Of a stretch of 38,058 bases of DNA, positions 1 to 38,058 are shown in pieces; position 1 is the first letter of the stretch, and every line of letters begins with the position of its first letter. Source of the DNA: Ramlibacter sp. (GTDB taxonomy: Bacteria; Pseudomonadota; Gammaproteobacteria; Burkholderiales; Burkholderiaceae_C); contig JAGRPN010000270.1 of assembly GCA_019449555.1 (NCBI GenBank), positions 1-38,058 on the forward strand, in the 5' to 3' direction. Below the pieces are notes generated by a model, which made no database searches, was not told where the DNA came from, and was given only the letters and a program-made list of their open reading frames with translations. The position numbers were made by a program, and so were the translations under genes.

Positions 1-325
1 AGCCAAACCACTTGTGGAAACCTATGCCGCGGAGTCGGTGTTTGCGGGCCTGCTGCCGGCGTGGGATGCATTCATGGCCGATCTGCCGGATCCTTCTCGG
101 GCCGCCTCGCTCACGTCGATGATGAAGCGGGCGGCGGGCGCGGTTGGCGTGGAACCCATGGGCGTGGTGGGAGAAGTGATTGACTATGACCCACTGTCTC
201 ACCGCGTATCCGGAGGTGGTCAGGTTTCGCTGGGGCGCGTTCGTATCCTTCGGGCGGGCGTGATGGTGCGGCGAACAGATGGCTCAGTGCGCACATTGGT
301 GGAGGCCTTGGTAGAGCCGGCTTAG
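1..325 (+). CDS. GrpE-like nucleotide exchange factor, C-terminal part (partial)
   Basis: The frame is open to the window edge, so only the last ~107 residues are present and the true start lies upstream. The C-terminal half looks like a GrpE beta-domain: a Gly-Glu followed by a short 'DYDPLSHRV' stretch, a glycine-rich turn, a 'VRILRAGVMVRR' strand, and an ending in 'LVEALVEPA', close to the family pattern of G(E)..dP..H.. then ..V..GY/GV then vL..A.V.pa. GrpE proteins release ADP from Hsp70 ATPases. The gene directly downstream (48-nt gap) encodes an Hsp70-like ATPase, which supports the reading. A dedicated exchange factor inside an island operon is unusual. Family assignment is by pattern recognition only and the N-terminal coiled coil of GrpE cannot be checked here. 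Confidence 0.55.
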   Translation, partial: AKPLVETYAAESVFAGLLPAWDAFMADLPDPSRAASLTSMMKRAAGAVGVEPMGVVGEVIDYDPLSHRVSGGGQVSLGRVRILRAGVMVRRTDGSVRTLVEALVEPA

Positions 326-372
326 CGACAGGTGATCAGCTCTGACCGATGAAATCACAGCAGGAGGGGCGA

Positions 373-1680
373 ATGAGCGGAGTACTTTGCATTGACTTTG
401 GAACCAGTTCAATCCGCGCGGTGCGGCGAATGCCCAGTGGAAAACTCAAGGTTCTTGACATCGGTCGAGTGGCCCGATCGCGTCTTGATGATGCGTCGAT
501 TAGAAGCGACATTCATATCGACGGGAAGGGTCTGCACGTCAGTTATGGCGAGCGCGCGATTGTCGCTCGCCACAAGAGTAAAACGAGACTTTACGAGTCC
601 AGCCCTAAATTGTGGCTCAAGTCCCCGAAAGACTTGCGTCGGCCTGCAATTGATGGGATCGATCTGACCCGCGAGAATCTCATCTCAGGCTTGATGGCGA
701 ATGTGCTTAGATCGTGCATCCTGGCCGGTGAGCTTAGCCCCAGCACCCTCGGCAAACTGGATATACGTATTGCGCATCCGGTCTGGCCGTCCGTTATAGC
801 TGCGGACGCCAACGCTGCGTTGCAGCGAATTTCGGCGCAAGCGCAAGGCATGGTGTTTGAACGCGATTGGGCGACGGTCCCGGTGCGCACCCTCGCGCAC
901 TTCACAGCTTTGCGGTATGCGGCGTTGCACTCGTCGGAAGATGTGATCGAGCCCGTCGCCGCCGCAGTGGAACTGTTGCCGTCAGTCGAGAATGCTAGAC
1001 GCATTTGTGCCGTGGTAGACGTTGGAGCCGGCACGACTGACATCGGCCTTTTCCAAGCGGTCGCCCCTGACCCGGATTCCCCGGTGCGGGGAAAGCTTTA
1101 TCGGCTGGGTGAAGCTCGAAGTCTTTTTAAGGCAGGCAACGTCATCGACGAGATCGTGTTGGATGTTCTCAGGTCTCGGGCAAACCGGCCGACGACGGAT
1201 GCAATTGAGGGCGTTAGCGTGCGGATTCGGCAGGTCAAGGAAGCTCTTTTCCGTGACGGATTCATCCAGGAACTTGGTGCGGAAGTTGAGGTGAAGGATG
1301 TACAGGGGCACCCTGAAGCAAAGGCTATGGGGCGAGACATTCGGACCGCGCTCGAAGCGGCTGTCCAGACCAGCGATTCGCAAATTTCCGAATTCATGGA
1401 TGCGAGGACGCACAGTGTCACGCGTCTGGAGCTAGTAATGGCTGGTGGTGGAGCTGCCATCGAGTTTATTCGTAAGGCCCTCGAAAAGCCATTCGAGGTC
1501 CGGGGAAAGTGTCTGCCGGTACTCGTCACGAAGGCGGACGACAGCGAAGACGCTGATATGAACTTATTTGGCGCAGGCCGCGGTCGCATGGCGGTCGGGT
1601 TGGGTGGGGCGAGCACAGGCTATGAGCAGCTGATCCACGAAATTCCCTTGCTAGAGCGAATCTCGACCGGGCGTCTGTAG
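373..1680 (+). CDS. Hsp70/actin-superfamily ATPase 1 (DnaK-like, no substrate-binding domain)
   Basis: A 435-residue protein with the Hsp70/actin ATPase signatures in order: phosphate-1 loop 'CIDFGTSS' near residues 6-13, the Hsp70-type 'EPVAAA' near 193-198, phosphate-2 loop 'VVDVGAGTTDIG' near 214-225, and adenosine loop 'VMAGGGAA' near 355-362. Full DnaK is about 640 residues; this protein ends after the nucleotide-binding domain, so it has no peptide-binding domain or lid and is unlikely to be a general chaperone. ATG at 373 is chosen over the in-frame ATG at 349 because AGGAGGGG lies five bases before it. It sits between a GrpE-like gene and a SNF2 helicase gene (48-nt gap to the next start). 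Inference: an ATP-driven switch that loads or regulates the helicase or nuclease. An StbA/ParM-type filament protein is the main alternative. Confidence 0.8.
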   Translation: MSGVLCIDFGTSSIRAVRRMPSGKLKVLDIGRVARSRLDDASIRSDIHIDGKGLHVSYGERAIVARHKSKTRLYESSPKLWLKSPKDLRRPAIDGIDLTRENLISGLMANVLRSCILAGELSPSTLGKLDIRIAHPVWPSVIAADANAALQRISAQAQGMVFERDWATVPVRTLAHFTALRYAALHSSEDVIEPVAAAVELLPSVENARRICAVVDVGAGTTDIGLFQAVAPDPDSPVRGKLYRLGEARSLFKAGNVIDEIVLDVLRSRANRPTTDAIEGVSVRIRQVKEALFRDGFIQELGAEVEVKDVQGHPEAKAMGRDIRTALEAAVQTSDSQISEFMDARTHSVTRLELVMAGGGAAIEFIRKALEKPFEVRGKCLPVLVTKADDSEDADMNLFGAGRGRMAVGLGGASTGYEQLIHEIPLLERISTGRL

Positions 1681-1728
1681 CTGTCTCGGTGTCACAGTGG
1701 AATGGAACTGAACTTCGAGGAGATCAGT

Positions 1729-4700
1729 ATGGGATGGGAGAAGGGCACTCAGGTCAGGCGCTTTGACAATCCCGGGAAGACGGGAAGCACAACTGGGCAG
1801 CAGCGGCAGCGGCTCAGCGGCCTCTATATTCAGGTGCGGTGGAACCAAGACGGTTCGACGGACTATGTCGCCGAGGATCAAATCGAGGCGGTAGACAACG
1901 CCACTCTGACAGACCCCTACGCCGTCCTTGCCGCCGGCCGCTTTGGCAGAGCGCTCGATTTGCGCCGCAACCTCACCCAAGTGCATTTGTCCGGGCGATT
2001 GGCGAACCTTGTCTACTCGATGGGGATCACCAAGACCGATTTCTATCCGCACCAGTACAAGCCGCTGTTGACGCTTTTGGAGTCGCCGGCAGACGGACTG
2101 CTGATCGCGGACGAGGTCGGACTGGGCAAGACGATTGAGGCAGGAATTATCTGGACGGAACTTCGCGCCAGAGAAGATATGCGACGGCTGCTGGTGGTTT
2201 GTCCGGCGATGTTGCGAGAAAAATGGCAGGAGGAGCTTCACAACAAATTCGGAATCGAAGCCATGATGGTCGATGCAAAGACATTGAAAGAGGAGCTTCT
2301 ACGCTCCTCGGCATTTGGTCCGATGAAAGCGTGGATAGCAAGTTATCAGGCGATACGCCCTCCAAAGGCCTGGCGGCCAGATGCCGACGAGGGCGCCAAG
2401 ACCAACTCAACTCGGGCCAAGCTGGCCGCCTTGCTGGATGAATACGAGGGAGGAGAACCACTGGTCGACTTGGTCGTTTTTGACGAAGCCCATTACATGC
2501 GCAATCCGGAGAGCGCTGCGAACCGGCTCGGCGAGCTGCTACGCGAGGTGTCTCATTGCCGAGTCTTATTGTCTGCAACGCCGATCAACCTGCACAGTGG
2601 GGATCTTTATCAGCTATTGCGCCTCTGCGATCCAGATCACTTTCAGTTTCAAAGTAACTTTGCCGAAATGATCGAGGCCAATCGGCCGCTCGTTCGCGCA
2701 CGCGACGCAGCCTTGCATTTGAGCAGCTCGGTGGAAGAGGTGATGGAGCCATTACGCGCAGCGGCCCTTATGCCCTTGCTCGAAGGCTCAAAGCAACTCG
2801 CAGCCATTCTGGGCACACCTCCTACAGCTGCTGACTTACTTTCATCAGCATACAGGGCCGAGCTTGCTGCGAGTCTCGAGCGAGTAAACCTTCTTGGGCA
2901 TGTGGTCACACGCACGCGAAAGCGCGACGTCCAACTTCATCGGCCTCTTCGCGATGTTCAGCGGGAGTCCATTCCTATGACTCCGTTGGAGCGTACTTTC
3001 TATCAGTTTGTGACCGATACAACGCGAGAATACGCGGCGAGGCGAGACATATCAGATGGTTTTTTGCTGGCAGCTCCGCAAAGGCAGGTGTGCAGTTGTC
3101 CTGCTGCCTTTGCCCGAGCTTGGCTTGGAAACGACGAGTCCCTGGTGGCGGACATGGCAAAGAATGTTGCGGAGGACGAGGAGGAATTCGATGAGGATTC
3201 AGACATTGAAGACATCAGCGCGTCCCTCAAGGATTTTCTCTATCAGCATCGCCCAAGGGACCTCGACGTCGCCGCGCTAGAGCGGGACGATTCCAAGCTG
3301 AAACGTTTGCTGGAAGTCGTCACTAAATTCTTTGCCGCTAACCCACAAGAGAAGTTGGTCCTCTTCACGGCGTTCCGTGGGACGGCCCAATACCTGCAAG
3401 CAAGGTTACAGCGGTCCGGAATAGGCGCCATGCTGCTGTGGGGCAACATGGACCGACCCAAGCAGGAGGTCATTCACGAGTTCGAAAACCGGCCGGAGAT
3501 ACGTGTTCTAGTGTCCACTGAAGTGGCTGCAGAAGGTGTTGACCTTCAGTTTTGCAAGGTGCTTGTCAATTACGATCTTCCCTGGAATCCCATGCGAATC
3601 GAACAGCGTATCGGACGTATTGATCGCCTGGGCCAGACCGCGGACAAGATTCACATCTGGAATCTCTTCTACGCAGAGACGATCGACGAGAGAATTTTGG
3701 GCCGACTTTTGGAGCGCCTTCACATCTTCACTCAGTCACTAGGCGAACCAGAGCCCATCGTCGGCGAAACCATTGCCAGGCTCGAAGCAGAACTGCTAAC
3801 AACAAAGCTGACGGCCGAGCAAGAAAACGCCCGCATTGAGCAGGCAGCGCAGACGCTTGAAAACGTGCGCGAGCGCCAAGAAGAGTTGGAGCGCAACGCC
3901 GCCCAAATGATTGCTCACGGCGGCATGGTGCTGGACAGAATTTCGGCGGCGCAGGAGCTGTCACGCCGCGTCACGGAACTTGACTTGGTTGTCTACGTTC
4001 AGGACTTCCTAATCCGACATGCTACTGGACATCAGTTTGCGCAGGACCCGCAGCAGACGGACGTGTACACGATCCAGTTACCACCCAAGACCGCGGCGGA
4101 GTTGGACGACTTTTGTCGACAGAACGGTATGACAGGTCAGACTTCGCTTGGCAATGGGCTTGCCCGGCCCTGTCGCTTTCTGAATAACGTCGCTGGCACA
4201 CGTCAAAAGACCATTGAAGCGATTCATCAGTTTCATCCGCTGATTCGGTTCGTCTCAGTAAAGCTGCTCAATTCTGACGACACACAGTACCCTGCTGTGG
4301 CTCTCCGATTGTCGCGTGAGAAGTTGGCGGACATGCGCCCCGGACAATACTTTTTCACGCTTCGGCGTTGGGTATTTGACGGGGTGAAAGCCGAGGAACT
4401 ACTGATGCCCGCCATCGCCGAACTTCAAACCGGCGCTCTCCTAGACGAGGAACAAACTGATCGATTCATGAATGCCGTCCGGCTGTTTGGCACAGATTGG
4501 CTTGAGGCATCCTCGGTAATACCGCCAGGGCAATCAGCAGAATTGCTTGATCTGTTGGAGGACTCGCTCGAATCCAAATTTCGCACCACGATCCAGCGCA
4601 AGCAAGACGAGAATAGTGACCGGGTGATGTTTCAGCTTCACGGCATCGATCAGCACCTTTCCGCCAGAGTCGCGGTGATGCAGGCGACACTTGAGCGGCA

Positions 4701-4863
4701 TCGGCTGTTAAACCGCAGCGGCCTTGTCAAGGCGACTCAAGGCCGCATCGACAAGCTTCAGGCTCGTTTGGCTATGAAGCGCGCACAAGTCGAGAATCAG
4801 CGCATGGTGACTCCAAGCAGCAGCTTCGTCTGTTGCGGAGTTGTTCTGGTCGAGGAGCATTGA
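1729..4863 (+). CDS. SNF2/RapA-like superfamily 2 helicase (helicase 1)
   Basis: A 1044-residue ATPase of the RapA/DrmD/DpdE-like branch of SNF2 proteins. Visible motifs: Walker A 'DEVGLGKT' (residues 128-135), Walker B 'DEAH' (252-255), motif III 'SATP' (282-285), motif V 'STEVAAEGVDLQ' (about 596-607) and motif VI 'QRIGRIDRLGQ' (626-636). An acidic stretch (about 482-496, rich in E and D) lies between the two RecA lobes, and a Glu/Gln-rich coiled-coil-like segment starts soon after the helicase C lobe (about 685-750). The last ~300 residues are unassigned. Such proteins translocate on double-stranded DNA or RNA and usually remodel nucleoprotein rather than separate strands. The ATG at 1729 is preferred because GAGGAG precedes it by seven bases; the in-frame ATG at 1702 has no clear Shine-Dalgarno. 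The stop overlaps the ribosome-binding region of the next gene. Confidence 0.9.
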   Translation: MGWEKGTQVRRFDNPGKTGSTTGQQRQRLSGLYIQVRWNQDGSTDYVAEDQIEAVDNATLTDPYAVLAAGRFGRALDLRRNLTQVHLSGRLANLVYSMGITKTDFYPHQYKPLLTLLESPADGLLIADEVGLGKTIEAGIIWTELRAREDMRRLLVVCPAMLREKWQEELHNKFGIEAMMVDAKTLKEELLRSSAFGPMKAWIASYQAIRPPKAWRPDADEGAKTNSTRAKLAALLDEYEGGEPLVDLVVFDEAHYMRNPESAANRLGELLREVSHCRVLLSATPINLHSGDLYQLLRLCDPDHFQFQSNFAEMIEANRPLVRARDAALHLSSSVEEVMEPLRAAALMPLLEGSKQLAAILGTPPTAADLLSSAYRAELAASLERVNLLGHVVTRTRKRDVQLHRPLRDVQRESIPMTPLERTFYQFVTDTTREYAARRDISDGFLLAAPQRQVCSCPAAFARAWLGNDESLVADMAKNVAEDEEEFDEDSDIEDISASLKDFLYQHRPRDLDVAALERDDSKLKRLLEVVTKFFAANPQEKLVLFTAFRGTAQYLQARLQRSGIGAMLLWGNMDRPKQEVIHEFENRPEIRVLVSTEVAAEGVDLQFCKVLVNYDLPWNPMRIEQRIGRIDRLGQTADKIHIWNLFYAETIDERILGRLLERLHIFTQSLGEPEPIVGETIARLEAELLTTKLTAEQENARIEQAAQTLENVRERQEELERNAAQMIAHGGMVLDRISAAQELSRRVTELDLVVYVQDFLIRHATGHQFAQDPQQTDVYTIQLPPKTAAELDDFCRQNGMTGQTSLGNGLARPCRFLNNVAGTRQKTIEAIHQFHPLIRFVSVKLLNSDDTQYPAVALRLSREKLADMRPGQYFFTLRRWVFDGVKAEELLMPAIAELQTGALLDEEQTDRFMNAVRLFGTDWLEASSVIPPGQSAELLDLLEDSLESKFRTTIQRKQDENSDRVMFQLHGIDQHLSARVAVMQATLERHRLLNRSGLVKATQGRIDKLQARLAMKRAQVENQRMVTPSSSFVCCGVVLVEEH

Positions 4864-4864
4864 G

Positions 4865-6484
4865 GTGGCAGATATCAAAAGCCAGCTTCAGAAGGTTAAG
4901 CAGGCGCTGACCAGCGGGGCCAGCTCCGGTGGCAAGAAGCTCTCGGCGGAGAAGCCCAAGGTCCCAGTCGCGAAACGAACTCCTCACCGCTCTGGCGACA
5001 AGATGTGCGTTCAGCCAAAGACGATTTCGCTGCCGTCGACGCCCAAAATGGTGCAGTCTTCGCAGATGGCACTCCATTCTGGGGCCGTCACTCAGGGTAA
5101 TGCTTCGGAGAGGCTGATCGTCCCGAAGTCGTCAGTATTGACGCGGCAGTCTGAGTTTCATGAGCCCGCAGTATGGGTGACCAAGGGAACCGCAACGCAA
5201 CTACTCGAAAACCCGCAAGGCCGGAAAAGAGAGGCGTTCATCGGCTTTGATTTTGGGACTGCCTATACGAAGGCGGCAGTTGGCTTATTGGACAAGGTGT
5301 TCCCAGTTGACTGGCGGGGCGTTCTTGACACTCGGTCCCCTTATCTGCTGCCAACAGAATATTCCGCATTAGCCAATGGCCGGTGTTATCTAGGACAGCA
5401 TCCAAGAGCAGGTGTGGGGGATCTGATCACAGAGCTGAAGCAGGCTTTCATAAGAACCAGCCCGACTGATGCGGAGATTTGCCGTGCGGCAGTCTTTGTA
5501 GCACTTGTTCTTCAATACGTTCGTGCTTGGGTATACGAGCATCACAGAGGAAAGTTGGATGGCAGTCCACTGCGATGGCATCTGAACATCGGAACCCCGA
5601 GCAATGGCCTGGAGGAGAACGAGAGGACCACTGCGTACAGGCGCCTCGCGTGTGCAGCGTGGTCCCTGAGCTTGCTTGATCGGGCAGAAATTAGTTTTGC
5701 GCAGGCAACCCGACTTCTGCCGTCGGGAACCGGCGTGCTTCCCCAGGATCTCGTCGAGACGGACCCGGTTCCGGAATTCATCGGTCAGTTGGCTGGATAC
5801 ACAAAATCTGCGCAGCGGCAGAAAGGGCTCCACGCGCTAGTGGACATCGGCGGCGGCACAGTCGACATGGTGACCTTCAACGTGCACTATGCAGAGGGGG
5901 ACGATACATTTCCGTTTTTTGTGCCAAGGGTCGAGCCACTTGGAACCTATGCGATGGTCGCAAACAGGTTTCGTGGAACATCACCCGAGGTGCCGCGAAT
6001 CAGTGCCGCAATTGACGACTTGATGGATGGCCAGGAGTTTTCTCGCGCAACCGGCATTTCTGTTGCCACCATTGCCTCGCTAGACGCTGAATTCTCAGCT
6101 GAAGTTGCGCGTGAAGTTGCCGCGGTTTTTTGGAAAACGCGGCGGAATCGCTACCGACAGGCTCCGGAGTGGAAACACGGTGTTCGGACGTTCGTCACCG
6201 GTGGCGGGGCACGGCTGCCCATCTATGCAGATGCCGTTGATCAAGGCGGCTTGCGGGAGAACGTTCCCTTGAATAGGGTTTCACTGCCGAAGCATCCTAG
6301 GCTTGACGAGTTCGATGCGCCTGACGACGAGTACCACCGCATATCGGTTGCCTGTGGCCTCGCAACCAACCGCCTTTCTCTTGGCGCAATCGTCCCAGCC
6401 AACCAGGTTGAGGATGATTTGTCCGCACGTGTCAAGCGGACGGCTTCTCCGCGCCCTGATCGAGATGAGCTCTATCCGCGGTGA
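4865..6484 (+). CDS. Hsp70/actin-superfamily ATPase 2 with basic N-terminal extension
   Basis: A 539-residue protein. Residues 1 to about 120 are low-complexity, rich in Lys, Ser, Pro and Gln, and start with a short helix-like segment; this may be a flexible tether or nucleic-acid contact. The ATPase core follows: phosphate-1 'FIGFDFGTAYTK' (125-136), phosphate-2 'VDIGGGTVDM' (326-335) and adenosine loop 'FVTGGGARLP' (443-452). It ends shortly after the core and, like the first Hsp70-like protein, has no substrate-binding domain. The two are too different to be a recent duplication. GTG at 4865 is chosen because GAGGAG lies seven bases upstream, one base after the helicase stop; the in-frame ATG at 4841 would overlap the helicase gene. 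The tight junction suggests translational coupling and a physical partnership with helicase 1. Confidence 0.8.
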   Translation: MADIKSQLQKVKQALTSGASSGGKKLSAEKPKVPVAKRTPHRSGDKMCVQPKTISLPSTPKMVQSSQMALHSGAVTQGNASERLIVPKSSVLTRQSEFHEPAVWVTKGTATQLLENPQGRKREAFIGFDFGTAYTKAAVGLLDKVFPVDWRGVLDTRSPYLLPTEYSALANGRCYLGQHPRAGVGDLITELKQAFIRTSPTDAEICRAAVFVALVLQYVRAWVYEHHRGKLDGSPLRWHLNIGTPSNGLEENERTTAYRRLACAAWSLSLLDRAEISFAQATRLLPSGTGVLPQDLVETDPVPEFIGQLAGYTKSAQRQKGLHALVDIGGGTVDMVTFNVHYAEGDDTFPFFVPRVEPLGTYAMVANRFRGTSPEVPRISAAIDDLMDGQEFSRATGISVATIASLDAEFSAEVAREVAAVFWKTRRNRYRQAPEWKHGVRTFVTGGGARLPIYADAVDQGGLRENVPLNRVSLPKHPRLDEFDAPDDEYHRISVACGLATNRLSLGAIVPANQVEDDLSARVKRTASPRPDRDELYPR

Positions 6485-6512
6485 GCAGCGCAATTGCCTA
6501 GCCGACTTAGCC

Positions 6513-6542
6513 TTGATGCAGGACAAACAACTCACCTATTCT
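6513..6542 (+). promoter_or_regulatory. Candidate sigma-70 promoter inside the cargo operon
   Basis: TTGATG (6513-6518) and TATTCT (6537-6542) are separated by 18 bases, each matching the consensus at four of six positions. They lie in the only sizeable gap (160 bases) of the island operon, about 100 bases before the next start codon. The gap is locally AT-richer. It may let the downstream three genes be expressed separately. Not tested. Confidence 0.3.
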
Positions 6543-6644
6543 AAGTAGGAAGGATCTCTGTTCATCGTTACCTCTTAGTATCAGAAATGGCGTTCGAGCA
6601 CACCCTTCTCAGAGTCCTTCCGGCGCTTGCTACTTAAGGTCGAA

Positions 6645-7970
6645 ATGAGTGACGAATCGATTCTTCCCTTTCTGAGTCAATTTGACCCCCCGGAGCAGTC
6701 AGAGGGCGGGCTCGACCCGGTTGGACTGTATTCGATAGCTGATGCTTTAGGCGTGTTGCTCGCGCCTGGCGTGCGGGAGCGGCAGTCCAACCCGCGGTAT
6801 CTGACGCTCGCGCTGGTCGGATTCGCCGCATGTGGTGACGAGCTGGTAGCGGCTGGCGATAAGAAGCAACTTCCTCCATGGCTAGTGTACGAATGGATAG
6901 TGGTTGAGTCGCTTGTGCGGCAGCTACCCGCTTTGGAGGGTATTCCCGGTAGACGCAAGGTCCTGACGACGCGAGCCGCTGGCGATGTGGTATGCATGAG
7001 AACGTATTTGAAGACGCCGACCGTGTTCGGTCTTCACGGGATCTATCGAGTCCTGGGCATCAAGACCGGACTCTTTGACGCAGAGGGTCACGTGCTCGAT
7101 CACGGCTACCGTGTGTTGTCAGCGTGGCAGGAGCGTCATGGGCTTGCCGGCTTTCTGGACGGGCAGGGTCCGGGCGCAGATTTTCGACGTGCAATCGAAC
7201 GCACCGTTCATAGCAGCTTGGAAGCAGGTTACGGGCGCGACCCGGGGCCTGCGGTGAGAGAGTTGATCGCCACCCATCTGAATCCAGTGGAGCCAGCGAC
7301 AATGGAATGCGAAGCGCTGTGGACCGCGATCACAGACAATAGCCATATGAGGAGTGAGTACGCGCGCTGGCTCATTTCGGATGACGGGCAACGAAAATGG
7401 CGAGAGGCTGCAGGTTCAGAAGCGGCGTTTCAGGCGTGGCTGGCGCCTCATGCGAGTTTGCCTATGCAGCAACTTCTCAAGACGATCCGCTCGTTTGAGC
7501 AGCTTGCCAGATTGTTGACGGACGCCTTCGAGGAACTGAGATGGCGCATGACGCAGGAGCGGGCGCCTGTCGATTCAGCGTGGCTCGGTCTCGGTGACTC
7601 GTTGAAGTTGGCGAGCGAAACTAGCCTCGGCGCATATGAAGAATCCCTCGTCGATCTAGGCGAGGTCAATCCTGCCCTGCGGCTGCGCGCGGAGCGAGCA
7701 TTTTCATGGATTGGCGAAACCACCAACTCAGCCGACTTCGCTGCGCACTTGCTGGCACATCACGACCGAGTGCAGCGAGCGAAGCCGCCAAACGGCAAGC
7801 GTTCGTGGTTTGACACCTTTGGCGATGGTCGAACAGCTGTGCGCCCAGGCTACACGGTGGATGAGTTTTCAGCAAAGCCGGGCTTTTTCGTGCAGGCGTA
7901 TCGCACCGTGCCAATCTGGTCATTCGCATCGCATCTGCGATTGGTCAATGGCGAGGAGGGCCAGGCGTGA
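6645..7970 (+). CDS. Unrecognised protein between Hsp70-like and PLD genes
   Basis: A 441-residue, apparently soluble, mostly helical protein with no catalytic motif I recognise. The N-terminal part (residues ~20-75) has a 'GLYSIADALG' segment, then 'PGVRERQSNPRYL', then an aliphatic helix. That order faintly recalls the opening of DUF6361-type proteins (sI.Dal...PG....q.RYl), but this is memory, not a match, and should be searched. The middle is rich in Trp and charged residues. ATG at 6645 is chosen because AAGG lies six bases upstream; a TTG 18 bases earlier has no good site. Its stop overlaps the start of the PLD gene by one base (TGATG), so it is translationally coupled to it. Inference: an adaptor or sensor for the PLD/helicase 2 module. 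Confidence 0.7.
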   Translation: MSDESILPFLSQFDPPEQSEGGLDPVGLYSIADALGVLLAPGVRERQSNPRYLTLALVGFAACGDELVAAGDKKQLPPWLVYEWIVVESLVRQLPALEGIPGRRKVLTTRAAGDVVCMRTYLKTPTVFGLHGIYRVLGIKTGLFDAEGHVLDHGYRVLSAWQERHGLAGFLDGQGPGADFRRAIERTVHSSLEAGYGRDPGPAVRELIATHLNPVEPATMECEALWTAITDNSHMRSEYARWLISDDGQRKWREAAGSEAAFQAWLAPHASLPMQQLLKTIRSFEQLARLLTDAFEELRWRMTQERAPVDSAWLGLGDSLKLASETSLGAYEESLVDLGEVNPALRLRAERAFSWIGETTNSADFAAHLLAHHDRVQRAKPPNGKRSWFDTFGDGRTAVRPGYTVDEFSAKPGFFVQAYRTVPIWSFASHLRLVNGEEGQA

Positions 7971-10045
7971 TGGCCCGCGTAAAGAACGTAGATGCGGGTC
8001 AGCGGCGGCTGCTGTCGCTGTGGGAGCCGCCAGCGAAAGCCGGCGCGGCTGTCGGTGTGTTGGCGACAACGTTCACGCTGGACACAGCCTTATTCGAAGA
8101 AGAGTGCCTGGCGCGATTCGCCGGAGTGCAAAGTGATCCTGCACGAGATGGGGCGTTGTACCGGATTGAGCGAGAAGAAAAGCTCGCATCTCTGTGCGCT
8201 GTCGTTATCGCAGACGTCCATCATTGTGGCGGCCGTAGAAGCCTGCGGTGGGATCTGCTTGCGGCTCGTCCAGCCTCCGGCGTAATGCACGCAAAGATCA
8301 GTCTGCTGGCGTGGAGCGACCATGTTCGCGTAATCATCGGATCGGCCAACCTGACCAAAGATGGATATCGACGCAATCAAGAGTGCGTTGCTGCGATTGA
8401 CTTCGACGCAAGTTTCACCGATCGTGGGTTATTGGATCCACTTTTGGCGTACTTGCGTGAGTTGCTTTCGCTGACAGTGGGCCCTGCGCGTGCGCGGGCA
8501 GAACAGTTGCTGCTATCGGTGGATGAGCAGTTGCCGCGGCATACGGCAGGGGCGAAGGGAATACTAAGGCGCCTTATTCTCATCGGGCCAGGCCGGGCAA
8601 ATTTGTTCGACCAGTTGGGGCTTCACCTGCCAACGGCACCGGCGGGAGAGGCTCACGTCGTTTCGCCATTTTTTGATGTTAAGCCGCGTCAAAATGGGCC
8701 TGAACGGGTCCTATGGTCGATGATGAAGCAGAGGGGGGCCGCGGCGTTGCATCTGCATGTGGCGGGAGAGGAGGCTCCGGAATCGAAGCGGTGGCGTCTT
8801 GCTGTCCCACAGCACTTATTGAACGCAACTCCGAAAGGTCGTCAGGGTGTCGTCACCGAGCTGCACCCCGTGCAAGTGGCGAATGTGCCCACCGACTTGG
8901 GGGCGGATCGGCGGCCTTTGCATGCCAAGATGTTGTCGCTTTCGCACGAGACCTGGACCGCGACAGTTATCGGGTCGAGCAACTTCACATCCGCAGGGGT
9001 GGGCCTGAGTCCGATAGCCCGCAATTGGGAAGCGAACGTGCTTTACTTGCTTCGTGCCCATGAAGGTGACGGCGCTCGCAGGCTGCTTGAGGCTAGAGGT
9101 CTGCGCGGTGGCGAAGCTGTCGATCTTTCTGTTGGCGTAGATTTTGAGCCGGCAATCGACCCAGACGGAGAGGAGAGTGACGCGCCTCCACCGCTGCCGG
9201 CGTTCTTTGCAGAAGCTACGTTGGATGCGGCAGGTCCGCAAAGTTACGAGTTGAGAATCGAATTTGCTGGAGCCGCCCCTAAAGGCGGGTGGACAGTTCG
9301 CCAGGACCTGGTAACTCTTGCCGATCACGCTTCATGGTTCTCACAGGGGCAGCCGACCTCTATGAGGGTTGCGTTGCGGCGAGAGGGACCACCGCCGGCA
9401 ATGTTGACCGTTCATTGGGGGAACGCCGCGCATGTGTCACCCTGGCCGGTGAATGTTGTCTCGGCCGAAGTGCTTCCTTCCCCGACCGAACTGCAAGGGT
9501 TATCGCTAGCCGCTTTGCTGGACTTGCTGAGCTCGGCACGGCCGCTGCACGAGGCATTGCGAGTCTGGCTGCGACGCCAGCCCAGCGATGATGATGCAAA
9601 TGTAGACGACGTCGTCGAATTGGTGGATCCACACGCAAAAGTGGACACCAGCGGGTTCCTAGTGAAGCGTGTCCAGCGTGCTTGCTGGGCGATGCGTCAG
9701 TTGCGCGAAAAGCTCGAGCAGCCTGTCCTCTCGACAGCGGCAATGGCATGGCGCATGAATGGACCGGTTGGAGCAGCGGCCGTTTTAGAGGCGATGCAGC
9801 GTCAGTGCGACCCAGGTCTTCCCGATGAATGGGCGTTTTTGATGTGTGAGATGTGGCGTGAGCTCAGCGAGGTGCAACTGCAAGGCGCGAGCGGCCGACC
9901 ACCACCGCAGGAAGCGCAGCAACTACTCTCGGACTTTCTGGCAGCTCTTCACACGCGGATTGGGCAAGCCATACATGCATGCTCCGCACGCATGCAGTCG
10001 TATGTGTCAGAAGCCATGAGGGGGAACGTCAATGCGACTGCCTGA
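7970..10045 (+). CDS. Phospholipase D-superfamily protein with two HKD motifs (predicted nuclease)
   Basis: A 691-residue protein with two half-sites of a PLD active centre: H107-x-K109 followed by 'IIGSANLTKDG' (G124), and H318-x-K320 followed by 'VIGSSNFTSAGVG' (G335). Two complete HxK...GSxN motifs imply one active site formed within a single chain, as in PLD-type nucleases and phosphodiesterases. In defence operons such proteins are usually DNA nucleases, and the neighbouring SNF2 genes support that over a lipase. There is no signal peptide. Residues beyond ~390 are unassigned. ATG at 7970 overlaps the previous stop; GTG at 7967 is an alternative start, and GAGGAGGG at 7953-7960 serves either. 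The last 14 bases overlap the helicase 2 gene, suggesting the two proteins are made and act together. Confidence 0.85.
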   Translation: MARVKNVDAGQRRLLSLWEPPAKAGAAVGVLATTFTLDTALFEEECLARFAGVQSDPARDGALYRIEREEKLASLCAVVIADVHHCGGRRSLRWDLLAARPASGVMHAKISLLAWSDHVRVIIGSANLTKDGYRRNQECVAAIDFDASFTDRGLLDPLLAYLRELLSLTVGPARARAEQLLLSVDEQLPRHTAGAKGILRRLILIGPGRANLFDQLGLHLPTAPAGEAHVVSPFFDVKPRQNGPERVLWSMMKQRGAAALHLHVAGEEAPESKRWRLAVPQHLLNATPKGRQGVVTELHPVQVANVPTDLGADRRPLHAKMLSLSHETWTATVIGSSNFTSAGVGLSPIARNWEANVLYLLRAHEGDGARRLLEARGLRGGEAVDLSVGVDFEPAIDPDGEESDAPPPLPAFFAEATLDAAGPQSYELRIEFAGAAPKGGWTVRQDLVTLADHASWFSQGQPTSMRVALRREGPPPAMLTVHWGNAAHVSPWPVNVVSAEVLPSPTELQGLSLAALLDLLSSARPLHEALRVWLRRQPSDDDANVDDVVELVDPHAKVDTSGFLVKRVQRACWAMRQLREKLEQPVLSTAAMAWRMNGPVGAAAVLEAMQRQCDPGLPDEWAFLMCEMWRELSEVQLQGASGRPPPQEAQQLLSDFLAALHTRIGQAIHACSARMQSYVSEAMRGNVNATA

Positions 10046-12986
10046 GTCTCTCAATCTTTATGTTGCAGGGCATCTCTCACAGGCAGATGCTTGCCGACAG
10101 ATGGCATCAGCGCAGGAGGTCATCAAGCGCTTTACCGGTCAACCCGGAGTCATCTTGGGCGACGAGGTTGGCATGGGCAAGACCTTCGTTGCGCTGGCTG
10201 TCGCGTCAGCATACATAGTGCAGGACTCGTCTCGACCCGTTGTCGTTATGGTCCCCGGTAGGGTGGTCGAAAAATGGAAACGTGATAGCGAGACATTCAG
10301 GATCGCGTGCTTGCGAGCAGAACATGATCGCGATCGCGTTCGTGTGCGCTCAGCAGAGACAGGTGTTGAATTTCTGAAACTTCTTGACGATCCAGCACCA
10401 ACCCGCGCTACCCTTATCGTGCTCGCCCATGGCGCGCTCAACCGTAAGCTGGGAGACAAGTGGGTGAAGCTGGCGGTGCTGCAGGCCGCCATCAAAGGAC
10501 GGCACGGGGTGGCGGCGCTTCGACAAAGACTGGCGCGGTTCGCACCTATGGTGCTGATGCAGTCAAAGATACCGGGTGAAAAATACGAATTGATCCTTGA
10601 CTTGCTAGAAAGGCCGGCCGGAGAGTGGAAGCAGGTACTGGTGCGAGCGAATGAACTGGAGGAAGCCGATGATGATCCAGTACCGCAGGTTTTTATAGAG
10701 GCGCTAGACCGCGTAGACCTATCGGATGCGTTTGAACGCGTCGTTAAGGTCATTCCGGAGCGCGCATCTGCAAATCTCAAGGAACGAATTCGGCAGGCGC
10801 GAGACGAGCTAGATCGCGCCGACGGGGGTGTGTTACCGGGCATCTGGCGCGCAACACTCAAGCGAATGAACCTTGCCCTGCCGCTCCTCGTGCTCGATGA
10901 GGCCCACCACGTGCGAAACGCGGGGACGCAACTGGCGACCTTGCTGGCCGCGAGGCGCGATGACCTTGATGCTGTTGGCGGTCAACTTGCGGATTGCTTC
11001 GACCGAATGCTGTTTCTGACGGCCACTCCGTTCCAGCTCGGGCACGCCGAACTTCGAAATGTGGTGATGCGTTTTGAGGCAGTGAACTGGAAGAGTCGCA
11101 GGGTGCCTCGGATGCAGCGCGCTGAATTCGAGGCGAGTATCGCTGAGTTGCATATGAACCTAAACGCCATGCAAGTTGCGACTGAACGGCTCGAGCGTGC
11201 TTGGAAGCGTCTGATCGCGAGCGATGCCGATGAAGCAACTCAGGTTTATGGCCTGTGCTGGTGGGACTGGGGCAATGAGGAGGATCTCGAGTGCATGTCG
11301 GTAGCAAACGAACGCCTGCGAAGCCTGATGCTGGCTTTCAGGAACGCGCGATCGGCCATACTCGCGGCTGAGGCATCCCTGAGGCCCTGGTTGTTGCGCA
11401 ATTCTCGCTCTGCGTTTTTGCCGCCGCCATACGACATGGTTTCGAGGCGCGTCCGCATTGAGGGAGCCGCAGTCCGGCGCGACTGCGGTGAGCAAGAGTT
11501 CAGCGGCGACACTACGGGTGGTCTTCACGTAACAGCGCAGAACGCGCTTGCTTTTCTCCTTGCCGCGAGAGTGATGACCTTGCCCAACAGCGGAAGAGTG
11601 TTCGCAGAGGGGCTTGCATCGAGCTATGAAGCATTGCTGGACACGTCTCGCGAGGACGCTGAGGAGCCGGCTTCAGGTGAGAGCCGGTTGGAGGTGCCAC
11701 GTGAGCGGTGGTACACGGACCACTTGCGGGCGGAGGCCCACGCTATGGGCACGCAAGGCCGTGATCTTCATCCGAAAATGAAAGCAACCATCGACCTCGC
11801 GATGTCGTTATGGCGGAAGGGAGAGAAAGTTCTGATCTTCTGTCATTATCGGCAAACAGGTAGTGCCCTGCATCGCTACCTGTCTGAGGCGATGCTCAAG
11901 GAAGTTGAGGATAGAGGCTGCGCACAACTTGGCTGCACGCCCGCGGAGTTACCGTCTGAGCTACGCAGGATTTCGGATAACTTTGATCGTGATAGACAGG
12001 CGGCTCGCGAAGTTGCGGCAATTCTCGATGAGCTGCTTGTCCAGCATGACGTGGTGGGCAATGCGAAGATTCGCGATGCAACACTTGAGATTGTTCTTAG
12101 GTTTCTTCGTACGCCCACCTTCCTAGTAAGGTTCGGTGGGCTTTTCAGGGGGGATACCCCCGAAAACTGGGTGCCAGATCTTTTCGACAGCAGAGATTCC
12201 TCTGGAATAAGTCTTTGCGAAATCATCCGACAGTTTTTGGATTTCCTGGCAAAACGGTCTGGCGATAGTGACCGACTCGCCTATCTGGCGGCTCTGCAAA
12301 AGGTGCAGACAGGCACGCACGCTGGTCCCGAGATTGAAAGCTCGTTCGCCGAAGATGAAGAGGGTGAACGAGCCCGTTTAGTTGCTAATGTCCGCCGCGT
12401 CTATGGCCGGACCCTCCCTGAAACCCGGGAGCGGATCATGTTGACGTTCAACACACCTTTTTATCCCGAAATTCTGATTGCCAGCAGTGTGATGGCCGAA
12501 GGCGTCGACCTGCATATGAATTGTCGGCACGTGATTCACCACGATCTCGACTGGAATCCGAGCTCGTTGGAGCAGCGCACAGGGCGCATCGATCGCCTTG
12601 GTGCCAAGGCGGAACGATGTGGGCAATCCATTCGCGTGTACTTACCATATGTGGAGGGTTGCCAAGACGAGAAGCTCTTCCGTGTGGTGATGGATAGAGA
12701 GCGTTGGTTTGGTGTCGTCATGGGGGCTGAGGAGGCGATGTCGCGCGTCCTCAAGGCAAGTGCATGGGAGGTCGAGCGCATGGCGCTCGAGTTGCCAGTG
12801 CCGCAGTTAATGGTTGATCAACTGCGCCTTAGGCTTGCCGCAGAAATACCGGACATCGCAATTGATAAGCCTGTGAAGCTAATCGCCACGACTGCAAAAA
12901 GCGAGGCGTCGCGCGGCAGCGTAGTGATGCGAGTTCCTGAACCGGCAATCACGTCCACAGGCGCATCTAACCATGCGGCAAAGTGA
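10032..12986 (+). CDS. SNF2-type superfamily 2 helicase with large insertions (helicase 2)
   Basis: A 984-residue ATPase. Motifs: Walker A 'GDEVGMGKT' (43-51), motif Ia 'VVMVPGRVVEKWKRD' (70-84), Walker B 'DEAHH' (289-293), 'TATP' (330-333), a helicase C lobe with 'VLIFCHYRQTGSAL', 'SSVMAEGVDLH' and motif VI 'QRTGRIDRLG' (848-857). The family norm is about 100 residues between motifs Ia and II; here there are about 200, with a charged helical insertion, and the stretch between the lobes is also very long. It belongs to the same broad group as helicase 1 but they are not close copies. ATG at 10032 has GAGGGGG upstream and lies inside the end of the PLD gene. It is the last gene of the operon before the convergent integrase. 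Expected role: DNA translocase or remodeller feeding the PLD nuclease. Confidence 0.88.
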   Translation: MRLPESLNLYVAGHLSQADACRQMASAQEVIKRFTGQPGVILGDEVGMGKTFVALAVASAYIVQDSSRPVVVMVPGRVVEKWKRDSETFRIACLRAEHDRDRVRVRSAETGVEFLKLLDDPAPTRATLIVLAHGALNRKLGDKWVKLAVLQAAIKGRHGVAALRQRLARFAPMVLMQSKIPGEKYELILDLLERPAGEWKQVLVRANELEEADDDPVPQVFIEALDRVDLSDAFERVVKVIPERASANLKERIRQARDELDRADGGVLPGIWRATLKRMNLALPLLVLDEAHHVRNAGTQLATLLAARRDDLDAVGGQLADCFDRMLFLTATPFQLGHAELRNVVMRFEAVNWKSRRVPRMQRAEFEASIAELHMNLNAMQVATERLERAWKRLIASDADEATQVYGLCWWDWGNEEDLECMSVANERLRSLMLAFRNARSAILAAEASLRPWLLRNSRSAFLPPPYDMVSRRVRIEGAAVRRDCGEQEFSGDTTGGLHVTAQNALAFLLAARVMTLPNSGRVFAEGLASSYEALLDTSREDAEEPASGESRLEVPRERWYTDHLRAEAHAMGTQGRDLHPKMKATIDLAMSLWRKGEKVLIFCHYRQTGSALHRYLSEAMLKEVEDRGCAQLGCTPAELPSELRRISDNFDRDRQAAREVAAILDELLVQHDVVGNAKIRDATLEIVLRFLRTPTFLVRFGGLFRGDTPENWVPDLFDSRDSSGISLCEIIRQFLDFLAKRSGDSDRLAYLAALQKVQTGTHAGPEIESSFAEDEEGERARLVANVRRVYGRTLPETRERIMLTFNTPFYPEILIASSVMAEGVDLHMNCRHVIHHDLDWNPSSLEQRTGRIDRLGAKAERCGQSIRVYLPYVEGCQDEKLFRVVMDRERWFGVVMGAEEAMSRVLKASAWEVERMALELPVPQLMVDQLRLRLAAEIPDIAIDKPVKLIATTAKSEASRGSVVMRVPEPAITSTGASNHAAK

Positions 12987-12989
12987 TTG

Positions 12990-13105
12990 GTCAAGGCCGT
13001 TCGCAAGCTCGCGTAATTGTCCGGATCTGCCAATCCTCGGTCGCTGCTCAGCCGCTCATGGGTCATAGCTCCTTTTATAAGGGCGGCGCAAGCCCCGGCC
13101 TTGAC
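12990..13105. repeat. 10-bp perfect inverted repeat between helicase 2 and integrase genes
   Basis: GTCAAGGCCG at 12990-12999 is mirrored by CGGCCTTGAC at 13096-13105, framing most of the 129-base convergent gap. A second short dyad, TTGACA (13101-13106) and TGTCAA (13114-13119), overlaps the right arm and the integrase stop codon. Neither is followed by a T run, so this is not a convincing intrinsic terminator. It may be a protein-binding site or a weak bidirectional end. Confidence 0.35.
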
Positions 13106-13115
13106 ATCACCTTTG

Positions 13116-15008
13116 TCAAACAGGGCGTCTTGTCTTCCGGTTTAGTGCGTCCTGGAGAGCAGCCAAGCCGGCCTCGGCATCAAACGGCGCAACGGAAGGT
13201 AGCCCAAAATCAAGCCGCTCAATGGTCTGCACTACTTCTTCAGTTATCACATCCTTGCGATAAGTGGATCCCAGCACGGATTGGCTTCGCTTGTGGCCGC
13301 TAATTTGGGCAGTCATCGCTTCGGACAAACCGAGCCGGTTCAGGCATTCGGATGACAGTGTGTGCCTGAACGAATGGAACACCTTGCGCCCGTTGCGCTG
13401 CCAGCCCAAACGCCGCAAATAGGTGGAAAACCATTTAACCGCAGCCTTGCTGTACCCCTTGGTCGCATCGTGCAATAGCTCCGGGAACAGCCTCTCGTGG
13501 CCTTCAGTCGCTAGCCGGTCGCGCCACTGGATCAGGCCGCAGCGGATGAGGAGCGGATGAATCGGCACATGCCGAATCGAGCTTGCGTTCTTCACCTTCT
13601 TGCGGCCTTGCTCGTCCTCCTCATTGAAATCGATGTACCAAACGCCCGATTCGGTCTGGCGTATGTCGCTGAGGGAAAGCTGGCAGATTTCGTTGATCCG
13701 TGCGCCCGTAAAGAGTCCGAGTAGCGGCAGCCAATAATAGGACGGCAGGAACTCACGGTAGGTACCTGCCTTGGTCAACTCGCCGCGGCCAGTAGCGATC
13801 CAGGGCGTGCTGAAGATCTTCTTGAGGTCGTCTCGGGTGAAGAGGTCCCGCTTGGAATGAGCCGAGGCGGTTCTTCTGCCCCGACGCCCGGAACCTAGGC
13901 CAACAGCCGGGTCGTCGGCGATCCATTTTTCCTGCAACAGCCACTCGAACATTCCACAGAGCCACTGCATCCGCTTGGTACATTCCGCGGCTGAAATGCG
14001 GGGCCAAGCCGTCCCACTAACCGCCTGGATGGATTCGGTGATCGACAGGCTCCCTTTCTGTAGGCGGACCTTGTTCTCGTTGGCCGGGACGGTAGGAAGC
14101 AACTGGTCGCGATAGCGGCGCAGCAGATCGCGATCGACGTCGCAGAGACGGGGATTCTCCGTCAACTCCACGAATAGGTCACAAGCTGCGCGAATCCTTC
14201 GAGCTTGATCCTCACTGCAGGACTTGCCGCGCTCGGCCATGTAGGCGGCAACCGCGTCGGACACGTTCTTGTTGGTCTTCTTGCCTGCCGGGACGGCCGC
14301 ACGAGCCGCACGTGCTTCGGCCAGCTGCTCAGGCGTGATCCGCGCTGCCAATCCCTGCCGCAACGCCTCCACATCCGCAACTGCGGCTGACAGCTTGTCC
14401 AAGCTCACCTGCGCGCCACCGGCAGGCGCGAACCCGAGCTTTGGGTTCTCCGTCACCTCGAATAGAGCCAGGTTGCACTCCATCCCAGCGATCAGGTCTG
14501 GTGCTATCAGCGGAACGTCGTCGGCGAAAAGGCGCAGGACGCCGGCCTGGTTCGTGTCGATCGCCACTTGCGGCATCTGGGACGGAAGCGGAACGTCGAA
14601 TCCGCCGGTCTCAGGGTCGCGATCCATCTCCGAGAAGGGAATGATGAAGCCAGGCAGCGCGCCGGGTTCGTAGAAGAGGCGAAGGCGTTTTTGGCTCGCT
14701 TCCCTGAGCAAGAACTCGACGTCTATGCCGGACGCTGCCGCCGCATCACGGAGCGGCACGAACCCAGGGCGCGCCAGCGCAGGCGAGCCGATCTTCAGTT
14801 GTACGATGTCCACGGCAAGGCGGTCGAGTTCGGCAAAACGGCGTCGCCAGGAGCACAAGATTTCGGCGCCGACGATCTTGGCAAGTGGGAAGTCCCGGAG
14901 CCCGGTGGTGGCGATCAGTTCGGCCTTGCCGATGACGTGGCGCAGTCGCTTGGGAACGGCCAGCCGGGCGAAATAAACGCCGCTATTACGCCTGAAAATA
15001 CTCTCCAC
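13116..15008 (-). CDS. Tyrosine recombinase / island integrase
   Basis: A site-specific recombinase of about 630 residues. Catalytic residues are visible: Arg437 in 'FTGARINEI', His545-x-x-Arg548 in 'HSFRHT', His572 in 'SGHKRS' and nucleophile Tyr583 in 'GSTYRK'. The N-terminus ('IFRRNSGVYFARLAVPKRL') looks like the DUF6538-type arm found on many tRNA-targeting island integrases. A middle segment (about 230-360) resembles a core-binding SAM-like domain. It is longer than typical phage integrases (about 400), because of the long region before the core-binding domain. I choose GTG at 15008, which has GAGG upstream; the frame stays open to a GTG at 15080 without a ribosome site. Same strand as the tRNA-Gly and downstream of it, as expected for the enzyme that inserted this island. 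Confidence 0.92.
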   Translation of the reverse strand: MESIFRRNSGVYFARLAVPKRLRHVIGKAELIATTGLRDFPLAKIVGAEILCSWRRRFAELDRLAVDIVQLKIGSPALARPGFVPLRDAAAASGIDVEFLLREASQKRLRLFYEPGALPGFIIPFSEMDRDPETGGFDVPLPSQMPQVAIDTNQAGVLRLFADDVPLIAPDLIAGMECNLALFEVTENPKLGFAPAGGAQVSLDKLSAAVADVEALRQGLAARITPEQLAEARAARAAVPAGKKTNKNVSDAVAAYMAERGKSCSEDQARRIRAACDLFVELTENPRLCDVDRDLLRRYRDQLLPTVPANENKVRLQKGSLSITESIQAVSGTAWPRISAAECTKRMQWLCGMFEWLLQEKWIADDPAVGLGSGRRGRRTASAHSKRDLFTRDDLKKIFSTPWIATGRGELTKAGTYREFLPSYYWLPLLGLFTGARINEICQLSLSDIRQTESGVWYIDFNEEDEQGRKKVKNASSIRHVPIHPLLIRCGLIQWRDRLATEGHERLFPELLHDATKGYSKAAVKWFSTYLRRLGWQRNGRKVFHSFRHTLSSECLNRLGLSEAMTAQISGHKRSQSVLGSTYRKDVITEEVVQTIERLDFGLPSVAPFDAEAGLAALQDALNRKTRRPV

Positions 15009-15050
15009 ATCTGCCTCACTTTGTATGAGTGCGCTGTATGTGAAGGGCGA

Positions 15051-15082
15051 AAGTGCGGTTTCCTCAAGGGAATCAAGCACTT
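15051..15082 (-). other. Hairpin between tRNA-Gly 3' end and integrase start
   Basis: On the minus strand AAGTGC pairs with GCACTT, enclosing a second stem TTCC/GGAA, with a few T residues after it. It could be a weak terminator for the tRNA transcript, an attenuator for the integrase or part of an integrase arm site. The stem spans the alternative GTG start at 15080. Confidence 0.3.
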
Positions 15083-15091
15083 ACAGAGATA

Positions 15092-15165
15092 TGGAGCGGG
15101 TGAAGGGAATCGAACCCTCGTATGCAGCTTGGGAAGCTGCCGTTCTACCATTGAACTACACCCGC
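15092..15165 (-). tRNA. tRNA-Gly (anticodon CCC)
   Basis: Read on the minus strand, this is a complete cloverleaf: seven-base acceptor stem GCGGGTG/CACCCGC, D arm GTTC...GAAC, anticodon stem GCAGC/GCTGC around loop TTCCCAA (anticodon CCC), and T arm GAGGG/CCCTT around TTCGATT. The discriminator is T and CCA is encoded. Including CCA it is 74 nt. The 3' end faces the integrase and is the presumed integration target; because the gene is intact, the attachment site must restore the 3' end after insertion. It reads GGG codons. Confidence 0.96.
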
Positions 15166-15175
15166 GGTAGCCCGG

Positions 15176-15181
15176 ATTCTA
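15176..15181 (-). promoter_or_regulatory. Probable -10 box of tRNA-Gly promoter
   Basis: TAGAAT on the minus strand lies ten bases upstream of the mature tRNA 5' end, and the bases between it and the tRNA are GC-rich as in stringently controlled stable-RNA promoters. A -35 is less clear: TTGGCG occurs, but 20 bases further up. Confidence 0.4.
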
Positions 15182-15344
15182 GCGGGTCCGCCAGCCTGTC
15201 CCGCCAACGGTTGTGCCTTCCCAGCGGGCGTGGACTGTAGGCCAGGCCTTGCGCCGGTTGCCTGCATCGGCCGATCCCTCTGCCGCGGCGCAGGTTCAAA
15301 CTGAGTGAGCATCCGCGCATCTCGCAGCGCGGCCAGGAGCACTC

Positions 15345-15539
15345 ATGAAAGCGTATTGCCTACTTGCCGCATTGGGTGCGGCCCTTCTCAGCGGCTGTGC
15401 GGTGTACGACCGGTACGTCCCGTATCAGCCCGTGTACAGCGCGCCGGGGACGGTGACCTATGTTTCGCCGTACTACATCGCGCCGCGGCCGGGTACTCTT
15501 CTGCCTGGCGCTGGGGCGGCGAGCCTGGAAGCACCGTAA
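15345..15539 (+). CDS. Small predicted lipoprotein
   Basis: A 64-residue protein with a charged start, a hydrophobic stretch and a lipobox 'LLSGC' (cysteine at residue 18), so it should be lipid-anchored after signal peptidase II cleavage. The mature part is rich in Tyr, Pro and Val ('YVPYQPVYSAPG'). Such short Tyr/Pro-rich lipoproteins are common in Burkholderiales and mostly uncharacterised. The ATG has AGGAG seven bases upstream. It is the first host gene right of the tRNA and converges with the acylase gene, leaving an 11-base gap. Its reading frame is supported by the lipobox rather than by family recognition. Confidence 0.65.
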   Translation: MKAYCLLAALGAALLSGCAVYDRYVPYQPVYSAPGTVTYVSPYYIAPRPGTLLPGAGAASLEAP

Positions 15540-15550
15540 CCGCAAGTCGG

Positions 15551-18022
<2,472 letters not shown>

Positions 18023-18140
18023 CGTTGTTTCCCCGGATCGGCCGGTGCGCACGGGCACCGGCAGGTGGCCTGCAGCGGCCAATGTACGCGCGGCAGTGCA
18101 CGCCGTCCAGGCGGCGCCGCGGTTTTTCGAGACGTGTCAG

Positions 18141-18176
18141 AAAAAATGCCCGGCCCACGGGAGGTGGCAGGGCATT
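18141..18176 (-). terminator. Intrinsic terminator downstream of the MscS-related gene
   Basis: On the minus strand AATGCCC (18176-18170) pairs with GGGCATT (18151-18145), with an inner CCAC/GTGG stem, and is followed by a run of T. It stands about 40 bases after the stop codon of the membrane protein gene and ahead of the acylase gene. Confidence 0.75.
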
Positions 18177-18196
18177 CGAGCGGATGAACCGGCAAC

Positions 18197-18212
18197 GGGG
18201 GCCGACGCCCCC
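18197..18212 (-). terminator. GC-rich hairpin after the MscS-related gene
   Basis: A perfect six-base stem (GGGGGC/GCCCCC) with a four-base loop lies six bases beyond the stop codon at 18218. It has no T run itself and probably assists the true terminator at 18141-18176. Confidence 0.4.
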
Positions 18213-18217
18213 GGCAC

Positions 18218-19033
18218 CTAGCCGCCTTCGGACGGATGGCGCCCGGCCGAGGGATTCGGGTTGAACTGCGGCGGGCGCTGAAAGGTGCCCGCGTTCTCGG
18301 CGGCCCTGCGCTCCATCGCGTCGGCCGACCGGGCAATCTGGCCGCTCTTTTGCTGCGCCTTGCCATACCAGTTGCGCACGATTTCACCCGCCGTTTCGCG
18401 CCCACCCAGGCCGAACGCCAGCCCCATGCCCAATGCGAGCGCTCCGACGAACGCCATGAACAACGTGTTCACCAGCGTGGTGGCAATGCCGATCTGGTTC
18501 ACGGCCACGACGATGGCAAACGCCCACACCATCACCGACGCGAGCTTGGCCAGGAAATCGGCGTTGCCCAGCCCGCCTTCGGCTGCGGCGCCCCGCACCA
18601 GGTTGCTCAGCGCGCGTGCCGCCAGCCCGCCGATCACCAGCACCACCAATGCGACGACCACGTTCGGCAGCCACAGGAGCAGTTGCCGCAGCACGTCCGA
18701 CACGGCCGGCAGCCCGAGCGCGTCGAAGGCGACGACCAGTGCGATCAGGCGGATGAACCACTTCACCACGATGCCGATCATCCCCGAGGAGTCCGTTCCC
18801 ATGCCCATCTTGCGCACGAATTCGGCGAAGCCGGAACGCTCGGCGAGCTCGTTGAAGCGGATCGTCCGCAGGACCGCGGCGACGGCTTTCGCGAACACAG
18901 ACGCGATCAGCCAACCGACGATGACGATGACCGCGAAGCCGAGGATCTTGGGGATGGCCGAGAAGAGCAGCGCCAAAGCGGCCGCCAACGAAGTCATGAG
19001 GGCTTCGCTCCATTCGGTGATTTGTGCTGGCAT
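18218..19033 (-). CDS. Mechanosensitive-channel-related membrane protein (TM-helix repeat, CmpX-like)
   Basis: A 271-residue inner-membrane protein with about five hydrophobic segments (near residues 15-50, 88-108, 120-142, 165-185, 190-212). The pattern of 'ILGFAVIVIVGWLIA' and 'LPNVVVALVVLVIGGLAA' helices followed by soluble glycine-rich turns is typical of the conserved TM-helix repeat family, related to the small-conductance mechanosensitive channels and including the Pseudomonas CmpX type. The MscS beta-domain itself is not evident, so gating by tension is not assured. The C-terminal ~50 residues are polar, Asn/Pro/Gly-rich and probably disordered. The ATG has GGAG seven bases upstream. 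It is transcribed alone, bounded by a hairpin on each side. Confidence 0.8.
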   Translation of the reverse strand: MPAQITEWSEALMTSLAAALALLFSAIPKILGFAVIVIVGWLIASVFAKAVAAVLRTIRFNELAERSGFAEFVRKMGMGTDSSGMIGIVVKWFIRLIALVVAFDALGLPAVSDVLRQLLLWLPNVVVALVVLVIGGLAARALSNLVRGAAAEGGLGNADFLAKLASVMVWAFAIVVAVNQIGIATTLVNTLFMAFVGALALGMGLAFGLGGRETAGEIVRNWYGKAQQKSGQIARSADAMERRAAENAGTFQRPPQFNPNPSAGRHPSEGG

Positions 19034-19177
19034 GATGTGCTCCGGAAAAAACGGCGCCGGGGAGCGACGCTCTCGCCGCTACTCTCACGCTGCGTCGCCG
19101 CAGCAGGCGTCAGCCTGCTTCCGGCCCGGATGTAGGAAATCGCTTTTGCCGGGCGCCAGATGCCTCAGCGGTGTCAG

Positions 19178-19208
19178 GCAGGGTGGGCAGCAGGCTGCGC
19201 CACCCTGC
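19178..19208. terminator. Strong hairpin downstream of gabD
   Basis: GCAGGGTGG (19178-19186) pairs with CCACCCTGC (19200-19208); the intervening bases can extend the stem through GCAGC/GCTGC with one bulge. It lies about 30 bases after the gabD stop on the minus strand. There is no clean T run in that direction (T residues precede it), so it could be a Rho-assisted end or mRNA 3' stabiliser for the gab operon. Confidence 0.45.
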
Positions 19209-19240
19209 TAAAACCACGAAAACCGCTCAGGTCCGGCCGG

Positions 19241-20719
19241 CTATTTCAGCACGTCGCCGAGGCACAGGTACTTCATTTCGAGGTACTCGTCCATGCCGTG
19301 GCTGGAGCCCTCGCGGCCGAGGCCTGATTGCTTGACGCCGCCGAACGGTACGTGCTCGGTCGCGATGATGCCGACGTTGATGCCCACCATGCCGTATTCC
19401 AGCGCCTCGCTGACGCGGAAGATGCGACCGACGTCGCGGCTGTAGAAATAGCTGGCGAGGCCGAACTCGGTGTCGTTCGCCGCGGCGATTGCTTCCTGCT
19501 CGGTCTTGAAGCGGAAGATGGGCGCGACGGGGCCGAACGTTTCTTCTTTCGCGCACAGCATGCCGCCGGTCGCGTCTGCGATCACCGTGGGCTGGAAGAA
19601 CTGGCCCTGCAATTTCTTGCCGCCGACGACCACCCTGCCGCCCTTGGCGAGCGCGTCCTCGACATGGCGCTGCACTTTCTCGACGGCGGCGTCCTCGATC
19701 AGCGGCCCTTGCACCACGCCTTCCTCGAAGCCGTTGCCGACCTTCAGTGCCTTGACCTTGGCGGAGAATTTCTCGACGAACCGGTCGTACACGCCTTCCT
19801 GCACATAGATGCGATTCGCGCACACGCAGGTCTGGCCCGCGTTGCGGTACTTGCTGGCCATCGCGCCCTCGACGGCCGAGTCGATGTCGGCATCGTCGAA
19901 CACGATGAAAGGCGCGTTGCCGCCCAGCTCCAGCGAGAGCTTCTTCACGGTGGGCGCGCTCTGGGCCATCAGGATGCGGCCTACCTCGGTCGAGCCGGTG
20001 AAGCTGATGTGGCGCACGGTACCGCTGGCGCAGAACACCTTGCCCACGGCGATGCTGTTGGCCCCGTCGGCCGTGAGCACGTTCAGCACGCCGGCCGGAA
20101 TGCCCGCGCGCATGGCGAGCTCGGCTGCGGCGAGGGCGCTGAGCGGTGTCAGTTCGGCCGGCTTGATGACGACCGGGCAGCCGGCCGCGAGCGCCGGCGC
20201 AACCTTGCGCGTGATCATCGCCAGTGGGAAATTCCAGGGCGTGATCGCCGCGCATACACCGATCGGCTGGCGGATCACCAACAGGCGGCGGTTGTTGTCG
20301 AACTGCGGCAGGGTCTCGCCGTTCACGCGCTTGGCTTCCTCGGCATACCACTCGACGAAGCTCGCGCCGTACGCGACCTCGCCCTTGGCTTCCGGGAACG
20401 GTTTGCCTTGTTCGGCGGTCATGATGCGGCCCAGGTCTTCCTGGTTCGCCATCAGCAGGTCATACCACTTGCGCAGGATCACGCTGCGCTCCTTGCCCGT
20501 CTTGGTGCGCCACGCGGGCCAGGCGGCGTTCGCGGCCGCGATGGCGGCTTCCGCCTCCTTCGGCCCGAGGTTGGCGACATCGGCGAGCTTGGCGCCATTG
20601 CTCGGGTCGTGCACGTCGAAGCGGCCGGGCCCCTTGAGCCACTCGCCATTGATCAACGCGTCGGTCTTGAGCAGGCTGGGGTCCTTGAGCTGGGCGAGGG
20701 GGGAGGTCTTCATGTCCAT
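19241..20719 (-). CDS. gabD: NAD(P)-dependent succinate-semialdehyde dehydrogenase
   Basis: A 492-residue aldehyde dehydrogenase. It has the cofactor-binding 'TPWNFPLAMITRK' segment, 'SFTGSTEVGR', catalytic Glu264 in 'LELGGNAPF' and nucleophile Cys298 in 'GQTCVCANR'. The 'PFGGVKQSGLGREGS' and nearby 'NVGIIATEHVPFGG' are characteristic of the GabD branch. It oxidises succinate semialdehyde to succinate. The ATG at 20719 is used; another in-frame ATG lies six bases later, and a TTG upstream at 20740 is less likely. It is the last gene of a seven-gene operon starting with gabT, 30 bases after the ureohydrolase gene, which provides the pathway context. Confidence 0.93.
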   Translation of the reverse strand: MDMKTSPLAQLKDPSLLKTDALINGEWLKGPGRFDVHDPSNGAKLADVANLGPKEAEAAIAAANAAWPAWRTKTGKERSVILRKWYDLLMANQEDLGRIMTAEQGKPFPEAKGEVAYGASFVEWYAEEAKRVNGETLPQFDNNRRLLVIRQPIGVCAAITPWNFPLAMITRKVAPALAAGCPVVIKPAELTPLSALAAAELAMRAGIPAGVLNVLTADGANSIAVGKVFCASGTVRHISFTGSTEVGRILMAQSAPTVKKLSLELGGNAPFIVFDDADIDSAVEGAMASKYRNAGQTCVCANRIYVQEGVYDRFVEKFSAKVKALKVGNGFEEGVVQGPLIEDAAVEKVQRHVEDALAKGGRVVVGGKKLQGQFFQPTVIADATGGMLCAKEETFGPVAPIFRFKTEQEAIAAANDTEFGLASYFYSRDVGRIFRVSEALEYGMVGINVGIIATEHVPFGGVKQSGLGREGSSHGMDEYLEMKYLCLGDVLK

Positions 20720-20749
20720 GGACTGTTTCTCTCTTTGCAACGATTGCTC

Positions 20750-21706
20750 TTACCGATAGCGTACACCCGGCAAAACGCAGAGCATCTCGTAGAGCAGATT
20801 CGCACCGAGCAGGGCGGTATTGCCGCTGGGATCGTAAGGTGGCGCCACTTCGACCAGGTCGCCGCCGACCACGTTCAGCCCGCGGCAGCCGCGCACGATC
20901 TCCAGCGCCTGGGGCACGCTGAGGCCGCCGATCTCCGGCGTGCCCGTGCCGCCGGCGAACGCCGGGTCCACGCCGTCGATATCGAAACTGATGTACACGC
21001 TCTGGCGCGGGCCGATTCGCTCGCGCACTTGCGCCATCAACGGGGCGAGCGACTGGTACCAGACCTCGTGCGCCGGCACGATGGTGAAGCCCTGGCGCCG
21101 CGGCCAGTCGAAGTCGTCCGCGGCATAGCCGGTGCCGCGCAGGCCGATCTGCCAGACCTTGTCGCACGCGAGCAGCCCTTCCTCCACCGCGCGGCGGAAC
21201 GGCGTGCCGTGCGCCACGGCTTCACCAAACATGGTGTCGTTGACGTCCGCATGGGCGTCGACATGCACCAGCGCCACGGGGCCGTGCTTCCTGGCCACCG
21301 CACGCAGCACGGGCAGCGCGATGGTGTGGTCGCCACCCAGCGTGAGCGGACGGCAGTTCGCGGCCAGCACTTCATCGTAGAAACCGGTGATGATGCCCAG
21401 CGACTTCTCGAGCGAGTAGGTGTTGACCGGCACGTCGCCCAGGTCCGCAACCTGCAGCGTGTCGAACGGCGCGGCGCCGGTGGCCATGTTGTAGGGCCGC
21501 AGCAGGGACGACTCGGCGCGCATCTGGCGCGGCCCGAAACGCGCACCCGGGCGGTTGGACGTGCCGATGTCCAGCGGCACGCCGACGAACGCGGCGTCCA
21601 GCCCCTGCGCCGAGCTGGCGGCCGGCAGCCGCATCATGGTCGCCAGGCCGGCGAAGCGCGGCATCGCGTTGCCGCTTTGCGGCTGGTTGCGGGACTCCTG
21701 GCTCAC
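20750..21706 (-). CDS. Agmatinase/guanidinobutyrase-family ureohydrolase
   Basis: A 318-residue arginase-fold hydrolase. Binuclear manganese ligands are visible: His127 in 'GGDHT', Asp150, His152 and Asp154 in 'DAHAD', and Asp242 and Asp244 in 'SFDIDGVDP'. It should release urea from a guanidino compound. Family members act on agmatine, 4-guanidinobutyrate, 3-guanidinopropionate or proclavaminate. Because it lies in one operon with GABA aminotransferase and succinate-semialdehyde dehydrogenase, 4-guanidinobutyrate (giving GABA directly) fits at least as well as agmatine; that is inference. GTG at 21706 is chosen: it overlaps the permease stop as GTGA and has GGGAG seven bases before it. An ATG further upstream would overlap the permease gene by 34 bases. 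Confidence 0.88.
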   Translation of the reverse strand: MSQESRNQPQSGNAMPRFAGLATMMRLPAASSAQGLDAAFVGVPLDIGTSNRPGARFGPRQMRAESSLLRPYNMATGAAPFDTLQVADLGDVPVNTYSLEKSLGIITGFYDEVLAANCRPLTLGGDHTIALPVLRAVARKHGPVALVHVDAHADVNDTMFGEAVAHGTPFRRAVEEGLLACDKVWQIGLRGTGYAADDFDWPRRQGFTIVPAHEVWYQSLAPLMAQVRERIGPRQSVYISFDIDGVDPAFAGGTGTPEIGGLSVPQALEIVRGCRGLNVVGGDLVEVAPPYDPSGNTALLGANLLYEMLCVLPGVRYR

Positions 21707-22533
21707 GCGCGCAGCTCCCGACGGCCGCGCAGCCATTCCAGCACGAGCAGCAGGCTGGTGGTGAACAGGATCAGCAGCGTCGCCACCGCGGCGATCGTGG
21801 GCGTGATGTTCTCGCGGATGCCGGTGAACATCTGCCGCGGCAGCGTCACCTGCTCGGGGCCCGCCAGGAACAGCGTGACCACCACCTCGTCGAACGAGGT
21901 CGCGAAGGCGAACAGCGCCCCGGAGATCACGCCCGGCGCGATCGCCGGCAAGGTCACGCGAAAGAAGGTGGCCAGCGGCCCGGCGCCGAGACTGAGCGAC
22001 GCGCGCACGAGGTTGTGGTTGAAGCCCTGCAGCGTGGCGAGCACCGTCGTCAGCACGAAAGGCGCGCCCAGCGCGGCGTGGACGATGATCAGGCCGGCGT
22101 AGCTGTCCACCAGGCCCAGCGGTGCGAAGAACAGGTAAGTGGCGACGCCCACCACCACGATGGGCACCACCATCGGCGCGATCAGCACGCTCATCAGCGT
22201 GCCCTTGAACGGGAAATCGGTGCGCGCCAGGCCCACGGCAGCCAGTGTGCCCAGCACGGTGGCGATCACCGTCGCCAGCGGTGCGACGATGAAACTGTTG
22301 CGCGCCGCGCGGATCCAGTCTTCCGAGGTAAAGAGGTTCTCATACCACTTGAGCGACCAACCCGGGATCGGATAGGAGAGGAACGACGAATCCGCGAACG
22401 ACAGCGGCACGATCACCGCGATCGGCACCAGCAGGAACGCAAGCACCGCGACGCAGGCGAAGCGCAGCCCCCACCAGCCGAGTTTGTCGAGCGGCGTCGC
22501 GTAAGCGGGAAAGATGGGCAGCAGGCGCGTCAT
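21703..22533 (-). CDS. ABC transporter permease, PotC/PotI type
   Basis: A 276-residue inner-membrane permease with about six hydrophobic helices. The EAA loop is visible as 'RASLSLGAGPLATFFRVTLP' near residues 185-204, the site that contacts the ATPase. A 'FATSFDEVVVTLFLAGPEQ' stretch is typical of polyamine-type PotC/PotI permeases. It pairs with the larger permease encoded upstream. ATG at 22533 lies four bases after that gene's stop codon; no strong ribosome site is seen, suggesting coupling. The stop overlaps the ureohydrolase start (GTGA). The neighbours suggest import of a polyamine or guanidino compound. Confidence 0.9.
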   Translation of the reverse strand: MTRLLPIFPAYATPLDKLGWWGLRFACVAVLAFLLVPIAVIVPLSFADSSFLSYPIPGWSLKWYENLFTSEDWIRAARNSFIVAPLATVIATVLGTLAAVGLARTDFPFKGTLMSVLIAPMVVPIVVVGVATYLFFAPLGLVDSYAGLIIVHAALGAPFVLTTVLATLQGFNHNLVRASLSLGAGPLATFFRVTLPAIAPGVISGALFAFATSFDEVVVTLFLAGPEQVTLPRQMFTGIRENITPTIAAVATLLILFTTSLLLVLEWLRGRRELRA

Positions 22534-22537
22534 GGCT

Positions 22538-23794
22538 TCAGGCCAGGTTGAGTTCGGACTTGACGACGCGCCGGTACACCGCATAGAGCACCAGCGTCGC
22601 GGCGAGCAGCAGCGCGCCCAGCGCCGCGGCCATGCCCCAGTTGACGTTCACGTTGGTGTACTGCGCCACGTAGTACGACAGCATCTGGTCGTCCGCGCCG
22701 CCGAGCAGGGCCGGCGTCACGTAATAGCCGATCGCCAGGATGAACACCAGCAGCCCGCCGGCGCCGATGCCCGGGTAGGTCTGCGGCACATACACGCGAA
22801 AGAACGCCGCAAGCGGCGAGCTGCCCAGCGACACGGCGGCGCGCAGGTAGGTCGGCGGCACGCTCTTCATCACGCTGTACAGCGGCAGGATCATGAAGGG
22901 CAGCAGGATGTGCACCATCGCGATGACCACGCCGGTGCGGTTGAACAGCAGCGCGAGCGGCTGGTCAGTGAGGCCGATCGCCATCAGGGCGCGATTCACC
23001 AGGCCGGCCGACTGCAGCAGCACGATCCAGGCCGCGACGCGCACCAGGATGGAGGTCCAGAACGGCACCAGCACGAGGATCATCAGCACGTTGGCGCGCC
23101 GCGCCGGCAGCGTGCTGAGCCAGTACGCCAGCGGGTAGCCGAGCAACAGGCACCACAGCGTGACCACGGCGCTGATGCCGAAGGTGCGCGCGAGAATGCT
23201 GCCGAACACGCGCTGGTCCGGCGGCATGCGCTCGATGGCGCCCTGCGCGTCACGGCGCAGGTCCACCGAGGCCAGCAGGTAGTCACCGGTCCAGCGCGAG
23301 CCGTTCTTGGCGATCGCCTGCCAGTATTTGGGCTCGGTCCAGCGCTCGTCCACGGCGAGCAGGCGCGCCTTGACGTCGGCGGGGCCGGCGGCGCCCTCCA
23401 GCGGCAGGGCCTTGTAGGTGTTCATGACAAGCGAGCGGGCGCCGGCCACCTCGGAGTTGAGCCGGCGCGCCAGCGCCCCCGCATCGGCGCGGTCCGGCAA
23501 CGCGCCGAGGTCCGCCGCGATGGCGGCGAACGCTTCGGCCGGCGGCACACCCTCGCGGCTCCAGCCCTGCAGCGCCACCACCGTGCGCGGCAGCGCGTTG
23601 GCGACTTCCGGGTTCTCCACCGCGCGTTTCAGCAGCGCGGCGATCGGCACCAGGAAGGTGGCCAGCAGGAACACGAGCAGCGGCAAGGTGAGGGCGAAGG
23701 CGCGCAGCTTGCGCCGCCGCTCGGCGCGCGCCAGCGAATGCCGCAGCGCGCGCGGATCGCCGATGCCGGGAAAGGGAGCCGCCAGCGTGCTCAT
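22538..23794 (-). CDS. ABC transporter permease, PotB/PotH type with long periplasmic loop
   Basis: A 418-residue permease, about 100-130 residues longer than ordinary PotB/PotH. The first helix (about residues 34-57) is followed by a hydrophilic stretch of about 145 residues, to near 205, before the remaining helices, so an extra periplasmic domain probably sits between TM1 and TM2. The EAA loop is 'RAAVSLGSSPLAAFFRVYVP' (about 315-334). Similar long forms occur in polyamine-like importers of Burkholderiales and rhizobia. Start codon ATG, ten bases after the binding-protein stop. The extra domain may dock the periplasmic binding protein; that is inference. Confidence 0.9.
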   Translation of the reverse strand: MSTLAAPFPGIGDPRALRHSLARAERRRKLRAFALTLPLLVFLLATFLVPIAALLKRAVENPEVANALPRTVVALQGWSREGVPPAEAFAAIAADLGALPDRADAGALARRLNSEVAGARSLVMNTYKALPLEGAAGPADVKARLLAVDERWTEPKYWQAIAKNGSRWTGDYLLASVDLRRDAQGAIERMPPDQRVFGSILARTFGISAVVTLWCLLLGYPLAYWLSTLPARRANVLMILVLVPFWTSILVRVAAWIVLLQSAGLVNRALMAIGLTDQPLALLFNRTGVVIAMVHILLPFMILPLYSVMKSVPPTYLRAAVSLGSSPLAAFFRVYVPQTYPGIGAGGLLVFILAIGYYVTPALLGGADDQMLSYYVAQYTNVNVNWGMAAALGALLLAATLVLYAVYRRVVKSELNLA

Positions 23795-23804
23795 GGCTTG
23801 TTGC

Positions 23805-24839
23805 TTACTGCGTGGCCCAGGCGGCGAAGCGCTTCTCGAGCTCCTCGCCCTGGTCGGCCCAGAACTTCACGTTGAACTGCAGCGCGGTCTTGGCGTTCTG
23901 CGGCGCCGTCGGCAGGTTGGCCAGCACCTTGGGATCGAGCTTGGCGAGCGCCTTGGTGTTGGTCGGGCCGTAGGCGATGTTGCGCGCGTATTCGGCCTGG
24001 GGATCGGGCGAGCTGGCGAAGGCGATGAACTTCAGCGCCGCATCCTTGTTGGGCGTGCCCTTGGTGATGGTCCAGTAGTCCAGGTCGTAGATGCCACCGG
24101 TCCAGGTGATCTTGAGGTTTTTGCCTTCGCGGTCGGCGGCGTCGATGCGGCCGTTGTAGGCGGTGCTCATCACCACGTCGCCGGCCACCAGGAACTGCGG
24201 CGGCTGCGCACCGGCTTCCCACCACTGGATGTTGGGCTTCAGTTGCGTGAGCTTCTTGAACGCGCGCTCGGCGCCGTCCTTGGTGGCGAGCACCTTGTAG
24301 ACGTCGGCCGGCGCGACGCCATCGGCCATCAGCGCGAACTCGAGGTTGTAGCGCGCGCCCTTGCGCATGCCGCGCTTGCCGGGGAATTTCTTCACGTCCC
24401 AGAAGTCGGACCAGGTGACGGGCGGCGTCTTCAGCTTGTCGGCGTTGTAGGCCATCACGGTGGACCACACGAAGATGCCGATGCCGCATTCGGTGACGGC
24501 GGCGGGCAGGAAGTCGCCCTTGGCCCCGATCTTCGCGTAGTCGAGCTTCTCGAACAGGCCTTCATCGCAGCCGCGCGCGACGTCGGGCGATTCGACCTCG
24601 ACCACATCCCAGGTCACCTTCTTGGTCTCGACCATGGCCTTGATCTTGGCTTGCTCGCCGTTGTATTCCACCGGCACGACCTTGATGCCGGTCTTTTCGA
24701 TCGGCTCGTAGAACGCCTTCTTCTGCGCGTTGCCGTTGGCGCCGCCGAAATTCACGACGGTCAGCGAGGTCTGCGCCATGGCGGGCAGGGCGAACGCGGC
24801 GCAGGCCGCGAGCAGCAGGGCGGAAGGCTTTTTCATCAT
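23805..24839 (-). CDS. Periplasmic polyamine-type solute-binding protein (PotD/PotF-like)
   Basis: A 344-residue secreted protein. A Sec signal peptide with two Lys, an Ala/Leu core and a likely cut after 'PAMA' is followed by 'TSLTVVNFGGANG', the usual opening of this binding-protein family. Later segments such as 'VWSTVMAYNADKL', 'TWSDFWDVKKFPGKRG' and 'GKNLKITWTGG' are typical of PotD/spermidine-putrescine and related binders. The ligand is not determined by sequence; operon neighbours point to a polyamine, a guanidino acid or GABA. Two consecutive ATG codons (24839 and 24836) could start it, with GGAG upstream. The frame runs on upstream into the ATPase gene but only these starts give a signal peptide. 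Confidence 0.92.
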   Translation of the reverse strand: MMKKPSALLLAACAAFALPAMAQTSLTVVNFGGANGNAQKKAFYEPIEKTGIKVVPVEYNGEQAKIKAMVETKKVTWDVVEVESPDVARGCDEGLFEKLDYAKIGAKGDFLPAAVTECGIGIFVWSTVMAYNADKLKTPPVTWSDFWDVKKFPGKRGMRKGARYNLEFALMADGVAPADVYKVLATKDGAERAFKKLTQLKPNIQWWEAGAQPPQFLVAGDVVMSTAYNGRIDAADREGKNLKITWTGGIYDLDYWTITKGTPNKDAALKFIAFASSPDPQAEYARNIAYGPTNTKALAKLDPKVLANLPTAPQNAKTALQFNVKFWADQGEELEKRFAAWATQ

Positions 24840-24862
24840 GGGTCTCCAGGGGTTGAACGGGA

Positions 24863-26011
24863 TCAGTGATAGACGCGCAGGTATTCCTCTGCGGCGTAGA
24901 GGAAAACGGTGTCGCCCCGCGAGGGCACGTCGTGCCGCCCCAAGGGCAGCTTCACCATCGCATCGGGCTGGCCGGGGACCGCGCAGCGCAGCCGCAAGTG
25001 GTCGCCGAAGTAGATGACGTCGGCCACGGTGGCCTCGAACGTGTTGGCCTGGTTCAGCACGCCCGTGAGCTCCACGCGCTCGGGCCGGATGCCGCAGACC
25101 ACGCGTTCGCCTGGGAGCGCGCCGTTGACGTTGACGCCCGAGACGCGCACGCCGCTGGGCAGGCCGACGATGCAGCCGGTCTCGGAGATGCCGGTCACCA
25201 CGCCTTCGAGCGTCGTGCTGTCGCCCACGAATCCGGCGACGAAGCGGTTGGCCGGCGTCTCGTACAGGCGGTCCACGCCGTCGATCTGCTGCAGGGCGCC
25301 GTCGTTGAAGACCGCGACGCGATCGGACATCGTCAGGGCTTCGGACTGGTCGTGCGTCACATAGACGAAGGTCACGCCCAGGCGCCGGTGCAGCTCCTTC
25401 AGCTCGATCTGCATGTGCTCGCGCAACTGCTTGTCGAGCGCGCCGAGCGGCTCGTCCATGAGCACCAGTTGCGGATCGAATACCAGCGCCCGCGCCAGGG
25501 CGACGCGCTGCTGCTGGCCGCCGGAGAGCTGGGTCGGACGGCGCGCACCGAGGGTCTCGAGCCTGACCATCTCCAGCGCCACGGCCACTTTCGCGCGGCA
25601 TTCCGCGCGCCCGATGCCCCGCACCGTCAGCGGGTAGGCGACGTTCTCTTCGACCGTCATGTGCGGGAACAGCGCGTAGTTCTGGAACACCATGCCGAAG
25701 TTGCGCTTGTGCGGCGGGATGCGCGTGATCGGCGCGCCGGCCAGGCTGATCTCGCCCGAAGTCGGCGACTCGAAGCCGGCCAGCATCATCAGCGTGGTCG
25801 TCTTGCCCGAGCCGGACGGGCCGAGCAGGGTCAGGAACTCGCCGCGCCGGATCTCCAGGTTCAGATCGCGCACCACCAGGCTGATGCCGTCGTAGCTCTT
25901 CTGCACGCCGATGAAGCTCACCAGCGGCGGCTGCAGCAATTTCAACGCGGGCGTGCGGACCGGCGCTTCATCGGGCTGCGCCGGCGCGGTGGCGAGTTGC
26001 GTGTACGGCAT
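24863..26011 (-). CDS. ABC transporter ATP-binding protein, PotA type
   Basis: A 382-residue ATPase. Walker A 'GPSGSGKT', Q-loop '[15 protein letters not shown]', signature '[15 protein letters not shown]', Walker B 'LVLMDEP' and the switch His in 'YVTHDQSEA' are all present. A C-terminal TOBE-type regulatory domain (about residues 285-380) includes 'GIRPERVEL'. A ~30-residue N-terminal extension rich in Ala and Pro precedes the ATPase fold. It energises import with the two permeases encoded downstream. It begins nine bases after the gabT stop and ends 23 bases before the binding-protein start, so it is part of the same operon. Confidence 0.94.
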
Positions 26012-26020
26012 CTTGCGGCC

Positions 26021-27316
26021 TCAGGCGGCGAGTTCGTTCAGGCAGTCTGCGAGGATTGCCAGGCCTTCGTCGATCACCGCGTCGCTGGCGGTCAGCGGGA
26101 CCAGGATGCGGATGACATTGCCGGACGTGCCGCAGGTCAGCAGGATGAGGCCGCGCGCCGCCGCTTCGGCGGCGATCCGCCTGGCCAGCTCGGCGTCCGG
26201 CTGGTCGAGGTCGCCCGCCTTGCACAGCTCGATCGCGATCATCGCGCCCAGCCCGCGCACGTCGCCGATGCAGCGGTGCCGCTGCGCCATCGCCTGCAGG
26301 CCGGCGCGCAAGCGGTTGCCGAGGTCGCGGCTGCGTTGCAGCAGGTTCTCCTGCTCGAACACGTCCAGCACGGCCAGCGCCGCGGCGCATCCCACCGGGC
26401 TGCCCGCGTACGTGCCGCCCAGGCCGCCGGGCGCCGGCGCGTCCATCACTTCGGCGCGGCCGGTCACCGCCGACAGCGGGAAGCCGCCGGCCATCGACTT
26501 GGCGAGCGTGATCAGGTCGGGCGCGACGCCGGACTGCGACACGGCGTACCAGGTGCCGGTGCGGCCGGCGCCGGTCTGGATTTCATCGGCGATCAACAGG
26601 ATCCCGTGCTGGTCGCACAGCGTGCGCAGCCGCTGGAACAGCTCGGCCGGCGCGACGTTGAAACCGCCTTCGCCCTGCACCGGCTCGATGATGATCGCGG
26701 CCACGCGGCGCGCTTCGATGTCGTTGCGGAAGATGGCTTCGATCGACTCGATCGAGTCGTCGACCGTGATGTCCCGGGCGGCATTCGGATAGACGGCGTG
26801 GAACACGTCGCCGGGGAACGGCCCGAAGCCGATCTTGTACGGCGCCACCTTGCCGGTCAGCCCCAATGTCAACAGTGTGCGGCCGTGATAGCCGCCGCCG
26901 AAGGCGATCAAGCCCGGGCGGCCGGTCGCGGCGCGGGCGATCTTGATGGCGTTTTCCACCGCTTCGGCGCCGGTGGTGAGCAGGATGGTCTTTTTCGGGA
27001 AGTCGCCCGGAGCGAGCGCATTGAGCCGCTCGGCGAGTTCGACGTAAGGCTCGTACGCGAGCACCTGGAAACAGGTGTGGGTGTAGCGGTCGAGCTGGGC
27101 CTTGACCGCCTCGATTACCGCCGGGTGCCGGTGGCCGGTGTTGAGCACGGCGATCCCGCCGGCGAAATCGACGTAGCGGCGGCCCTCGACGTCGAACACC
27201 TCCGCGTTCTCGGCGCGGGCGGCGAAGATCGTATGGGCGTGGCCGACGCCCCGCGGCACGGCGGCCTGGCGGCGGGCGAGCAGGGCGGCGTTGGTCAGGT
27301 GGGACTCTCGTTGCAT
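26021..27316 (-). CDS. gabT: 4-aminobutyrate aminotransferase
   Basis: A 431-residue class III aminotransferase. The PLP-binding lysine is Lys273 in 'LAKSMAGGFPLSAV', with 'LIADEIQTGAGRTG' placing the Asp that contacts the PLP nitrogen, and 'TTGAEAVENAIKIAR' in the cofactor phosphate region. 'GGYHGRTLLTLGLTGK' is typical of GabT. It transfers the amino group from GABA to 2-oxoglutarate, giving succinate semialdehyde for GabD at the other end of the operon. The ATG has AAGGA nine bases upstream. It is the first gene of the operon and is divergent from a GabR/MocR-type regulator, the usual control of gab genes. 5-aminovalerate is a possible alternative substrate. Confidence 0.93.
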   Translation of the reverse strand: MQRESHLTNAALLARRQAAVPRGVGHAHTIFAARAENAEVFDVEGRRYVDFAGGIAVLNTGHRHPAVIEAVKAQLDRYTHTCFQVLAYEPYVELAERLNALAPGDFPKKTILLTTGAEAVENAIKIARAATGRPGLIAFGGGYHGRTLLTLGLTGKVAPYKIGFGPFPGDVFHAVYPNAARDITVDDSIESIEAIFRNDIEARRVAAIIIEPVQGEGGFNVAPAELFQRLRTLCDQHGILLIADEIQTGAGRTGTWYAVSQSGVAPDLITLAKSMAGGFPLSAVTGRAEVMDAPAPGGLGGTYAGSPVGCAAALAVLDVFEQENLLQRSRDLGNRLRAGLQAMAQRHRCIGDVRGLGAMIAIELCKAGDLDQPDAELARRIAAEAAARGLILLTCGTSGNVIRILVPLTASDAVIDEGLAILADCLNELAA

Positions 27317-27390
27317 GGCGCGTGTCCTTGGTTGCGCCTGGGAGAGGCATTCTCTCAGGGATGACGTGACTCTAGGCGCGCGAAGCCGCG

Positions 27391-27422
27391 ACTAACATAT
27401 ACAGATCGCCCCGGACTGCCAA
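27391..27422 (-). promoter_or_regulatory. Probable gab operon promoter with overlapping operator repeat
   Basis: On the minus strand TTGGCA (27422-27417) and TATGTT (27399-27394) are separated by 17 bases, a good sigma-70 match. The -10 lies within TCTGTATATGTTAGT (27405-27391), which resembles a second copy near the regulator start (27457-27446). A GabR/MocR protein bound here would cover the -10 region. Confidence 0.55.
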
Positions 27423-27445
27423 AGCACTGTGCAGGTGGCAAGTCC

Positions 27446-27457
27446 ACTACATACAAA
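27446..27457 (-). promoter_or_regulatory. Second operator-like repeat next to the regulator start
   Basis: TTTGTATGTAGT on the minus strand resembles the repeat at 27391-27405, in the same orientation about 50 bases away, and ends six bases before the regulator ATG. GabR/MocR proteins commonly bind such direct repeats and autoregulate. Assignment is inferred from position and similarity. Confidence 0.4.
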
Positions 27458-27462
27458 CCCTG

Positions 27463-28860
27463 ATGTTCGCGCTCGATCCGCAATTGCCCGCCCCCCTGGT
27501 CTCGCAGATCGTGGACGGCTTTCGCAGGCTGATCGAGGACGGCACCTTGCGGGCCGGCGCCAAATTGCCGTCGATCCGGCAATTCGCGCATGCCCACGAG
27601 GTCAGCGTCTACACGGTGGTCGACGCCTACGACCGGCTGGTGGCGCTGGGATTCTTCGCCTCCCGGCCGCACTCCGGCTTTTTCGTCCGCAGCCGCGCTA
27701 CGGGGGCGCTGGCGCAGACCAGCACGCGTGGCAACTACACCTTCGACTCGATGTGGTACATGCGCCGCATCTTCGAGAACCGCGACCTGCGCAGCAAACC
27801 GGGCTGCGGCTGGCTGCCCAACGAGTACCTGTTCGGCGAAGGCTTGAAGCGCAGCTTGCGGGCGCTCGTGGCCGAGGACGTGGACCTGGGCGGCTACGGC
27901 GAACCCAAGGGCTACCCCGAACTGCGGCGGCTGGTGCGCGACCTGATGGCCGAGCACGAGATCGCCGCCACGGCCGAGCAGGTGCTGCTGACCCAGGGCT
28001 CGAGCCAGGCGCTGGATCTGGCGGCGCGCCGGCTGGTCCGCCCGGACGACGCCGTGCTCGTGGACGAACCGGGCTATGCGAACCTGCTCTCGTCGCTGCG
28101 TTTCCTGCGCGCCCGCCTGATCGGCGCGCCGCGCACCCCGCAGGGCTGGGACCTGGAGGTACTCGAAAACCGCATCAAGCAGCACCGCCCCAAGGTGTTC
28201 TTCACCCACCCGCGGCTGCAAAGCCCGACGGCGGCCACGGCGCAGATGGCGCACCTGCACCGCGTGCTGCAGCTGGCGGAGAAGTACGACTTCATCATCG
28301 TGGAGAACGACATCTACGTCGATCTCGATCCCGAGCCGCGCGCGTCGCTGGCCAGCCTCGACCAGCTGCAGCGGGTGGTGTACATCAGCAGCTTTTCCAA
28401 GACGATCTCGCCCAACATCCGGGTTGGGTTCCTGGCCGCGCAGCCCGACCTGCTGGAGGACCTGGCGCAACTCAAGATGCTCTCGGGACTGACGTCCTCG
28501 GAATTCACCGAGCGGCTGGCGTACGGCGCGCTGGTGGACGGCCGCTGGCGCAAACACATCAAGAACGTGCGGGAGCGCCTGGCGCAGGACCACCAGGTCG
28601 CTTCGCAGCAGCTGCTGGAGCTGGGTTTCGAGCTGTTCTGCGAACCCAAGGCCGGCATGTTCCTGTGGGCCCGCCACCCGGGGGTCGCCAGCGCCGCCGA
28701 ACTGTCGTACAAGGCCGCGGAGCAGGACATCATGCTCGGGCCGGGCCACCTGTTCTACACGGACCTGGCACCCAGCCCCTGGATCCGGTTCAACGTAGCG
28801 TTCTGCCAGGACGGCACGGTGATGTCCTTCCTGAAAAACGAGGCCCTGTCCCTCCACTAA
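27463..28860 (+). CDS. GabR/MocR-family transcriptional regulator (GntR HTH + aminotransferase fold)
   Basis: A 465-residue two-domain protein. Residues 1-75 form a GntR winged helix ('[25 protein letters not shown]'-type region, shortened here: 'LPSIRQFA' then '[13 protein letters not shown]'). The rest is a class I aminotransferase fold, with PLP lysine in '[15 protein letters not shown]'. These proteins sense an amino compound through PLP and control a neighbouring gene. Divergent placement from gabT makes GABA or a related compound the likely effector. There is no Shine-Dalgarno before the ATG, so it may be translated from a leaderless or very short-leader mRNA. It activates or represses the gab operon and probably itself. 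Confidence 0.9.
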
Positions 28861-28863
28861 AAT

Positions 28864-28879
28864 ACGAGGTTTGCCTCGT
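28864..28879 (+). other. Short hairpin upstream of alaS
   Basis: ACGAGG pairs with CCTCGT around a TTTG loop, four bases after the regulator stop. No T run follows. It could weakly separate the regulator and alaS transcripts or lie in the alaS leader. Confidence 0.25.
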
Positions 28880-28890
28880 GCCGCGCACGC

Positions 28891-28930
28891 ATTGGCGCCC
28901 AGCGGCGCCGATTCGTGCCCAGCGGCGCCC
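28891..28930 (+). repeat. Tandem 20-bp duplication in the alaS leader
   Basis: Positions 28891-28910 and 28911-28930 match at 17 of 20 bases, sharing the core GCCCAGCGGCGCC. The pair ends 18 bases before the alaS ATG. It may be a replication-slippage product or a protein/RNA-binding element. Confidence 0.6.
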
Positions 28931-28948
28931 GTTTCCCGCCAGGAACCC

Positions 28949-31567
28949 ATGACCCAAGCCACCGTCGCCGACATCCGCAAGACTTTCCTGGACTTCTTCG
29001 CGTCCAAGGGGCACACGGTCGTGCCCTCCAGCCCGCTGGTGCCGGTCAACGATCCCACGCTGATGTTCACCAACTCCGGCATGGTGCAGTTCAAGGACGT
29101 GTTCCTCGGCACCGACAAGCGCCCCTACGTGCGCGCCGCCTCGGTGCAGGCGTGCCTGCGCGCCGGCGGCAAGCACAACGACCTGGAGAACGTCGGGTAC
29201 ACGGCGCGGCATCACACTTTTTTCGAGATGCTGGGCAACTGGAGCTTCGGCGACTACTTCAAGCGCGACAGCATCAAGTGGGGCTGGGAATTGCTCACGC
29301 AGGTGTACAAGTTGCCGGCCGACAAGCTCTGGGCCACGGTGTACATCGACGACGACGAGGCGTACGACATCTGGACCAAGGAGATCGGCCTGCCGCCCGA
29401 GCGCGTCGTGCGCATCGGCGACAACAAGGGTGCGAAATACGCGTCCGACAATTTCTGGATGATGGCCGACACCGGCCCCTGCGGCCCCTGCTCGGAAATC
29501 TTCTACGACCACGGGCCCGGGATCCCTGGCGGCCCGCCCGGCTCGCCCGACGCCGAGGGCGACCGCTACATCGAGATCTGGAACCACGTGTTCATGCAGT
29601 TCGACATGCAGCCGGATGGCAGCGTGAAGCCTCTGCCCGCGCCGTGCGTCGATACCGGCATGGGGTTGGAGCGGCTGGCGGCCATCCTGCAGCACGTGCA
29701 CAGCAATTACCAGATCGACCTGTTCGAGCAGTTGATCAAGGCGGCCTCGCGCGAGACCGGCGAGAAGGACCTGGAGAACAACTCGCTCAAGGTCATCGCG
29801 GACCACATCCGCGCCACTGCGTTCCTCGTCAGCGACGGCGTGATCCCTTCCAACGAAGGGCGCGGCTATGTGCAGCGCCGCATCGTGCGACGCGCGATCC
29901 GGCACGGCTACAAGCTCGGCAAGAAGACGCCGTTCTTCCACAAGCTGGTGCCGGACCTGGTGCGGTTGATGGGCGATGCTTATCCCAAACTGCGCGCGGA
30001 CGAAAAGCGCATTGTCGATGTGCTCAAGGCCGAAGAGGAGCGCTTCTTCGAGACGCTGGAGAACGGCATGGAGATTCTCGACGCGGCGCTGGCGGGCGGG
30101 AAGAAAGTCCTGCCCGGTGACGTGGCGTTCAAATTGCACGACACCTACGGCTTTCCGCTTGACCTGACCAACGACGTCTGCCGCGAGCGCGGTGTGACGG
30201 TGGACGAGGCCGGCTTCAACGCCGCCATGGACAAGCAGAAGGCCCAGGGCCGCGCGGCCGGCAAGTTCAAGATGGATCGCGCGCTGGAATACACCGGCGC
30301 GGGCAATGTGTTCACGGGCTACGAAAAGCTGGAAGAGCCGGCCAAGGTGGTGGCCCTGTATGCGGAAGGCCTTGCCGTGAACGAACTGAGGGCCGGGCAA
30401 TCAGGCGTCGTCGTGCTCGACACCACGCCTTTCTATGCCGAGTCGGGCGGCCAGGTGGGGGACGAGGGGGTGATCGAGGCCGCGGGGGCGAAATTCAACG
30501 TCGACGACACGCAGAAGATCAAGTCCGACGTGTTCGGGCACCACGGCGCGCTCGCATCGGGCACGCTCAAGATCGGCGACGAGGTGATCGCGAAGGTAAA
30601 CATGCCAAAGCGCCATGCAACGATGCGCAACCACAGCGTCACGCACCTGATGCACAAGGCGCTGCGCGAGGTGCTGGGCGATCACGTTCAGCAGAAGGGC
30701 TCGCTGGTCGATCCCGACAAGACGCGTTTTGACTTCACGCACAACCAGCCGGTCACCGACGACCAGATCCGCGAGATCGAGCGGCGCGTGAACGCCGAGG
30801 TCCTGGCCAACCGGCAGACCCTGGCCCGGGTGATGGACATCGAGGCGGCCCAGAAGACCGGCGCGGTGATGCTGTTCGGCGAGAAATACGGCGAACGCGT
30901 TCGTGTGCTCGACATCGGTTCGAGCCGCGAACTGTGCGGCGGCACCCACGTGCAGCGCACCGGCGACATCGGCCTGTTCAAGGTGGTGAGCGAAGGCGGC
31001 GTGGCCGCGGGCATCCGCCGGATCGAAGCCGTCACCGGTGCGAATGCGCTGGCGTACGTGCAAGAACTCGAGGCGACGAGCGCCGCGATGAGCGGATATT
31101 TGAAGGCTTCGCGCGGTGAACAACTGACGCGCGTCGCACAAGTGCTGGAGCAGGTGCGCGCGCTGGAAAAAGAAGTCGCGCAGCTCAAAGGCAAGCTAGC
31201 GTCGTCGCAAGGCGATGAACTGGTCGCGCAGGCGGTGGACGTCAAGGGCATCAAGGTGCTCGCCGCGCGGCTGGACGGCGCCGATGCCAAGACCTTGCGC
31301 GATACGATGGACAAGCTCAAGGACAAACTCAAGAGCGCGGCGATCGTGCTGGCCGCCGTCGATGGCGGCAAGGTGCAGATCGCCGCCGGCGTCACGGCGG
31401 ACCGCATGGGCAAAGTGAAAGCCGGCGAGCTGGTGAATTTCGTCGCACAGCAGGTGGGCGGCAAAGGCGGCGGCAAGCCCGACATGGCGATGGCCGGCGG
31501 CACCGACCCGAGCAAATTGCCCGCGGCCCTGCAGTCGGTGCAGGCCTGGGTGGCCGAGCGGGCGTAA
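28949..31567 (+). CDS. alaS: Alanyl-tRNA synthetase
   Basis: An 872-residue class II synthetase, the usual length. Order of parts: aminoacylation core with motif 2 region '[18 protein letters not shown]' near residue 88, '[12 protein letters not shown]' and '[13 protein letters not shown]' in the tRNA-binding region; editing domain with His562 and His566 in '[11 protein letters not shown]' and Cys663/His667 in '[11 protein letters not shown]'; and a C-terminal DHHA1-type domain ending in '[15 protein letters not shown]'. It charges tRNA-Ala and hydrolyses Ser- and Gly-tRNA-Ala. ATG at 28949 has AGGA upstream and matches the expected N-terminus; the open frame continues upstream without conserved features. 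Essential host housekeeping gene. Confidence 0.98.
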
Positions 31568-31575
31568 GGTTATTT

Positions 31576-31611
31576 GTCCTGCCCCGGGCCTGATCCGGGG
31601 TCCGGGATGAC
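31576..31611. repeat. GC-rich palindrome between convergent alaS and trmB (REP-like or terminator)
   Basis: CCCCGG (31582-31587) pairs with CCGGGG (31595-31600), and the outer edges GTC...GAC continue the symmetry imperfectly. The right arm, 'GGTCCGGGATGAC', resembles dispersed extragenic palindromes seen in many high-GC proteobacteria. It lies between two converging genes and could serve as a bidirectional terminator, though no long T run flanks it. Confidence 0.5.
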
Positions 31612-31619
31612 AACCTGGT

Positions 31620-32366
31620 TCAGGCTTCCGCGCGTTTGACGAAGACCAGGTCCCACACCCCGTGCCCGAGTTTGATCCCGCGGTTTTCGAACTTGGTCAA
31701 CGGCCGGTAATGCGGGCGTGGCGCATACCCCGCTGCGGAATTCGCGAGCTGCGGCTCCGCGCTCAACACCTCCAGCATCTGCTGCGCATACGGCGCCCAA
31801 TCGGTGGCGCAGTGGAGATAGCCGCCGCTTTGCAATCGCGCGGCGAGCTTTGAGACGAGCGGCGCCTGGATCAGCCGCCGCTTGTTGTGCCGCAATTTGT
31901 GCCAGGGATCGGGGAAGAACACGTGCACGCCCGCCAGGCTGCACTCGGGCAGCATGTGTTCGATGACGTCCACCGCATCGTGCTGGATGATCCTGATGTT
32001 GCCGAGAGCCTGCTCGCCGATGCGCTTGAGCAATGCGCCGACACCGGGGTCGTGCACTTCGCAGCACAGGAAGTTCTTGTCCGGCATGAGACTGGCGATG
32101 TGCGCCGTGGCCTCGCCCATGCCGAAGCCGATTTCGAGGATCACCGGCCCAGCGCGGCCGAACGCCGCCTTCAGGTCCAGTGGACGGGGTTCGTACGGAA
32201 TGACGAACCTTGGCCCCAACTCCTTGAAAGCTTTCGCCTGCCCGGTGGTCATGCGCCCGATGCGGCGCACGTAGCTGCGGATGCCGCGCCGGTGAGCGAC
32301 GGGCCCGGTGTTCGGGACCGGAGCAGGGGAGTCGGACGCTGCAGAAGTGTCGCGGGGTTCAGTCAC
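31620..32366 (-). CDS. trmB: tRNA (guanine-N7-)-methyltransferase
   Basis: A 248-residue SAM-dependent methyltransferase that makes m7G46 in tRNA. The SAM-binding motif '[15 protein letters not shown]' and the tRNA-binding signature '[15 protein letters not shown]' are clear. The N-terminal part ('[16 protein letters not shown]') matches betaproteobacterial TrmB. GTG at 32366 (overlapping the gluQ stop region) gives an N-terminus starting 'MTEPRD', which fits the group; another in-frame GTG at 32387 would add seven residues. It converges with alaS and lies directly downstream of gluQ, another tRNA-modification gene, with which it appears to form an operon. Confidence 0.94.
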
Positions 32367-33315
32367 GCGGCAGATTGTAGGAGGCACGCCACTGCGCCTG
32401 CCATGCCGCCAGGGCCTGCGCCACCGTTCCTGCTTGTTCGGTCAAGCCCAGCATGCGCGCCGCGCGGTTGAGCACGCGCAGCGGCTCGTACGTGGGCACC
32501 GCGTGCGCGCCGTTCTGCTTGGAAAGCTTCTCGCCGTTGACCCCCAGGACCAGTGGCGTGTGCAAGTAGCCCGGCGTCGGCAAGCGCAAGGCTCGCTGCA
32601 GCAGGATCTGCCGGGCGGTGTTATCGGCCAGGTCCTCCCCGCGCACGACCTGGGTGATGCCCTGCTGCGCATCGTCGACCACGACGGCCAATTGATAGGC
32701 CCACAGGCCGTCGGCGCGCTTCAGGACGAAGTCGCCCACCTCGCCTTCCACGTCCTGTTGCTGGGGCCCGAGCCGGCGATCCTGCCATCGCACGAGCCCC
32801 GGCTCGACTCGCAATCGCCAGGCTCGCGGCGCACGGCCGCCAACGCCGCTGCGGCAGGTGCCGGGGTAGACCAATTCCGCGTGGCGTTCATGCGGGCGAC
32901 CCTGGGCTGCCAATGCGCGCTCGATGTCCTTGCGGGAACAGGCACAGGGATACGCGCGGCCCTCGTTCACCAGTCGATCGAGCGCTGCCTGGTAAAGCGA
33001 GGCGCGCTGCGATTGCCAGACGGGGGCTTCGTCCGGCACCAGGCTGCAGTCGGCCAGTTGCTGCAGGATCGTTTCGGCTGCGCCGGGAACGCAACGTGGC
33101 GTATCGACGTCTTCGATCCGCACCAGCCATCGGCCGCCGTGGGCGCGCGCGTCGAGCCAGCTGGCCAGCGCCGCGACCAGCGACCCCGGATGCAAAGGCC
33201 CGGTCGGAGAGGGAGCGAACCGGCCAACGTATGTGGCCCCCACGCTTGTCACTTCGTGTACTGCGCTGCCCCCCGAGGGGGCCCTCGCGTCCTGGGGCGG
33301 CCCTGCGACGCTCAT
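32359..33315 (-). CDS. gluQ: Glutamyl-Q tRNA(Asp) synthetase
   Basis: A 318-residue truncated glutamyl-tRNA synthetase paralogue lacking the anticodon-binding domain. It glutamylates queuosine at position 34 of tRNA-Asp. Visible: '[16 protein letters not shown]' with the HIGH-type motif, 'RIEDVDTPR', a Cys-x-Cys zinc site at 'CACSRKD' with a later Cys in 'YPGTCR', and the KMSKS-type '[10 protein letters not shown]'. ATG at 33315 is used although its ribosome site is weak; internal GTG codons at 33261 and 33252 would also keep the whole catalytic domain. The stop codon overlaps the trmB start. The two tRNA-modification genes probably share a transcript with the upstream oxidoreductase. Confidence 0.93.
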
Positions 33316-33331
33316 GCGGCTGCGTTCGCCT

Positions 33332-34396
33332 TCAGTCCCCGTGCACCGCCAGCGCGAGTTCCAGGCCCGAGATGAAAGCGTCTTCCACCCGATGGCCGAG
33401 GCACCAGTCGCCGCAGACGCCCAGCGCGGCGTCGCCGTCCCACAGGTGCGAGCGCCCCAGCGGTGCCTGGGTCTTGGCCCAGCGCCAGCGGTGAACCTGC
33501 GCGAAGGTGGGTTCGGCATGGATGCCGGTCACTTCGCCGAAGGCCTTGAGCAACTTGGCCTGCACGCGGTGTGCGTCGTCGAGCAGGTGTTCCTGCGACC
33601 AGGCGGGGCTGGCCTGCACGGTCCAGCGCTCCACGCCGCCGCGTCCGGGCTTGGACGATTCGCGGGCCAGCCAGGCGATGCGGTGATGCGTGCTCAGCGC
33701 CGCGTTCCACTGCGGACCGAGGTGGGCCAGCGTCGGCTGGACCGCTTGCGGATATGCGAGCATCAGGCTCCAGCAGGGTGCGACGTCCACTTGCGCGATC
33801 TGCTGCGCCAGGCCCGCTGCAATGCCCGACTGGCCCAGCAGGCCGGCGGCCAGCGCGCTCGGCATCGCGAGCAACACGGCGTCGAAACCGGAGAAGACGT
33901 GGACCGAATCCTGCGGCCCGCTGGTCTGCAATTGCCACTGTTCGGGATGCAGGGCATCGCGCTCGATGCGGGTCACGCGCGTCTCCAATTCCACATTGCC
34001 GGCCGCAAGCAGCGGCTGCGCCCAGTGCCGCGCCAATGCATCCATGGTGGGCACGGCGACCCAATGCGGTTCGCTGGCGGGCAAAGCGGCCTCCACGACG
34101 CGGCCGTGGGGATCGAGCACACGCACGGCGGTGGCGCTCCAGGGCTTGCGCAGTTCGGGCGCGAGCGACAGGACCTGCTCGAAGCGCTTGTCACGCACGG
34201 TGAAGTATTGCGAACCGTAGTCGAAGCTGCCGAACGGCGTTTCGCAACTCGCCATCCGGCCGCCGACTCCGACGCTCTTCTCGAACAGCGTGACCTGGTG
34301 CCCGGCCTGGACCAGCGTGCGGGCGCAGGCGAGGCCCGCGATGCCTGCGCCGATCACGGCGATCTTCTTTGGTGGTGTACCCATCTTGCTCATCAT
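33332..34396 (-). CDS. FAD-dependent amine oxidase/renalase-like oxidoreductase
   Basis: A 354-residue flavoprotein. The N-terminal dinucleotide-binding fold '[17 protein letters not shown]' (GxGxxG) is followed by '[10 protein letters not shown]' with the acidic residue that contacts the FAD ribose, and 'GGRMAS'. The C-terminal '[19 protein letters not shown]' is the usual FAD-pyrophosphate contact near the end of this family. Similar proteins are annotated as NAD(P)/FAD-dependent oxidoreductases, some renalase-like; the substrate is unknown. Start at the ATG pair 34396/34393, just after the LysR stop; an ATG at 34417 would overlap the LysR gene. Ends 16 bases before the gluQ start. Confidence 0.85.
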
Positions 34397-34403
34397 TGTC
34401 GCA

Positions 34404-35336
34404 TCACGCCCTGGCATGCTGCTCCATCAGTGCGCGGCGGGTCGCCGGGCTTTCCAGTTGCGCCAGCCACCATTGCAGCGCGCGGCCCGGGCTGGCGCTG
34501 CGCCACGCATAGCTCAGTCGAACCATCCGGCTGCCCCGCTGCACGTCCTTCAGCACGAGCCGCCCGCTCTCCAGGTATGGACGCGCCATCGGTTCGGGCA
34601 CGAAGCCGCCGCCCAGGCCACGCAACTGCGCGTCGAGCTTGGCGCGCATGGTCGACACCGTGAGCACGTCCTGCCCGGCCAGCAACCCGCGGGTGAGGGC
34701 GGGGCCGCGCTGCACCGAATCGGCGACCGCGATCGCACGGTGTTTCTGCAGCAGCTCGTCCTTGAGCGAGCCCTTCACGGCCGTGAGCGGGTGATGCGGC
34801 GCGACGACATACACGAACGCCACTTCGCCCAGGACGCTGCTCTGGATCCCGGCCGAGTTGCCCGGTTCCAGCGCGAGGCCGAGCGCCAGGTCCGCCTGGC
34901 CGGAAGTGAGAGCTTCGAGGGTGCCCGAGAGCGACTCGTCCCGCAGGCGCAGCCGGGTGGTGGGCGCGAGCGTGAAGAAGGCGTCCGCCAGCTCCATCAC
35001 GGTGGACGAGGAAATCACCGTATCCACGGCGATCGTGAGCTGCGACTCCCAGCCGGTGGCGACCCGTTTGACCCGGTTGGCGACGGCGTCGATTTCTAGC
35101 AGCAGGCGGCCGCCCTCGCGCAGCAGCTCGGTGCCGGCCTCGGTCAGGCGCGCCTGCCGCGAACTGCGATCGAACAGCAGCACGTCCAGCGCATCCTCGA
35201 TCTGGCGAATGCGGTAAGTCACCGCGCTCGGCACCACCCCGAGCTCGCGCGCCGCAGCCGCGAAACTGCCCGCCTGGGCCACGGTCTGCAACAGGGCGAG
35301 GGCGTCCGGCGTGAGCACTTCGCGTGCGCTTTGCAT
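34404..35336 (-). CDS. LysR-family transcriptional regulator
   Basis: A 310-residue regulator. The N-terminal winged helix is clear ('LLQTVAQAGSFAAAARELG' then 'SAVTYRIRQIEDALDVLLF'), followed by the linker helix and an effector-binding domain of two periplasmic-binding-like lobes. The closest well-known relative by layout is Escherichia coli YhaJ, a LysR protein beside the pirin-like gene yhaK; here the divergent neighbour is also a pirin. ATG at 35336. It probably controls the pirin/DoxX genes from the operator in the intergenic region and may be autoregulated. Effector unknown; quinones or aromatic aldehydes are a guess from the neighbours. Confidence 0.92.
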   Translation of the reverse strand: MQSAREVLTPDALALLQTVAQAGSFAAAARELGVVPSAVTYRIRQIEDALDVLLFDRSSRQARLTEAGTELLREGGRLLLEIDAVANRVKRVATGWESQLTIAVDTVISSSTVMELADAFFTLAPTTRLRLRDESLSGTLEALTSGQADLALGLALEPGNSAGIQSSVLGEVAFVYVVAPHHPLTAVKGSLKDELLQKHRAIAVADSVQRGPALTRGLLAGQDVLTVSTMRAKLDAQLRGLGGGFVPEPMARPYLESGRLVLKDVQRGSRMVRLSYAWRSASPGRALQWWLAQLESPATRRALMEQHARA

Positions 35337-35354
35337 GGTTGAGCGGTTCTGTCA

Positions 35355-35367
35355 TCAAGTTTTTTGA
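35355..35367. promoter_or_regulatory. LysR-type T-N11-A operator
   Basis: TCAAGTTTTTTGA is a dyad (TCAA/TTGA) with exact T-N11-A spacing, located in the 117-base divergent region between the LysR and pirin genes, 19 bases from the regulator start. A second perfect dyad, TGATG-C-CATCA, follows at 35369-35379. Together they form a plausible recognition and activation site pair. Confidence 0.6.
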
Positions 35368-35453
35368 ATGATGCCATCAAAAACGGGTAGTCGGCCGCCG
35401 GCGTTGGCGCCCCTACATTCGCCTTATCCCAGGCGACTTAGAAACATCACGGC

Positions 35454-36155
35454 ATGATCACCTTGCGCAAATCCCAGGAACGCGGCTATGCCGACCACGG
35501 CTGGCTGAAGTCGTTCCACAGCTTTTCGTTCGCGAATTATTTCGACCCGCAGCACATGGGATTCGGCAACCTGCGCGTGATCAACGAGGACCGCATCGCG
35601 GCCGGCACCGGCTTCGGCCAGCACGGGCATCGCGATATGGAGATCATCAGCTACGTGCTGTCCGGCGAGCTCGCGCACCAGGACACGCTGGGCAACGTGA
35701 AGGGCATCCCACCCGGCGACGTGCAGCGCATGAGCGCGGGCACCGGCGTCCAGCACAGCGAGTTCAATCACGCGAAGGACCAGACCACGCATTTCCTGCA
35801 GATCTGGATCCAGCCCAATGTCACCGGCATTGCGCCGAGTTACGAGCAGAAGACGTTCCCGGAAAGCGGCAAGCGCGGCCGGCTGCAGCTCATCGCTTCG
35901 CCCGACGGCGCGCAAGGGTCCGTCCTGATCCACGCCGATGCGCGCGTCTATGCCGGGCTGTTCGACGGCAGCGAAAGCGTCAGCCTCGCCCTGCCGACCG
36001 CGCGCAAGGGCTATGTCCACGTGGTGCGCGGCGAGCTCGAAGTCAATGGCAAGCGGCTCGTCGCGGGCGACGCGGCCAAGCTGGAGGACGAGGCCGAAGT
36101 TGCCCTGTCCGCCGGCAGACAGGCCGAAATGCTGGTGTTCGACCTCGAAGCCTGA
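35454..36155 (+). CDS. Pirin-family bicupin (YhaK-like)
   Basis: A 233-residue cupin. Metal ligands fall exactly where expected from human pirin: His56 and His58 in 'GQHGHRDMEI', His100 and Glu102 in 'TGVQHSEFN'. The N-terminal 'ERGYADHGWLKSFHSFSF' is the pirin/YhaK signature. Such proteins have quercetin 2,3-dioxygenase activity in some cases and respond to oxidative stress in others; the natural substrate is not known. It is divergent from the LysR gene and is followed by a DoxX gene 36 bases on and a second pirin gene. No strong Shine-Dalgarno precedes the ATG. Confidence 0.92.
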   Translation: MITLRKSQERGYADHGWLKSFHSFSFANYFDPQHMGFGNLRVINEDRIAAGTGFGQHGHRDMEIISYVLSGELAHQDTLGNVKGIPPGDVQRMSAGTGVQHSEFNHAKDQTTHFLQIWIQPNVTGIAPSYEQKTFPESGKRGRLQLIASPDGAQGSVLIHADARVYAGLFDGSESVSLALPTARKGYVHVVRGELEVNGKRLVAGDAAKLEDEAEVALSAGRQAEMLVFDLEA

Positions 36156-36191
36156 ACGCGTTTTCTTTCTTCAACACTCAAGGAGTTTTCC

Positions 36192-36611
36192 ATGTCATCG
36201 ACCTCATCCACCCAAACCACGATTCCGCTGGTGGGCCGCGCATTGCTCGCGCTGCTGTTCATTCCAGCCGGCTGGGCGAAGATCGCCGGCTTCTCGGGCG
36301 TGGTGGGCTATATCGCGTCGAAGGGTGTCCCGCTCCCGGAACTCGCGGCGGCCATTGCGATCGCGGCCGAGCTCGGTCTCGGCTTGCTGCTGCTGTTCGG
36401 GCTGAAGGCCCGGTGGGCGGCGCTCGGTCTGGCCGTCTTCGTGGGCGTCATCACCCCGATCTTCCATAATTTCTGGTCCGCGCCCGCGGCGCAGCAGATG
36501 ATGCAGCAGCAGGCTTTCTACAAGAACGTCGCGGTGCTCGGCGGCTTGTTGGTCCTGTTCGCGTTCGGCCCGGGCGGCTGGAGCGTGGATGCCAAGCGCG
36601 GCGACGCCTGA
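36192..36611 (+). CDS. DoxX-family membrane protein
   Basis: A 139-residue protein with about four hydrophobic helices. 'VGRALLALLFIPAGWAKIAGF' is the DoxX opening (shown here in two parts: 'VGRALLALLFIPAGW' then 'AKIAGF'), and 'AELGLGLLLLFGLKARWAA' and 'FHNFW' are later conserved parts. DoxX proteins are inner-membrane proteins linked to thiosulfate/quinone oxidation or to redox stress complexes. AAGGAG six bases before the ATG is a strong ribosome site. It lies between two pirin genes, apparently in one operon, suggesting a redox or quinone-related job. Confidence 0.9.
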   Translation: MSSTSSTQTTIPLVGRALLALLFIPAGWAKIAGFSGVVGYIASKGVPLPELAAAIAIAAELGLGLLLLFGLKARWAALGLAVFVGVITPIFHNFWSAPAAQQMMQQQAFYKNVAVLGGLLVLFAFGPGGWSVDAKRGDA

Positions 36612-36646
36612 TCGCGCGCTGCAACGCGAGCCGCAAAGGGCGTCCA

Positions 36647-37567
36647 ATGGCGGGTGATCAAGCAGGCCGCGCGCCGTTTGGTGTGAAGCTGGCGGGCCGC
36701 GAACATGACCTCGGGGGCGGCTTCACCGTCCGGCGGTTGCTGCCCGCGGCGCAGCGACGCAGCGTCGGCCCGTTCATCTTCTTCGACCATTTCGGACCGG
36801 TCACGGTGGCGCCGAGCGTCAACTTCGACGTTCGGCCGCATCCGCACATCGGCCTCGCGACGGTGACGTACCTGTTCGAAGGGGCGATGACGCATCGCGA
36901 CAGCCTGGGCAATGTGCAATTGATCGAGCCCGGCGCGATCAACTGGATGACGGCCGGACGGGGCATCGTGCATTCGGAGCGGCGGCCCGAACATCTGCGC
37001 GACCGCCCGTATGTCAACCATGGTTTGCAGCTGTGGACGGCGCTGCCGCGCGAGCGCGAAGAAGACGAGCCGTCTTTCTCGCACACGCCTTCATCGGCGA
37101 TTCCCGAACTGGAATGCGGCGATGCAAGGGTCCGCGTGTTGATCGGCGCGGCGTTCGGGGCGCGCTCGCCGGTGGCGGCGTTATCACCGACGCTGTATGT
37201 CGACGCGATGCTGCCGGCGGGAGGGAGTTTCGAGTTGCCGCCGCTCGCGCCCGAGCTGGCGCTGTTCGCCGTGCAGGGCAACCCGTCCATCGACGGCGAA
37301 CCGGCGGGCGAGCGGGTGATGGTGGTGCTGGAGCCGGGCAGGGCAGCCACGATCCGCACCGGGTCCCCGGCGCGATTCGTGCTGATCGGCGGCGATCCGC
37401 TCGACGGGTCTCGCCATCTCTGGTGGAATTTCGTGTCAAGCCGCAAGGAACGCATCCTGCAGGCCAGCGCCGACTGGGAAGCTCAGCGCATGGGCCGGGT
37501 CGCGGGTGACGACGAATTCATTCCATTGCCGCCCACCCGCTTCACGCCGCCGGAGCCGATCTCCTAG
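36647..37567 (+). CDS. Pirin-family protein (second, longer paralogue)
   Basis: A 306-residue pirin. Metal ligands are His65 and His67 in 'RPHPHIGLATVTYLFEG' and His109 and Glu111 in 'GRGIVHSERRP'. The 'GPFIFFDHFGP' and 'HRDSLGN' segments are family signatures. It is close to the canonical pirin length (about 290), unlike the shorter YhaK-type protein two genes upstream, so the two are different subfamilies, not a recent duplication. The ATG has AAAGGG seven bases upstream. It ends 14 bases before the convergent TctC-type gene. Confidence 0.92.
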   Translation: MAGDQAGRAPFGVKLAGREHDLGGGFTVRRLLPAAQRRSVGPFIFFDHFGPVTVAPSVNFDVRPHPHIGLATVTYLFEGAMTHRDSLGNVQLIEPGAINWMTAGRGIVHSERRPEHLRDRPYVNHGLQLWTALPREREEDEPSFSHTPSSAIPELECGDARVRVLIGAAFGARSPVAALSPTLYVDAMLPAGGSFELPPLAPELALFAVQGNPSIDGEPAGERVMVVLEPGRAATIRTGSPARFVLIGGDPLDGSRHLWWNFVSSRKERILQASADWEAQRMGRVAGDDEFIPLPPTRFTPPEPIS

Positions 37568-37581
37568 CCGGCGGCCCAGCC

Positions 37582-38058
37582 TTACTCGGCCCTGATGTTG
37601 GCGGACTTGGCGAGCTGGATGTAGCGCACGCCGTCTTCACGGATCAGCGTGGCCAATTGCGCGCCGGTGCCGTTGAAGGGTTCCACGCCGGCGTTGGACA
37701 AACGGGCCTGCGTTTCGGGGTCGGCCAGGATCTTCTGCACGTCCGCGTAAATCCGGGCGACCACCTCGGGCGGCAATTTGGCCGGCCCCATCAGCGCATA
37801 CCAGATCGAAAAATCCAGCGGCTTCAATCCCTGCTCTTCGAAAGTCGCTGTGTCGGGCAGAAGCTTGTAGCGCGCCTTGGTGGAAACGCCGATCGCCGTC
37901 AACTTGCCCGTACTCGCATAGGGCGCAACCAGGTTGGCGCTGAGGATCGCCAGCGGGATCTGCCCGCCGACCACGTCGGTCAGGCCGGGTGCGCAGCCTT
38001 TGTACGCTGCGTGGCTGGCGTCGAAGCCGGCCTTCTGCTTGACCAGTTCCATCACGAA
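37582..38058 (-). CDS. Tripartite tricarboxylate transporter substrate-binding protein (Bug/TctC), C-terminal part
   Basis: The frame is open to the window edge, so only the last ~158 residues are present. Features match the Bug/TctC family: 'YKGCAPGLTDVVGGQIPL', 'GKLTAIGVSTKARYKLLPD', 'TFEEQGLKPLDFSIWYALMGPA'-like segments (given here in part), and a C-terminal helix with 'VQKILADPETQARL'. These periplasmic proteins bind organic acids and are greatly expanded in Burkholderiales, supporting the taxonomic reading. Ligand unknown. Companion TctA/TctB genes are not in the window, and Bug proteins are often orphan. Confidence 0.9.
   Translation of the reverse strand, partial: FVMELVKQKAGFDASHAAYKGCAPGLTDVVGGQIPLAILSANLVAPYASTGKLTAIGVSTKARYKLLPDTATFEEQGLKPLDFSIWYALMGPAKLPPEVVARIYADVQKILADPETQARLSNAGVEPFNGTGAQLATLIREDGVRYIQLAKSANIRAE

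Follow-up and report, generated by a model that had tools for sequence, protein, structure and literature searches.

Do the seven genes at the left end of this Ramlibacter contig form one defence system of an undescribed kind, as an earlier note on the sequence had proposed, or do they belong to separate modules? The window, that is, the whole stretch of 38,058 nucleotides analysed here, begins within the gene block. By gene order and profile matches, the seven genes look like two or three stacked modules on a mobile island. Our preferred reading, to which we give a probability of about 0.6, is that of a composite defence locus directed at DNA, carried on an integrative island at tRNA-Gly and made up of a DrmD-HspB pair, a trio of the Azaca/PDC-M27 type and part of a PDC-M61 candidate; the trio would cut, HspB would be an ATP-state switch, and the pair would cooperate with such trios.

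A check of the open reading frames in the window found seven in the first 13 kb, all co-directional on the plus strand, as had been claimed (Table 1). The proposed location in an island at a tRNA gene was also upheld. An integrase gene adjoins a tRNA-Gly(ccc) gene, both on the minus strand, and GC content is 0.55-0.60 across the first 13 kb versus 0.65-0.72 to the right of tRNA-Gly. The island is truncated at its left end by the contig start, and when the left att site was sought by pattern, the sole matches outside the window were tRNA-Gly(tcc) genes on C252. Tight coupling of the genes held in part. The last two junctions of the block overlap by 4 and 14 bases and the first two have gaps of 21-23 bases, but HspB and X are separated by 160 bases, so that the seven genes fall into two blocks and are not all tightly coupled.

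Table 1. Features of the island, in window positions.
Feature	Position	Strand	Remark
PDC-M61A-type fragment	2-325	+	107 aa C-terminal piece; gene truncated by contig start
HspA, Hsp70/actin-fold ATPase, PDC-M61B type	349-1680	+	PDC-M61B E 1.7e-34
DrmD-like SNF2 helicase/translocase, HspB-linked group	1702-4863	+	PADLOC DrmD 1021 bits
HspB, second Hsp70-fold ATPase	4841-6484	+	neighbour of DrmD-like gene; alternative in-frame GTG start at 4865 possible
X, candidate A-subunit of Azaca/PDC-M27-type trio	6645-7970	+	L048 bridge to PDC-M27A
PLD-family nuclease, ZacB/PDC-M27B-like	7967-10045	+	PLDc_2 2e-10; two HxK...GSxN half-sites
Trio SNF2 translocase, PDC-M27C/ZacC-like	10032-12986	+	PDC-M27C 7.5e-40
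Tyrosine integrase of island	13116-15080	-	Phage_integrase 6.6e-10 (Pfam)
tRNA-Gly(ccc), likely insertion site	15092-15165	-	ARAGORN

The leftmost genes and the two Hsp70-fold ATPases

The first gene had been called GrpE-like, and an exchange factor had been counted among the components of the set. Neither claim was supported. No Pfam GrpE match was found at E<=1, hhalign of the C-terminal 107 aa against 17 GrpEs gave Prob <=1.4, and 1204 of 3000 shuffles were as good as the real fragment. The fragment instead matched the last 58 positions of the PADLOC PDC-M61A model (E 4.6e-9; three of the 14 control genomes also have a match to this model at E<=1), and hhalign gave 86% to the C-terminus of a G020 protein that adjoins a relative of HspA. 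Genes of PDC-M61 A and B type lie side by side in the window, the A gene being recognised by its C-terminus only, as does a similar pair in G020. The two loci differ in what follows, which is DrmD-HspB in the window and other genes in G020; judged by eye from a motif, the next G020 gene appears DndB-like. Within the class, the PDC-M61B model had matches in 45 of 274 genomes and a strong one in the window only (next best E 1.1e-8). Those outside the window are, we presume, probably ordinary DnaK-type proteins, and the model was therefore set aside.

The two ATPases had been described as Hsp70-like, which was borne out for the nucleotide-binding fold and its site motifs but not for the substrate-binding domain. 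The motifs DFGT, D[VI]G.GT and GGG are all present in both HspA and HspB, and 75 and 91 residues, respectively, remain after the last of them. The substrate-binding domain of DnaK is much longer than this. By motif content, HspA and HspB are predicted ATPases that keep the ATP site and have no room for a peptide-binding domain. The top NCBIfam relatives of HspA were the actin-like proteins MamK and BeeR, with every score under cut-off (MamK 2.5e-8, MreB 6.6e-4). An HspB profile of seven members gave a weak match to the nucleotide-binding domain of DnaK (E 0.009), and the predicted structure of HspB (pLDDT 32) was unusable. The same profile also scored the HspA-like protein of G020 (2e-10). This protein was counted as HspA, not HspB, and the profiles used found no DrmD-like neighbour for it.

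The DrmD-like helicase and its HspB partner

The first SNF2 protein matched PADLOC DrmD (PDLC02623) over nearly its full length, scored 450.5 bits against NCBIfam DrmD (cut-off 610) and gave 153 bits, under cut-off, with RapA. ATPase motifs are intact in both SNF2 proteins of the window, in agreement with the two helicases first proposed. The suggested link between an Hsp70-fold ATPase and an SNF2 helicase was likewise supported, as each of the ten HspB loci opened, of which eight are non-redundant, has a DrmD-like gene next to HspB (window, L038, L051-L055, L086, L062 and L064). In the tree, HspB-linked DrmD-like helicases formed one group (98/98) apart from two DISARM DrmDs. The window HspB is 30% identical to that of Mariprofundus. 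Judged by this recurring neighbourhood, the DrmD-like helicase and HspB are a conserved pair.

The pair occurs in several settings. The A and PLD module is absent beside it in 6 of the 10 loci, while in the window and in Mariprofundus the pair lies upstream of the trio. Two Sphingobium plasmids carry the pair followed by a ZacA-like gene (E 0.0017) and a ZacB-like PLD gene (6.9e-13), a block in which the profiles used matched no second SNF2. An archaeal relative of the helicase, in Methanomethylovorans, has an Hsp90/sacsin-like neighbour in place of HspB. We entertain, at somewhat less than even odds, that the two genes of the DrmD-HspB pair make up a defence core of a kind not yet described: an SNF2 translocase would be switched by an Hsp70-fold ATPase that lacks a substrate-binding domain, this ATPase could be exchanged for an Hsp90/sacsin-like partner, as in Methanomethylovorans, and the core would plug into nuclease modules of the Azaca type.

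The match to RapA and the actin-like relatives of HspA would also fit a helicase of RapA type working with an actin/Hsp70-fold protein in DNA repair or island maintenance. We regard such a non-defence role as improbable, as several relatives adjoin defence genes (a HamA-annotated gene, McrBC, Cas, type I restriction and SIR2 were found near them, with McrBC genes directly upstream of the pair in L051) and the trio matches known and candidate defence families.

The X-PLD-SNF2 trio and how the modules combine

The trio is complete in four loci (window, L036, L037 and L038), with order and strand kept. X of the window had no match in Pfam, NCBIfam or PADLOC, and its predicted structure (pLDDT 72) had no PDB match at E<=0.001; its relatives share 28-53% identity. 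A bridge was provided by an IMG/VR protein (L048), which scored 23.6 bits against the X profile and E 2.5e-18 against PADLOC PDC-M27A, and whose gene is followed by those for a ZacB-like PLD and an M27C-like SNF2 protein. Each link from X through L048 to M27A was equalled by 0 of 3000 shuffles, while the direct comparison of the X profile with M27A was weak (81 of 3000 as good). Towards ZacA, one of five X proteins scanned with PADLOC had a weak match (E 0.023). Three ZacAs compared with the widest X profile were equalled by 0, 2 and 9 of 3000 shuffles, and narrower profiles and the reverse direction were weaker.

The PLD protein matched PDC-M27B at 9.5e-6, and the residues of its two half-sites are invariant across four aligned proteins; together with the PLDc_2 match, this sustained the PLD nuclease of the earlier note. 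Among the 60 genomes examined from the genus, this protein was found in the window's own alone. The trio helicase grouped with three other trio helicases (100/99). As in trios of the Azaca/PDC-M27 type, a PLD nuclease stands second and an SF2/SNF2 helicase third. On profile and gene-order evidence, X-PLD-SNF2 is a conserved trio, probably related, though remotely, to Azaca (ZacABC) and PDC-M27. Searches of plasmids with P0002, window X and L038 X, of genome contigs with P0002, and of viral contigs with the PLD and X alignments gave no match. L040 was dropped, its match being 17 residues long; L049 has an SNF2 match, with X and PLD absent by the profiles used.

The full seven-gene set was found in the window only. 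Two of the four loci with the trio lack the pair (L037, and L036 within the 2.5 kb of upstream sequence covered) and, given also the pair loci described above, the proposal of one undescribed seven-gene system was not supported. Co-occurrence elsewhere was partial, as Mariprofundus keeps five of the seven genes in the same order. When set against the catalogues, the modules matched known or candidate families one by one (Azaca, PDC-M27 and PDC-M61), with the first SNF2 protein under the NCBIfam DrmD cut-off. An integrated machine, in which the chaperone-fold ATPases would bring the nuclease and the two helicases together and gate them, would be consistent with the unbroken plus-strand block, its overlaps and the five genes retained together in Mariprofundus. 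We nevertheless consider it very doubtful, in view of the restriction of the full set to the window, the different neighbours of the PDC-M61-like genes in G020 and the unsupported GrpE role.

The opposite possibility is that a PDC-M61-like candidate, the DrmD-HspB pair and the Azaca/M27-like trio are independent neighbours, stacked and each acting alone. Modules do occur singly in L036, L037, L051-L054, L057, L062 and L064, and the gap between HspB and X would agree with this. In the tree, the DrmD-like helicase of the window is sister to that of Mariprofundus and the trio helicase to that of L036, so the modules may move separately. However, Mariprofundus repeats the pair-then-trio order at 30-44% identity, and the Sphingobium block joins the pair to ZacA-like and ZacB-like genes, again with no second SNF2 by the profiles used. 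We therefore hold independent action to be unlikely, though less so than the integrated machine, and favour the composite locus with cooperating modules.

Proposed mechanism and comparison with known systems

For this composite locus we infer an anti-phage function. The trio would be the cutting unit, with its SNF2 motor travelling along invading duplex DNA, the PLD nuclease cleaving that DNA and X coupling or gating the two. DrmD-HspB would form a second, modular motor or sensor that cooperates with trios of the Azaca/M27 type, and HspB would act on the DrmD-like motor as an ATP-state switch, with no role as a folding chaperone. Since a modification enzyme is absent from the readable part of the island, self DNA is probably spared through sensing of DNA or replication state and not through a methyl mark.

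Azaca is said to comprise ZacA-ZacB-ZacC, as described by Millman et al. in 2022. A table in PMC10952713 gives Azaca a PLD-like domain, and a passage of PMC12278908 counts ZacC among SF1/SF2 helicases. The window trio shares the order of A, PLD and helicase with three ZacA-model loci, whose ZacB and ZacC are assigned by position; its PLD protein matches ZacB (2.8e-15), its SNF2 protein matches ZacC (2.1e-22), and X has an N-terminal motif in common with ZacA. It differs in that X lies past clear direct profile detection, the helicase is nearer to PDC-M27C and DrmD-HspB lies upstream. With PDC-M27, the order is that of L085 and sizes are similar (the second and third genes of L085 by position), the SNF2 protein is nearest to M27C and X is tied to M27A via L048; X, however, misses the M27A model, and the PLD protein matches ZacB better than M27B.

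The likeness to DISARM lies in the 1021 bits of the first SNF2 protein with PADLOC DrmD. It is offset by the score under the NCBIfam cut-off, a place in the tree outside both DISARM DrmDs sampled, and HspB as partner. Among the matches listed for nine proteins in the readable part of the island (for the two helicases, the best 25 families), there was no methyltransferase, DrmB or DpdA, in line with the absence of DISARM and Dpd components reported earlier. DrmA-model matches of the two helicases (4e-52 and 2e-19) ranked under the best models of both and were taken as the common helicase core. DrmC was rejected for the PLD protein, as the best DrmC model gave 7.3e-6 against the far stronger ZacB match, and NCBIfam DrmC 30 bits (cut-off 133). 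Membership of DISARM was rejected on these grounds, and that of Dpd as the matches listed included only DpdE (helicases) and a weak DpdK (PLD protein).

In the one literature collection covered, the lone paper with both DrmD and Hsp70 was unrelated. A parallel to HspB, an Hsp70-fold ATPase within a defence system, is CnuD of CoCoNuTs, for which a section of PMC11090510 argues that RNA binding is likelier than protein remodelling. As given there, CnuD has NBD and SBD and accompanies McrBC homologues, whereas HspB is too short after its last site motif for an SBD and accompanies an SNF2 helicase. The comparison joins the PADLOC candidates M27 and M61, Azaca and the DrmD-like group in a single modular picture. 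It suggests chaperone-fold ATPases as possible switches of DNA translocases, and DrmD-like matches may come from loci other than DISARM.

Gene block and its setting

Seven co-directional genes occupied the left of the window, as the earlier note had claimed, and a tyrosine integrase convergent with them, then tRNA-Gly(ccc), adjoined the block on its right. GC content was 0.55-0.60 across the leftmost 13 kb and 0.65-0.72 past the tRNA; of 10 ORFs scanned in the latter part, 7 had Pfam matches of ordinary chromosomal kinds, consistent with an island at a tRNA gene. Because the window is the entire contig, its start truncates the first gene, and the island lacks its left end. Close spacing was confirmed by overlaps of 4 bases (X/PLD) and 14 bases (PLD/SNF2), by spacers of 23 bases ahead of HspA and 21 bases ahead of the DrmD-like gene, and by an overlap of 23 bases or a gap of 1 base at DrmD-like/HspB, depending on the HspB start, but not between HspB and X, which lie 160 bases apart.

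The supposed GrpE-like identity of the first-gene fragment failed its tests and was rejected; the fragment instead fits the C-terminus of PDC-M61A, a PADLOC candidate whose model at E ≤ 1 also matches in 3 of 14 control genomes. HspA matched PDC-M61B (1.7e-34, PADLOC) and, weakly, MamK, BeeR and MreB (NCBIfam) and actin-like chains, and the HspB profile matched the DnaK nucleotide-binding domain (E 0.009). Phosphate and adenosine motifs were kept in both proteins, in line with their description as Hsp70-like, but only 75 (HspA) and 91 (HspB) residues follow the last motif, leaving no space for a substrate-binding domain.

The PLD profile matched only the own genome among 369 class and 60 genus genomes, X was found in 2 of 274 class genomes (own, G330) and HspA in 2 of 61 relatives (own, G020). 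These genes are therefore rare, and were probably acquired.

Coordinates of the gene block and of accompanying genes at compared loci
Location	Source	Feature
2-12986	Window, + strand	Seven-gene block
15551-35336	Window, right of tRNA	Penicillin amidase, mechanosensitive-channel, arginase, ABC transporter, class I tRNA synthetase-like and LysR-type genes
L057:10688-14906	G020, same genus	PDC-M61A/B-like pair, then another protein, which on visual inspection resembles DndB
L056:11758-18242	Methanomethylovorans plasmid	Hsp90/sacsin-like ATPase (PADLOC TmtA 2e-75, Pfam SACS 2.6e-18) directly after DrmD-like helicase, in HspB's place
L051:3825-11707	Aminobacter conjugative plasmid	RecB-like nuclease, AAA ATPase and McrC-type gene immediately upstream of DrmD-HspB; HamA-annotated gene nearby
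L038:766-5416	Mariprofundus	412-aa protein and MkoC-like helicase ahead of DrmD-HspB, possibly another module
L062:10211-18265	G673	Large 1255-aa protein and another SNF2-like protein after DrmD-HspB
L036:24-1550		~500-aa protein, N-terminal LSKSK...QC.KRL motif, adjoining trio; PADLOC Cas4 match
L048:4995-6509	IMG/VR	Similar protein, adjoining trio; PADLOC Cas4 match
L064:10490-11977		Similar protein, following DrmD-HspB

The DrmD-like helicase and HspB

A tblastn search of plasmids with the DrmD-like query (E ≤ 1e-50) returned seven records. HspB was the neighbour in six (Aminobacter, Shinella, Leptolyngbya, Cyanobacterium HL-69 and two Sphingobium plasmids), preceding the helicase gene by 98 bases in Leptolyngbya; the seventh, Methanomethylovorans, had no HspB match. 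A DrmD-like neighbour was present in all four records returned by tblastn with HspB, and at all four loci matched by the HspB profile among 299 phylum genomes (own, G673, G532 and G542, which holds the Mariprofundus contig). Eight non-redundant pair loci were left once L052 and L062, redundant by the tree, and the two Sphingobium plasmids were each merged. In a 22-protein tree with unsure deep joins and several long branches, the nine HspB-linked helicases grouped alone at 93/96 and with the Methanomethylovorans helicase at 98/98, separate from two DISARM DrmDs.

The X-PLD-SNF2 trio

None of Pfam, NCBIfam and PADLOC gave a match for the window's X. Searching with an alignment of X and its G330 relative identified L036, L037, L038, L039 and L040; L039 is the G330 contig again and stops inside X, and L040, a 17-residue match, was left out. 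The window, L036, L037 and L038 each carried all three trio genes in collinear order, with X/PLD/SNF2 identities to the window of 53/52/53% (L036), 32/31/40% (L037) and 30/33/40% (L038). In PADLOC, the window PLD matched ZacB (2.8e-15) and PDC-M27B (9.5e-6), and the trio SNF2 matched PDC-M27C (7.5e-40) ahead of DrmD (5.6e-29) and ZacC (2.1e-22). The trio is probably a novel variation on the Azaca/PDC-M27 kind.

Direct comparisons of X with the A proteins were weak: hhalign gave Prob 0.7 for ZacA and 0.4 for M27A, the X profile on M27A was equalled by 81 of 3000 shuffles, and PADLOC gave a ZacA match in one of five X proteins (E 0.023). Against three ZacAs, an X N-terminal profile, its region picked after the motif was seen, was matched by 0, 4 and 65 of 3000 shuffles, and the full profile by 4 and 179, the third being unscored; the reverse search of five X proteins with the ZacA profile gave 301, 32, 16 and 998, with one unscored. 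The IMG/VR locus L048 combines a Cas4-like gene with A, PLD and SNF2 genes. Against the X profile, its A protein reached 23.6 bits (E 3e-8 in a single-locus search, 0 of 3000 shuffles); it also scored 93.8% against X in hhalign, and matched PADLOC's PDC-M27A at E 2.5e-18. Matching both, it links X to M27A, with which X appears, on these profile comparisons, to belong. An X and L048 profile scored 24.7 bits on M27A (0 of 3000 shuffles); with M27A added, the profile was matched by 0, 2 and 9 of 3000 shuffles on three ZacAs and 0 on the Sphingobium protein. X probably groups with ZacA also. At the ZacA and M27A reference loci, position alone was the basis for naming the second and third genes.

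Association, mechanism and known systems

Five of the seven genes recur together in Mariprofundus, in the order DrmD-HspB-X-PLD-SNF2, and Sphingobium has DrmD-HspB followed by ZacA-like (E 0.0017) and ZacB-like (6.9e-13) genes, with no second SNF2 found by the profiles made here. An A and PLD module adjoins the pair in 4 of 10 loci (3 of 8 non-redundant), but is absent from the other six. Cas4-like/WYL genes lie upstream of the trio in L036 (whose sequence starts 2.5 kb upstream) and type I specificity subunit/SIR2 genes in L037, and the window's two helicases differ in nearest kin; these observations count against a fixed unit.

Gene content, order, conserved catalytic motifs and conserved pairings were observed directly. 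The SNF2 motors would translocate along duplex DNA and the PLD nuclease would cut, with X as a putative coupling part and the ATP state of HspB perhaps switching the DrmD-like motor. Alternatively, HspB may bind RNA instead, by analogy with CoCoNuT Hsp70-like domains, for which PMC11090510 argues that RNA binding fits better than protein remodelling. The matches listed for the readable part of the island included no modification enzyme, so methylation-based self-recognition is not supported.

The DrmD-HspB pair is the part of the locus worth following. No description of it was found in the literature searched, and PADLOC matches of the HspB proteins scanned were absent or weak. According to PMC11090510, certain branches of McrBC occur prevalently with a DISARM-like system that is to be described in a separate publication. 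Because McrBC genes precede DrmD-HspB in the Aminobacter plasmid, the pair could be this DISARM-like system, which counts against its novelty.
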